Assembly: GCA_937920515.1 (NCBI GenBank)
Contig: CALEUG010000018.1
Coordinates: 1 to 48,754, forward strand
Direction: 5' to 3'
Source of the DNA: an uncultured bacterium
GTDB taxonomy: Bacteria; Acidobacteriota; Aminicenantia; Aminicenantales; Saccharicenantaceae
DNA length: 48,754 nucleotides
This document shows, piece after piece, positions 1 through 48,754 of the stretch. The notes under the pieces were generated by a model, which saw nothing but the letters and a program-made list of their open reading frames with translations, was not told the DNA's origin and made no database searches. A program made the translations under genes and the position numbers. How positions within the stretch are numbered: position 1 is the stretch's first letter; each line of letters opens with the position of its first letter.

Positions 1-139
1 GATGGTGATGCCCGGAGACAATGCCAACGTGGAGGTGGAGCTGATCACCACGGTGGCCATGGAGAAGGGCCTGCGCTTTGCCATCCGTGAGGGCGGCCGG
101 ACGGTCGGCGCCGGAACCGTCACCGAAATCCTGGAATAG
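1..139 (+). CDS. tuf: Elongation factor Tu, C-terminal end (partial)
   Basis: This is the last 45 codons of a gene that begins before the window, read in frame from base 2 to the TAG at 137-139. The peptide runs [40 protein letters not shown], which is the C-terminal beta-barrel (domain 3) of EF-Tu, the GTPase that carries aminoacyl-tRNA to the ribosome. A tuf gene directly before rpsJ is the common bacterial arrangement at the head of the S10 operon, which supports the call. Only 40 bases separate it from rpsJ, so the two are probably co-transcribed. Confidence 0.95.
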
Positions 140-179
140 AAAATGACAAGGTTAATTATAGGGAGAACGAGGAACGATC

Positions 180-497
180 ATGGAAAAGATAAGAATTAAA
201 CTCCAGTCATTCGATCACCGCCTCTTGGATCAATCGGTAAAAGACATAGTGATTAAAGCCAGAAGAACCGGGGCCAGGGTTTCCGGTCCCATTCCGCTTC
301 CGACCAGGATTCAGCGGTTTTGCGTTCTTCGTTCCCCGCATGTCGATAAAAGGTCGAGAGAACATTTCGAAATGAGAATTCACAAGAGATTGATAGACAT
401 CAGCGAGTACAGCAACGAAACAATTGAAGAACTGCAGAAGCTCGACCTGCCCGCGGGCATCGATGTGGAAATAAAAGCCTTTGGCGCAGGAGAATGA
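180..497 (+). CDS. rpsJ: 30S ribosomal protein S10
   Basis: The 105-residue product has the normal S10 length and its signature segments: [10 protein letters not shown] near the N-terminus, SGPIPLPT around residue 36 and [19 protein letters not shown] around residues 52-70. S10 sits in the 30S head and in many bacteria also acts in transcription antitermination as NusE. It is the first gene of the S10 operon here and follows tuf by 40 bases. Its stop codon overlaps an upstream in-frame ATG of rplC, so the two are tightly coupled. Confidence 0.97.
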
Positions 498-499
498 CC

Positions 500-1144
500 A
501 TGGTGGAAGGTATCATCGGCAGAAAAGTTGGCATGACCCAGGTCTTTGATGACGAGGGCAACGTTATTCCCGTGACCATCATCAAGGCCGGGCCCTGTAC
601 CGTTATCCAGAAGAAGACCAGAGAAAAGGATGGCTATGAAGCCCTGCAGGTAGGGCTGGTGGAAGACAGGCCCAGGAAGAAGACCAGAAAGCCCGAGGCC
701 GGGCATTTCAAGAAATCTGGCAGCCCGGTTCTGAAAGTGCTTAAGGAAATCAAGTATCGCGGTCCGCTGGATATCAAGGAAGGCGACCAGCTCCTGGTTG
801 ACCTGTTTGAAGTCGGAGAAAAAGTTCATGTGGTCGGCCTGAGCAAGGGTAAAGGTTTCCAGGGCGTGGTCAGAAGACACGGGTTCGCCGGCGGCGATGC
901 GGCCCACGGCTCCATGTTTCACCGGGCTCCGGGTTCCATCGGGGCTTCCTCCTTCCCCTCCCGGGTTTTGAAGGGAACCAGGATGGGCGGCCGGATGGGT
1001 GGAGAGCGGGTGACCGTTCGTAACCTGAAGGTAATCCAGGTCGATAAAGAAAACAATCTGCTGGTGGTGGAAGGCGCTGTGCCCGGAGCCAGCGGTGGGG
1101 TTGTTATGATCAAGAAGAGTGCCTTCAAAACCAAGACCTCATGA
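500..1144 (+). CDS. rplC: 50S ribosomal protein L3
   Basis: L3 is one of the first proteins to bind 23S rRNA and lies near the peptidyl-transferase centre. The protein opens [15 protein letters not shown] and carries the typical [11 protein letters not shown] and [10 protein letters not shown] loop and the MGGRMG segment. I chose the ATG at 500 (214 aa) because AGGAG at 488-492 stands 7 bases before it. The in-frame ATG at 494, which overlaps the rpsJ stop, is only 1 base from that site. The gene ends with a 4-base overlap into rplD. Confidence 0.96.
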
Positions 1145-1776
1145 GTAAAGAGAGTGCCATGAAAGTACAAGTCTTAGACCAGAGCGGCAAACCGGTGCAG
1201 GAGATGAGCCTGCCGGAAGAAGTTTTTTCCTACCCGGTTAAGGACCATCTGATATACGAGGCGGTGGTCAACTACCTGGCCAATCAGAGACAGGGCACGG
1301 CTTCCACCAAGAACCGGGGAGAAGTCTCAGGCGGCGGCCGCAAGCCCTGGCGCCAGAAGGGAACGGGACGGGCCAGGGTGGGCAGCATCAGGTCGCCCCT
1401 CTGGAGACACGGCGGCACGGTTTTCGGACCCAAACCCCGGGATTACGGTTATGCCATTCCCAGGAAGGCCCGGAAGAATGCCCTGAAGTCTGCCCTGACC
1501 GCCAAGCTGGCTGAAAACCTGTTGCTGGTGATTGACGAGATCAGGATCACCGAGCCAAAGACCAAGGAAGCCGCCGGCTGGTTGAAGAGCCTGAATATTG
1601 ATTCAGCCCTGATTGTTGACGATCGCGATAATAAGAATTTATTCAGGTCGGTCAGAAATATTCCGGAAGTTAAGGCCGTGGACGATAAGCAGCTCAACAT
1701 CTACGACGTCCTCCGGTACCGGTGGCTGGTCTTCAGCCAGCGTTCTTTTAATTCCCTGGTGGAGAGATTGAAATGA
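1141..1776 (+). CDS. rplD: 50S ribosomal protein L4
   Basis: The product (211 aa from this start) is L4, a primary 23S rRNA binder that lines the exit tunnel. The conserved loop reads [29 protein letters not shown], continuing into [10 protein letters not shown]. The ATG at 1141 overlaps the rplC stop, but an in-frame ATG at 1159 begins [10 protein letters not shown], the usual L4 N-terminus, so translation may start there (205 aa). Neither start has a strong Shine-Dalgarno sequence. In E. coli L4 represses its own operon; nothing here shows whether that holds. Confidence 0.95.
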
Positions 1777-2069
1777 CCAAAGACCCAAGAGATGTAATAT
1801 TGAAGCCGCTGATAACGGAAAAAAGCACCAGGTTGAAAGAATCCCACCGCGAAGTCTGCTTTGAGATTGCTCCCGATGCCAACAAGATCGAGGTCAAGAA
1901 AGCGGTGGAAGAGCTGTTCAAGGTCAGGGTGGAAAGAGTAACCATCGTCAACCTGAAGGGCAAGACCAAGAGGCTCGGCCGGACCCTTGGTCGGACCAAG
2001 GACAGAAGGAAAGCTTACGTCAAGCTGAAACCCGGCGAAAAAATGATCGAATATTTTGAGGCAGTGTAA
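1773..2069 (+). CDS. rplW: 50S ribosomal protein L23
   Basis: L23 is a 98-residue protein at the exit of the polypeptide tunnel, where trigger factor and SRP dock. The N-terminal [15 protein letters not shown] is the family signature, and [27 protein letters not shown] is the rRNA-binding extension. The ATG overlaps the last bases of rplD, and GGAGAG lies just upstream. The short spacing to rplB continues the S10 operon. Confidence 0.96.
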
Positions 2070-2071
2070 CC

Positions 2072-2899
2072 ATGGGTATTAAAATTTACAAACCAGTAAC
2101 TCCAGGCTTGCGTCACCGTACCGGACTGACCTATGAGGAACTGACCACCGATCAGCCCTACAAACCGCTGCTGGTCCCTCTGCCCAAGAGCGGGGGACGC
2201 AACAACCGCGGCCATCTGTCGGTCAGGCACCGGGGCGGGGGACATAAAAGAATGTACCGGATAATCGATTTCAAACGGGATAAGATCGATGTCCCGGGCG
2301 TGGTGGAAACTATCGAATATGACCCCAACCGTTCGGCTTTTATCTCCCTGGTCAAGTATGCCGACGGGGAAAGGCGCTATATTCTCACGCCTCTCAACCT
2401 GAAAGTCGGGGATACCATCGTTTCAGCCAACACCCAGGTCGATATCCTGCCCGGAAACGCCATGCCTCTTCGCTATATCCCGGTAGGAACGATAGTTCAC
2501 AACGTGGAGTTGAAGATAGGCAAGGGAGGACAGCTGGCCAGAGCGGCCGGTTCGGGCGTCCAGATCCTGGGCAAGGAGGGCGGTTATGCCCAGCTGCGGT
2601 TGCCTTCCTCGGAAATCCGCAGGGTTCATCTGGATTGCCGGGCCACAGTCGGACAGCTGGCCAACCTGGATCACCAGAACATCAGCATCGGCAAGGCCGG
2701 CCGGACCAGGTGGCTGGGAATCAGGCCCCATGTCCGGGGGACAGCCATGAACCCGATTGACCACCCCCATGGCGGCGGTGAAGGCCGGACCAAGGGCGGG
2801 CGCCACCCGGTCAGTCCGGAAGGTATTCCGACCAAGGGTTATAAGACCAGGAAGAACAAGAGAACGCAGGCCTTTATTATCAGAAGAAGGAGTAAGTAA
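2072..2899 (+). CDS. rplB: 50S ribosomal protein L2
   Basis: L2 (275 aa, normal length) is needed for subunit association and peptidyl-transferase assembly. Visible landmarks are [19 protein letters not shown] near residue 43, [13 protein letters not shown] near 83, and the C-terminal [17 protein letters not shown] with the histidine-rich loop close to the catalytic centre. The end [15 protein letters not shown] is also typical. The ATG follows the rplW stop by two bases. Confidence 0.97.
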
Positions 2900-2901
2900 C
2901 A

Positions 2902-3192
2902 ATGGGCAGATCTGTTAAGAAAGGTCCCTATGTTGACCCTAAATTGCTGGAGAAGGTGCAGGCCGCTCAGTCGGCCCGGGAAAAGCGGCAGGTGATCAAG
3001 ACCTGGTCCCGCCGTTCAACCATCATCCCGGAGATGGTTGGCCTGACTTTCGGCGTCCATAACGGCAGGAAATTCATACCGGTTTTTGTGACCGAACAGA
3101 TGGTAGGGCACAAGCTGGGCGAGTTCGCCCCGACCAGGACCTTTAAGGGACATACTTCCAAAACTGCCCGACAGCTTAAAGTGGGTAAGTAA
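2902..3192 (+). CDS. rpsS: 30S ribosomal protein S19
   Basis: The 96-residue product opens [18 protein letters not shown] and contains [22 protein letters not shown] and [16 protein letters not shown], all diagnostic of S19, which contacts S13 in the 30S head near the A and P sites. AAGGAG is placed well before the ATG. The gene lies two bases after rplB. Confidence 0.97.
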
Positions 3193-3194
3193 CC

Positions 3195-3557
3195 ATGGAA
3201 AAAGAAAAATACCTTTCAAAAGCCGTTGCCCGTTATGTCCGGATGAGTCCTCAGAAAGGACGTCTGGTGGCCGACCTGATCAGGAACAGACTGGTCGGCG
3301 AGGCTCTGACCATCCTGAAATTCAGCGAAAAGAAAAAGATAAGTGCCATACTGGAAAAGGTGCTTCGCTCGGCCATAGCCAATGCCCAGCAGAAGGCGCC
3401 CGGCGTTGACGTTGACAACCTGTACGTGGCCCGGGTCCAGATAGACCAGGGCCCGGCCATGAAGAGGATCAGGCCGGCACCGATGGGTCGGGCTTACCGC
3501 ATCCTCAAAAGAATGAGTCATGTCAAAATTTACTTAGACGAAAAGAAAGGGAGATAG
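3195..3557 (+). CDS. rplV: 50S ribosomal protein L22
   Basis: L22 (120 aa) lines the exit tunnel with L4. The N-terminal region AVARYVRMSPQKGRLVADLIR and the C-terminal hairpin ending GPAMKRIRPAPMGRAYRI are characteristic; this hairpin reaches into the tunnel and is where macrolide-resistance mutations occur in other bacteria. The gene starts two bases after rpsS and ends three bases before rpsC. Confidence 0.96.
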   Translation: MEKEKYLSKAVARYVRMSPQKGRLVADLIRNRLVGEALTILKFSEKKKISAILEKVLRSAIANAQQKAPGVDVDNLYVARVQIDQGPAMKRIRPAPMGRAYRILKRMSHVKIYLDEKKGR

Positions 3558-3560
3558 ACG

Positions 3561-4229
3561 GTGGGACAGAAGACACATCCAATCGGCTTTCGTTTAGGAT
3601 TTAACAAGCAGTGGACTTCCCGCTGGTTCGCCAGAGGCCGGGATTATGCCAGGTTGTTCCACGAGGACCTGCAGATGAAAAAGGCCGTCCGGGAAAAGTA
3701 CGAGCACGCCGGCATCGCCAGTGTCGATGTGGAGAGGGTCGGTCCCAAGGTCCGGGTCATTATCCATACGGCCAGGCCGGGTATCATCATCGGCCGGGGC
3801 GGGAAGGAAATTGAGAACCTCAAGAATATGCTGGAGGCCATTGCCAGGCGAGAGGTATATGTTGATATCAGGGAAGTTGATAAGCCGGAGCTTAATGCCA
3901 CCCTGGTGGCCGAGGGTATCGCCACCCAGCTGGAAAAGAGAATTGCCTACCGCCGGGCCATGCGCCGGGCGGTGGAAATGGCCCTGAAGATGGGAGCTAT
4001 GGGTATAAAGGTCATGTGCGCCGGGCGTCTGGGCGGAGTGGAAATCGCCAGGACCGAATGGTATCTGAAAGGCCAGCTGCCTTTGCAAACGCTCCGGGCC
4101 GATATTGATTTTGCCTTTACCGAAGCTTTTACCACCTATGGTCAGATCGGGATCAAGGTCTGGATCTACCGCGGTGATGTGGATAAAGCCAGAGTCTCTT
4201 CTCAAATAATTGAAGCCGAGGAGATTTGA
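3561..4229 (+). CDS. rpsC: 30S ribosomal protein S3
   Basis: S3 (222 aa) forms part of the mRNA entry channel. It begins with GTG, preceded by GGGAG, and reads [15 protein letters not shown] domain carries [13 protein letters not shown] at about residues 77-89, and the C-terminal domain has [19 protein letters not shown] and [16 protein letters not shown]. Length and order match the family. It continues the S10 operon between rplV and rplP. Confidence 0.96.
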
Positions 4230-4231
4230 CC

Positions 4232-4654
4232 ATGTTGATGCCGAAGAAAGTAAAGTACCGGAAACAACAGCGGGGCCGGATGAAAGGCCAGGCACTGCGC
4301 GGGGCCGAGCTGGCTTTCGGCGAGTACGGCCTGCAGGCTCTGGAGCCTTGCTGGTTGACCGCCAGACAGATTGAAGCCGGGCGCGTGACCATCACCCGGT
4401 TCCTCAAGAAGCGCGGCAAGATGTGGGTCAGGGTATTTCCCTGGAAACCGGTTACCAAGAAGCCGACCGAAACCAGAATGGGACGGGGTAAGGGCGACCC
4501 GGAATTCTGGGTAGACGTGGTCAGGCCAGGCCGAATCATCTTTGAGGTGGAGGGCGTCGACCACAGCGTGGCCCAGGAAGCCATGCGCCTGGCTGCCAAC
4601 AAGCTGCCGATCAAAACCAGGTTCATATCAAGAGAGCACAGGGAGCTAAAATGA
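4232..4654 (+). CDS. rplP: 50S ribosomal protein L16
   Basis: L16 (140 aa) binds near the A-site tRNA elbow. The protein begins [19 protein letters not shown], exactly where the family normally starts, so I chose the ATG at 4232. A TTG six bases earlier would overlap the rpsC stop and add two residues without family support. Further marks are GFGEYGLQ-like [11 protein letters not shown] and [13 protein letters not shown]. The last four bases overlap rpmC. Confidence 0.95.
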
Positions 4655-4851
4655 AAATCCGAGAATTGAGAGAACTTTCGGTTGAAGAATTAAGACAGAA
4701 GGAACTGGAACTCAAGGACCAGCTGTTCAAGCTCCGCTTCCAGAAATCTCTGGGGCAGCTGGATAACCCGATGAAGATCCGGAACATCAGGAAAGACCTG
4801 GCCAGAATCAAGACGCTCCTGAAAGAATCTCAGAAAAAAGGGACGGAATAA
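4651..4851 (+). CDS. rpmC: 50S ribosomal protein L29
   Basis: This 66-residue, largely helical protein opens [17 protein letters not shown] and contains [20 protein letters not shown] and the following [13 protein letters not shown], the standard L29 pattern. L29 lies next to L23 at the tunnel exit. Its ATG overlaps the rplP stop, and rpsQ follows after three bases. Confidence 0.95.
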
Positions 4852-4854
4852 GCC

Positions 4855-5160
4855 ATGGAAGCTAAACCAGAAAAAAGAATAACGACCAAAGTGGGGACGG
4901 TTGTGGCCAAGAAATCGGCCAAGACCCTCAGGGTTCAGGTGGAGCGGCTGGAAAGGCATCCGCTTTACCGTAAGACCATCAAGCGGAAGAAAATCTTCCT
5001 GGTTCACGACGAACACGAAAAGTGCCAGGTGGGTGACGTGGTCATGATAGGGGAGACCAGGCCCATCAGCCGGCTGAAAAGATGGCGGGTGATAGAGATC
5101 GTCGGTTTAGCTTCCAGAGAAATAGAAACTGAAACTGAGAGTGAAGGTGGACTGACATGA
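4855..5160 (+). CDS. rpsQ: 30S ribosomal protein S17
   Basis: S17 is an early-assembling 16S rRNA binder with an OB fold. The core shows [38 protein letters not shown] and [20 protein letters not shown], matching the family. At 101 residues it is a little longer than usual (about 85) because of an acidic C-terminal tail rich in Glu and Thr. The final ATGA overlaps rplN. Confidence 0.95.
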
Positions 5161-5525
5161 TTCAGATGAGAACCATGCTCAAGGTGGCGGATAATTCCGG
5201 CGCCCGGAGGATTATGGCCATTACTCCTCTGGGTGGCGGAGTGGGTCAGGTGGCAACCATCGGTGACGTGATCTCGGCCTCTGTTAAGGAAGCCGATCCG
5301 GACAGCAAGATCGAGAAAGGCAAGGTGGTCAGGGCGGTCATCGTCAGAACCAGGAAAGAAGTCAGGCGCAAGGACGGCTCCTACATCCGCTTTGACGATA
5401 ACGCGGCCGTGATCATCGACAAGCAGGGCGAACCCGTGGGCACCCGTGTCTTCGGTCCGGTTGGCCGCGAACTTAGAGAAAAGAAATTCATGAAGATCAT
5501 ATCGCTGGCTCCGGAGGTGCTGTGA
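5157..5525 (+). CDS. rplN: 50S ribosomal protein L14
   Basis: The 122-residue product begins [19 protein letters not shown], continues with [11 protein letters not shown] and ends [22 protein letters not shown], the unmistakable L14 pattern at the normal length. L14 lies at the subunit interface. The gene overlaps rpsQ by four bases and meets rplX in a TGATG junction. Confidence 0.97.
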
Positions 5526-5854
5526 TGGGCAATTTCCCCTTCAAGAAAAACGATGTGGTGATCGTTCGCAGCGGAAAGGACCGGGGCAAGACCGGCAAGA
5601 TCTTGCGGGTCATCCCGGAAAAAGATCGTCTGCTGGTGGAAAGGATAAATTTTGTCAAGGTTTTCGTCAGGCCCGACCGCAGCAAGAACGTTCAGGGTGG
5701 CATCATGGAGAAGGAAGCTCCCATTCACGTCTCCCGGGTCATGCTTTACTGCGAGGAGTGCGGGCGCGGAGTCAGGTACAGGCACAGGGTCCTGGAAGAC
5801 GGAACCAAGATCAGAGTCTGTGCCAGATGTCAGACTAACTTAGAAAAGTCCTGA
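5525..5854 (+). CDS. rplX: 50S ribosomal protein L24
   Basis: L24 is an early assembly initiator with a KOW motif, visible as [29 protein letters not shown]. The ATG at 5525 (109 aa) is chosen because GGAGGT at 5513-5518 stands six bases before it, whereas the in-frame GTG at 5522 is only three bases away. The C-terminal part has [18 protein letters not shown] and CARC, two cysteine pairs that could bind zinc, as in some bacterial L24 proteins. Confidence 0.95.
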
Positions 5855-5865
5855 GAGGTTGGAAG

Positions 5866-6408
5866 ATGAGCAGGTTGTATGAACGTTACAAGAAAGAAAT
5901 AATCAAGGAGCTTCAGAAGGAGCTGGGAATCGATAATCCCATGGCTGTGCCCCGGCTGGAGAAGATCATCGTCAACATGGGTGTGGGCGATGCCATTCAG
6001 AACATCAAGCTCCTGGACACGGCCAAGATGGAGCTCAGCCTGATAACCGGTCAGAGCCCGGCTATCGGCCGGGCCAAAAAGTCCATCTCTGCCTTCCACC
6101 TCAGGAAAGGACAGCCCATAGCCTGTTACGTTACCCTGAGAAGAAAGAGAATGTACGAATTTTTTGACCGGCTGGTCAACATCGTGTTGCCCCGGGTCAG
6201 GGATTTCCGGGGTGTCCCGGCCAGCTCCTTTGACGGACGCGGCAATTACACCATCGGGCTGAAAGACCAGCTGGTTTTCCCGGAAATAGATTACACCAAA
6301 GTCGAGAGGCCACGGGGTATGAACGTCACCATCGTGACCACGGCCAGAAATGATAAGGAAGCGTATGCCTTACTCAAGAAGCTGGGCATGCCTTTCCGTG
6401 AATCTTGA
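5866..6408 (+). CDS. rplE: 50S ribosomal protein L5
   Basis: L5 (180 aa) binds 5S rRNA and contacts P-site tRNA. Family segments are [60 protein letters not shown] and [10 protein letters not shown]. The ATG follows GGTTGG; the gap from rplX is 11 bases. The gene ends just before the Shine-Dalgarno sequence of rpsN. Confidence 0.97.
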
Positions 6409-6424
6409 TGAAAGGAAGGTCAAA

Positions 6425-6610
6425 GTGGCTACTATAGCGAAAATGGTCAAGGATCAGAGGAAGCCTCGTTTTGGTATCCGCCATCGCAATCGCTGCCGCC
6501 TCTGCGGCCGGCCCCGGGGCTACTATCGCAAGTTTGACCTCTGCCGGCTTTGCCTGAGGCAACTGGCCTTGAAGGGAGAGATCCCGGGCATAATAAAGTC
6601 TTCCTGGTAA
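6425..6610 (+). CDS. rpsN: 30S ribosomal protein S14, zinc-binding type
   Basis: This is the short, zinc-type S14 (61 aa). Cys24, Cys27, Cys40 and Cys43 form two CxxC pairs (CRLCGRP and LCRLC) that hold a structural zinc, and the C-terminus [11 protein letters not shown] is typical. I start it at the GTG at 6425, five bases after AAGGAAGG; an open frame reaches further upstream but gives no family-like sequence. Zinc-type S14 is the form replaced by a zinc-free paralogue under zinc starvation in some bacteria. No such copy is visible here. Confidence 0.95.
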
Positions 6611-6632
6611 ATATCTTGGAAAGGATAGAAAC

Positions 6633-7031
6633 ATGAGTCTGACCGACCCGATTGCCGATATGTTAACCAGAATCAGGAATGCTGTCAGGGCTAAGAAAAA
6701 AGAAGTCAACGTGCCTTCTTCGCGCCTGAAGGTAGAGATCGCCAGAATCCTGAAGGAAGAAGGTTACATAAAGAATTATAAAGTTATTGAGGATAACAAA
6801 CAGGGTGTTCTGAACATAGTTCTGAAATACACGGACGACAACCAGAGCGTCATCAGCGGACTTCGCCGGGTAAGCAAGCCCGGGTGCCGGATCTACTGCA
6901 CCCGGGATTCTATCCCCAGAGTCCTGGATGGCCTGGGAGTGGTGATTATTTCCACCTCCCGTGGCCTCCTGACCGATAAACAGTGCCAGGAACAGGGACT
7001 GGGAGGCGAGGTTCTCTGCGAAATCTGGTAA
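6633..7031 (+). CDS. rpsH: 30S ribosomal protein S8
   Basis: S8 (132 aa) begins SLTDPIADMLTRIRNA, has VPSSRLKVEIARILKEEGYI, then SKPGCRIYC and the C-terminal VVIISTSRGLLTDKQC with GGEVLCEIW. These are diagnostic. In E. coli S8 represses the spc operon by binding near rplE; I did not identify that site here. Confidence 0.97.
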   Translation: MSLTDPIADMLTRIRNAVRAKKKEVNVPSSRLKVEIARILKEEGYIKNYKVIEDNKQGVLNIVLKYTDDNQSVISGLRRVSKPGCRIYCTRDSIPRVLDGLGVVIISTSRGLLTDKQCQEQGLGGEVLCEIW

Positions 7032-7052
7032 TCCTGAAGGTGAGGTACGAAT

Positions 7053-7598
7053 ATGTCAAGAGTAGGTAAGAAGCCGATTGAGATACCGGCCGGAGTCAAG
7101 GTGACTGTACATCCGGACCGGATTGAAGTGGAAGGTAAACTTGGCAAGCTGACCTCCCCGCTCTATGCCGGGATCAAGGCGGTGGTCGATGGCAATCAGC
7201 TGATTCTCACCAGGGAAAATGAGGAGCAGAAAACCAGGCAGTTTCACGGCCTGTGCCGGGCCCTGGCCAATAACGCTGTGGTCGGAGTGTCGCAGGGATT
7301 CTCCAAGCAGCTGGAGATCACCGGCGTCGGCTACAGAGCTAAAGTGGAAAAGAACAAGCTGGAGCTGAGTGTTGGCTATTCCAGACCGGTTATCTATGAA
7401 ATTCCGCAGGGAATAGAAATCGTGGCTGAGAAACCAACCCTGTTGACCGTCCGGGGTATAGATAAGCAGAAGGTTGGCCAGGTGGCCGATACCATCAAGA
7501 GGTTTCGCCGTCCGGACCCCTACAAGCAGAAAGGTATCCGGCTGGTGGGCGAGGTGCTCATCAAGAAAGAAAGAAAAGCGGGGGTGGCCAGTGCTTAA
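7053..7598 (+). CDS. rplF: 50S ribosomal protein L6
   Basis: L6 (181 aa) has two repeated domains and lies near the factor-binding site. It opens SRVGKKPIEIPAGVKV and contains GLCRALANNAVVGVSQGFSK, LEITGVGYRAKVEKNKLEL and the second-domain VRGIDKQKVGQVADTIKRFR with DPYKQKGIR. Its last codons overlap the start of rplR by eight bases. Confidence 0.97.
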   Translation: MSRVGKKPIEIPAGVKVTVHPDRIEVEGKLGKLTSPLYAGIKAVVDGNQLILTRENEEQKTRQFHGLCRALANNAVVGVSQGFSKQLEITGVGYRAKVEKNKLELSVGYSRPVIYEIPQGIEIVAEKPTLLTVRGIDKQKVGQVADTIKRFRRPDPYKQKGIRLVGEVLIKKERKAGVASA

Positions 7599-7965
7599 GT
7601 CGAAACCTGAAATCAAGAAAGTCAGAAAGCAGAGAATCAGGAAGAGAATCAGGAAAAAACTGCAGGGCACTCCGGAAAGACCCAGGGTGCTGGTCGTCAA
7701 GTCCAATCGCTATGTTTATGCCCAGGTTATAGACGACCTGTCCGGCCGGGTAATCACCTCGGCCTCAACCCTGGAAAAAGATTTCCGGGAAAAAGCTAAA
7801 AATCTTAAGAACAAAGAAGCCTGTGCCCTTCTGGGAGCGGTTCTGGCCAGGAGACTCAAAGAGAAGAATATTTCCAGGATCGTACTGGACCGTGGTATCT
7901 ATCCCTATCACGGAAGGGTGAAGGCCCTGGCTGAGGCCCTCAGGGCTGAAGGCCTGGACTTTTAA
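7591..7965 (+). CDS. rplR: 50S ribosomal protein L18
   Basis: L18 (124 aa) brings 5S rRNA into the large subunit. The segments RIRKKLQGTPERPRVLVV, YVYAQVIDDLSGRVITSAST and IVLDRGIYPYHGRVKALAEA define it. The start is the GTG at 7591, inside the end of rplF, preceded by a run of G that can serve as Shine-Dalgarno. An open frame extends further upstream but only shadows rplF. Confidence 0.95.
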   Translation: MLKSKPEIKKVRKQRIRKRIRKKLQGTPERPRVLVVKSNRYVYAQVIDDLSGRVITSASTLEKDFREKAKNLKNKEACALLGAVLARRLKEKNISRIVLDRGIYPYHGRVKALAEALRAEGLDF

Positions 7966-7985
7966 CCGATTAAGGAGGAATGAGC

Positions 7986-8510
7986 GTGGAACACGAAGAA
8001 TTGGAAAAGCTGGACGACGTTGTCGGCTCTGAGCTGGAGCTCAAAGACCAGGTTATCTCCATCAGAAGAGTTACCAAGGTGGTTAAAGGCGGCAAGAACC
8101 TGAGTTTTTCTGCCCTGGTGGCTGTGGGCAACGAGAGCGGGCGGGTGGGGATAGGCCTGGGCAAGGCCCGCGAAGTTCCCCAGGCCATCGCCAAGGCCGT
8201 GGAAGATGCCAAGAAGCACATGATCGAGATTCCCCTTTCCGGTACGACCATTCCTCATATGATCAAGGGAGAGTCCGATGCCGGGATTGTGGTCCTGCGG
8301 CCAGCTTCCCGTGGAACGGGAGTCATAGCCGGCGGCGCGGTCCGGGTTATCCTGCAGCTGGCCGGCGTCAGGGATATCCTGACCAAGTCCATCCGCAGCG
8401 GAAATCCCATTACAGTGGCCCAGGCCACCATCGATGCTCTCAAAAAGTTGAAGAAACCCGAAGAAGTTAAAAAGCTGAGGGGCAAGGAAGGCGAGAAAGC
8501 CAGATCATAA
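7986..8510 (+). CDS. rpsE: 30S ribosomal protein S5
   Basis: S5 (174 aa) affects decoding accuracy and mRNA unwinding. The double-stranded RNA-binding part has [20 protein letters not shown] and [15 protein letters not shown]; the C-terminal domain has [20 protein letters not shown]. The GTG at 7986 is chosen because AAGGAGG at 7972-7978 lies seven bases before it. The in-frame ATG at 7980 is too close to that site. Confidence 0.95.
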
Positions 8511-8522
8511 GGTGAGGCCAAG

Positions 8523-8720
8523 ATGAAGAAAGAAAAATACCTGAAAATAAAGCTGGTTCGAAGCCTGATCGGTCATCCCCGGAAACACCGCCTGGTGGCC
8601 AATGGTCTGGGCTTAAGGAAGCTCAATTCTCAGGTGGTCAGGAAGGATTGCCCGGAAATCCGGGGGATGGTCAGGAAAATCTCTCATTTGCTCGAGGTGG
8701 AGGAGACAGACAAGCCATGA
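8523..8720 (+). CDS. rpmD: 50S ribosomal protein L30
   Basis: The 65-residue product has the L30 core LKIKLVRSLIGHPRKHRLVANGLGLRKL, followed by IRGMVRKISHLLEVEE. L30 is absent from some bacterial lineages, so its presence is mildly informative. Its last four bases overlap the rplO start. Confidence 0.94.
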   Translation: MKKEKYLKIKLVRSLIGHPRKHRLVANGLGLRKLNSQVVRKDCPEIRGMVRKISHLLEVEETDKP

Positions 8721-9163
8721 ATCTCAGTAAGTTGAAACCCGCTCAGGGCGCCAGGAAAAGTGATAAAAGAAGGGGCCGGGGCCCGGGCTCCGGTCAGGGA
8801 AAAACCGGAGGTCGCGGCCACAAGGGTCAGCTGGCCGGTGCCGGTTACAAGAGAAAATGGGGCTTCGAAGGCGGCCAGATGCCCCTGCATCGCCGTCTGC
8901 CCAAACGGGGCTTCACCAATAAGTTCCGGGTTGAGTATACCGAAGTCAACCTGGACCGGCTGAACAAGCTGCCGCTGTCCGAAATCGGGCTGAAAGAAAT
9001 GCTCGAGCACCGGCTTATCCACGGTCAATCGGAACTGGTAAAAGTACTGGGCAGAGGCCAACTGACTTCTCCCAAGACCATAAAGGCTCATGCTTTCTCT
9101 CAATCCGCGGTCAAGAAGATTGAAGAAAGCGGGGGTAAAGCCATCACCATCGGGAAGGAATAA
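8717..9163 (+). CDS. rplO: 50S ribosomal protein L15
   Basis: L15 (148 aa) has the glycine-rich N-terminal tail RRGRGPGSGQGKTGGRGHKG that threads into 23S rRNA, then GFEGGQMPLHRRLPKRGF, which is diagnostic. The ATG at 8717 overlaps the rpmD stop and gives the family N-terminus MNLSKLKPAQGARKS. The stop shares one base with the secY start (TAATG). Confidence 0.95.
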   Translation: MNLSKLKPAQGARKSDKRRGRGPGSGQGKTGGRGHKGQLAGAGYKRKWGFEGGQMPLHRRLPKRGFTNKFRVEYTEVNLDRLNKLPLSEIGLKEMLEHRLIHGQSELVKVLGRGQLTSPKTIKAHAFSQSAVKKIEESGGKAITIGKE

Positions 9164-10545
9164 TGTTAGAAAGCATCCGCAACATCTTCAGCATTCCTGA
9201 CCTGAGGAAGAGGGTCATTTTTACCCTTCTTCTTCTGGCTGTCTACCGAATCGGGGCCCAGATTCCCAACCCGGGAGTCAGCGCCGCCGCTCTGGCTGAA
9301 TTCTGGCAGACCCAGCGCGGTTCCATCCTGGGTTTTTATGACCTGTTCTCCGGGCGGGCCATGTCCAGGATGACCATCTTTGCCCTGGGCATAATGCCCT
9401 ACATCAGTGCCTCCATCATACTGCAGTTGCTGACCGTGGTCTGGCCCTACCTGGAAAGACTGTCCAAGGAGGGTGAGCTGGGCCGGAAAAAAATTACCCA
9501 GTATACCCGCTACGGCACGCTGGTGATCTGTCTCATCCAGTCTTTTGGCATCGCCATTTTTCTGGAAAGCCTGACCAGCCCGACCGGTGCCAGGATCGTG
9601 CCCAATCCGGGCTGGGGATTCAGGCTACTGACCATGCTAACCCTTACCACCGGCACCACCTTTATCATGTGGCTCGGCGAGCAAATTTCGGAACGTGGCA
9701 TCGGCAACGGTATTTCACTCATCATATTTGCCGGAATTGTGGTTGGCCTGCCCGAGGGAATAAACAGTCTGCTCAGCGGGCTGCGGACCGGAAGCCTGGA
9801 CCCGCTGCGGATTATATTCCTGGTGGTGCTGATGCTGGCGGTTATCGCCTTTATCATATTCGTGGAACGCGGCCAGCGGCGAATTCCGATTTCCTACGCC
9901 AAGAGGGTTATCGGACGCAAGGTTTACGGCGGGCAGAGCACGCATCTGCCGCTCAGGGTTAATACTGGCGGTGTTATTCCCATCATCTTCGCCGCTTCCA
10001 TCATCACCATCCCGGCCACCCTGGCCAACCTGTCCAAGGCACCAGTTCTTCAGACCATTGCCAGGCAGTTCGGCATGGGTATGCCGCTTTATAACCTGCT
10101 CTATATAGCGGCCATAATTTTCTTCACCTATTTTTATGTATCCATCATCTTCAATCCCAACGATGTGGCCGAGAATCTCAGAAAGTATGGCGGGTTTATT
10201 CCGGGAATCAGACCCGGCAAGAATACCGCGGACTACATAGATGAAGTGCTCAGCCGGATAACCCTGGTGGGCGCCATTTACCTGGCAGCCATCGCCATCC
10301 TTCCTGAATTTCTTATGACCGGGTTCAAGGTGGGAGCCCTGCCCTGGGTCGGGCCCTTCCTGGAAGCCAACCTGCCCAAATGGTTCACCCAGGGATTAAA
10401 TGTTGACTTCTATTTCGGCGGCACTTCCATCCTGATCGTGGTCGGCGTGGCCATGGATACCCTCCAGCAGATTGAAGCCCAGCTGGTCATGCGCCATTAC
10501 GATGGATTTCTCAGGAGCGGACGTCTGAGGGGGAGAAGGGGATGA
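9163..10545 (+). CDS. secY: Protein translocase subunit SecY
   Basis: SecY is the channel subunit of the Sec translocon in the inner membrane. The 460-residue product has about ten hydrophobic segments. It starts with IFSIPDLRKRVIFTLLLLAVYRIGAQIPNPGV, then SRMTIFALGIMPYISASIILQLL (the second transmembrane and plug region), ERGIGNGISLIIFAGI, and the cytosolic PISYAKRVIGRKVYGG loop. Its place between rplO and adk is the conserved bacterial one. It overlaps both neighbours. Confidence 0.97.
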   Translation: MLESIRNIFSIPDLRKRVIFTLLLLAVYRIGAQIPNPGVSAAALAEFWQTQRGSILGFYDLFSGRAMSRMTIFALGIMPYISASIILQLLTVVWPYLERLSKEGELGRKKITQYTRYGTLVICLIQSFGIAIFLESLTSPTGARIVPNPGWGFRLLTMLTLTTGTTFIMWLGEQISERGIGNGISLIIFAGIVVGLPEGINSLLSGLRTGSLDPLRIIFLVVLMLAVIAFIIFVERGQRRIPISYAKRVIGRKVYGGQSTHLPLRVNTGGVIPIIFAASIITIPATLANLSKAPVLQTIARQFGMGMPLYNLLYIAAIIFFTYFYVSIIFNPNDVAENLRKYGGFIPGIRPGKNTADYIDEVLSRITLVGAIYLAAIAILPEFLMTGFKVGALPWVGPFLEANLPKWFTQGLNVDFYFGGTSILIVVGVAMDTLQQIEAQLVMRHYDGFLRSGRLRGRRG

Positions 10546-11213
10546 GGATAATCCTGCTGGGGCCGGCTGGTAGCGGCAAGGGAACTCAGGGTGAACTCAT
10601 CGAGCGTCACTACGGATTTCCCCGCATTTCTACCGGCGATCTGCTCCGGCTGGAGGTGCAGAAAGGAACCGAACTCGGCAAAATGGTGGCGGACGTCATG
10701 AAGTCAGGGCAGCTGGTGGCCGATGAACTGGTCCTGCGGCTGATTAAAGACAGGATAATCGACCCTGACTGCCAGGCCGGCTATGTCCTGGACGGTTATC
10801 CCCGGACCCTGAACCAGGCCCGGCTGCTGGAGCAGATGGAAGACAACCGCCAGGAAACAGTCCTGGAAATATATGTTTCCGAAGAGGCGGTTATGGAGCG
10901 CCTGGCCGGCCGCCGGGTTTGCCCGGAGTGCGGAGCTGTGTATAATATTAAAAACAATAAGCAGACAATTGAAGGACGCTGCCCGGTCTGCGGCGCCGTT
11001 CTGACCGTCAGGGATGACGACCGGCCGGAAGTCATCAGGGAAAGATTCCGGATTTACCGGGAAACAATCGGAGCATTGCTGGAACACTACATTAAAAAAC
11101 AGGTCCTGTTCCGGGTTGACGGCAACCGGACTGTGGAAGAGGTTTTCGGGTCAATTAAATCGATTCTGGATGAGCGGATTACTGGAAGTCAGGGAGAATC
11201 AAGTCGGCCATGA
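10542..11213 (+). CDS. adk: Adenylate kinase, zinc-lid form
   Basis: Adenylate kinase interconverts ATP plus AMP with two ADP. The P-loop is GPAGSGKGTQ at residues 7-16, followed by the AMP-binding RISTGDLLR and the GYVLDGYPRT segment. The long lid holds CPEC and CPVC, four cysteines placed to bind a structural zinc as in Gram-positive and many other bacterial enzymes. The 223-residue length fits. The gene overlaps secY and map by four bases each. Confidence 0.96.
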   Translation: MRIILLGPAGSGKGTQGELIERHYGFPRISTGDLLRLEVQKGTELGKMVADVMKSGQLVADELVLRLIKDRIIDPDCQAGYVLDGYPRTLNQARLLEQMEDNRQETVLEIYVSEEAVMERLAGRRVCPECGAVYNIKNNKQTIEGRCPVCGAVLTVRDDDRPEVIRERFRIYRETIGALLEHYIKKQVLFRVDGNRTVEEVFGSIKSILDERITGSQGESSRP

Positions 11214-11998
11214 TCATTTACAAGTCCGAGGCAGAAATTGAAATGATGCGGCAAAGCTCACAGATTGTGGCCAGAGTTCTGTCTGAACTCAGGGAAATGA
11301 TAAGGCCGGGACTGGAAACAAGGGAGCTGGATTCCTACGCCGAAACCAGGGCTCGTGAGCTGGGGGCGAAGCCGGCCTTCAAGGGCTATCGTGGTTACCC
11401 GGCTTCCCTCTGCGTTTCGGTCAACGAGGAAATCGTCCACGGCCTTCCCTCCGGCCGCCGGCTCCAGGAAGGCGACATTGTCAGCCTGGATTTCGGAGTC
11501 GTCTATGAGGGATTTTATGGAGATGCGGCCCTTACCATTCCGGTCGGGAAAGTTTCCGACCTGGCCCTGAAGTTGATCGAGGTGGCCGAAAAGTCCTTTT
11601 ACCGGGGCCTGGAAGAATTGAAAATCGGAAACAGGCTGTCTGATGTCTCGGCGGCTATCCAGCGGGAAGTGGAAGCCGCCGGCTTTTCAGTCATCCGGGC
11701 TTTCGTAGGCCACGGCATAGGCCGCAGCCTGCACGAGGAGCCGCAGCTTCCGAATTTTGGCCTGCCCGGCCACGGACCCAGATTAAAAAAGGGTCTGACC
11801 CTGGCCATAGAACCGATGATAGCCGCCGGCCACTGGGAAGTGGAAGTGCTGAACGACGGCTGGACGGCAGTGACCCGGGACCGGAGCCTTTCGGCTCATT
11901 ACGAGCATACCGTGGCCCTGACCCACCAGGGTGTCGAAATTCTGTCGCTGGATAGCCGGGTTGAAGGGCGCGTGACGTGGAGATCGGCCAATGCCTAA
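11210..11998 (+). CDS. map: Methionine aminopeptidase, type I
   Basis: This enzyme removes the initiator methionine from new proteins. The five metal ligands can be placed: two aspartates in [18 protein letters not shown], a histidine in [12 protein letters not shown], a glutamate in AIEPMIA and a glutamate in HYEHTVA. At 262 residues it is the short type I form without an N-terminal zinc extension. Co-location with adk and infA is conserved in bacteria. The end overlaps infA by eight bases. Confidence 0.96.
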
Positions 11999-12209
11999 GA
12001 CCGATGTCTTTGAGATTGAGGGTGTGGTGCTGGAAACGTTGCCCAATGCCATGTTCAAGGTGGAGCTGGCCAACAAGCATGTTATCCTGGCCCACATCTC
12101 CGGAAGAATGAGGAAGAATTTCATCCGGATCCTGCCTGGAGACCGGGTCCTGGTGGAGATATCCCCTTACGATTTGACCAAGGGGCGTATCACTTACAGG
12201 TTCAAGTGA
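11991..12209 (+). CDS. infA: Translation initiation factor IF-1
   Basis: IF-1 is a 72-residue OB-fold protein that occupies the 30S A site during initiation. [46 protein letters not shown] and [15 protein letters not shown] match the family almost end to end. The gene starts inside the last codons of map. Confidence 0.97.
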
Positions 12210-12217
12210 GGTGTAAG

Positions 12218-12331
12218 ATGAAGGTCAGAGCATCAGTCAAGAAAATCTGCCGGAACTGTAAAATTGTCCGGAGAAAAGGGGTGATCAGAGTCATCTGCTC
12301 CAACCCCAAACATAAACAAAGACAAGGATAA
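12218..12331 (+). CDS. rpmJ: 50S ribosomal protein L36
   Basis: This small gene encodes 37 residues: [15 protein letters not shown] followed by [22 protein letters not shown]. Cys11, Cys14 and Cys27 with His32 form the CxxC-C-H zinc site of the zinc-type L36. Its place between infA and rpsM is conserved. The gap to infA is eight bases. Confidence 0.95.
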
Positions 12332-12342
12332 AAGAGGAGACC

Positions 12343-12723
12343 ATGGCAAGAATTGCAGGTATCACACTTCCGCCGGCAAAAAGGATTGAGATTGGTTTGA
12401 CCTATATCTACGGCATCGGCAGGTCCAAAGCCAACAAGATCCTGGAGGAAGCCAGGATCGACAAGAACAAGAAGGTCAAGGATCTGACCGAGGATGAAAT
12501 CAACAAGATCCGCCAGATTATCGAGAAGCGCGAGAAGATCGAGGGCGACCTCCGCAAGGAAGTGTCCCAGAGCATCAAGCGGCTGATAGATATCGGCTGC
12601 TACCGGGGGATGCGCCACAAGAGGAACCTTCCGGTCCGGGGGCAGAGGACCAGGACCAACGCCCGTACCCGGAAGGGACCGCGCGGTCAGACCATCAAGA
12701 AACTGAAAGAGAAGAAAGCTTAG
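12343..12723 (+). CDS. rpsM: 30S ribosomal protein S13
   Basis: S13 (126 aa) contacts P-site tRNA and forms bridges to the large subunit. It opens [26 protein letters not shown] and contains [21 protein letters not shown] and the basic tail [11 protein letters not shown], all typical. It heads the alpha-operon part of the cluster. Confidence 0.97.
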
Positions 12724-12740
12724 TTTAAGGGAGAAAGCTC

Positions 12741-13127
12741 ATGCCCAAGGCCAAAGCCAGAAAGAAAAAAATCAAAAAGGAAGTTACCTTCGGGGTAGCT
12801 CATATTCAGTCAACTTTCAACAATACCATCATCACCATAACCGACCAGCAGGGGAATACCATCTGCTGGTCCAGTTCCGGCACCTCCGGTTTCAAAGGCG
12901 CTCGCAAGGGAACGCCCTTCGCCGCCCAGCTGGCCGCCAAGGAAGTGGCCAACAAGGCCAGGGAATTCGGAGTCCGCTATGTTGATGTCAGAGTCAAGGG
13001 ACCTGGTGCCGGGCGGGAATCTTCCATCCGGGCTCTGCAGGCCGCCGGACTGGAAATCAAATCCATCCGGGATGTGACTCCTATTCCCCATAACGGGTGC
13101 CGGGTTAGAAGAAGAAGAAGAGTTTAA
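12741..13127 (+). CDS. rpsK: 30S ribosomal protein S11
   Basis: S11 (128 aa) forms the platform near the Shine-Dalgarno helix. Landmarks are [38 protein letters not shown] and the C-terminal [20 protein letters not shown]. The length is normal. It lies between rpsM and rpsD with short gaps. Confidence 0.97.
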
Positions 13128-13139
13128 AGGAGATTTGCC

Positions 13140-13766
13140 ATGGCCAGGTATCAAAAACCGGATTGTCGCTTGTGCCGGATAGAAAAAACCAAGCTTTTTC
13201 TGAAAGGCAATAAATGTCTGACCGATAAATGCCCGCTGGAGAGACGGCCCTTCGCTCCCGGCCAGCACGGCCGGATGCGGAAGAGAGTGCTGGGCTATGC
13301 TTTGCAGCTCAGGGAAAAGCAGAAACTCAAAAGGTACTATTGCATGTCAGAACAGCAGTTCCGCCTTTTCTTCAAGAGGGCCGAGCAGCAGAAGGGTGTC
13401 ACCGGCGAAAACCTGCTGGTGATGCTGGAAAGAAGGCTGGACAACGTGGTCTTCCTGATGGGTCTGGCCCAGTCCAGGTCACATGCCCGCCAGATGATTA
13501 CCCACGGTCACATTCTTGTCAACGACCGCAAGGTGACCATTCCCTCCTACCTGGTGAAGGCCGGCGACCTGGTAGCCCTCAAGGAAAAGTCAACCCAGAA
13601 TGAGAATTTTAAGGCAGTGGTAGAAGCCAATAAGACTAAAAATGTTCCGGGCTGGCTGCAGGTGGACTGGGACAATTGTCAGGGGAAAGTGGTAGCCCTG
13701 CCCACCAGACAGGATATCACCATCCCGGTGGAAGAACATCTGGTGGTCGAGCTTTATTCGAAATAA
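13140..13766 (+). CDS. rpsD: 30S ribosomal protein S4
   Basis: S4 (208 aa) nucleates 30S assembly. The N-terminal part has [15 protein letters not shown] and CLTDKCP, a four-cysteine zinc-type motif, then RPFAPGQHG. The S4 RNA-binding domain has [19 protein letters not shown] and [17 protein letters not shown]. In E. coli S4 represses the alpha operon. Here rpsD is followed immediately by a hairpin-forming sequence ahead of rpoA. Confidence 0.97.
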
Positions 13767-13799
13767 AGAGGAAGGCGGCTGGAGATTGACCTTCCTTTT
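13766..13799 (+). promoter_or_regulatory. Hairpin between rpsD and rpoA
   Basis: AAGAGGAAGG at 13766-13775 pairs with CCTTCCTTTT at 13790-13799, giving ten pairs (one G-U) around a 14-base loop. It begins at the last base of the rpsD stop codon and ends just before the rpoA Shine-Dalgarno AAGGAGG. The right arm ends in TTTT, so the structure could act as a weak terminator, a processing site or a modulator of rpoA translation. Pairing is visible; the role is inference. Confidence 0.45.
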
Positions 13800-13810
13800 A
13801 AGGAGGAACC

Positions 13811-14842
13811 ATGAGCGAACTTGGTTTCCAGAGGCCAAGATTTTTAGAGTGTGATTACGAAACGCTGAGCGATACCTATGGTCGTTTTCAAGCCCAGCCT
13901 TTCGAAAGAGGTTACGGCATCACCATCGGCAACTCGCTGAGAAGGATCCTGCTGTCCTCGATTACCGGGGCAGCCATAACTGCTGTCAGGATTGGCGGCG
14001 TGCTGCACGAGTTTTCCACCCTGCCGGGGGTGGTGGAGGATGTTACCCATATTATCCTCAATCTCAAGACCATACCGCTGAAGCTTAAAGTTAACGAACC
14101 CCGGAGAATGACCCTGAAGGTGGTCGGACCGGCCGAGGTTAAATCGGGCAACATAGTCCATGATTCAGACGTGGAAATCCTTAATCCAGATATTCATATC
14201 GCCACCCTGGATGTGGACGGCAAGCTGGAAATGGAAATGGTGGTCAAGAACAACCGGGGCTACGTCACTGCCGACCAGAACTTCGACAGCGACCTGAGCC
14301 TGGACTTCATTCCGCTGGATTCTTCCCACTCGCCAATCCTTAAGGTTAATTATACGGTGGAACCAGCCAGGGTTGGCAAGCGAATAGATTACGAGAGCCT
14401 GACCATTGAGATCTGGACCAACGGGGCCATCCGGCCGACCGATGCCCTGTCCCGGGCCGCCAAGTTGATGCGCGACCATCTGGCCATCTTCCTCAACATT
14501 GTTGATGAACCTCTGGAACGGGAAACCATGATGCCCAAGAAAGAGATTCCTTACATCGACAAGGTGGAAACTCTGGCTCACACCATCGACCACCTGGAAC
14601 TTTCGGTCCGGGCCAACAACTGTTTGCGTGCGGCCGGGATAGGCCATGTCTACGAGCTGGTTCAGAAAACTGAGGAGCAGCTTTTGAAGACCAAGAACTT
14701 TGGCCGCAAGTCGCTGGAAGAAATCAAGAATAAGCTGGCCGAGATCGGCCTGGGTTTGAATTTAGAATTGCATCCCAGGCTGCTGGAGCAGGTTAAGGCA
14801 GTCATCGAACAGAGCAAAAGCGATAAGGAGCTGGAAGCATGA
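13811..14842 (+). CDS. rpoA: RNA polymerase subunit alpha
   Basis: The alpha subunit (343 aa) dimerises to start RNA polymerase assembly. The N-terminal domain has ERGYGITIGNSLRRILLSSI and GAAITAVRI, then LPGVVEDVTHIILNLK. The C-terminal domain, which binds UP elements and activators, has LELSVRANNCLRAAGI and KTKNFGRKSLEEIKNKL. AAGGAGG precedes the ATG. The final four bases overlap rplQ, so rpoA and rplQ are translationally linked. Confidence 0.97.
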   Translation: MSELGFQRPRFLECDYETLSDTYGRFQAQPFERGYGITIGNSLRRILLSSITGAAITAVRIGGVLHEFSTLPGVVEDVTHIILNLKTIPLKLKVNEPRRMTLKVVGPAEVKSGNIVHDSDVEILNPDIHIATLDVDGKLEMEMVVKNNRGYVTADQNFDSDLSLDFIPLDSSHSPILKVNYTVEPARVGKRIDYESLTIEIWTNGAIRPTDALSRAAKLMRDHLAIFLNIVDEPLERETMMPKKEIPYIDKVETLAHTIDHLELSVRANNCLRAAGIGHVYELVQKTEEQLLKTKNFGRKSLEEIKNKLAEIGLGLNLELHPRLLEQVKAVIEQSKSDKELEA

Positions 14843-15249
14843 GACACCGGGTTAAAAGATATCAGCTAAGACGGAATACTGCCCATCGCCGGGCCCTGCT
14901 GAGGAATCTGGTAACTTCTCTTCTGGAGAAGGAAAGAATCAAGACCACCCTGGCCAAGGCCAAGGCGGCCAGACCGGTGGCCGAGAAGATGATTACCCTG
15001 GGGAAGAAGGACACGCTAACTGCTCGCCGTCTGGCCCTGGCTTACCTGACCAGGGAAGCGGTCGTGCAGAAGCTGTTTTCCGAACTCGGGCCGCGCTTTA
15101 AGGAGCGCCCCGGCGGTTATACCAGGGTGGTTAAACTGGGTCCCCGTTCAGGCGACGGAGCCCCGATGGCCATGCTGGAACTTCTGGGCGCTGAATATAA
15201 AAAGAAAGCAAGGAAAAAAGAAAAGGAAAAAGGCAAACCGGCCAGGTAG
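14839..15249 (+). CDS. rplQ: 50S ribosomal protein L17
   Basis: L17 (136 aa) opens MRHRVKRYQLRRNTAHRRAL and continues LRNLVTSLLEKERIKTTLAKAK, with the C-terminal GGYTRVVKLGPRSGDGAPMA. It ends in a basic lysine-rich tail. It is the last gene of the ribosomal super-operon; the next gene is convergent. Confidence 0.97.
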   Translation: MRHRVKRYQLRRNTAHRRALLRNLVTSLLEKERIKTTLAKAKAARPVAEKMITLGKKDTLTARRLALAYLTREAVVQKLFSELGPRFKERPGGYTRVVKLGPRSGDGAPMAMLELLGAEYKKKARKKEKEKGKPAR

Positions 15250-15272
15250 GCTCTGTCTGTCTTCCCTCATAC

Positions 15273-15293
15273 CAGGCCAGGTACTCTGGCCTG
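15273..15293 (+). terminator. Possible terminator hairpin after rplQ
   Basis: CAGGCCAG at 15273-15280 pairs perfectly with CTGGCCTG at 15286-15293 around a five-base loop, 24 bases past the rplQ stop. No T-run follows, so intrinsic termination would be weak. The position between two convergent genes makes a role in ending transcription plausible in either direction. Confidence 0.4.
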
Positions 15294-15366
15294 AAACCAG
15301 CCACCAGCCAGGGACGGCATCCGTATTCTATAGTTGAAGGCAGTTGCCTTTGGCCGGAAAATTTTC

Positions 15367-16269
15367 CTAATCTTTCGGACGTCGGGCCCCCTGGTAGATG
15401 CTTTGCCAGTATTCATCATAAAGGCTGGAAATCTGGACCACCGGCTTCTGGTTGGTGGTGGCGTGGATGAACTCACTCTCGTTGATCATCATCCCCACAT
15501 GGCCTATGCTCTTGCGACCGAAGAAGACCAGGTCGCCGGCTTTTTCCTGACCCCTGGGGACTTCCAGCAGCCCGGACCTTGTGAACTGGATATCGGCATC
15601 CCGAAGGATTTCCAGACCGCTCAGGCGGTAAATCAGCTGGACGTAACCGGAGCAGTCAAGTCCCAGGGGGCTGGTGCCACCCCAGAAATAGGGCAGTCCC
15701 AGGAATCTCCTGGCCAGTTCCACCATCTGCTCGGGGCTCAGGCGGGGTCTTGCAAAAGGAGCCTGTTTTACCTGGCCGTCGCCCATCTGGATGAAAGCCT
15801 TCCGCTTGTCGGGCAGTATCACTTCACCCCAGCGGCCTTCGAATTTTTCCAGGACCAGAACCGAGCTGATAGGAGCAAACAGCAGCGGTTTCTGCCTGGT
15901 GACGTCGGGCCCGGAGTAGAGGTAGGCTAACAGACTGGTGATTTCTATGACCTGTCCTTCCGAGGCATACGGCTTTTCCTCCTGGTCATAAAGCCGCAGG
16001 GCCTTCCCGGAAACCCAGCCCTGGTAGGTATCGGGGGTTTCTACCCGGTACCAGGTCTGCCTTTTAGCATCCTTTTCACTCTTCAGGATTTTGACGGTTG
16101 TCCCCAGCAGGGCCTGGCTGACCACGTCGGCCTGGTGGTCAGCCCTGGAGTACATGTTTTCCACCGGGCTGACGATCACCCCGGCAGTGGCCCGTGGGGC
16201 TTTCCGGCAGGAATTAAAAAATATTAGTAGCATGATGGCAATTGCGGTTAATATGATTATCTTTTTCAT
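15367..16269 (-). CDS. NlpC/P60 peptidoglycan endopeptidase lipoprotein with SH3 domain
   Basis: Predicted exported cell-wall hydrolase of the NlpC/P60 cysteine peptidase family; such enzymes often cut the gamma-D-Glu-diaminopimelate bond in stem peptides. The N-terminus is hydrophobic and ends in a lipobox-like IFFNSC, suggesting a lipoprotein. A bacterial SH3-like region follows (QTWYRVETPDTYQGWVSGKAL). The catalytic domain near the C-terminus has the cysteine in GLDCSGYVQLIYRL, a histidine in SIGHVGMMI and a third polar position near FIHATT. I start at the ATG at 16269 (300 aa), downstream of GGAGGTGAG; an open frame 16 codons longer would disrupt the signal sequence. It is divergent from the epimerase. 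Confidence 0.88.
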   Translation of the reverse strand: MKKIIILTAIAIMLLIFFNSCRKAPRATAGVIVSPVENMYSRADHQADVVSQALLGTTVKILKSEKDAKRQTWYRVETPDTYQGWVSGKALRLYDQEEKPYASEGQVIEITSLLAYLYSGPDVTRQKPLLFAPISSVLVLEKFEGRWGEVILPDKRKAFIQMGDGQVKQAPFARPRLSPEQMVELARRFLGLPYFWGGTSPLGLDCSGYVQLIYRLSGLEILRDADIQFTRSGLLEVPRGQEKAGDLVFFGRKSIGHVGMMINESEFIHATTNQKPVVQISSLYDEYWQSIYQGARRPKD

Positions 16270-16294
16270 CTCAGGTCTCACCTCCTTTGAAGTC

Positions 16295-16300
16295 ATTATA
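16295..16300 (-). promoter_or_regulatory. Candidate -10 element for the NlpC/P60 gene
   Basis: On the minus strand the hexamer TATAAT occurs 26 bases before the ATG at 16269. I see no good -35 hexamer at 16-18 bases upstream; the region there is T-rich. Treat this as a candidate -10 only. Confidence 0.35.
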
Positions 16301-16379
16301 GTATTATTAACCTCCAAAAAAAATCTTTTGTGGCCCGGGGGCTTCTGGTTTAATATATTGGAAATCAGAGGAGAAGGCC

Positions 16380-17519
16380 ATGAGGAGAAAAGAATTCTTA
16401 AAAACAGGCGGCCTGATAATAGCTTCTTCTTTAATCGGGGGCTGTCAGCGGGCGGTTAAGAAAGATAAAGAGTTCGAAGCCAGGAAGGGCGGGCTCAGAC
16501 TCAGCACCACCATTTATGAACTTCAGCTGCGGCAGTCCTGGACTCTGTCCCGTGGCACCTGGAATACACGCCGGAATGTACTGGTCCGGCTGGAAAAGGA
16601 TGGAATTGTCGCTTACGGAGAGGCGGCTCCCATACCCAGGTACAACGAAAGTGCCGAGAGCACCCAGGAATTTATAAACCTGGCCCTGCCGGTCCTGGAA
16701 AAAGACCTATGGGAGTACCAGGACCGCTGGCGGGAACTGGAAGCCCTGGCGCCCGGTCAGAATGCGGCCAAGGCGGGCCTGGATATGGCCATACTGGACT
16801 GGGTGGCCAAAAGCCTCCGGGTACCACTGTACAGGTTCCTGGGCCTGGACCGCAACAAAACCCTGCCCACCACCTTTTCCATAGGCATAGATACGGTGGA
16901 AGTCATGCAAAAAACCGCTCAATCGGCTCCGGCTTTCAGAAGGCTAAAAATAAAGGTCGGTGTGGCTGATGATAAGAAGCATATTGAAGGCATCAGGGCG
17001 GTTACCGACCGGCCGCTGGTGGTAGATGCCAACGAGGGCTGGAAGGACCGGCAGCAGGCTTTGGAGATGATTAACTGGATGGCTGACCACGGCGTTGAAT
17101 TCGTGGAACAGCCGATGCCGGCCGATAACCTGGATGACCATCGCTGGCTCAAGGAACGGGTGAAGATTCCCATCATGGCTGACGAGAGCGTGCATAAGAT
17201 CCAGGATGTGCCAGCCCTGGCTTCAGCCTTCCACGGGATAAATATCAAGCTCATGAAGTGCGGCGGACTGCAGGAGGCTCTGCGCCTGGTGGCTGTGGCC
17301 CGGGCCCACGGTCTGAAGCTGATGATCGGCTGCATGATCGAAAGCTCTCTGGCCATAGCGGCCGCGGCCACGCTCACCCCGCTTTTCGATTATGCCGACC
17401 TTGACGGTAACATCCTGGTAAATAACGACCCCTTCCGTGGGTTGAAGCTGGAAGGCGACCGCTGGCTGCTTCCGGACAGCCCGGGCCTGGGGGTGGAGCC
17501 GGTTATCCCCGAGTGGTAG
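16380..17519 (+). CDS. Enolase-superfamily dipeptide epimerase (L-Ala-D/L-Glu type), predicted exported
   Basis: Member of the muconate-lactonising/enolase superfamily most like L-Ala-D/L-Glu epimerases, which convert the murein dipeptide L-Ala-D-Glu for catabolism. The catalytic set is visible: KxK in RRLKIKVG, the metal ligands Asp in VVDANEGW, Glu in EFVEQPMP and Asp in MADESV, and the second-base lysine in NIKLMKCGG. The N-terminus starts MRRKEFLKTGG and continues hydrophobic to LIGGC, resembling a Tat-type and lipoprotein signal. That is odd because known dipeptide epimerases are mostly cytosolic. AGAGGAGAAGG precedes the ATG. It is flanked by cell-wall hydrolase genes. Substrate is inferred; other dipeptides are possible. 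Confidence 0.82.
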   Translation: MRRKEFLKTGGLIIASSLIGGCQRAVKKDKEFEARKGGLRLSTTIYELQLRQSWTLSRGTWNTRRNVLVRLEKDGIVAYGEAAPIPRYNESAESTQEFINLALPVLEKDLWEYQDRWRELEALAPGQNAAKAGLDMAILDWVAKSLRVPLYRFLGLDRNKTLPTTFSIGIDTVEVMQKTAQSAPAFRRLKIKVGVADDKKHIEGIRAVTDRPLVVDANEGWKDRQQALEMINWMADHGVEFVEQPMPADNLDDHRWLKERVKIPIMADESVHKIQDVPALASAFHGINIKLMKCGGLQEALRLVAVARAHGLKLMIGCMIESSLAIAAAATLTPLFDYADLDGNILVNNDPFRGLKLEGDRWLLPDSPGLGVEPVIPEW

Positions 17520-17528
17520 GGATTAAGC

Positions 17529-18449
17529 TCATCTTTCGGAGATAATCCGCCCGTACTGGCTGGACCTTTCCAGGCGGTCGAAGTGGTTATAAACCAGCCG
17601 CCCGATTTTTCGGATGACTTCGTTGCCGTTTTCAGCCGGGGACAGGTAAGTGGTCATGACGCAGATGATATAAGGCCGTTTCTTCAGGAAGACCAGGCCT
17701 GAATCGCAGCGAACAGCCTCCAGTTCCCCCGGCTTATCAGCCACAGTGACCCCTTCGGGCACCGCCTGCTGCAGCGGGCTATCCTTGGGCAATGAAAGCA
17801 AATCGAAAAAAAGCAGCCGGTATTCTTTACCCAGAACTTTCCCCTGCCAGACTCTCTCCAGCAGCGACATCATTTCTCTGGGCGTTGAGATATTTTCCCG
17901 GCCTTCCTCGGCTGCCCTGAGGTCCATCATTTTCCTCCTGAGCCGGGTCTGCTTCAGGCCCAGGGAGGTCAGGCGCTCGTTGACCGCTTCCATTCCCACC
18001 CGGTCGATGAGCAGGTTGGTGGCGGTGTTGTCTGACAAAACGACCATCAGGACGCAGAGGTCCCGGATTGATATTTTCAGGGACGGGTAGCCGAGATAAT
18101 TCAGAATGGGGCCGCCTCCTACCTTGCTGTCCGGTTTCAGGTCAATAAACTCGTCCAGCCTGAGCCGGTTCTCTTCAGCCTGTTTAAGAACTTCGAGCAG
18201 GATGGCGATCTTGATGGAGCTGGCCTGAGGAAAAATCTCGTTTTCGTTAAGGAAGAAGGTCTGGCCCGAGGCCAGGTCTCTGACCGCCAGTCCGAGCACC
18301 CCGTCCAGCGAATCCCTGACCGCCACCAGCTGGCCACGCAAGCGGTTTTCCAGCTGGCTGACCTTGTCTCCGGCTTGCAGGTTGAAACCGGTCAGGAGCA
18401 ATAAAACAATGGCCAGGACGACCAGAATTTTTTGGTGGCGAAATCTCAC
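17529..18449 (-). CDS. Class A beta-lactamase-fold serine hydrolase, exported
   Basis: 306-residue protein starting with GTG, with a hydrophobic signal peptide likely cut after NLQA. The beta-lactamase fold motifs are present: SSIK (active-site SxxK) in QASSIKIA, SDN in VVLSDNTATN, and an omega-loop-like segment ending ENISTPREM. The KTG triad, however, reads KPG (ADKPGELEAVRCDSG). The change and the neighbours suggest a cell-wall peptidase-like or unknown serine hydrolase rather than proven antibiotic resistance. The gene converges with the epimerase (nine bases between stops) and lies 46 bases downstream of the transglycosylase gene, probably in one transcript. Confidence 0.8.
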   Translation of the reverse strand: MRFRHQKILVVLAIVLLLLTGFNLQAGDKVSQLENRLRGQLVAVRDSLDGVLGLAVRDLASGQTFFLNENEIFPQASSIKIAILLEVLKQAEENRLRLDEFIDLKPDSKVGGGPILNYLGYPSLKISIRDLCVLMVVLSDNTATNLLIDRVGMEAVNERLTSLGLKQTRLRRKMMDLRAAEEGRENISTPREMMSLLERVWQGKVLGKEYRLLFFDLLSLPKDSPLQQAVPEGVTVADKPGELEAVRCDSGLVFLKKRPYIICVMTTYLSPAENGNEVIRKIGRLVYNHFDRLERSSQYGRIISER

Positions 18450-18495
18450 CCTTGCCCCTCCTCTCCTCGTCGTTTCTCGAACTCAACAAATATTT

Positions 18496-20145
18496 TCAGT
18501 TGGTCTTGATAACCAGTTTCTGCCCGGGAACCAGGACATCGCTGCTGAGGTTATTGTCCTTTTTTATCTTTTCCACGCTCAGGCCAAAACTCCGGGACAG
18601 CTGGTAGAGCGTATCGCCGGCTTTGACCACGTAGGTCAGGCCGTCGCTTCCGGGAGAAGCCTGTGCGGGACCCTGGGCGGGGCTGATCGGGGCCGGATTG
18701 CCGTCATCCTCGGCCGGGGTCAGCCCCTGGGCCTGGCCGGGAATTTTCAATCTCTGCCCTGGATATATCAGGCGAGTATTTTTCAGGTTGTTAAGGCGAA
18801 CGATGGCCTGGATGGTCGTCCGGTAGCGCCTGGCGATCAAACCCAGGGTTTCCCCCGGCCTGACTGTATGCCAGCCGAAGACTGCTTCCGGAGGAATCCA
18901 GCTGGGCAGTTCGGCCAGACAGGCCAGGGTCTGTTCGGCATAGCCGGTCGGCACACGCAGTTCATACTCGTAATTCGGGGTTGAATCGTGCCGCAACTCG
19001 GGGTTGAGCTGGACCAGAAGGTCCTGGTTAAGTCCCAGCCTGGAAGCCAGCTGGGACAGCCTGGTCGGTTTTTGAATGATTACAGTTTCATAGGCCAGTG
19101 CTGGCTCGGGCTGGGGCAGGCTGAAGCCATACTTTTCAGGGTTTTCTATGATCAGCAGAGTGGCGATAAACCTGGGCACGTACCGGGCCGTTTCGTAGGG
19201 CAGGTTGGCGAACAGGTCCCAGAAGTTGTCGAGGTAATCGATTTTCTGGGCCCGGATGACATTCTGGACCCGAATTTCCCCGCAGTTGTAGGCGGCGATG
19301 GCCGTGCTCCAGTCGCCGAAGAAATCGTGGAGCTCCTGCAGATATTTTATCGCGGCCCGGGTTGACTTGACCGGGTCCATCCTTTCGTCTATGAACTTGT
19401 CCCTTTTCAGGCCATAGCGGTAACCGGTGGAAGCAATGAATTGCCACAGGCCAAGAGCCCGGGCCCTGGACAGGGCTCTTGGCTTGTAGCCGCTTTCGAT
19501 CAGCGGCAGCCAGGACAGTTCTTCGGGCAGGCCGGCTTTCTTCAGCTCTTCTATAATCATCGGGCGGTACAGGCCGGCCTTCCGGTAAGCCTCTTCAAAA
19601 AATTTCCTTTCCACTGTCTGAAAGCTCTTGATTTCCCGCTGCACCCAGCTGTTTTCAACCAGGGGAATGGTCTTGTGGTTGCTGAGGGGAGAGGGCAGCC
19701 GGAAAGCATAAACCTGCTGTATTTTCTGAACCAGCATAATTCTCAGGTCATTCTTTTCCTGGTAGAGGTCTGAATCGGGCGGAGCTTCAATTCTCAGCAG
19801 GACGGAATAGGCCTGGTCCAGAAGTTCCAGAGCTCTATCCAGTTCACCCTTTTCCAGGGCAGCCTGAGCTTCCTGGATAAGGGCATATACTTCTTCAGCC
19901 TGGGCCGGGCTGTCCTGCAATTCCGGTTCGGTTCTGGCCGGTTCAGCCACCGGCTGGCCGTTTTCTCCCCAGGTTACTGCCGGCTGGGGTTGGGCCGTTT
20001 CCGGTGTCGGGCTGGTCTCTTCGACCCGGATGCGCTCCGGGATCGTGGACACAGTTGTCTTTTTGGGTGTGGTGGAGCAGGAAAAATTTAAGACCAGCAG
20101 GGCGGCCAGCATTACGACCGTCATAAAACCTGAACGACGATTCAT
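18496..20145 (-). CDS. MltD-like membrane-bound lytic transglycosylase with LysM domains
   Basis: The 549-residue product likely cleaves glycan strands of peptidoglycan. The N-terminus is hydrophobic and ends LVLNFSC, a lipobox. A Pro/Thr/Glu-rich linker and a helical region follow. The SLT domain has the catalytic glutamate in LPLIESGYKP, then ALGLWQFIASTGYRYGL and STAIAAYNCGE. Two LysM repeats lie at the C-terminus: WHTVRPGETLGLIARRY to YPGQRLKIPG, and YVVKAGDTLYQLSRSF to PGQKLVIK. The architecture matches MltD. It probably heads a short transcript with the serine hydrolase gene. Confidence 0.92.
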   Translation of the reverse strand: MNRRSGFMTVVMLAALLVLNFSCSTTPKKTTVSTIPERIRVEETSPTPETAQPQPAVTWGENGQPVAEPARTEPELQDSPAQAEEVYALIQEAQAALEKGELDRALELLDQAYSVLLRIEAPPDSDLYQEKNDLRIMLVQKIQQVYAFRLPSPLSNHKTIPLVENSWVQREIKSFQTVERKFFEEAYRKAGLYRPMIIEELKKAGLPEELSWLPLIESGYKPRALSRARALGLWQFIASTGYRYGLKRDKFIDERMDPVKSTRAAIKYLQELHDFFGDWSTAIAAYNCGEIRVQNVIRAQKIDYLDNFWDLFANLPYETARYVPRFIATLLIIENPEKYGFSLPQPEPALAYETVIIQKPTRLSQLASRLGLNQDLLVQLNPELRHDSTPNYEYELRVPTGYAEQTLACLAELPSWIPPEAVFGWHTVRPGETLGLIARRYRTTIQAIVRLNNLKNTRLIYPGQRLKIPGQAQGLTPAEDDGNPAPISPAQGPAQASPGSDGLTYVVKAGDTLYQLSRSFGLSVEKIKKDNNLSSDVLVPGQKLVIKTN

Positions 20146-20224
20146 ATCATAACTCCATTTCTATCTTTATAACATCATAGCTTTATTTAATCAACCGCCA
20201 GAACCGGGCCTGAAGGCTCAGGCC

Positions 20225-21193
20225 TCAGTGGTTAAGGTGCCATTTCCAGGCGGTCTGGATGATGAATTCCAGGTCGGAGTGTTCCCGCCTCCAGCCCAGC
20301 CAGGTTTCAGCTCTCTCGCTGGAAGCCAGCAGCACCGGGACATCTCCCGGTCTCCGCGGACCGAATTTAAGGCTGGCCTGTCTGCCCGTCACTTTTTCGG
20401 CTGTCCGTATCACTTCCAGCACCGAGTAGCCGCGGGAAGACCCCAGGTTAACCACCTGGCTATTTTGCTCTGACTTCAGTTTTTCCAGGGCCAGGACATG
20501 GGCTGCGGCCAGGTCAGTGACGTGGATATAATCCCTGATGGCCGTGCCATCGGAGGTCGGGAAGTCTCGGCCAAAGACCTGGAAACCGGGGTTTCGACCC
20601 TGAAGATAAAGAAGGAAGTTAGGAATCAGATGGGTTTCGGGGTCATGCCATTCGCCCAGCTCCCCCTCGGGGTCGGCCCCGGCGGCGTTGAAGTATCGCA
20701 AGGAAATGTACTTCAGCCCGTAGGCCCGGTCGTAATCGGGTAGAATCCTTTCCACCATGAACTTGCTGGCTCCGTAGGGGTTTATGGGCTGGAGTGGATG
20801 GTCCTCCCTTATAGGAATTTCTGAGGGCTGCCCGTAAACGGCGGCGCTGGAAGAAAATATGAGGTGTTTAACTCCTGCTTCCAGCATGGCCTGAAGCAGG
20901 TTCAGGCTGGAAATCAGATTGTGCAGGTAATATTTCTGGGGATCAGCATACGATTCCCCGACCTGCATCAGGGCGGCAAAGTGCATGACCGCTTCCACCC
21001 GGTAGCGGCGGAAGACCTTTCTCACTTCTTCCAGCGACCTGAGGTCGGCCTGGACCAGGTATCCGCCCCGGACCAGCTCCCGGTGGCCGGTGCTGAGGTT
21101 ATCGAAAACTACCACCTCGTATTTTCTTTTGAGCAGCTCCTTGACGGTATGAGAACCTATGTAACCCGCTCCTCCGGTCACCAGGATAGCCAC
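20225..21193 (-). CDS. galE: UDP-glucose 4-epimerase
   Basis: GalE interconverts UDP-glucose and UDP-galactose (and sometimes the N-acetyl forms), supplying sugars for surface glycans. The 322-residue protein begins AILVTGGAGYIGSHTVKEL (NAD-binding Rossmann motif), has SSSAAVYG with the catalytic serine region, and YGASK with Tyr and Lys of the short-chain dehydrogenase active site. DYIHVTDLA and YFNAAGADPEG are typical of GalE. The start is GTG, eight bases after AGGAG, and overlaps the stop of the upstream nucleotidyltransferase by one base (TAGTG). Confidence 0.93.
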   Translation of the reverse strand: MAILVTGGAGYIGSHTVKELLKRKYEVVVFDNLSTGHRELVRGGYLVQADLRSLEEVRKVFRRYRVEAVMHFAALMQVGESYADPQKYYLHNLISSLNLLQAMLEAGVKHLIFSSSAAVYGQPSEIPIREDHPLQPINPYGASKFMVERILPDYDRAYGLKYISLRYFNAAGADPEGELGEWHDPETHLIPNFLLYLQGRNPGFQVFGRDFPTSDGTAIRDYIHVTDLAAAHVLALEKLKSEQNSQVVNLGSSRGYSVLEVIRTAEKVTGRQASLKFGPRRPGDVPVLLASSERAETWLGWRREHSDLEFIIQTAWKWHLNH

Positions 21194-22644
21194 TATTTTT
21201 TCTCCTGTAATAATTTTCTGGCCAGCTTCAGGCCCTGGGCCCGGGTTTCAAAATGGTTATCAAGCTGCAGGCGGTAGATTTTTTTCAAAAGCTGGCCCAG
21301 GCCCGGTCCCGGAGGCACTCCCAGCTTGATCAGGTCACGGCCCATGATCAGCGGCTTGATGGTTTCGCGGTTGACTCTGAGTTCTTCGAATTTTTTGAGC
21401 AGCCACCGGGCCTGGCGGTCAAGGACGGTGATTATTCTCGTCCGGCGCCCGGCCCGGTCAGCGGCATCCAGGTAAATCAGAAGCTCGATTTCGCCCTTGA
21501 TATCAGCGGCCAGGCGGTTGAAAGCCTTCCTGGTAACCAGTTTTCTGTTCAACCACAGCTCTGAAACGCGGTGGTGGTGCCGGATCAGCATGGGCACCAC
21601 CTGCCGCAGGTTATAGCCATTCCAGGAAAATATTTTCTGCCGGTGGAAGACCTTCCTGACGATCTTTTCACTCAGCAGGTCATGGCCATTGTTTGTTATA
21701 ACCAGGCGGTTCTTTTTGTATTCCCAGGAGGCGGTGGCCGGCTTACCGGTATCGTGGAACAGAGTGGCCAGCAGCAGAGCCAGTTTCCGGGTAACCTCCA
21801 GCCCGGTGATTTCGGCTATGGCCCGGGCCTGGTCGACCGAAAGCAGGGTGTGGGCCCAGACCGTGTGATGCCCGAATTCGTCCTTTTCCGGATGGAAGAT
21901 CGAATCCTGTATCGACAGGGTCAGACGGTCGAGCTCCGGGAAGAGCTGCCGCAGGACACCCAGGCGGTGCATTTCTCGCAGACCGCGGGATGGTCGCCGG
22001 GAAAGCAACAGAATCTTGAAAAGCTCTTCGTTGACCCTTTCCACGCTCAGGCCCTTCAGGTCAATTTCCCGGGCTATCGGGTAGATCTCCGGATCTATGA
22101 AAAATTCCAGGACCGAGGCGAACCGGGCCGCCCGCAGGACCCGCAGCGGGTCATCGGGAAAAGCTCCGGGATTGGTCAGCCTGATTATTCTTTTTCTGAT
22201 GTCTTCGGCTCCCTGGAAGGGGTCGATTAACGTCCCATCCGAAAGCCGCAGGGCCAGGCTGTTGCAGCGAAAATCCCTTCTTTCCAGGTCTTTCTCCAGG
22301 GGCAGGTAAGGGTCGGCCTTGATTATGAAATCTTTATGGCCTCGCTGCTGGCTTTCGGAGGCCTGGCTGGGCTCATCCCGGCGGGGAAGGGAAATATCGT
22401 AGGTATGACCGTCAACCGTGAACTTGATAACGCCGAAACTCTTGCCGACCAGGTCGACCTTGCCTCTGGGCTCTAATTTCCGGATTATCTCTTCCAGGGG
22501 ATGTCCCTGGACCAGCAGGTCTACTTCTTCGGTGGGGACTCCCCGCAGCCTGTCCCGGACAAAGCCGCCGACGGCGTAAACGTCGGGACCGAATAATTGA
22601 ACAAACAGCTGCCGGTGGCGAAAATCAGCCCTTATTTTCTTCAT
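21193..22644 (-). CDS. CCA tRNA nucleotidyltransferase / poly(A) polymerase family with HD domain
   Basis: Class II nucleotidyltransferase that probably adds or repairs the 3' CCA end of tRNA. The head has YAVGGFVRDRLRG and EEVDLLVQG (the metal-binding acidic pair, E-V-D rather than the common D-x-D), then RRDFRCNSLALRL and DDPLRVLRAARFA. The HD domain in the second half has HTVWAHTLLSVDQA and LLATLFHDTGKPAT. I use the ATG at 22644 (483 aa); a TTG one codon earlier is unlikely. Bacteria may split CCA and A addition between two enzymes, so activity is not certain. The stop overlaps galE. Confidence 0.88.
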   Translation of the reverse strand: MKKIRADFRHRQLFVQLFGPDVYAVGGFVRDRLRGVPTEEVDLLVQGHPLEEIIRKLEPRGKVDLVGKSFGVIKFTVDGHTYDISLPRRDEPSQASESQQRGHKDFIIKADPYLPLEKDLERRDFRCNSLALRLSDGTLIDPFQGAEDIRKRIIRLTNPGAFPDDPLRVLRAARFASVLEFFIDPEIYPIAREIDLKGLSVERVNEELFKILLLSRRPSRGLREMHRLGVLRQLFPELDRLTLSIQDSIFHPEKDEFGHHTVWAHTLLSVDQARAIAEITGLEVTRKLALLLATLFHDTGKPATASWEYKKNRLVITNNGHDLLSEKIVRKVFHRQKIFSWNGYNLRQVVPMLIRHHHRVSELWLNRKLVTRKAFNRLAADIKGEIELLIYLDAADRAGRRTRIITVLDRQARWLLKKFEELRVNRETIKPLIMGRDLIKLGVPPGPGLGQLLKKIYRLQLDNHFETRAQGLKLARKLLQEKK

Positions 22645-22658
22645 CAATGGTATTTTAC

Positions 22659-23449
22659 TTATTTTTTCATCTGTTTGAAGACCCGCAGGCCGATATACTC
22701 AGCCGGTGGGGGGTGCACAGGCTTCTGCCGCTTTAGCCCGGTGAACGGCACTCAGTCCGAGCACTTTGCCTTTTCCGCCGGCCGCTACGGTCCATTCAGC
22801 CACGCTGCCGCCCAGGTTTTTTCCCTGAAATTATATATGAATAAACGCCGGGGAATCAGTTGTTCCTGGTCTTCATAGACTATGGAATCATCCTTCTTAT
22901 CCTTTTCCTTCAGTTCCCGGAGGGTCTTCGGTTCCCTGGCCAGAATCAGAAAATGGTTATTGTCCACCCAGTCGTAGCCTATCAGGCCGAGTCCCAGCCT
23001 GGTAACTTTCCCGGGTTGGCCGCCCCTCAGGTCGAGCAACCACAGCTGCTGCCCCCTGGCTCTCGTCTTCCTCAGTTGCTCCGGATGAAGGCCCGGTCCG
23101 GTTGCTGAGGAAGGCAATCCGCTGACCGTCGGGCGCCCATTCAGGGCAGGATTCGAAAGAGCTGCCCCCCGGTCAGCTGTATGGCTGGCTGTTCTAGGTG
23201 AGGATAGTTCAGGAAAAGGTGGGAAAGCCTTCCGTCTTTATCTCTGTCGGGAACATTCTTGACCCAGACCACTCTGGTTCCCTCGGGCGAGATTTTAAAA
23301 TCTGAGGCTCGTTCCTGATTGACGACATCATCCACCTTCCAGGGCTGAGTGGCCTTCTTTACCTCCCGGGCCGGCAGCGGTCCGATCATAATCAGGGCCA
23401 GGACCAGGCCTGATATAATTGCTTTCTGGAACGGGTTTTTTCCGGCCAT
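22659..23449 (-). pseudogene. Decayed, truncated S9 (prolyl oligopeptidase family) peptidase
   Basis: The start looks normal: a signal peptide (MAGKNPFQKAIISGLVLAL), then VNQERASDFKISPEGTRVVWV, an S9-type beta-propeller opening. The frame then breaks. After LTGG it continues in another frame as SSFESCPEWAPDGQRIAFLSN, then again as QLWLLDLRGGQPGKVT to NFREK, then as SVAEWTVAAGGKGKV, and finally as PPPAEYIGLRVFKQMKK to a TAA. Each break sits at a homopolymer (see findings). With four single-base corrections it would read through as about 263 codons. Even so it ends within the propeller; the catalytic alpha/beta-hydrolase domain of the roughly 700-residue family is missing. The nucleotidyltransferase gene starts right after it. 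Confidence 0.8.
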
Positions 23450-23605
23450 TACTCCTCCTGCTATCCTTTAGTTTTTCCATTTGGTTTATATCCGGAGCCG
23501 CCAAATATCAAGAGTAGTCTCGGGCAGCTTGTAATCGAGTCGCTTTTAAGGTATTTTTATCTACCGACCCGAAGAAGAAACTTTATAAGTCGGGACAGGA
23601 AATAG

Positions 23606-24457
23606 ATGAAGTCACTGTTAGCGGTTTTTTTAATTCTGGTGGCGGCCCTGGCCGGGGCGGTGGCCGGTGAACTTTCCATCTCCTTGCCGGGGAAAAGCAT
23701 AGAACTCACCCTGGACCGGGTTCGAATCGGAGAGCTGTCGGGCTCGGGTTTAACCCTGTCCTTCCATGTCAGGATGGGGAATAATTCTTCCAGAAACTAT
23801 TCTCTGGTTTCCTATCAATACCAGGTTCTGATAAACGAGAAGGAATACTTCCGCCAGCCGGTTTCTCTGGACCAGCCGATAGAACTACCGGCCGGCAGTC
23901 AGGCCCTGGTTAACTTTCCGGTCAAAATCAATTATCAATATCTTGAGCCTTATCTTGCCGGAACCAGACAGCAGGCAACCTGCCGGATGGCCGGGGAATT
24001 GATTTTTCAGGATGAAAGGAAAAGGACCGAAAAAGTAGCCCTGAATGTCCGGGCTGATTTCCCGATTTTCAAGCTGCCCGAGGTCAGGTTTCTGCCGCTG
24101 CTGGTTCGCGACCTGACCCTGGGGGGCGCCGATTTTGATTTCCGCTTTGCCCTCAGCAATCCCAACGCTTACGACCTTCTGATTCAGACAATCAAGCTGG
24201 AACTATGGCTGGAAAACAGGGTTATTTACAGCGGTGAGCTGGCCGGGGATAAGACCATAGGGGCCGGGCAGAGTAAAACCTACAGCCTGCCTTTGATGCT
24301 GGATTTTTTTGAGCAGGGTAGGGAACTGCGGGATGGTCTGGAGAAGGGCCGCCCGTCTTTCACCCTGAAAATGAGAATTGAAGCTGATTCGGCCTGGGGC
24401 AGGCTGACCTTTCCGCTGGAAGCGACCTCGGCGATCAGCAAAGAATTCAATCGCTGA
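23606..24457 (+). CDS. LEA type 2 (WHy domain) family protein, exported
   Basis: 283-residue protein with an N-terminal signal peptide (about 20 residues, ending near AVAGEL). The rest looks like two related beta-sandwich units. The second has the WHy/LEA14 pattern FDFRFALSNPNAYDLLIQTIKLELWLENRVIYSGEL with the conserved NPNAY turn. The first has LSFHVRMGNNSSRNYSL. Such proteins are thought to be stress-related or envelope-associated; the precise role is unknown. It is followed after ten bases by a glycosyltransferase gene, so they are probably co-transcribed. Confidence 0.7.
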   Translation: MKSLLAVFLILVAALAGAVAGELSISLPGKSIELTLDRVRIGELSGSGLTLSFHVRMGNNSSRNYSLVSYQYQVLINEKEYFRQPVSLDQPIELPAGSQALVNFPVKINYQYLEPYLAGTRQQATCRMAGELIFQDERKRTEKVALNVRADFPIFKLPEVRFLPLLVRDLTLGGADFDFRFALSNPNAYDLLIQTIKLELWLENRVIYSGELAGDKTIGAGQSKTYSLPLMLDFFEQGRELRDGLEKGRPSFTLKMRIEADSAWGRLTFPLEATSAISKEFNR

Positions 24458-24467
24458 TTGACTCAAG

Positions 24468-25313
24468 ATGGTTTCGGCGATTATTGTCACCCACAACCGG
24501 GCAGCTTTCCTGGCCGAAGCCATTGACTCCGTTCTGGCCCAGACCTATTTTCAAAAAAATCCAGGCGACTGGGAATTGATCGTGGTGGATGACGGCTCAA
24601 CCGACCGGACGCCCGACCTGGTGAGCGCTTACCGGCAGAAATTTCCGCAGGTCAGGTATGCCCGCCTTGACCACGGCGGAGTAAGCCGGGCCCGCAACCG
24701 GGGGCTGGGACTGGCTGCCGGCGAGTTCATCGCCTTTCTGGATTCCGACGACCTCTGGCTCAAAGAAAAAGTTAAGGTTCAGCTTAATTACCTGAAGGTT
24801 TTTCCGGAAGCCCGTTTCTGTCTGACCGAGGAAATCTGGGTCAGGAACGGCCTACGGGTCAACCAGAAAAAAAAACACCAGAAATTTTCAGGCCGGGTGC
24901 TGGACAGGGTCCTTCCACTCTGCCTTTTGAGTTTATCTTCGGCCATGTTCCGGCGCCGGCTCTTTGAGGAAATAGGGGAGTTCGACGAAAGCCTGCCGGT
25001 CTGCGAGGATTACGACCTCGGTCTTAGAATTGCCCTCGGCCACCCCTATCATTTCCTGCCCTGCCCGCTCATCATCAAGCGAGGCGGACATTCCGACCAG
25101 CTTTCAAAAAAATACTGGGGAATGGACAGATGGCGTGTTCAGGCGCTGGAAAAGGCTCTGGGGCTGGCCGAAAGGCCAGAAGATCGGGCCCTGATCAGGG
25201 CTGAAATAATAAAAAAATGCCAGGTCCTGGTCAGTGGATTTTTGAAAAGGGGAAACCGGGAAGAAGCTGATTATTACCGGCAGAAAATTCAGATATATTC
25301 AGACCGGGCCTGA
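24468..25313 (+). CDS. Glycosyltransferase family 2
   Basis: 281-residue GT-A fold enzyme that transfers a sugar from a nucleotide donor. It starts MVSAIIVTHNRAAFLAEAIDSVLAQ and has the donor-binding VVDDGSTDRTPDLV, GVSRARNRGLGLAAGEFIAFLDSDDLW with the DSD metal-binding motif, and a later VCEDYDLGLRIAL where the ED may supply the catalytic base. There is no membrane anchor. The acceptor cannot be told; glycan synthesis for the envelope is likely. It ends about 100 bases before a bidirectional terminator. Confidence 0.9.
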   Translation: MVSAIIVTHNRAAFLAEAIDSVLAQTYFQKNPGDWELIVVDDGSTDRTPDLVSAYRQKFPQVRYARLDHGGVSRARNRGLGLAAGEFIAFLDSDDLWLKEKVKVQLNYLKVFPEARFCLTEEIWVRNGLRVNQKKKHQKFSGRVLDRVLPLCLLSLSSAMFRRRLFEEIGEFDESLPVCEDYDLGLRIALGHPYHFLPCPLIIKRGGHSDQLSKKYWGMDRWRVQALEKALGLAERPEDRALIRAEIIKKCQVLVSGFLKRGNREEADYYRQKIQIYSDRA

Positions 25314-25411
25314 AGCCGGTGGTCGGTGCCGGGCGGAGAATGTTAGAAAAAGACTTGTTTACAATTGCCCGGTGGTAATTTTCAGTCTCTTCCTGCTCTA
25401 AGCCGTCCGCC

Positions 25412-25453
25412 AAAAAAAGAGCCGGGCTCCCGGCTGAGAACCCGGCCTTTTAT
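25412..25453. terminator. Bidirectional terminator between glycosyltransferase and beta-barrel genes
   Basis: GCCGGGCTCCC (25421-25431) pairs with GAGAACCCGGC (25436-25446) over 11 pairs including two G-U when read on the minus strand, with a four-base loop. On the plus strand CTTTTAT follows; on the minus strand TCTTTTTTT follows. It therefore serves as a strong terminator for the minus-strand beta-barrel gene and a weaker one for the plus-strand glycosyltransferase. Confidence 0.85.
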
Positions 25454-25472
25454 CTGGAAGAGCTGAGATGGG

Positions 25473-26228
25473 TCAGAACCAGAAATTAAGCCCAAGGACC
25501 AGGGAATAACCGTTGAAATCAAAATCTTCAAAACCTTCAAAGGAGTCCCGGAACCTGGCCTTCAGGAAATTATAGCGGAAGCCGAGGTCAAGGGTGGTCC
25601 GGCTGCCGATGGGGACCATGACTCCGGCAAAAGCGTTATAGCCTACGGATATCCGGTTTTGTTCTTCCAGGAGGGCATAGTAAACCGGGTATACGGTTAT
25701 GTCTCCGTAGGGGTCGCTGTAAATCCAGGGGTCGGAAAAATCTACTATTTCGCCCTGCAACCTGACCGTCCAGATATAAAGGCCGACACCTCCGCCGAAG
25801 TAGGGAACGAACCTTACCCGGCGACCCAGCGGCGTTACTTTAAAAGATAGAGAGATAGGAGTCTGGGAAACCTCAAAGGTGTGAATGATAGGCTGTCCAA
25901 AAAAATCGGGGAAGGCAAAGTACAGGTCATCGATTTTATACTGAGTATAATCCCGGTACCAGCCACCCTTCTGGCGATTGTAAAAATCGATAGCCAGCTC
26001 CAGGCTGAAGTTGCGGTTCAGGAAGTACTCGTAGGACAGGCCCAGCATGCCTGCCTGGTAGGCTGATTTCTTGAAGCTCATGTTTTCGAATTCTATGGTC
26101 CAGAGGCTGTCCGGCCCGCCGCTCATTCTGGGCACAAAGTAGCCGTAGCGAATGGTAAAGATATTGGCCGAAGCCGTCAGGGGCAGCAGTAACAGTATCA
26201 GGACTGTAATTATGACGGTTTTTTTCAT
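25473..26228 (-). CDS. Outer-membrane beta-barrel protein
   Basis: 251-residue protein with a signal peptide (KKTVIITVLILLLLPL, cut near SANI) and alternating hydrophobic-aromatic strands such as GLSYEYFLNRNFSLELAIDFY, FVPYFGGGVGLYIW and TTLDLGFRYNFLKARF. It ends YSLVLGLNFWF with a C-terminal phenylalanine, the usual mark of a BAM-inserted barrel. The size suggests an 8-stranded OmpW/OmpA-like barrel. Function is unknown. GAGGAGGT precedes the ATG, and a strong terminator follows 20 bases after the stop. Its promoter region faces away from tsaC. Confidence 0.75.
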   Translation of the reverse strand: MKKTVIITVLILLLLPLTASANIFTIRYGYFVPRMSGGPDSLWTIEFENMSFKKSAYQAGMLGLSYEYFLNRNFSLELAIDFYNRQKGGWYRDYTQYKIDDLYFAFPDFFGQPIIHTFEVSQTPISLSFKVTPLGRRVRFVPYFGGGVGLYIWTVRLQGEIVDFSDPWIYSDPYGDITVYPVYYALLEEQNRISVGYNAFAGVMVPIGSRTTLDLGFRYNFLKARFRDSFEGFEDFDFNGYSLVLGLNFWF

Positions 26229-26251
26229 CTGGTTAACCTCCTCATCTCTCT

Positions 26252-26260
26252 ATTATAGCA
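26252..26260 (-). promoter_or_regulatory. Extended -10 promoter of the beta-barrel gene
   Basis: On the minus strand TGCTATAAT (26260 to 26252) gives a perfect -10 hexamer with the TGn extension, 24 bases upstream of the ATG at 26228. No good -35 lies 17 bases further up, but an extended -10 can work without one. Confidence 0.6.
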
Positions 26261-26397
26261 AATTATGTGCCAGGCAGGATATCTTAAAAACAGGCGGGCT
26301 AAGGCCGGAAGTGTTTTATTTTTAAGACAGATGTCCCTTTTTCTTGAATCTCCATCTTTTTTCGGCTATTCTCGGGCTGGAAGGAGGTGGAAAAAAG

Positions 26398-27042
26398 TTG
26401 TCGTCAGATGTTTTTTCGCTCTGCGGACAGCAACCTGAACCCGAGTGGCTGGATATTCTGGCCGGGCGGCTGAGAGCCGGGGAAATTATTGTCTATCCGA
26501 CCGAAACCTATTATGGTCTGGGAGGCCTGGCTTCCATTGAATCTGTGGTCGGTCGGATTTTCAGCCTCAAGGGAAGGGAGGTGGGCCGGACGTTGCCCTT
26601 TATCGCCTCGGACCTGGAAATGGTCCTCAGGTTTTCAGAAGGGCCACCTGACTTTTTCTTCAGGCTGGCTGAACGCTTCTGGCCGGGACCCCTGACCATG
26701 GTCCTTAAAGCCAGGGAAAATACCCTGCCGACTAACCTTTATGGTCCGGGCCGAACCATTGCCGTCCGGGTGCCGCCGCTCGCCTGGCTTCAGAATTTGG
26801 TCAGAAAGTGCGGCACGCTGCTCGTTTCCACCAGTGCCAACCTCAGCGGGCAACCCCCGCTGGACAGTTTTTCTGAGGCCTATGAAATTTTCCGCGACCG
26901 GGTTGATATCTTTATAGACGGCGGCCGCACCCCGGGAGAAAAGCCCTCCACCATCATCGACCTGACCGGAACCGAACCCGTTTGCCTGAGAGAAGGCAAG
27001 ATAGCGGCCGAGGAGGTCTGGAGCTTCCTTTACGAAAGGTGA
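26398..27042 (+). CDS. tsaC: Sua5/YciO/YrdC (TsaC) threonylcarbamoyl-AMP synthase family
   Basis: Likely makes threonylcarbamoyl-AMP for the t6A37 modification of ANN-decoding tRNAs. Core motifs are GEIIVYPTETYYGLG, RIFSLKGREVGRTLPFIA (KxR binding region), RFWPGPLTMVLKA, RTIAVRVP and LLVSTSANLSGQPP. I start at the TTG at 26398 (214 aa), nine bases after AGGAGGT; an upstream open frame has no Shine-Dalgarno. There is no Sua5 C-terminal domain. The rare TTG start implies modest expression. It converges with metG. Confidence 0.88.
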   Translation: MSSDVFSLCGQQPEPEWLDILAGRLRAGEIIVYPTETYYGLGGLASIESVVGRIFSLKGREVGRTLPFIASDLEMVLRFSEGPPDFFFRLAERFWPGPLTMVLKARENTLPTNLYGPGRTIAVRVPPLAWLQNLVRKCGTLLVSTSANLSGQPPLDSFSEAYEIFRDRVDIFIDGGRTPGEKPSTIIDLTGTEPVCLREGKIAAEEVWSFLYER

Positions 27043-27056
27043 GACCGTTTTGATTC

Positions 27057-29003
27057 TTATTTCACCCTGGTTCCTGGCGGGAGTTCGCGGTCAAAGAAGG
27101 GTATGATGGCCTTACCCTCGACCTCGGCTGCCAGCAGCATTCCCTGAGATTCGACTCCGCGGATGACTGCTGGCTGCAGGTTGGCGATGACGATAAACTC
27201 CTTGCCTACCAGCTCTTCTGGTGAGTAGGTCTCGGCCACGCCGGCCACGATCTGCCTTTTTTCGGTTCCCAGGTCAATCTGCAGTTTCAGCAGCTTGTTA
27301 GTCCCGGGCACCCTCTCGGCGGCCAGCACCCTAACTACCCTGAGGTCCATTTTCTTGAAATCTTCGTAAGTGATGTACTCCATTTTTAACTCCTGCCCGG
27401 AAGCGTTTTCCAGGGCGGCTTTCGGTTTCTCCACTTCCCCGATGAATTCCTGCAGGTCTATCCTGGGAAAGAGAGCTTCCGGCTTGCTGGTTCTGGTTCC
27501 TGCGGACAGGTCATAAAAATTCAGGTCGTTTTTTGGAACCTGTCCGGGCCTTCTTTTTTCTCCGATAAAGCCCCAGATTCTTTCCGCGGTCTCCGGCATA
27601 ACCGGGTAGATAAGATAGCTGCTGCCCCGGATGGCGCAGAGGGCCTGGTAGAGGACCCGGGCCAGCCGGCCCCGGGCTTCCGGTTTCCTGGCGATTTTCC
27701 AGGGCTCCTGGTCGGCCAGGTATTTATTGGTGATGTTGAGAAAGACCCATATTTCTTCCAGTGCCCGGTTGAGAGCGTAATCGTCGTAATGGGAATATAC
27801 CCGCTTCGCTGTTTCCTCAAACATCCTGGCCAGCTGCCGGTCAGCCTCCGTTTCCTCCCCGGGCTCCTGGATTTCGCCGCCGAAATAGTTGAAGACCATG
27901 GTCAGGATTCTCTGGACCAGGTTGCCCAGGTCGTTGGCCAGGTCGGAATTTATCCTCTGGACAAACCCTTCGTGGGAAAAACTGCCGTCCAGCCCGACCG
28001 GGACCTCCCTCAGCAAGAAGTAGCGCAGGGCATCGGGCCCGACCTTTTCCAGGATCAGGTAGGGGTCGAGGACATTGCCCCGGGACTTGGACATCTTGGT
28101 TTCATCCTTCAGCCACCAGCCGTGTCCGTAAACTGTCCCCGGCAGGGGAAAGCCGGCGGCCATGAGAAAAGCCGGCCAGAAGATGGCGTGAAAACGCAGG
28201 ATATCTTTGCCGATCAGGTGAACATCGGCCGGCCAGAAAATCCTGAAAAGCTCGGGGTTCCAGTCGTAACCGGCCCCGGTCACGTAATTATGAAGGGCAT
28301 CAAACCAGACATAGATGGTGTGCCGGGGGTCGCCGGGCACGGGAATCCCCCAGCGAACGGTGGTCCTGGTAATGCTCAGGTCCTTAAGTCCCTGGCGGAC
28401 AAAACTGACCACCTCGTTCATCCGGCTCTGCGGCCGGACAAACCGCGGGTTGGCGGCATAGAAATCCAGCAGGGGCTGCTGGTAGGCGGAGAGCCGGAAG
28501 AAATAGCTCTCTTCTTCCAGCAGCATCGCCTTCCGGCCGCAGTCGGGACAGATCTTGTGGCCCCCGGGCTCGAGCGGCACGTCTTCCGATAGAAAATTCT
28601 CTTCCGAAACGCAGTACCATCCCTGGTACGTCCCCTTGTAGATATCGCCCTTGTCGAGCAGCATCTTGAATATCTTCTGCACGCCTTTTTCGTGGAACTC
28701 TTCTGTTGTCCGGATGAAATAGTCGTAAGAAATGTTGAGTTTCTGCCAGAGTTCCTTGAACCTGACCACCACCCGGTCGGCCAGCTCTTTCGGCCGGAGC
28801 CCCTTTTCGCTGGCCGCCTTTTCTATTTTCTGCCCGTGCTCGTCGGTTCCCGTCAGGAAATAGACTTTCTTGCCACAGAGACGCTGGTACCTGGCCAGGG
28901 CGTCAGCGATGATGGTGGTGTAGGCGTGCCCGATGTGGGGCACATCGTTAACGTAATAGATGGGGGTTGTGACGTAAAAGGTTTGCTTAAATTTCTCTTC
29001 CAC
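27057..29003 (-). CDS. metG: Methionyl-tRNA synthetase
   Basis: The enzyme charges tRNA-Met. The 648-residue product has the class I HIGH motif in [15 protein letters not shown] and KMSKS in [19 protein letters not shown] in the connecting peptide is part of a zinc knuckle (one pair clearly seen). The last 110 residues, starting near [17 protein letters not shown], form the EMAP-type tRNA-binding OB domain, with [21 protein letters not shown]. It begins with GTG, eight bases after GGAGGT, inside the last 17 bases of folE, so the two are co-transcribed. Confidence 0.95.
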
Positions 29004-29607
29004 CTGGAATACCTCCCTTGATGAGCATCATGGCTTCGGTCCGGGTGGCCGGGTTGTTGCGGAATGAACCCCGGACGGCCGAGGTCACCGTTATGGCTTT
29101 GGGCTTTTTTACGCCGCGCATCGACATGCACAGATGTTCGGCCTCGATGACCACCATGACACCCAGAGGGTTCAGGGTGGCATTCAGGATGTCAGCCACC
29201 TGCTTGGTCAGGCGCTCCTGAACCTGCAGCCTCCGGGCCAGGGTATCCACCAGCCGGGCGATCTTGCTCAGGCCGATGATTCGACCTTCTTTCGGGATGT
29301 AGGCCACGTGAGCCACGCCGGCAAAAGGCAGCAGGTGATGTTCGCAGAAAGAATAGAGAGGAATATTTCTGATCAGGACCAGCTCGTCGTGCCGTTCGTC
29401 CTGAAAAACTTCCAGGTCTTCCTGCGGGTCAATCCGGGTTCCGCCCAGGATGTCATCCATCATCCTGGCCACCCTGCCCGGAGTGCCCTTCAGACCGGGA
29501 CGGTCCGGGTCTTCGCCTATGCCCTCGATTACCAGCCGGACACCCTGTTCAATTTTTTTCAGGTCCATTTTTTTGAGCTGACTGTGTTTCCTGTTTTTTC
29601 TGGCCAT
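28987..29607 (-). CDS. folE: GTP cyclohydrolase I
   Basis: First enzyme of folate (dihydroneopterin triphosphate) synthesis from GTP. Landmarks are [41 protein letters not shown] with the zinc ligands Cys and His, [20 protein letters not shown] and [14 protein letters not shown] with the second Cys. The 206-residue length fits the family. The end overlaps metG by 17 bases, and larC ends 7 bases upstream of folE, so larC-folE-metG form one transcript. Confidence 0.95.
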
Positions 29608-29614
29608 GTTATCC

Positions 29615-30775
29615 TCAGACTTTGAAATTTTTTATCACCTCGGTGATGACCTGTTTCAAGGGCACATTCAGTTTTTGAGCCAGATGGAGGCAATCGTCGT
29701 ATTCAGGCTGGAAGTTAACGGCTTCCTCACCGTAGTAGCTGACTTTTACCCTGACCTTATGCCCGCGCCATCTGACTTCTTTAATCTCTCTTCTCAGAAC
29801 TCTTCTTTCAACCGGATAGTATCTCAGCCCGATGGTGGTGGTTTCCCGGAAGATAGCCTCGATCAGCCTGTCTATTTTATCAACCTCGGCCAGCACGGTC
29901 AATTTGCTGCCCAGACGATTTTTTTTCATGACTATCGGGGTGAGGTAGGCTTCCAGGGCTCCGAGTTCCCGCACCCGGTTGATAAAGCTGCCCAGAAGCT
30001 GGGGGGAAGCGTCATCAACGGTGGCCTCAACCACCTGAATTTTCCTGGCCGGCTGGAACAACTCGCGTTCTCCATAGAAAGCCCGGAGGAGGTTGGGCTG
30101 GAACTGGAGTTTTCGGTGACCGAGTCCATAGCCGATCTTTTCATAGGTGAGTTCGGGCCAGTAACTAAGGCTGCGGCCCAGTGTGGTCAGGATGGCCGCT
30201 CCGGTTGGGGTGAGCAGCTCGACCTTTTCCTGACTGCCGTAAACCGGAAATCCCCTCATCAATTCACCCACGGCCGGCGGTGGCACCGGCAGCCGGCCAT
30301 GAGCCGTATCCACGTAACCGCCGCCCAGGTTAACCGGGGAGAAGTAAACCTCGCTCACCCCCAGTTTCCATAACAACCAGCAGGATCCGACTATGTCCAC
30401 CAGGGCATCGTCAGCGGCTGCCTCGTGGAGATGGGCAGCGCGGAAGCTACGGCCGTGAACCCGGCTTTCGGCCTCAAACAGGCGCCTGAAAATCTTCAGA
30501 GCGTCCTGTTTTACCCGGGGCTCCAGCCTGGAGACGGTGATAATTCTCTCCACCTGGGAAAAGGTCCTTTCCTTAGAGGCGGCTGGGGCCTTGACCTCAA
30601 CCTGAAGCCCGGAAAATCCGCTGGAGCTGGCTTTACTGGCCCGGACTTCCACCTTGAGTTTTAGCCGCTGGATTGCCTGCCGGAATTCCTCCAGTGGAAC
30701 TCCCAGCGACAGCAGAGAGGCCAGGATCATGTCGCCGCTGGCCCCGGCCGAGCAATCAAAATAGATGAATTTCAT
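29615..30775 (-). CDS. larC: LarC-like nickel insertion protein (DUF111 family)
   Basis: LarC makes the nickel-pincer nucleotide cofactor of lactate racemase and related enzymes by inserting nickel. The start [25 protein letters not shown] is the family hallmark, followed by [52 protein letters not shown] and the C-terminal domain with [15 protein letters not shown] start at 30775 (386 aa); an open frame 17 codons longer lacks support. Partners LarB and LarE and any racemase are not in the window. Confidence 0.88.
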
Positions 30776-30891
30776 TTTTACCTGCCCTGAGAAAATTTGA
30801 GTAAAGAATAGCTGTTTTTTTGCCAAAAATCAAAGACCGGCGGCGATCGCTTTCCAAATTTTCCGGGCTGGTTTATAATTTAAGGCTAACC

Positions 30892-30920
30892 TTGACTGTT
30901 ATAGCAAATAAATTATATAT
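30892..30920 (+). promoter_or_regulatory. Candidate sigma70-type promoter of mtnP
   Basis: TTGACT at 30892-30897 is followed after 16-17 bases by an AT-rich TATATA/ATATAT at 30914-30920. The ATG at 30943 lies 23 bases downstream, behind AAGAGGTAAG. The divergent larC start is about 120 bases to the left. Confidence 0.5.
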
Positions 30921-30942
30921 GAATAGCTTCAAGAGGTAAGAG

Positions 30943-31827
30943 ATGGGCAAGCCAGATATCCCTTCAATCAAGGTCGGTATCCTGGGGGGCACGGGCCTGT
31001 ACCAGATAGAAGGCCTTAATAACGTTACCACCCTTGACCTGGAAACTCCCTTTGGCCGGCCTTCCGATAGTTATGTTGTCGGCGAGCTGGAAGGTGTCGG
31101 AGTGGCTTTCCTGAGCCGGCATGGACGCGGACATCACTTGCTGCCGGCCGAGGTGAATTACCGGGCCAACATCTACGGTTTCAAGCTGCTGGGAGTGGAA
31201 AAGCTTATCTCGGTTAACTCGGTCGGTTCACTCCGGGAAGAAATCAAGCCCCGGGATATAGTCCTGGCCGACCAGTTTTTTGACCGGACCCACCGGCCGA
31301 ACACCTTTTTCGGTCAGGGGGTGGTGGCCCATATCAGCCTGGCAGACCCGGTCTGCCCGGTGCTTTCCAGACACCTGTTTGAGGTGGCCAGAGGGCTGGG
31401 ATTATCCGTTCATCCCCGCGGCACCTATGTCTGCATAGAAGGTCCGGCTTTTTCCACCAGGGCTGAGTCCAGAATCTACCGCCTGCTTCAGGCCGACGTT
31501 ATCGGCATGACCGCAGCCACCGAGGCCAGGCTGGCCCGGGAAGCGGAAATCTGCTACGTTACCATGAACCTGGTTACCGATTATGATGTCTGGAAAGCCG
31601 ACGAAGAGTCGGTCAGCGTCGAGCTGGTTCTGGAAAACCTGAGGCATAATATCGAGCACGCCAGAGCCATTATCAAGCAGGCTGTATCCAGCATCAGTCA
31701 ACTCCAGGATAAAGACTGCCTGTGCCAGCAGGCCCTGCAGAATGCCATCGTCACCAGCCCGGAAGCCAGGAACCGGGAAACCGTGGAGAAGCTGGCTCCG
31801 CTCATCTCGAAATACATAAAGAAATAG
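30943..31827 (+). CDS. mtnP: S-methyl-5'-thioadenosine phosphorylase
   Basis: Splits methylthioadenosine to adenine and methylthioribose 1-phosphate, the first step of methionine salvage after polyamine synthesis. The 294-residue product begins VGILGGTGLYQIEGL and has SRHGRGHHLLPAEVNYRANIY, SVNSVGSLREEIKPRDIVL, CIEGPAFSTRAESR and VIGMTAATEARLAREAEICY, all typical of the phosphorylase/purine-nucleoside family with MtnP-type loops. An inosine/guanosine-type specificity cannot be fully excluded. A PfkB kinase gene follows after 11 bases. Confidence 0.92.
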   Translation: MGKPDIPSIKVGILGGTGLYQIEGLNNVTTLDLETPFGRPSDSYVVGELEGVGVAFLSRHGRGHHLLPAEVNYRANIYGFKLLGVEKLISVNSVGSLREEIKPRDIVLADQFFDRTHRPNTFFGQGVVAHISLADPVCPVLSRHLFEVARGLGLSVHPRGTYVCIEGPAFSTRAESRIYRLLQADVIGMTAATEARLAREAEICYVTMNLVTDYDVWKADEESVSVELVLENLRHNIEHARAIIKQAVSSISQLQDKDCLCQQALQNAIVTSPEARNRETVEKLAPLISKYIKK

Positions 31828-31838
31828 AAAGGAAGCCG

Positions 31839-32738
31839 GTGAGCCTTGTCATCGTCGGTTCAGTAGCTTTTGATACCATTGAAACACCCTTCGAGCGGCG
31901 GGACAGGATAATCGGCGGTTCGGGGACTTATGCGGCTCTGGCTGCCAGCTTTTTCACCAGGCCGGGCCTGGTCTCGGTGGTCGGGCGGGATTTCCCGTCC
32001 AGGTTTCTGGACAAGCTCCGCTCCCGGAAAATCGACCTGGCCGGGCTCAAGGTAAAACAGGGCAGGACCTTCCACTGGCACGGACGTTACGAGCGGGACC
32101 CGAACCTCAGGACCACGGTGAAGACGGAGCTGAATGTTCTGCAGGATTTTAAGCCCGTCCTTCCTGACAGTTACCGAAAGGCCGAGCTGGTTTTTCTGTC
32201 CAACCTGGACCCGGAGAGCCATGATTTTATCCTGGACCAGCTGGTGGCGGTCAAACTGGTGGCCATGGACACCATCCGCTACTGGATAGAGAACAAACCG
32301 GAAGCCCTGCTCCGGACCATTCAGAAAGTCGACATTCTTTTTGTCAACGATGAGGAATGCCGGCTGATAGCAGAAGAGCTGAACCTGGTCCGGGCCGGGC
32401 GCAAGCTCCAGGCCGCCGGCCCCAGGGTCATCGTCGTCAAGAAAGGCGAGCACGGGGCCATGCTTTTCGGTAAAAATTTTGTGTTCGGTGTGGTGGCCCA
32501 TCCCTGCGAACGGGTGGTGGACCCGACCGGGGCCGGGGATGCTTTTGCCGGGGCCTTCCTGGGTTACCTGGACAGCGCCGGGCATTTCCACCAGCGGGAA
32601 TTGAGGAGAGCGGCCGTATACGGCAACCTGGTGGCCTCTCTGGTGGTCGAGGATTTCGGGGTGGACGGTTTACTCCGGGCCAGCCAGCTTGACCTCATCA
32701 ACCGCTACCGCCAGTTCCGCCGGTTGTGTGCTTTTTGA
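31839..32738 (+). CDS. PfkB/ribokinase-family sugar or nucleoside kinase
   Basis: 299-residue kinase starting with GTG at 31839, after AAAGGAAG. The ATP/anion-hole signature is clear: RVVDPTGAGDAFAGAFLGYL, with the catalytic Asp in GAGD. The N-terminus SLVIVGSVAFDTIETP and GGSGTYAALAASFF are PfkB-like, and VNDEECRLIAEE is the usual mid-domain element. The substrate is not evident. Its close link to mtnP suggests a ribose- or nucleoside-type substrate, but that is inference. tnaA follows after 58 bases. Confidence 0.85.
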   Translation: MSLVIVGSVAFDTIETPFERRDRIIGGSGTYAALAASFFTRPGLVSVVGRDFPSRFLDKLRSRKIDLAGLKVKQGRTFHWHGRYERDPNLRTTVKTELNVLQDFKPVLPDSYRKAELVFLSNLDPESHDFILDQLVAVKLVAMDTIRYWIENKPEALLRTIQKVDILFVNDEECRLIAEELNLVRAGRKLQAAGPRVIVVKKGEHGAMLFGKNFVFGVVAHPCERVVDPTGAGDAFAGAFLGYLDSAGHFHQRELRRAAVYGNLVASLVVEDFGVDGLLRASQLDLINRYRQFRRLCAF

Positions 32739-32796
32739 GTGCAAAATGAATCGAATTTGATATGATATCATCATCTTTTTCTGAAGAGGTAATAAT

Positions 32797-34179
32797 ATGA
32801 GCAGGATAAAAGCCCCGGTAGAACCTTTCCGGATCAAGACGGTCGAGAGGATAAAAATGACCGACCGCCGGGAAAGAGAAAATATCTTGAAGCAGGCCGG
32901 GTACAATGTCTTCAACATCCCGGCCGAAAAGGTTTTCATCGACCTGCTGACCGACTCCGGCACCTCGGCCATGAGCGACAATCAGTGGGCGGGGCTTTTA
33001 ATCGGAGATGAGTCCTACGCCGGAGCCAGGAACTTTTTTCACCTGGAAGCGGCCGTTAAGAATATTTTCTGTTTCAAGCATGTCATCCCCACCCACCAGG
33101 GAAGGGCGGCCGAAAGGATACTTTTTGAGGTCCTGGTCCAGAAAGGGGATTATGTTCCCAACAACATCCATTTTGATACCACCAGAGCCAACGTTGAGGC
33201 CCGGGGAGGGAGAGCAGTGGACCTGGTCATTGACGATGCCTACGACCCGGATTCCATTCATCCTTTTAAAGGCAACATGGACGTCGATAAATTGAAAAAG
33301 TTCATCGAGAAAAAAGGCGTCAAGAAAATACCGCTGGTCATGATGACCATCACCAACAACAGCGGCGGGGGGCAGCCGGTCTCCATCAAGAACATCAAGG
33401 AAGTCAGCCAGGTCTGCAAGCAGCATAAAATTCCGCTCTTCTTCGATGCCTGCCGCTTTGCCGAGAATGCCTACTTTATCAAGAAGAGGGAGAAGGGCTA
33501 CGAGAAAAAGTCAATCCTGGAAATAGCCCAGGAAATTTTTTCCTACGGCCAGGGGGCGACCATGAGCGCCAAGAAGGATGCCCTGGTCAACATCGGCGGC
33601 TTCGTGACCGTGGACGACGACCTGCTGGCTGAAAAATTGAAAAACCTGCTGATTCTGAGCGAGGGTTTCCCGACCTACGGCGGCCTGGCCGGCCGCGACC
33701 TGGAAGCCATTGCCCGCGGGCTGGAGGAAGTTCTGGAAGAAGATTACCTGGAATACCGGATAAACCAGGTGGCCTACCTGGGAGGACGGCTGGATGAAGC
33801 CGGTGTGCCTGTTTTCAAACCCGTCGGCGGTCATGCCGTCTACCTGCTGGCCGACAGGTTCCTGCCTCATATTCCCAGGCACCAGTACCCGGGCTGGGCC
33901 CTGACCGTGGCTCTCTACCGCGAGGCCGGAATCAGGGCGGTGGAAATCGGCGGGGTTATGTTCGCCCGGAAGGACGAGAAAACCGGCAGGGAGGTCTACC
34001 CCAGGCTGGAGCTGGTTCGTCTGGCCATACCCCGGCGGGTTTATACCAGCGCTCACCTGGATTATGTGGCCGGGGCCATAATTGACCTTTACCAGAACCG
34101 GGATAAAGTCCGCGGCCTGCGCATAGTGCGGGAATCACGCTACCTGCGCCATTTCACCGTCAGGATGGAAGAGGTCTGA
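32797..34179 (+). CDS. tnaA: Tryptophanase (tryptophan indole-lyase)
   Basis: PLP enzyme that splits L-tryptophan into indole, pyruvate and ammonia. The PLP lysine is in MSAKKDALVNIGGF; other family segments are FIDLLTDSGTSAMSD, THQGRAAERI, FDACRFAENAYFIK and PTYGGLAGRDLEA. Tryptophanase and tyrosine phenol-lyase are close relatives. Here HFDTTR has Asp where E. coli tryptophanase has Asp137 and the lyase Thr124, and RAVEIGG has Ile where the lyase has Arg381; both favour tryptophanase. No tnaC-like leader fits in the 58-base gap to the upstream gene. A weak promoter (TTGAGT, 17 bases, TGATAT, from 32735) may exist. 460 residues, normal length. Confidence 0.9.
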   Translation: MSRIKAPVEPFRIKTVERIKMTDRRERENILKQAGYNVFNIPAEKVFIDLLTDSGTSAMSDNQWAGLLIGDESYAGARNFFHLEAAVKNIFCFKHVIPTHQGRAAERILFEVLVQKGDYVPNNIHFDTTRANVEARGGRAVDLVIDDAYDPDSIHPFKGNMDVDKLKKFIEKKGVKKIPLVMMTITNNSGGGQPVSIKNIKEVSQVCKQHKIPLFFDACRFAENAYFIKKREKGYEKKSILEIAQEIFSYGQGATMSAKKDALVNIGGFVTVDDDLLAEKLKNLLILSEGFPTYGGLAGRDLEAIARGLEEVLEEDYLEYRINQVAYLGGRLDEAGVPVFKPVGGHAVYLLADRFLPHIPRHQYPGWALTVALYREAGIRAVEIGGVMFARKDEKTGREVYPRLELVRLAIPRRVYTSAHLDYVAGAIIDLYQNRDKVRGLRIVRESRYLRHFTVRMEEV

Positions 34180-34373
34180 ACCCCGGGTTTTTTCTGCGCT
34201 TTTTTCCGGTTCATTTTCTTTTAGCCCATCTTGAGTATCCCTGGCCTGGAGGCTCAACGAGGATGGTCATTTCCAGCAAATTTCCAAGGAATTATTTAGG
34301 GGGCTGTCTAATTTCTATGAAACATCAGCCAGGATGTTAAAACGGGCAAGAAATTCTGGAAGAGGAGGCTAAA

Positions 34374-35348
34374 ATGAGAAAGAGCCTGATTTCAGGTTTG
34401 TTGTTTCTGCTCCTGACCATGTTTCTGGTCAGCAACGGTTTTTCCTGGGGCTCGGCCACCCATGCTTTCATCAGCAAGAAGATAGGCCGGTACTACCTGA
34501 CGCTCGATTTCCAGGAGCTTTATGGCGGTCTGGCTCCTGACCTTTTTAACTACAATTTTGACCTCTACGCCGACCCCGTTCTCAGGGCCTTTACTCATGG
34601 GGTGCCCGACAATGAGGGTTTTATGTCAGTCTGGGAAAAGGCCACCTACCGTAATTTCCAGAAAGCGCTGGCTTACGGCTATGTGGTTCATAACGATGTC
34701 TGGGGCGCCGACTTCACCGCCCATCATCAGGCCCAGACCTTAACCCCTCCGGCCGATTTCCCGCTGGTTCCGGGAGAAATCGAGCCCGGTTACGTTATCA
34801 TCAAGGCCGTGGCCCTGAACTCTGACCCGACCCTTAACAATTATTTCGAGTCCCTCGGGCTTTATAACCATAATCCAGAGCAATTCCGCCTGCGCCTCGA
34901 GCTCTGCCATAACCTGGTGGAGGCGGCCGGGGACCTGATTATTAAGAAAGTTGATACGCGGGTGGGCGAAGACATAATCGCCGCGGCCGTGGTCAGGGAC
35001 AGGAGCTTCCAGAATTTGCTTATTACTGCCCTCAACAATCCGGATTACAATTCAGCCATCAGGGAAAACGAGGCCATGTTCCGGAGGTTTATGATCCAGT
35101 ACGGAGCTATATTGTTACTGCCGGAGTTCAGGGCCTTAAAAGGCCTGGCCGAGTCGCTGGCTCAATCCGGCGTCGTTTTCCTGAAAAAACTTGCCGGAAT
35201 CGATGTCCCGCTGGAGCGAGCGACTGAAATTGCCGAGTACGGGCTGAAGAAATCTATCCAGCTCTGCTCTCCTGATTATATGAACGAAATCAGAAAGACG
35301 ATCGAAAAGGTAAGGCTGGAACTGCGTAGCCGGAATATAAGATACTGA
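34374..35348 (+). CDS. Zinc-dependent phospholipase C-like exported protein
   Basis: 324 residues with a signal peptide likely cut at VSNGFS, leaving tryptophan as the first mature residue (WGSATHAFISKKI). Bacterial zinc phospholipases C use the N-terminal Trp as a metal ligand. Further likely ligands are Asp in GLAPDLF, His in FTHG, the cluster VVHNDVWGADFTAHH, and His and Glu in CHNLVEAAGD. The pattern resembles the zinc-dependent phospholipase C family, though the spacing in the middle cluster differs from the Bacillus enzyme. Substrate and activity are unproven. GAGGAGG precedes the ATG and a terminator follows. Confidence 0.6.
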   Translation: MRKSLISGLLFLLLTMFLVSNGFSWGSATHAFISKKIGRYYLTLDFQELYGGLAPDLFNYNFDLYADPVLRAFTHGVPDNEGFMSVWEKATYRNFQKALAYGYVVHNDVWGADFTAHHQAQTLTPPADFPLVPGEIEPGYVIIKAVALNSDPTLNNYFESLGLYNHNPEQFRLRLELCHNLVEAAGDLIIKKVDTRVGEDIIAAAVVRDRSFQNLLITALNNPDYNSAIRENEAMFRRFMIQYGAILLLPEFRALKGLAESLAQSGVVFLKKLAGIDVPLERATEIAEYGLKKSIQLCSPDYMNEIRKTIEKVRLELRSRNIRY

Positions 35349-35372
35349 CCGCCTTCAAGATGGATGGTTGAG

Positions 35373-35405
35373 AGGGGAGAGCCCGCCTCTCCCCTTACTT
35401 TATAT
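35373..35405 (+). terminator. Terminator after the phospholipase C-like gene
   Basis: AGGGGAGAG (35373-35381) pairs perfectly with CTCTCCCCT (35387-35395) around a five-base loop and is followed by TACTTTATAT. It lies 24 bases past the stop codon at 35348. The T-tract is interrupted, so efficiency is uncertain. Confidence 0.65.
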
Positions 35406-35479
35406 CCCTATGAAGGCAGCCCGCTTCCTCCAGCCCGGATAATTGCCCTCATAAAGCGGGAGCCGGGCCGCCCTGGTTT

Positions 35480-36766
35480 TCAGCTCTTACCGTTTTGGTC
35501 GTAGGCATTTATATCCAGGAAACCGTGACCCGAAAGGTTGAACAGAATGTTAATTTCAGTCCTTGATTTTTTGGCAGCCAGGGCCTCATCTATAACCGCG
35601 GCGATGGCATGGGACGATTCCGGGGCCGGCAGGATGCCTTCGGTTTTCAGGAAAATTTCGGCGGCAGTGAAGACCTGCTTCTGGGAATAAGCCCGGGCCT
35701 CAACCAGCCCCATTTTTACCAGGTGGCTGACCAGCGGGGCCATCCCGTGGTAGCGCAGCCCGCCGGCGTGGATCGGGGGCGGAACAAAATCTCTCCCCAG
35801 ACTGTGCATGTAAAGCAGGGGAGTGAGGCCAACAGAATCGCCGTGGTCGTACTGAAGCTGTCCGGCAGTTAAAGAGGGACAGGCCTCGGGCTCAACCGCG
35901 ATGAAACGCTGGCCATTTTTTCCTTGAAGCTTATTGGCCATAAAGGGAAAGCTCAAACCGGCAAAGTTGGAACCTCCGCCAACACAGCCGATGACCAGCT
36001 CCGGCTCGACCCCGAATTCCTGACACTGCCTGCCGGCTTCCAGCCCGATAACCGTCTGGTGCAGGAGCACTGCATCCAGCACCGAGCCGAGGGAATAGCG
36101 GGTGGCCGGCTGACTCACGGCGGCTTCCACCGCTTCGGATATGGCTATGCCCAGGCTGCCGGGGTGCTCCGGGTTTTCCTGGTAGTATTTTCGGCCGGAG
36201 GAGGTGGTTGGACCCGGACTTTCCACCACCTGACCCCCAGAGAGCTGAATCATTATCCGGCGGCCCGGTTTTTGCCTGAAGCTCGACCTTACCATGAAAA
36301 CCCTGGCCCGCAGGCCGAACTGGCTGCAGGCGTAGGCCAGGGCCGAACCCCACTGCCCGGCTCCGGTCTCGGTGGTCAGCGTTTCAATCCCTTCCTGGCT
36401 GGCCAGGTAGGCCTGCATCAGGGCGGTGTTGGTCTTATGGCTACCGGCCGGTCCCACTCCTTCATACTTGTAGAAAATTCTGGCAGGGGTATCCAGGTAT
36501 TTTCTCAGGCCCGAGGCGTAAATTAATGGGGTAGGGCGATACCGGGCATAGGCTTCCAGGACCGTGGCTGGAATCCTGATAAATCGTTCGGTTGAGATTT
36601 CCTGCTGGATAAAACCGCGGCAGAAAACAGATTCCAGTTCTTCCGGCTGGAGAGGCTGGAGGGTCAGGGGGTTAAGGGGCGGCGGTGGAAGTTCCGGCAG
36701 GTCGGCCTTGATGTTATAAAAATACTCGGGCAGGTAACCCATTTCCCGGGAATCGTATCTTTTCAT
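35480..36766 (-). CDS. trpB2: Tryptophan synthase beta chain, TrpB2 type
   Basis: PLP enzyme joining indole and serine to tryptophan. The sequence is the TrpB2 subtype: long N-terminus (MGYLPEYFYNIKADLPELPPPPLNP region), RPTPL, the PLP lysine in GPAGSHKTNTA, catalytic Glu in TTETGAGQWGSALAYA, the PLP phosphate loop GCVGGGSNFAG and LSGHGFLD near the end. TrpB2 enzymes typically work without TrpA, and no trpA is in the window. The ATG at 36766 (428 aa) is fixed by CAGGAGG six bases upstream; a longer open frame exists but covers the leader. A tryptophan-sensitive leader is predicted upstream. The gene lies opposite tnaA's cluster. Confidence 0.92.
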   Translation of the reverse strand: MKRYDSREMGYLPEYFYNIKADLPELPPPPLNPLTLQPLQPEELESVFCRGFIQQEISTERFIRIPATVLEAYARYRPTPLIYASGLRKYLDTPARIFYKYEGVGPAGSHKTNTALMQAYLASQEGIETLTTETGAGQWGSALAYACSQFGLRARVFMVRSSFRQKPGRRIMIQLSGGQVVESPGPTTSSGRKYYQENPEHPGSLGIAISEAVEAAVSQPATRYSLGSVLDAVLLHQTVIGLEAGRQCQEFGVEPELVIGCVGGGSNFAGLSFPFMANKLQGKNGQRFIAVEPEACPSLTAGQLQYDHGDSVGLTPLLYMHSLGRDFVPPPIHAGGLRYHGMAPLVSHLVKMGLVEARAYSQKQVFTAAEIFLKTEGILPAPESSHAIAAVIDEALAAKKSRTEINILFNLSGHGFLDINAYDQNGKS

Positions 36767-36769
36767 CTT

Positions 36770-36881
36770 TTTCCTCCTGAGCTTAGAAATTAAAAATAGA
36801 AAAATACTCGGTTCAAAAATATGGGGGGAAACGAAGGCAGACTCCGGGCGGACTAAGCCGCCCACCAGAACCAGGAGGAAA
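36770..36881 (-). promoter_or_regulatory. Anti-Shine-Dalgarno/Shine-Dalgarno pair controlling trpB2
   Basis: On the minus strand TTTCCTCCTG (36881 to 36872) in the leader peptide coding region is an exact reverse complement of CAGGAGGAAA (36779 to 36770), the trpB2 Shine-Dalgarno region. A flanking G-U pair could extend it to 11. The arms are 92 bases apart. Pairing would bury the trpB2 ribosome-binding site. The anti-site overlaps the first Trp codon of the leader peptide. A separate hairpin, GGGCGG (36863-36858) with CCGCCC (36851-36846), holds the leader stop codon in its loop. Complementarity is seen; the control mechanism is inferred. Confidence 0.65.
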
Positions 36882-36930
36882 GGCAGAAAGATGCACTGGC
36901 GGGGAAGGTGGCCCGACTTGAAAGGTGCAT
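36853..36930 (-). CDS. Predicted Trp-rich leader peptide of trpB2
   Basis: Short reading frame of 25 codons starting at ATG 36930, seven bases after AAGGA (36942-36938), and ending at TAG 36855-36853. It starts MHLSSRATFP and ends SSWFWWAA-stop, so three of the last six sense codons are Trp (TGG at 36873-36871, 36867-36865, 36864-36862). Trp is the rarest amino acid, and a WFWW cluster at the end of a short frame just ahead of a tryptophan synthase gene is the classic look of an attenuator leader. A longer ATG start 15 bases upstream exists, but it would lie almost at the predicted transcription start. Confidence 0.75.
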   Translation of the reverse strand: MHLSSRATFPASASFCLSSWFWWAA

Positions 36931-36953
36931 CGTTAAATCCTTCATCAGCGGTA

Positions 36954-36981
36954 ATTTTAGCCGTAGAAAAAATTTTGTCAA
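36954..36981 (-). promoter_or_regulatory. Sigma70-type promoter of the trpB2 leader
   Basis: On the minus strand TTGACA (36981 to 36976, perfect -35) is followed after 16 bases by TAAAAT (36959 to 36954, five of six -10 bases). The predicted transcript starts near 36947, 17 bases before the leader ATG and about 180 bases before trpB2. Confidence 0.75.
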
Positions 36982-37251
36982 GCAGGTTAAACAAATTTTT
37001 TGCCTTTGTCTCGCGCTCCGATAGACAGACAGGGTGGTCGCAGGCCCGAGGCCTGACAACCGTGGGACCGGTTTAATCTGCAGAACCTTCCGGAATATCC
37101 ACCGACCTGCGGACTTTCGGTCTTGAATCCGGCTCAGGTCAACGATAAAATTTTTCAGTATCATCGGCACAAGGAACGAACTCTCCCCCGGTTTTTCCTT
37201 CTCCTGCAGGACGGTCGTGGACTTTATCGACCCGGGCTATAAGATATGTGC
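36982..37251. other. Intergenic region between trpB2 promoter and M28 peptidase gene
   Basis: No convincing gene in either direction. It contains one short perfect hairpin, CAGGCC (37041-37046) with GGCCTG (37050-37055) around a three-base loop, without a T-run. It separates two divergent transcription units. Confidence 0.5.
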
Positions 37252-37279
37252 TTGAAATTAGCCTTCAAATTTCTTAAAT
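37252..37279 (+). promoter_or_regulatory. Candidate promoter of the M28 peptidase gene
   Basis: TTGAAA (37252-37257) and TTAAAT (37274-37279) are 16 bases apart. Transcription would begin only a few bases before the ATG at 37292, leaving little room for a Shine-Dalgarno sequence, so this is a weak candidate. Confidence 0.3.
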
Positions 37280-37291
37280 TACCGGAATAAG

Positions 37292-38989
37292 ATGATGTTA
37301 AATGTCAGATGTTACCGCCGGGTCTTACCGGCTCTGCTTATCGTTTTATTTTCCTGCCTGAGCTTGCTCCCGGGGCGGCAGCCTGCTCCGCTCTTTCTGG
37401 TTCAGGTTCAGAAAAACCAGCCAGGCCTGGAAAATGTCCTGTGGCAGGAAAAGATAGAATGCCTGCTGGAACTTGAAGGTAGCTACCTTCTCCGACTCGA
37501 CCGGGAAGAAAACTTAAAACTCAGGAGCCGGGGAATCAGCTTCAAGCGGCTGGCCTTCTACGTCCACAACCGGGTGTACCTGGTGGCCAGGATAAGCCGC
37601 GCCGCCGAGCTGGAAAATATATCTTCCCGTTTCAGCGTTTTGTTTCTTGAGGGTTCTGATTATCTGCTGGTAGCCCGGGACCCCTCAGAACTGGAAGAGC
37701 TGCCGGTCAGGGTCAGGCGAAGGCTCTTGCCGGCCAGCGGAAAAACTCTGTCGCCGGGAGTGGCCCTACCCGCGGAATTCGTCTGGCGGAGCGTTAAGGA
37801 TGAACTGTATGAACTGATAGCGGCTGAAGTCTCAGCTGACAACCTCAGGGATAGAGTCACCGCCCTGCAGAACTTCGGAACGCGTTACGCCCCGACGACC
37901 GGTTGCCTCCAGGCAGGTCAGTATATTTATGATTATTTAACCGGACTGGGTCTTCCCGCCAGTTTTCAGGATTTTTATTATAATAGCTATCTCTGCCGGA
38001 ACGTGATTTCTGAAATCCGCGGCCAGACCTACCCGGAACAGGTGGTAATAATCTGTGCCCATTATGATTCGACCTCAGACCAGCGCTGGACCCTGGCTCC
38101 CGGGGCTGACGATAATGGTTCCGGCACCGGGGCGGTGCTGGAAGCGGCCAGGATTCTGGCCGGCCGGCCTTTTGATTTCACCGTCCGGTTTATTTTATTC
38201 TCGGCTGAAGAGCAGGGGCTGGTGGGCAGCCTTCGTTACGTTCAGGAGAGATTGGACCCTTCTGAGAATATTCTGGCGGTTATCAACCTGGACATGGTGG
38301 CTTATGCCGACAGACTGCCTGAAGACCTGGACCTGATTGGCAACCGCAGCTCCAGCTGGCTGGTCGACCGGGTGGCCATTCTGAGCGAACTCTATGGACC
38401 GGTGGCCGGGAAGAAAATCATTGATGCTTCTTTTGTCTATTCAGACCATGCCTCTTTCTGGGACAGGGGAATAGCGGCTCTCTGTGTCATTGAAGATGCC
38501 AGCGTCCCCAATCCTTACTATCACAAAACGACCGATACTGTTGACACCCTCAATTTTGATTTTTACCGCTCGGCCGCCAGGGGCTCTCTGATCGGTTTGG
38601 TGGACCTGGCCCAGGTCATCAGGCCGGGGTATCCCTCAACTCCGAAAAATTTCAACCTGGGTGTCGGCAGCCACGCTTCAATTTTCAATCACCTGAAAGG
38701 CGTATTTTTAAGCTGGGAAGCGGTCCCGGGGGCTTCCGGTTATAATGTCTATCGCAGCCTGGAGCCCCGGGCCAATTTTCAGAAAATAAACAATGGCTTA
38801 ATTTATGATACACACCACGTTGATGTCCTTCTGGCGTCCGATTCGACGTTTTATTACACGGTTACGGCCGCGGACAGCCTCGGCCGGGAGAGCAATTTCA
38901 GCCGGGTTCTATCGGTCAACGCCGGTATCAGCCCCGTTAATTCGCTTCGTCATCTTTTGTGGTCATTTTTTGGTTTTTCATGGAATTGA
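37292..38989 (+). CDS. M28-family zinc aminopeptidase, secreted
   Basis: 565-residue exported peptidase. A signal peptide (LPALLIVLFSCLSLLPG) is followed by an N-terminal region of about 170 residues of unclear fold. The M28 domain has the two-zinc ligands in order: His in IICAHYDSTS, Asp in APGADDNGSGTGA, Glu pair in LFSAEEQGLVGS, Asp in VINLDMVAYA, and His in YHKTTDTVDTL. The last 100 residues (VFLSWEAVPGASGYNVYRS) look like a fibronectin type III domain. It probably digests extracellular peptides. It meets the next gene in a TGATG junction. Confidence 0.9.
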   Translation: MMLNVRCYRRVLPALLIVLFSCLSLLPGRQPAPLFLVQVQKNQPGLENVLWQEKIECLLELEGSYLLRLDREENLKLRSRGISFKRLAFYVHNRVYLVARISRAAELENISSRFSVLFLEGSDYLLVARDPSELEELPVRVRRRLLPASGKTLSPGVALPAEFVWRSVKDELYELIAAEVSADNLRDRVTALQNFGTRYAPTTGCLQAGQYIYDYLTGLGLPASFQDFYYNSYLCRNVISEIRGQTYPEQVVIICAHYDSTSDQRWTLAPGADDNGSGTGAVLEAARILAGRPFDFTVRFILFSAEEQGLVGSLRYVQERLDPSENILAVINLDMVAYADRLPEDLDLIGNRSSSWLVDRVAILSELYGPVAGKKIIDASFVYSDHASFWDRGIAALCVIEDASVPNPYYHKTTDTVDTLNFDFYRSAARGSLIGLVDLAQVIRPGYPSTPKNFNLGVGSHASIFNHLKGVFLSWEAVPGASGYNVYRSLEPRANFQKINNGLIYDTHHVDVLLASDSTFYYTVTAADSLGRESNFSRVLSVNAGISPVNSLRHLLWSFFGFSWN

Positions 38990-39609
38990 TGATAATGACC
39001 GAAAGAAGAGCAACAGGATGGGAAGCAGGCCTGGTGGTCTGGCTGCTGGGTCTGTTCTGCCTGGTGGAGCCGGCCGCATCTTCGGCAGTTGAAGCCAGGC
39101 TTTTCCTGGTTTCCGGTCTTTTTAATTTCAGGCAGGCCGAGTTCAGGGAAATCTACGGAACCATGCCGCTTTTCGGGCTGGCTTTTGATTTGTACACAAA
39201 AAACAACCTGGGACTGGAAGCGGGAGCTTGGCGGTGCAGCGGCCGGGGAGAAGCCATAACGGTGGAAGGTGAGCCGGCTGTCTATCCTCTCAGGTTCTAT
39301 CGCTGGACTTTTCCACTTCTTTTGAAATACCGCTTAAAGGCCGGGCCCTTCCAGGCCTCGGCCGGTGCTGGCCTGGCCTTTTCTGTCTATGACGAAAGCT
39401 GGGCTATGGTGGACCTGTCCTATCGTGGACAGAAGGTACATTTCCGCGGAGAGCTGGCAGCGGATATTCGTCTGGGCGGCAAGATTTATCTGCGGACAGC
39501 CCTGACCTGGGATTCAATTCCCACCGGTGTCCGCTCCCTGCTCCTGGCGGGAGGTCGGGTAAGACTGGACGGGCTGAGCCTTGGAGCCGGCCTGGGTTAC
39601 GGGTTTTAA
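38989..39609 (+). CDS. Probable outer-membrane beta-barrel protein
   Basis: 206-residue protein with a signal-like stretch (AGLVVWLLGLFCLVEPAASSA) and strand-like repeats: ARLFLVSGLFNFRQAEF, NLGLEAGAWRC, FPLLLKYRLKAGPFQASAGAGLAF, and a C-terminal LSLGAGLGYGF ending in phenylalanine, typical of barrels. The start is uncertain: ATG 38989 overlaps the upstream stop, ATG 38995 is also possible, and no good Shine-Dalgarno precedes either, so translation may be coupled to the peptidase. The function is unknown. Confidence 0.6.
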   Translation: MIMTERRATGWEAGLVVWLLGLFCLVEPAASSAVEARLFLVSGLFNFRQAEFREIYGTMPLFGLAFDLYTKNNLGLEAGAWRCSGRGEAITVEGEPAVYPLRFYRWTFPLLLKYRLKAGPFQASAGAGLAFSVYDESWAMVDLSYRGQKVHFRGELAADIRLGGKIYLRTALTWDSIPTGVRSLLLAGGRVRLDGLSLGAGLGYGF

Positions 39610-39684
39610 GCCCGTTTCTGAAGCCTGAAGAGTGAATTCATGAGCCAAAAAAATAAAGACTACTTGAACAGGGAGGTAAGCCTC

Positions 39685-41058
39685 ATGAAAAAGAAAGAGA
39701 CAGAAGAAATAAGAAATCCTGCCCGACGAGATTTTCTCAAGTTGAGCCTGGCCGGCACGGCCGGCCTCTGGCTGGGCAGCCAGGCTGGAAAGCTTGAGGC
39801 CAGGCCGGAAATTCCTTCTGATTACGGTCCGCTTTTCGCCAGCCGGCCTCTGGATGTGGTCCGCGTTGGGTTTGTCGGCGTGGGTGGCATGGGCTCGGTC
39901 CACGTCCAGAATTTTCTGAACATAGAGGGCGTGGAAATCAGGGCCATCTGCGACATCGTGGAAGAGAAGGTGGCCCGGGCCCAGAAATGGGTGGAAGAAG
40001 CCGGTTTCCCGAAACCGAAAGGCTATTCGCGCGGTCCCTGGGATTTCAAGCGAATGTGCCAGGAGGAAGACCTGGACCTGGTCTTTACCGCCACTCCCTG
40101 GGAATGGCATGTGCCGGTCTGTGTCGAGGCTATGAAAAATGGCAAGCATGCGGCCACCGAGGTGCCGGCCGCGGTCACCCTGGAAGAGTGCTGGGAGCTG
40201 GTGGAAACGGCCGAGAGGTACAAAAAGCACTGCGTTATGATGGAGAATTGCTGCTACGACCGGGTGGAGTTGATGAGCCTCAACATGGTCCGGCGCGGCC
40301 TGCTGGGCGAAGTGCTTCATGCCGAGGCCGGCTATCTCCACGACCTGCGCGACGTTAAATTCAGCAGCGAAGGGGAAGGATTGTGGCGCCGGCAGCATTC
40401 CTGGACCAGGAACGGCAACCTCTACCCGACCCATGGCCTCGGCCCGGTGGCTCAGTGCCTGAATATCAACCGGGGCGATGTTTTTGATTATCTGGTTTCC
40501 ATGAGCTCGCCCTCGCGTGGCCTGCAGCTTTACGCCCGGGAAAAATTCGGTCCGGATTCGCCCCAGGCCAGGGAAAGGTTTGCCCTGGGCGATGTCAACA
40601 CCTCGCTGATCAAGACCAGGCTGGGTAAAACCATCATCCTCATTCACGATACCAACCTGCCACGTCCCTACTCCCGGATTCACCTGATTCAGGGGACCAG
40701 GGGAATCCTGCAGAAATGGCCCGACCGGATTTACGTAGAGGGTCGCAGCCCGGATCACCGCTGGGAGGACATCGAGGCCTATGCCGAAGAGTTTGAGCAT
40801 CCCCTCTGGAAGAAATTGAGCCAGAAGGGCGAAGGCCGCGGCCACGGGGGAATGGATTTTATAGAAGATTACCGGCTGGTGCAGTGCCTGAGAGCGGGCA
40901 CTCCCATGGACATGAACGTCTACGATGCGGCCGCCTGGAGCGCGGTCTCGGCCCTGAGCGAAAAATCGGTGGCCAGGAAGTCCGAGCCGGTGAAGTTTCC
41001 CGATTTTACCCGCGGGGCCTGGAAGACCACGCCGCCGCTGGGCATCATAGAAGGCTGA
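39685..41058 (+). CDS. GH109 family glycosidase (NAD-dependent alpha-N-acetylgalactosaminidase type)
   Basis: Gfo/Idh/MocA-fold protein that fits glycoside hydrolase family 109, whose members hydrolyse alpha-N-acetylgalactosamine with bound NAD by a redox mechanism. A twin-arginine signal, ARRDFLKLSLAG, starts it. The NAD-binding VGFVGVGGMGSVHVQNF, EVPAAVTLEE, MMENCCYDRVELM, YLHDLRDVKF and NLYPTHGLGPVAQ follow; Tyr and His of YPTH correspond to the catalytic pair reported for the family. I start at ATG 39685 (457 aa), seven bases after GGAGGT. It may take GalNAc from mucins or other glycans. A simple oxidoreductase cannot be fully excluded. Confidence 0.85.
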   Translation: MKKKETEEIRNPARRDFLKLSLAGTAGLWLGSQAGKLEARPEIPSDYGPLFASRPLDVVRVGFVGVGGMGSVHVQNFLNIEGVEIRAICDIVEEKVARAQKWVEEAGFPKPKGYSRGPWDFKRMCQEEDLDLVFTATPWEWHVPVCVEAMKNGKHAATEVPAAVTLEECWELVETAERYKKHCVMMENCCYDRVELMSLNMVRRGLLGEVLHAEAGYLHDLRDVKFSSEGEGLWRRQHSWTRNGNLYPTHGLGPVAQCLNINRGDVFDYLVSMSSPSRGLQLYAREKFGPDSPQARERFALGDVNTSLIKTRLGKTIILIHDTNLPRPYSRIHLIQGTRGILQKWPDRIYVEGRSPDHRWEDIEAYAEEFEHPLWKKLSQKGEGRGHGGMDFIEDYRLVQCLRAGTPMDMNVYDAAAWSAVSALSEKSVARKSEPVKFPDFTRGAWKTTPPLGIIEG

Positions 41059-41219
41059 GCGCCGGATAAGCCGTCTCGATTGTTGCGATTGCTTTCTGTC
41101 GGGCAGGAAGCCTTCCTCAGCCCGCTACCTTCTGGACTTATCCTTATCCAGGCGGACCTGGTTGCGGGCGGTCACGGCGGCGGACCCGGTCAGTCCGGCC
41201 GGTTCCTGTAATAAAACTC

Positions 41220-41247
41220 TTGATCTCCGGAACGGCTTAAGTATAAT
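41220..41247 (+). promoter_or_regulatory. Promoter of the tetR-exporter operon
   Basis: TTGATC (41220-41225) and TATAAT (41242-41247) lie 16 bases apart, a strong sigma70-type match. The predicted start of transcription falls at or next to the ATG at 41254, so the mRNA may be leaderless. Confidence 0.7.
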
Positions 41248-41275
41248 GAAACTATGAAAACGAATAAAGTTTCAT
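41246..41275. promoter_or_regulatory. Inverted repeat, probable TetR operator
   Basis: ATGAAACT (41246-41253) and AGTTTCAT (41268-41275) are perfect inverted arms separated by 14 bases. The left arm overlaps the -10 hexamer and the spacer begins with the ATG of the tetR-type gene. TetR regulators usually bind such palindromes next to their own gene, so autorepression of the operon is likely. An mRNA hairpin is an alternative reading. Confidence 0.6.
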
Positions 41276-41916
41276 CAGTATCATCACTGCCGGCCGACCT
41301 GAAGCCTCGCATCCTAAAGCGGGCGCGGGAGCTCTTCTTCAGGTACGGCTACAGCCGCCTGAGCATGGACCAACTGGCCGGGGACCTGGGAATCAGCAAG
41401 GCCACCCTCTACCGCTATTTCCCGGACAAGGAAGCCCTGCTGCGGGCGGTCATGACCGGGACCAGGGAATGGCTGTTGAGCCAGTTGCAGGCAATCGTCA
41501 GGGACAACCGGCTTCCGGTCAAAGTTAGGCTGACCGCCTACCTTGAATTCGTAAGCCGGTTTCTGTCCGGCCTGAGCCGGGATTTCATCCGGGACCTGAG
41601 GCAGAAGCTGCCCGACCTCTGGCAGGAGATGGAAACCTTCCGCCGGCAGCAGGTTTTCCCCCTGGTGTCCGAGGTCATTCTGGAAGGGGTGAGAAAAGGT
41701 GAGATAAAATCGAACCTGGACGGCCGGCTGTTCCTGGAGATGTTCTGGTACCTGGTGCAGGAATTCATGAATCCCGACTGGATAATCAGCCATGATTATT
41801 CGCCCTCGGAGCTTCTGGCCAGCATAATAGACGTTATTTTTCACGGAATTTTCGTGGAAGAAAAACCCGGAAAGATGGCCGGTGGCCAGCCTGCCGGGAA
41901 AGGGAGGAAGAAATGA
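41254..41916 (+). CDS. TetR-family transcriptional regulator
   Basis: 220-residue regulator with an N-terminal helix-turn-helix: RARELFFRYGYSRLSMDQLAGDLGISKATLYRYFPDKEALL. The ligand-binding C-terminal half is helical and not recognisable. The gene heads an operon with a membrane fusion protein and two-ATPase ABC exporter and overlaps the next gene by four bases, so it most likely senses a compound that the pump exports. No upstream Shine-Dalgarno is seen. Confidence 0.9.
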   Translation: MKTNKVSSVSSLPADLKPRILKRARELFFRYGYSRLSMDQLAGDLGISKATLYRYFPDKEALLRAVMTGTREWLLSQLQAIVRDNRLPVKVRLTAYLEFVSRFLSGLSRDFIRDLRQKLPDLWQEMETFRRQQVFPLVSEVILEGVRKGEIKSNLDGRLFLEMFWYLVQEFMNPDWIISHDYSPSELLASIIDVIFHGIFVEEKPGKMAGGQPAGKGRKK

Positions 41917-42926
41917 AAGCCCCGGAATCGAGTAAAAATAGATCACGGGTGGCTCTTAATTATTTTACTATTATTGCTTTTATTGTTTTTATACTCGTCA
42001 TGATAACGGCCTGTCGGAAAGCAGCGGTCAGCGACCGGATACAGGTTACCGGAACAATTGAATGCCGCACGGCCAGGATCAGCCCCAGAGTCAGTGGCCG
42101 GGTACTAAAGGTGCTGGTGGAGGAAGGCCAGGCGGTCGAGCCGGGGCAGCCCCTGGTAGAACTTGACCACGAATACCTCGACCTGCAGCTCAGGCAGGCC
42201 GAAGCTTCTGTGGCCGCCTCCCGGGCCCAGCTCGAGCTGTTGAGAAAAGGAGCCCGAAGCGAAGACATTGCCCAGGCCGAACAGCAGCTTAAACAGTCGG
42301 AAATAGGCCTGGAACAGGCCAGGAAAGATGCCGGGCGTTTCCGAAGTCTGTACGCCAGTGGCAGCATTACTCAGAAACAAAAAGAAGATGCAGAAACCAG
42401 GCTGGCCCTGGCTGAGGCTCAACACCAGCAGGCTCAGCAAGCTTTGAAAAAGCTCAAATCCCTGGTCCGCCCCGAAGAAATTGAAGCGGCCGAAGCCAGG
42501 CTGCGTCAGGCGGAAGCGGCCGTGGATCTCCTGAAAAAAAACATAGAAGATTCTACCGTCATCTGTCCGGTTTCCGGCGTAATCACTGAAAAAGCGGTGG
42601 AGCCGGGAGAGCTGGTCAACCCGGACACCACCCTGGTTACCGTTTCCTGCCTCGACCCGGTCTATCTCTGGGTTTACGTCACGGCGGCCGAACTGGGGCG
42701 GGTCAAGCTGGGCGGAGCGGCCGGGGTCACCATAGACAGTTTCCCGGGGAAAACCTTTGCGGGAAAAATTGTTTACATCTCGCCCGAAGCTGAATTCACC
42801 CCCAAAAATATCCAGACCAGAGAAGACCGGGTGAAACTGGTTTTTGCGGTCAAGATTGAACTGCCCAACCCGGAAGGGCAACTCAAGCCCGGGCTGCCGG
42901 CGGAAGCTGTAATCAGAACTGAATGA
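41913..42926 (+). CDS. HlyD/YbhG-type membrane fusion protein
   Basis: 337-residue periplasmic adaptor. A hydrophobic N-terminus ends MITAC, a possible lipobox. The lipoyl/beta-barrel halves appear as ISPRVSGRVLKVLVEEGQAVEPGQPLVELD and PVSGVITEKAVEPGELVNP. In between is an alpha-helical hairpin rich in Ala, Gln and Glu (about residues 75-205) for docking to an outer-membrane channel. Such proteins link an inner-membrane ABC exporter to a TolC-like channel. It resembles YbhG and is followed by its ABC genes after 12 bases. Confidence 0.9.
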   Translation: MKAPESSKNRSRVALNYFTIIAFIVFILVMITACRKAAVSDRIQVTGTIECRTARISPRVSGRVLKVLVEEGQAVEPGQPLVELDHEYLDLQLRQAEASVAASRAQLELLRKGARSEDIAQAEQQLKQSEIGLEQARKDAGRFRSLYASGSITQKQKEDAETRLALAEAQHQQAQQALKKLKSLVRPEEIEAAEARLRQAEAAVDLLKKNIEDSTVICPVSGVITEKAVEPGELVNPDTTLVTVSCLDPVYLWVYVTAAELGRVKLGGAAGVTIDSFPGKTFAGKIVYISPEAEFTPKNIQTREDRVKLVFAVKIELPNPEGQLKPGLPAEAVIRTE

Positions 42927-42938
42927 CCGAAGGCTGAC

Positions 42939-43868
42939 ATGGCTGGAACGGTCCTCTCTGCCCTTAACCTGAAAAAGGCCTACGGGCCGGTTGTGGCCTT
43001 ATCATCATTTTCCCTGTCCCTACGGGCCGGAGAATTTCTCTGCCTGGTCGGCCCGGACGGAGCTGGAAAGAGCACGGCCCTGAGGTTACTTTGCGGGCTG
43101 GAAAAGCCTGATTCGGGAGAAATTGAGCTTTTCGGCCAGAGAGTTACCCGGTTCAGTTGGGCCCTGCGGGCCCGATTGGGTTACCTGCCGCAGAGTTTCA
43201 GCCTGTATGAGGACCTGAGCGTTGCGGAAAACCTGGTCTTTTTCGCCGAGCTCTATGGAATGGCCGGCTACCGCCAGCTGATAGATTCTCTCCTGGAATT
43301 CACGCGGCTTGAGCCTTTTCGGCGCAGGCTGGCCGGCCGGCTTTCTGGGGGAATGAAACAGAAGCTGGCCCTGGCCTGCACCCTGGTGCACGAACCGGAT
43401 ATTCTTCTGCTGGATGAACCGACCACCGGGGTGGACCCGGTTTCCCGCCGTGATTTCTGGCAGATTCTTTTCCGGTTGCAGCAGCAAGGGAAGTCCATCC
43501 TGATGACCACGCCTTACCTTGATGAAGCCGAGCGAGCCAGCCGGGTGGCCTTTATTCACCAGGGAAGGATTATGGCCTGCGACCGGCCGGAAAGAATAAA
43601 GGCCGCATTCCCGGCCCGGCTGGTAGAAATAGTTACGCCGCACAGCCGCCGGCTGCAACAGGAATTTAAGCTCTGGCCCGAGCTCACCGACGTTCAGCTT
43701 TTTGGAGACCGCCTGCACCTGGCCTTACCGGAAGGATACGAACTCCAGAAATTGGCCGAGAAGCTATCACCGCTGGGTTGTGAAATTCTCAGCCTGGCCG
43801 AGGTCCCGCCCTCTCTGGAAAATGTCTTTATTTTCCTGATGAAAGAGGAGAAGAAGAGCGCACCATGA
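42939..43868 (+). CDS. ABC transporter ATP-binding protein (YbhF N-half type)
   Basis: 309-residue ATPase with Walker A GPDGAGKST, Q-loop in LPQSFSLYEDLSVAENL, signature LSGGMKQK, Walker B ILLLDEPTTGVDP. The switch-loop histidine is missing: the site reads TTPYLDEAE where most ATPases have TTHYLDEAE. In E. coli YbhF the two ATPases are fused in one chain; here they are separate overlapping genes. It probably forms a heterodimer with the next ATPase. Confidence 0.92.
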   Translation: MAGTVLSALNLKKAYGPVVALSSFSLSLRAGEFLCLVGPDGAGKSTALRLLCGLEKPDSGEIELFGQRVTRFSWALRARLGYLPQSFSLYEDLSVAENLVFFAELYGMAGYRQLIDSLLEFTRLEPFRRRLAGRLSGGMKQKLALACTLVHEPDILLLDEPTTGVDPVSRRDFWQILFRLQQQGKSILMTTPYLDEAERASRVAFIHQGRIMACDRPERIKAAFPARLVEIVTPHSRRLQQEFKLWPELTDVQLFGDRLHLALPEGYELQKLAEKLSPLGCEILSLAEVPPSLENVFIFLMKEEKKSAP

Positions 43869-44800
43869 GAGCAGCGGTTGAAGTGGACCGGCTGACCAAA
43901 ATATTCGGTAGCTTTACCGCCGTTGACGGCATTTCCTTCCGCGTCGCCCCCGGAACCATATTCGGCTTTCTCGGGGCTAACGGCGCCGGCAAATCAACCA
44001 CCATCCGTATGCTCTGCGGACTGCTCAGGCCAACTTCGGGCCTGGCCCGGGTAGTCGGGTTTGATGTCTGTAAAGAGGCTTCCCGGATAAAACAGGTTAT
44101 AGGCTACATGTCCCAGAAGTTTTCCCTTTACCCGGACCTGACCGTGGCCGAGAATCTGGAATTTTTCGGTAAGGTTTATGGACTTGATGATAAGAAGCTG
44201 GCCGCCAGTCTGAACAGGCTCAGCAGGATTATTGGACTGGAAGGGTGGGCGAAAACCCTGACCTCGGAGCTTCCTGTCGGCTGGCGCCAGCGGCTGGCCC
44301 TGAGCTGCGCTCTTCTCCATGACCCGGAGATAATTTTCCTGGATGAACCGACTGGCGGGGTGGACCCGCTGGCCAGGAGGCAGTTCTGGGACCTGATTTA
44401 TGAACAGGCGGAGCAGGGAAGAACGGTCTTTGTTACCACCCATTACCTGGACGAAGCCGAATACTGCCACGAGTTGCGGATAATTCATGACGGAAGAATA
44501 ATTGCCGCCGGCAGCCCCCGGGAAATAAAAAAGAAATATTTCCCGGAAAATCTTCTGGAGCTGTCCTGCCGCAAGCCGCTCGAAATCTACGAATGGCTGA
44601 AAAAGCTGCCCCAGGTCAGACAGGTTTCGCTGTTCGGTCTGAGGCTGCACCTGCTGGTGGAACCCGGGGAGGTGGCGTCTCTCAGGCAGAAACTTGACCG
44701 GTTCGGCCCGGGTGATTTTGATTTAAGGCCGATTGTGCCCGGCCTGGAAGATGTCTTCATCCGGCGCCTGGAGGAAGAAACCGGAGCAAGAGGGAAATGA
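43865..44800 (+). CDS. ABC transporter ATP-binding protein (YbhF C-half type)
   Basis: 311-residue ATPase with Walker A GANGAGKST, Walker B EIIFLDEPTGGVDP and an intact switch histidine in TTHYLDEAE. The signature motif is degenerate: LPVGWRQR in place of LSGGQ. The preceding ATPase has the opposite defect, so the pair would give one standard and one degenerate ATP site. The gene overlaps its partner by four bases and precedes the permease by one base. Confidence 0.92.
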   Translation: MRAAVEVDRLTKIFGSFTAVDGISFRVAPGTIFGFLGANGAGKSTTIRMLCGLLRPTSGLARVVGFDVCKEASRIKQVIGYMSQKFSLYPDLTVAENLEFFGKVYGLDDKKLAASLNRLSRIIGLEGWAKTLTSELPVGWRQRLALSCALLHDPEIIFLDEPTGGVDPLARRQFWDLIYEQAEQGRTVFVTTHYLDEAEYCHELRIIHDGRIIAAGSPREIKKKYFPENLLELSCRKPLEIYEWLKKLPQVRQVSLFGLRLHLLVEPGEVASLRQKLDRFGPGDFDLRPIVPGLEDVFIRRLEEETGARGK

Positions 44801-44801
44801 G

Positions 44802-45938
44802 ATGAACCCGCGCCGCCTGAAGCCGGTCATCAGGAAGGAATTTATCCAGATCCGTCGCGACCCGATCAGCCTGACCCTGCTTCTGATTCTGCCGGCTTTT
44901 ATCCTGGTCATGTTTGGCTATGCCCTCAATTTTGACGTCAGGCACCTGGGCCTGGCCGTGGTCGACCTGGACCGGAGCCAGGCCAGCCGGGAACTCGTCA
45001 TGAAGATTACCTCCGGGGAATATTTCGACCTGAAATACCGGCTTGATTCCATTTCTGAAATAGACCCGCTTTTTGGGGCCGAAAAAATAAAACTGGCCCT
45101 GGTAATTCCCAGAAACTTCGCCCGCGACCTGGCTTCAGGAAAGAGCCCGGCCGTCCAGGTCCTGGCTGACGGGACAAATTCTACCACCGCCCTGACCGGG
45201 CTGGGCTATCTCAACAATATTTTTCTTCAATATTCCACCCGTCTGAGCCTGGAACTGCTGGAAAAGGGCGGAATGAAAAAAATAGCCATGCCGGTGGAAA
45301 GCAGGGTGAGGGTCTGGTACAACCCGAAGCTTAAAAGCTCCAGGTTCCTGGTGCCCGGGCTGATGGCCTTTGTGCTGATGATAATCATCGTCCTGGCCAC
45401 TGCTCTGTCCATAGTCAGGGAAAAGGAAAGAGGGACCATGAATCAGTTGTTGCTGTCGCCCCTTGAGCCGGCTGAAATGATTATGGGCAAGATCATCCCT
45501 TACCTGCTGCTATCGCTCATCGGGGCTCACCTGGTTTTGCTGGCCGGCCGGAGCCTGTTTGGAATTGCGGTCAGGGGGAGCTATTTACTGCTGTTGCTGG
45601 TGCTGGTGCTTTTCCTGTTCTGCGGACTGAGCCAGGGAATACTGGTGTCCACGGTGGCCACCTCCCAGCAGGTGGCTTTTCTGCTGGCCGGGCTGAGCAC
45701 TCTTCTTCCGACCTTTATTCTTTCAGGCTTTGTCTTTCCCATCAGGAACATGCCCCCGCTGGTGCAGGCCATAACTTACATCATCCCGGCTCGCTATTTT
45801 CTGGTCTGCCTGCGAGCCATCATCCTGAAAGGCGCCGGTCTTCCGGCCTTTTACCGTGAAATAATTTTTCTAATAATCTACGCCCTGGCCATTACCGGAC
45901 TAAGTCTGGCCAGGTTGCGGAAGAGTCTGGCCCGATGA
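44802..45938 (+). CDS. ABC-2 type permease (YbhS-like)
   Basis: 378-residue membrane permease. It begins MNPRRLKPVIRKEFIQIRRDP, has an N-terminal transmembrane helix, a large periplasmic domain (about residues 45-190), and a C-terminal group of helices with FLVPGLMAFVLMIIIVLATALS, EKERGTMNQLLLSPL and the conserved LSGFVFPIRNMPP. I use ATG 44802, following AGGGA; an open frame 23 codons longer overlaps the ATPase gene. It pairs with the next permease and the two ATPases to form the exporter. Confidence 0.9.
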   Translation: MNPRRLKPVIRKEFIQIRRDPISLTLLLILPAFILVMFGYALNFDVRHLGLAVVDLDRSQASRELVMKITSGEYFDLKYRLDSISEIDPLFGAEKIKLALVIPRNFARDLASGKSPAVQVLADGTNSTTALTGLGYLNNIFLQYSTRLSLELLEKGGMKKIAMPVESRVRVWYNPKLKSSRFLVPGLMAFVLMIIIVLATALSIVREKERGTMNQLLLSPLEPAEMIMGKIIPYLLLSLIGAHLVLLAGRSLFGIAVRGSYLLLLLVLVLFLFCGLSQGILVSTVATSQQVAFLLAGLSTLLPTFILSGFVFPIRNMPPLVQAITYIIPARYFLVCLRAIILKGAGLPAFYREIIFLIIYALAITGLSLARLRKSLAR

Positions 45939-47059
45939 GGAAGCTTCTGGCTTTTATCAGGAAGGAATTAATCCAGGTCCGGCGCGACCGCCGGATGCTG
46001 CCGATCGTCATCGTCGCCCCCATCTTCCAGCTGTTGATTCTGGGCTACGCTGTCAGCCTGGATGTCAGGGATATTCCGGTGGTGGTGGTTGACCTGGATA
46101 ATTCAGCCAGCAGCCAGGATTTTCTCCGGGTGGTTTTCAATTCAGGCTATTTTGTTGAAGCCGGCCGGGAAGAGGTGGTAGAAAGAGTCGAGCGTTACCT
46201 GGACAGCGGCCGGGCGGCTGTGGCCCTGATTATCCCGCCTGGTTTTGAACGAGACCTGCTGTCCGGAAAACCGACCGCCTTCCAGGGTTTGGTGGACGGA
46301 ACCGAAAGTCAAACAGCCACCATCGGGCTGAATTACCTGGAAATGATTGCCCGGAGCTATAACCAGAAAATCATTCTGCGGGCCCTGGAAAAAATGGCGG
46401 CCGGAATAAGGCCGGTGGTTATCCAGCCCGAAGTCCGGGTCTTCTTCAACCCGGCTCTTATCAGCCGGAATTTCCTGCTGCCCGGCGTTTTCGGCCTGCT
46501 GTTGATGGTCATGACGGTCATACTGACGGCCATGGCTGTGGTCAAGGAATATGACCGGGGGACAATGGAGCAGCTTATCGTGACACCGCTGCAACCGCTG
46601 GATATAATCCTCGGCAAGCTTCTGCCCTTCTTTATAATTGGCACATTGGACGTTTTCCTGATTTTGGCGGTGACCCGCTTCTGGTTCAGGCTGCCCCTCA
46701 GGGGAAGCTTCCTGTTGCTTCTTGTTTTGAGCTTCGTTTACATGCTCAGCACCCTGGGCCTCGGCTTATTCATCTCCACCATAACCCGCACCCCGCAGCA
46801 GGCCATGCTCACTTCCTTTTTCTTCATGATTCCGATGATGATGCTTTCTGGCTTTGTCTTTCCGATTGAAAACATGCCACGATTCTTTCAGTGGTTGACC
46901 TGTATAATTCCGCTGCGATATTACCTGGTGATACTCAGGGGCATTTTCTTGAAAGGCGTCGGCCTGACTGCTCTTTATGATGAGGCTTTATGGTTGCTGC
47001 TTCTGGCTATCGTCATCAACTCTCTGAGCGTCAGCCGCTTCCGCCGCCGCCTGGATTGA
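45935..47059 (+). CDS. ABC-2 type permease (YbhR-like)
   Basis: 374-residue paralogue of the preceding permease with the same layout: RKELIQVRRDRRMLP, a first helix, a periplasmic domain, LLPGVFGLLLMVMTVILTAM, EYDRGTMEQLIVTPL and LSGFVFPIENMPRFFQW. It overlaps the preceding gene by four bases. The two permeases with two ATPases, adaptor and TetR protein match the YbhGFSR arrangement, known in E. coli for export of drugs and cations. The substrate here is unknown. Confidence 0.9.
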   Translation: MRKLLAFIRKELIQVRRDRRMLPIVIVAPIFQLLILGYAVSLDVRDIPVVVVDLDNSASSQDFLRVVFNSGYFVEAGREEVVERVERYLDSGRAAVALIIPPGFERDLLSGKPTAFQGLVDGTESQTATIGLNYLEMIARSYNQKIILRALEKMAAGIRPVVIQPEVRVFFNPALISRNFLLPGVFGLLLMVMTVILTAMAVVKEYDRGTMEQLIVTPLQPLDIILGKLLPFFIIGTLDVFLILAVTRFWFRLPLRGSFLLLLVLSFVYMLSTLGLGLFISTITRTPQQAMLTSFFFMIPMMMLSGFVFPIENMPRFFQWLTCIIPLRYYLVILRGIFLKGVGLTALYDEALWLLLLAIVINSLSVSRFRRRLD

Positions 47060-47789
47060 TTACGAAGAATTTATGGGCCCCGCAGGAACTGGCAGTAAAA
47101 ATTTTCACTCCGTCTTATATAAGCCTGGAACTGTTTTAACAAGAGAAGGCATTGTTTTTCAACACTATGACCAGATTTTCGTTATCAGCTATCTGAACCG
47201 TGAGATTTCCTGCGACAGTCAGATATATGTTTTCCGGCGCATGAAAGAGACTATCTTGATGAACTCTCTTGGTATACAAAAAAGAACAACTACTGTGTTG
47301 CTTCGAAGAAAGAGCATTTCTGGATACGATTTATTTAAACCAGAACTACCATTTTGATAATTTATCTTCAATAGATTGGGAAAAATGCTTTGAGATGATT
47401 TCTATATATAACAATAGAGCCATGGAGCAAAGGCTGATTCCTGCCATAGAATTGCTACAGATGTTTAATCGAAATATTCACAAGACAATAGATTATTTAA
47501 TAAAATGCGTTGCTTTCGTTGAGTCTCTTGGCGACAGGAGCATTCTGGCTGGTATGGGCGAAATATCGGACGAAAAAAAGAAAGCGTGGATAAGAGCTCA
47601 TCTAAAAAAGAGACCGTTTATTTGCTCAGGGTAAGACCAGAACAGGGAAAATAATATTATAATCGGAATGTAATCTTAACCGGGTAAATTTTTAATTTTT
47701 GTAACAAGAACTGTCCATCTTATCTCTGTATTTACTTAAGCCGTTATAAACTTAAATGTAATTTATCCGGCAAGGCTGGAGTTTCCTTA
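47060..47789. other. AT-rich intergenic region
   Basis: After the permease stop, the sequence becomes clearly more AT-rich than the flanks, especially beyond 47200 (many AAT, ATA and TTT triplets). It contains a broken gene (47204-47634) and from 47635 onward a low-complexity AT stretch with no visible gene up to the queA stop. The composition suggests foreign or decaying DNA. Confidence 0.55.
47204..47634 (+). pseudogene. Frameshifted remnant of an unrecognised gene
   Basis: Two overlapping frames look like consecutive parts of one protein. The first (47204-47338) contains HERDYLDELSWYTKK; the second (open from 47263, stop at 47634) contains EQLLCCFEERAFLDTIYLN, NLSSIDWEKCFEMISIYNN, then NRNIHKTIDYLIKCVAFVESL and a Lys-rich end. 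A one-base change at the A6 run 47278-47283 would join them. I do not recognise the family. It has no good Shine-Dalgarno and its codon use is AT-rich, unlike neighbours. The second frame alone could be a small gene starting with TTG 47269. Confidence 0.35.
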
Positions 47790-48754
47790 TCAGGTAATCA
47801 GCATGCAGTCGCCGTAGGAGAAAAAGCGGTAGCGTTCCCTCACAGCTTCGCGGTAGGCAGCCATAACCAGTTCATAGCCGGCCAGGGCGCTGACCAGCAT
47901 CAGCAGGGTGGAACGGGGGAGGTGGAAGTTGGTCAGCAACCGGTCGACCACCTTGAACTTAAACCCGGGGTAAATAAAGAGGCAGGTGCTCTGTTCTCCG
48001 GCCAGCAATCCGGTTTCTGACCAGGCGCTTTCCAGGGTCCTGACCACTGTTGTCCCCACGGCTGTAATTCGCCGGCCTTCTTGTTTAGCCCGGTTTATGG
48101 CTTGGGCAGTTTCCGGACTGATGTAAAAAGATTCTTCCAGCATCCGGTGCTCGGTGATTTTTTCGACCCTGACCGGCTGGAAAGTGGCCAGGCCGACGTT
48201 AAGGGTAACATAAATGATATTAACGCCCTTTTTCTCTAATTCGACCAGAGTTTTATCGGTGAAATGCAGGCCAGCGGTGGGCGCGGCAATGGACCCATCC
48301 CTTTCAGCATAGACGGTCTGGTATCTTTCAGCATCAATTGTTTTGAACCTCGGGTCGCCCCGTTTTCGCTTTATGTACGGGGGCAGGGGAACCACCCCGA
48401 TTTCCTTGAGACGGCTCATGACATCGGTGGTGTTGAATTCCAGCAGTCGCTGTCCAAGGGGCCCACGGCCGATGACCCTGGCTTCTAAGTCTTTATCGAA
48501 GACCAGCCAGTCTCCTTCTTTAACCCTTCTGGCCGGTCGGCAAAGGACCTGCCAGACCCCCGGCTTCTGTTCCTTAAAGAAGAGAAATTCTATGCTCCTT
48601 CCATCCCCGTGCCTCCTGACAGCCCAGGCCCTGGCCGGAATAACCCGGGAATTGTTGAGCACCAGGAGGTCCCCGGCCTGAAAAAAGCTGGCGATTTCCT
48701 TGAACTGGCGGTGCTCTATCGTCTTCAGGTTGCGGTTCAGGACCATCATCCTGG
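47790..48754 (-). CDS. queA: S-adenosylmethionine:tRNA ribosyltransferase-isomerase (5' end cut by window)
   Basis: QueA transfers and rearranges the ribosyl group of S-adenosylmethionine to make epoxyqueuosine in tRNA. Visible segments are SFFQAGDLLVLNNSRVIPARAW, GVVPLPPYIKRK, SIAAPTAGLHFTDKTL, TLNVGLATFQPVRVEKITEHRM, AVGTTVVRTLES and LLTNFHLPRSTLLMLVSALAG. The frame stays open through the window edge; family members have about 25 more N-terminal residues, so the ATG at 48749 (followed by MVLNRNLK, matching the internal LVLDR segment) is not the real start. The stop is at 47790. Confidence 0.95.
   Translation of the reverse strand, partial: RMMVLNRNLKTIEHRQFKEIASFFQAGDLLVLNNSRVIPARAWAVRRHGDGRSIEFLFFKEQKPGVWQVLCRPARRVKEGDWLVFDKDLEARVIGRGPLGQRLLEFNTTDVMSRLKEIGVVPLPPYIKRKRGDPRFKTIDAERYQTVYAERDGSIAAPTAGLHFTDKTLVELEKKGVNIIYVTLNVGLATFQPVRVEKITEHRMLEESFYISPETAQAINRAKQEGRRITAVGTTVVRTLESAWSETGLLAGEQSTCLFIYPGFKFKVVDRLLTNFHLPRSTLLMLVSALAGYELVMAAYREAVRERYRFFSYGDCMLIT

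Follow-up and report, generated by a model that had tools for sequence, protein, structure and literature searches.

The trpB2 gene of the window (the whole stretch of DNA analysed here, 48,754 nt long and taken from an assembly of 2.56 Mb) is preceded by a leader that, judging from its own sequence and that of its relatives, very probably senses tryptophan. With moderate confidence, we interpret this leader as the Trp-specific form of a modular attenuator in which the ribosome is the sensor and which would act via premature transcription termination.

The trpB2 locus and its leader

The features of the locus are collected in Table 1. TrpB2 of the window is 91% identical to that of Candidatus Saccharicenans subterraneus, the nearest named relative. 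The protein encoded at 32797-34179 exceeds the PRK13238 cut-off and, for tnaA as well as for tyrosine phenol-lyase, scores under the equivalog cut-off; hence, we assigned it at family level. Homologues of this protein are encoded near trpB2 in 28 of 55 loci (flanks of 1.5-3 kb scanned, some loci being present twice). The same genome also has trpEGDCFBA, the trp operon being joined to shikimate genes (genes named from translations). In this supraoperon, the region upstream of trpE (L146, G000:C4:2000-21000, about 14729-14940, minus strand) contains a probably leaderless Tyr-Tyr-Trp-Tyr-Trp-Phe leader, MRLRNFSQTHLHRYYWYWFMKRVGR, read by eye, and a textbook intrinsic terminator, GACCCACCTGTTAAGCCAACAGGTGGGTC-T9, stands directly ahead of trpE. 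This leader may sense the three aromatic amino acids together.

Table 1. Positions of the trpB2 leader, trpB2 and a neighbouring gene in the window
Feature	Position	Strand	Remarks
-35 box TTGACA	36976..36981	-	16-nt spacer to the -10 box
-10 box TAAAAT	36954..36959	-	read from the sequence
Leader uORF, probably leaderless, MKDLTMHLSSRATFPASASFCLSSWFWWAA-stop, 30 codons	36853..36945	-	shorter version starts at 36930
Proposed anti-Shine-Dalgarno (anti-SD) TTTCCTCCTG	36872..36881	-	exact complement of CAGGAGGAAA
Sensor codons Trp-Phe-Trp-Trp (TGG TTC TGG TGG)	36862..36873	-	2-4 Trp in the last 8 codons in 53/53 orthologues
Hairpin	36846..36863	-	arm 1 GGGCGG 36863-36858; loop CTTAGT 36857-36852; arm 2 CCGCCC 36851-36846
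C-rich arm 3 CCCCCCA	36828-36822	-	in relatives, C peak at constant spacing from the hairpin
U-tract TATTTTT	36821-36815	-	T peak after the C peak
trpB2 Shine-Dalgarno (SD) region CAGGAGGAAA	36770..36779	-	read from the sequence
trpB2 start codon ATG	36766	-	read from the sequence
trpB2	35480..36766	-	TIGR01415 trpB_rel, 606 bits against a cut-off of 519; PRK12391
Tryptophanase/tyrosine phenol-lyase family gene (PRK13238)	32797..34179	+	convergent to trpB2, one gene between

The promoter named in the original prediction, TTGACA-16-TAAAAT, is indeed present: it agrees with the consensus at 11 of 12 positions and is the top promoter-like site on the minus strand within 29500-48754. The predicted 25-codon frame, from ATG 36930 to TAG 36853 with its Trp-Phe-Trp-Trp-Ala-Ala end, exists as well, but its start codon has to be revised. 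An in-frame ATG at 36945-36943 lies 8 nt past the -10 box, at the position relative to the promoter that is conserved in relatives; the uORF would therefore comprise 30 codons and, by the spacing between -10 box and ATG, is probably translated from a leaderless mRNA. Among the leader elements (cassettes) found upstream of trpB2 and of other genes (see below), an in-frame start 4-12 nt after the -10 box, where the transcription start is expected, is present in 50 out of 57, and 48 of these 50 starts are ATG. This count covers 57 of 83 cassettes, leaving out 24 without a promoter scoring at least 9 and two hisG cassettes with a misread frame; the seven lacking a fitting start are G032, G223, G186, G337, L231, L235 and L236. 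Moreover, all 56 hairpin-bearing trpB2 leaders have a TTGAC 81-151 nt ahead of the TGG of the hairpin, and in all 56 the Trp frame is open for at least 15 codons upstream, the other two frames being open in 79% and 70%.

Conservation was assessed in 142 genomes of Aminicenantia, 72 of which have a trpB2-like match at E ≤1e-80. Upstream regions of 75 genes were taken, comprising 54 orthologues (at least 62% identity) and 21 distant paralogues; in G363, whose trpB2 extends across two contigs, the N-terminal part was taken. All 54 orthologues are preceded by a leader with Trp codons that leads into a GC hairpin, so that in each of them a conserved RNA helix overlaps or directly follows the sensor codons. 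The hairpin has the form GGGCGG-N6-CCGCC in 53 of them, and G017 has a GC-run variant, recognized by eye. The last eight codons up to the hairpin include two Trp in 12, three in 37 and four in 4 of the 53 pattern-bearing orthologues, all of which thus have a short ORF with clustered cognate codons. The Trp-codon cluster expected from an alignment of relatives is consequently there, in support of the earlier proposal that a Trp-codon leader most likely controls trpB2 through ribosome stalling. As for the distant paralogues, G404 and G405 display the same hairpin plus Trp codons; in G338, G339 and G382, Trp codons accompany stems that, by eye, are quite unlike it; G374 is a doubtful case; and upstream of the other 15 of the 21 there is nothing obvious resembling a Trp leader or hairpin. 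The 56 hairpin-bearing regions out of 75 were used below, the other 19 being G017, G338, G339, G382 and those 15 paralogues.

Searches against Rfam leader families returned no match at gathering score in the window, and at E ≤5 the sole match in the leader was to a lncRNA family, far below its gathering score. Outside Aminicenantia, a loose W..W short frame precedes trpB2 in 8 of 56 loci. Trp-rich frames in two MAGs, L079 (..STSWSWWWPLAAIHFYI) and L103 (..NWNHWSWWPQRAI), are the only leader-like ones of these eight and are possible independent Trp leaders.

The original prediction had reported no hairpin followed by a T-run. Indeed, none adjoins one; a perfect GC hairpin nevertheless exists, with CCCCCCA and TATTTTT farther on. 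It begins inside the last Trp codon, and its 6-nt loop overlaps the stop codon. A simple terminator scan misses this element because the T-run does not adjoin the hairpin: instead of a terminator hairpin with an immediate U-run, as in the classical arrangement, the U-tract lies about 22 nt past the stable hairpin, and a weaker long-range helix between arms 1 and 3 is the sole helix abutting it. Taken at full length, the 208-nt leader of the window has no greater folding stability than shuffled sequences (z 0.04). The loop is 6 nt long, without gaps, in all 59 aligned cassettes (41 of the 56 trpB2 leaders and 18 others). When the 56 trpB2 leaders are aligned on the hairpin, C makes up 56% at +15-19; at +25-29, T accounts for 61% and G for 3%; from about +35, base composition is ordinary again. 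In the 42 of 56 leaders in which it could be measured, the distance from the hairpin to the U-tract is 25.5 ± 8.5 nt (18-28 nt in 35 of the 42) and that from the U-tract to the trpB2 ATG is 59 ± 20 nt. The U-tract thus tracks the hairpin and not the trpB2 start, and therefore belongs to the leader.

The genus to which the window belongs stands apart from the others. The stop codon lies at most 3 nt behind arm 2 in 41 of the 42 trpB2 leaders outside this genus and in the hairpin loop in all 14 leaders within it, and several genus members (e.g. G032, G020 and G016) have a poor U-tract or none at the usual place. Owing to these two features, the cassette of the window may be drifting away from the common form, perhaps with an added layer of control at translation.

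Cassettes upstream of other amino-acid genes

A plain pattern, TGGTGGGCGG..CCGCCC, hit 82 of 297 genomes of the phylum, with a large chance background in GC-rich genomes, and was for this reason replaced by covariance models. R1 was built from the 56 trpB2 leaders and revealed additional copies upstream of other genes in the same genomes; R2 was built from the 59 cassettes with the sensor codons left out. R2 yielded 81 matches at E ≤1e-3 in the 142 genomes, 58 of them training sequences. By inspection, 80 precede an amino-acid gene and carry cognate codons (54 known trpB2 regions, three more trpB2-like genes and 23 others), and L278 looks like chance. Weaker R2 matches L275, L281, L282, L284, L285 and L287-L290 were likewise read as chance, L278 being the only one of the rejected matches at E ≤1e-3.

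In total, 27 non-trpB2 cassettes, four of which fall below the E 1e-3 threshold, were found, all with cognate codons. They precede genes for DAHP synthase (8; Phe/Tyr/Trp codons, e.g. ..FFYFWAVPAA), trpE (3; Trp codons, ..WYSINWWWAVHAAL), asnA (10; Asn codons, ..SNNNRAVPTAR), cysK/M (3; Cys codons, ..CSCHCWAVPAAR) and hisG (3; His codons, ..RHHHVFHGRSRAH), and their distances from the starts of these five kinds of gene are very different. Nine of the 27 genes were compared with NCBIfam, and seven pass a named-family cut-off: two DAHP synthases, TrpE (L241), two AsnA, CysK/M (L238) and HisG (L280). L279 is just under its cut-off (cysKM, 342.7 against 344.15), and the trpE fragment of L228 has no NCBIfam match at 1e-30; the remaining 18 genes were named from their translated starts. 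A tenth protein run in NCBIfam, that of L240, is TrpB-like. In the genome of the window, hisG is preceded by a short leaderless-looking ORF, MKGKTEYYIKYCLTRTCLH, read by eye (L146, about 16796-16855, plus strand), with one His only and without the cassette hairpin.

The 27 cassettes have a similar C-then-T profile at a fixed distance from the hairpin, a pattern that is partly selected, since both R1 and R2 include the downstream columns. Arm 1 is read as UGG-GCG-G in Trp leaders and as His-GGG-CG in hisG leaders; hence, it is the RNA and not the peptide that is conserved. Stem variants still pair, by eye, as in GGGUGG/CCACCC of L276, and quite different stems occur in G338/G339 and L235/L236. 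Arm 1 is GGGUGG in the three asnA cassettes L276, L277 and L283, the latter two retaining CCGCCC through G-U pairing. In the sample of 297 genomes from the phylum, R2 matches at E ≤0.005 are present in 24 of 33 genomes of the class versus 2 of 264 outside it. The two weak outside matches, G042:C35:48993-49052 (E 0.002) and G314:C260:31045-31105 (E 6e-4), might mark a wider spread of the cassette. With codons and hairpin conserved class-wide and cognate codons swapped in front of other amino-acid genes, it is hardly credible that the leader is just a small translated ORF or a chance Trp cluster devoid of a regulatory role.

Level of control and candidate mechanism

The conserved uORF, its cognate codons, the hairpin, the position of the stop codon, the spacing of the C-rich arm and U-tract and that between promoter and AUG can all be read directly from the letters. 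From these we infer how the cassette might work. The transcript would start at or within a few nucleotides of the uORF AUG, so that the leader would be translated leaderless. When Trp-tRNA is scarce, a ribosome would stall on the Trp codons and cover arm 1, and RNA polymerase would continue through a nearly G-free, hardly folding stretch into trpB2. When Trp-tRNA is ample, the ribosome would clear the Trp codons, leaving arm 1 free, and transcription would stop some 22 nt beyond the hairpin, at the C-rich arm and U-tract. In the simplest case, arm 1 would pair with the C-rich arm just ahead of the U-tract. Outside the genus of the window, a terminating ribosome at the stop codon behind arm 2 would hide arm 2 and free arm 1, given a footprint with the stop codon in its middle and a length of 26 nt, the figure applied to Mycobacterium tuberculosis ilvB1 in the excerpt of PMC13236596. 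Control of trpB2 at the level of transcription termination is probable, and the presence in the same genome of a textbook intrinsic terminator after the Tyr/Trp/Phe leader of trpE speaks for this level.

The role of the arm 1:arm 3 helix as the terminator is put forward more tentatively, at somewhat less than even chances. By a loose rule, and partly owing to composition, arm 1 can pair both with arm 2 and with an arm before the U-rich stretch in 44 of 56 leaders; in the window, six of seven positions pair. Examples are UGGUGGG with CCCACCA in G033 and UGGGCGG with CCGCCCA in G007 and G014, and in G017 ACCCCCA pairs, by eye, with a changed arm 1. The best downstream partner of arm 1 ends at most 4 nt from the U-tract in 33 of 74 cassettes (25 of 50 trpB2 and 8 of 24 others), against a uniform expectation of about 9 of 72 positions; nine of the 83 cassettes, without five T in eight, were left out of this count. 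The excess over shuffles (mean z -0.96) reflects in part the C-then-U order rather than pairing. Arm 3 of a leader pairs no better with its own arm 1 than do arms 3 of other species (0.49 of swaps), a comparison that says little because arm 1 hardly varies. Overall, the evidence for this pairing is suggestive, with a contribution from composition. Against it, arm 1 should first be taken up by the competing local hairpin with arm 2, and under a wider mask of 31 nt a ribosome at the stop codon hides four of the six nucleotides of arm 1. Moreover, the stop codon lies in the loop in the window's genus, so that both arms would be covered there by a ribosome terminating translation. In addition, the 13 cassettes with Asn or Cys codons form this helix only weakly (-3.0 to -9.2 kcal/mol).

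This weakness, together with the absence of a terminator hairpin adjoining the U-tract, would fit Rho-dependent attenuation, in which Rho would load at a site split by the hairpin, namely the C/U-rich, G-poor RNA flanking it: stalling on the Trp codons would place a ribosome over part of this site and block Rho, and ribosome release would expose it. Indeed, trpB2 leaders have a C/U-rich, A-poor stretch upstream of the codons and a C-rich, G-poor stretch downstream, and the excerpt of PMC1262725 suggests something similar for mycobacterial Cys leaders without terminators. However, a U-tract mostly 18-28 nt from the hairpin, followed by ordinary composition by about +35, is unlike a Rho site, and most of the downstream C-rich RNA would remain exposed during stalling. 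We regard Rho-dependent control as unlikely.

The original prediction had placed control at translation: once the leader ribosome has gone, the C/U tract before the Trp codons would pair with the trpB2 SD, and a stalled ribosome would cover it. The exact ten-base complementarity between 36881-36872 and 36779-36770 is real and is seen also in some near relatives. In the window, the pairing beats shuffles of the same C/U tract (z -2.8), and z is at or below -1.6 in 8 of 14 genus members, with extremes ranging from G032 (z -3.8) to G022 and G016, which are positive, but in only 5 of the 42 other leaders. Over all 56 leaders, it barely exceeds shuffles (mean z -0.50, median -0.26). Conserved SD and anti-SD arms, expected on this proposal, did not emerge from the comparison of relatives: when SDs are swapped between species, the own SD equals or surpasses only 55% of the foreign ones, no preference being 50%. 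Likewise, folding with the stalled ribosome masked does not free the SD of the window, its unpaired fraction going from 0.22 to 0.24; the genus mean rises from 0.09 to 0.19 (n=14), and that elsewhere from 0.240 to 0.245 (n=42). A conserved anti-SD:SD pairing released by stalling was thus not found, apart from some signal in the genus, where a translational layer may exist beside the main control. Since shuffles, species swaps and mask folding give little outside the genus, the anti-SD is at most a local addition and not the general mechanism. The position of the cassette before five other kinds of gene at such varied start distances also argues against translational attenuation, which we consider quite improbable as an explanation of the leader. 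Pairing of the downstream C/U tract with the SD, another candidate, gave a mean z of -0.08 against shuffles and was rejected.

There is also a modest chance that the OFF switch represents a new kind of termination, set by the position of the ribosome relative to the polymerase on the U-tract. The cassette would then be a leaderless plug-in in which the last codons are swapped (Trp, Phe/Tyr/Trp, Asn, Cys or His) and one near-invariant hairpin, stop codon, C-rich spacer and U-tract are kept. In one variant, a ribosome at the stop codon would shove RNA polymerase off the weak rU:dA hybrid at the U-tract, independently of any hairpin, and a ribosome stalled on the sensor codons would be too far back to push. 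The distance from stop codon to U-tract is much alike in cassettes sensing different amino acids and is close to the spacing of a collided ribosome-polymerase pair; such a push would, furthermore, account for cassettes with a weak arm 1:arm 3 helix. It is nevertheless speculative, gives the near-invariant hairpin no role and has to contend with a stop codon about 12 nt farther back in the genus of the window, so that we consider it very improbable.

Relation to known attenuators and biological meaning

The trp attenuator of E. coli is of the classical kind, to which those of Corynebacterium and Streptomyces described in the excerpt of PMC1262725 also belong. These share with the trpB2 leader Trp codons beside competing helices and an ON state under Trp starvation, but terminate in a GC-rich hairpin with a U-run behind it, whereas in Aminicenantia the stable hairpin stands apart from the U-tract. 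Closer in layout is the leaderless Sinorhizobium meliloti trpL/trpE(G) leader, for which the excerpt of PMC7298713 reports a uORF with Trp codons, an RNA 5' end at the uORF ATG and ribosome-dependent transcription attenuation through two mutually exclusive structures. That leader, however, governs trpE(G) and not trpB2, and the excerpt mentions no platform common to other amino-acid genes; in Aminicenantia, by contrast, the hairpin is near-invariant and the U-tract about 22 nt away. Leaderless poly-Cys short ORFs of mycobacteria (Canestrari 2020, as cited in the excerpts of PMC9031893 and PMC13236596) resemble the cassette in having a leaderless uORF with a run of cognate codons that controls amino-acid genes, but they occur in another phylum, concern one amino acid and are described as working by translation attenuation. 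For the geometry of the original prediction, the nearest precedent we met is the actinobacterial LEU element upstream of leuA, in which, according to the excerpt of PMC1262725, leader Leu codons pair with the leuA SD. SD pairing of this type is unsupported in the window and in most of its relatives.

The Rho-dependent TnaC attenuator (see also PMC8429421 and PMC3902921) is similar to the trpB2 leader in its short Trp-containing leader and in the possible involvement of Rho. It differs in that it responds to free Trp and is ON in its presence, whereas the trpB2 leader, with its cluster of Trp codons, would be expected to be ON without Trp. Among the matches listed in our literature search (titles and starts of abstracts), none describes an attenuator in Aminicenantes or their phylum, nor a single attenuator platform common to different amino-acid genes by codon swap. 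To our knowledge, amino-acid attenuators are built separately for each operon.

Aminicenantia appear to employ a single, nearly invariant RNA platform for five kinds of amino-acid signal, with a few codons swapped. The cassette also offers a clean test case of attenuator function with the stable hairpin away from the U-tract. As regards TrpB2, the Trp-starvation leader of its own, the tryptophanase/tyrosine phenol-lyase family neighbour and a genome that already has trpEGDCFBA point to a role in the recovery of indole or Trp during Trp shortage.
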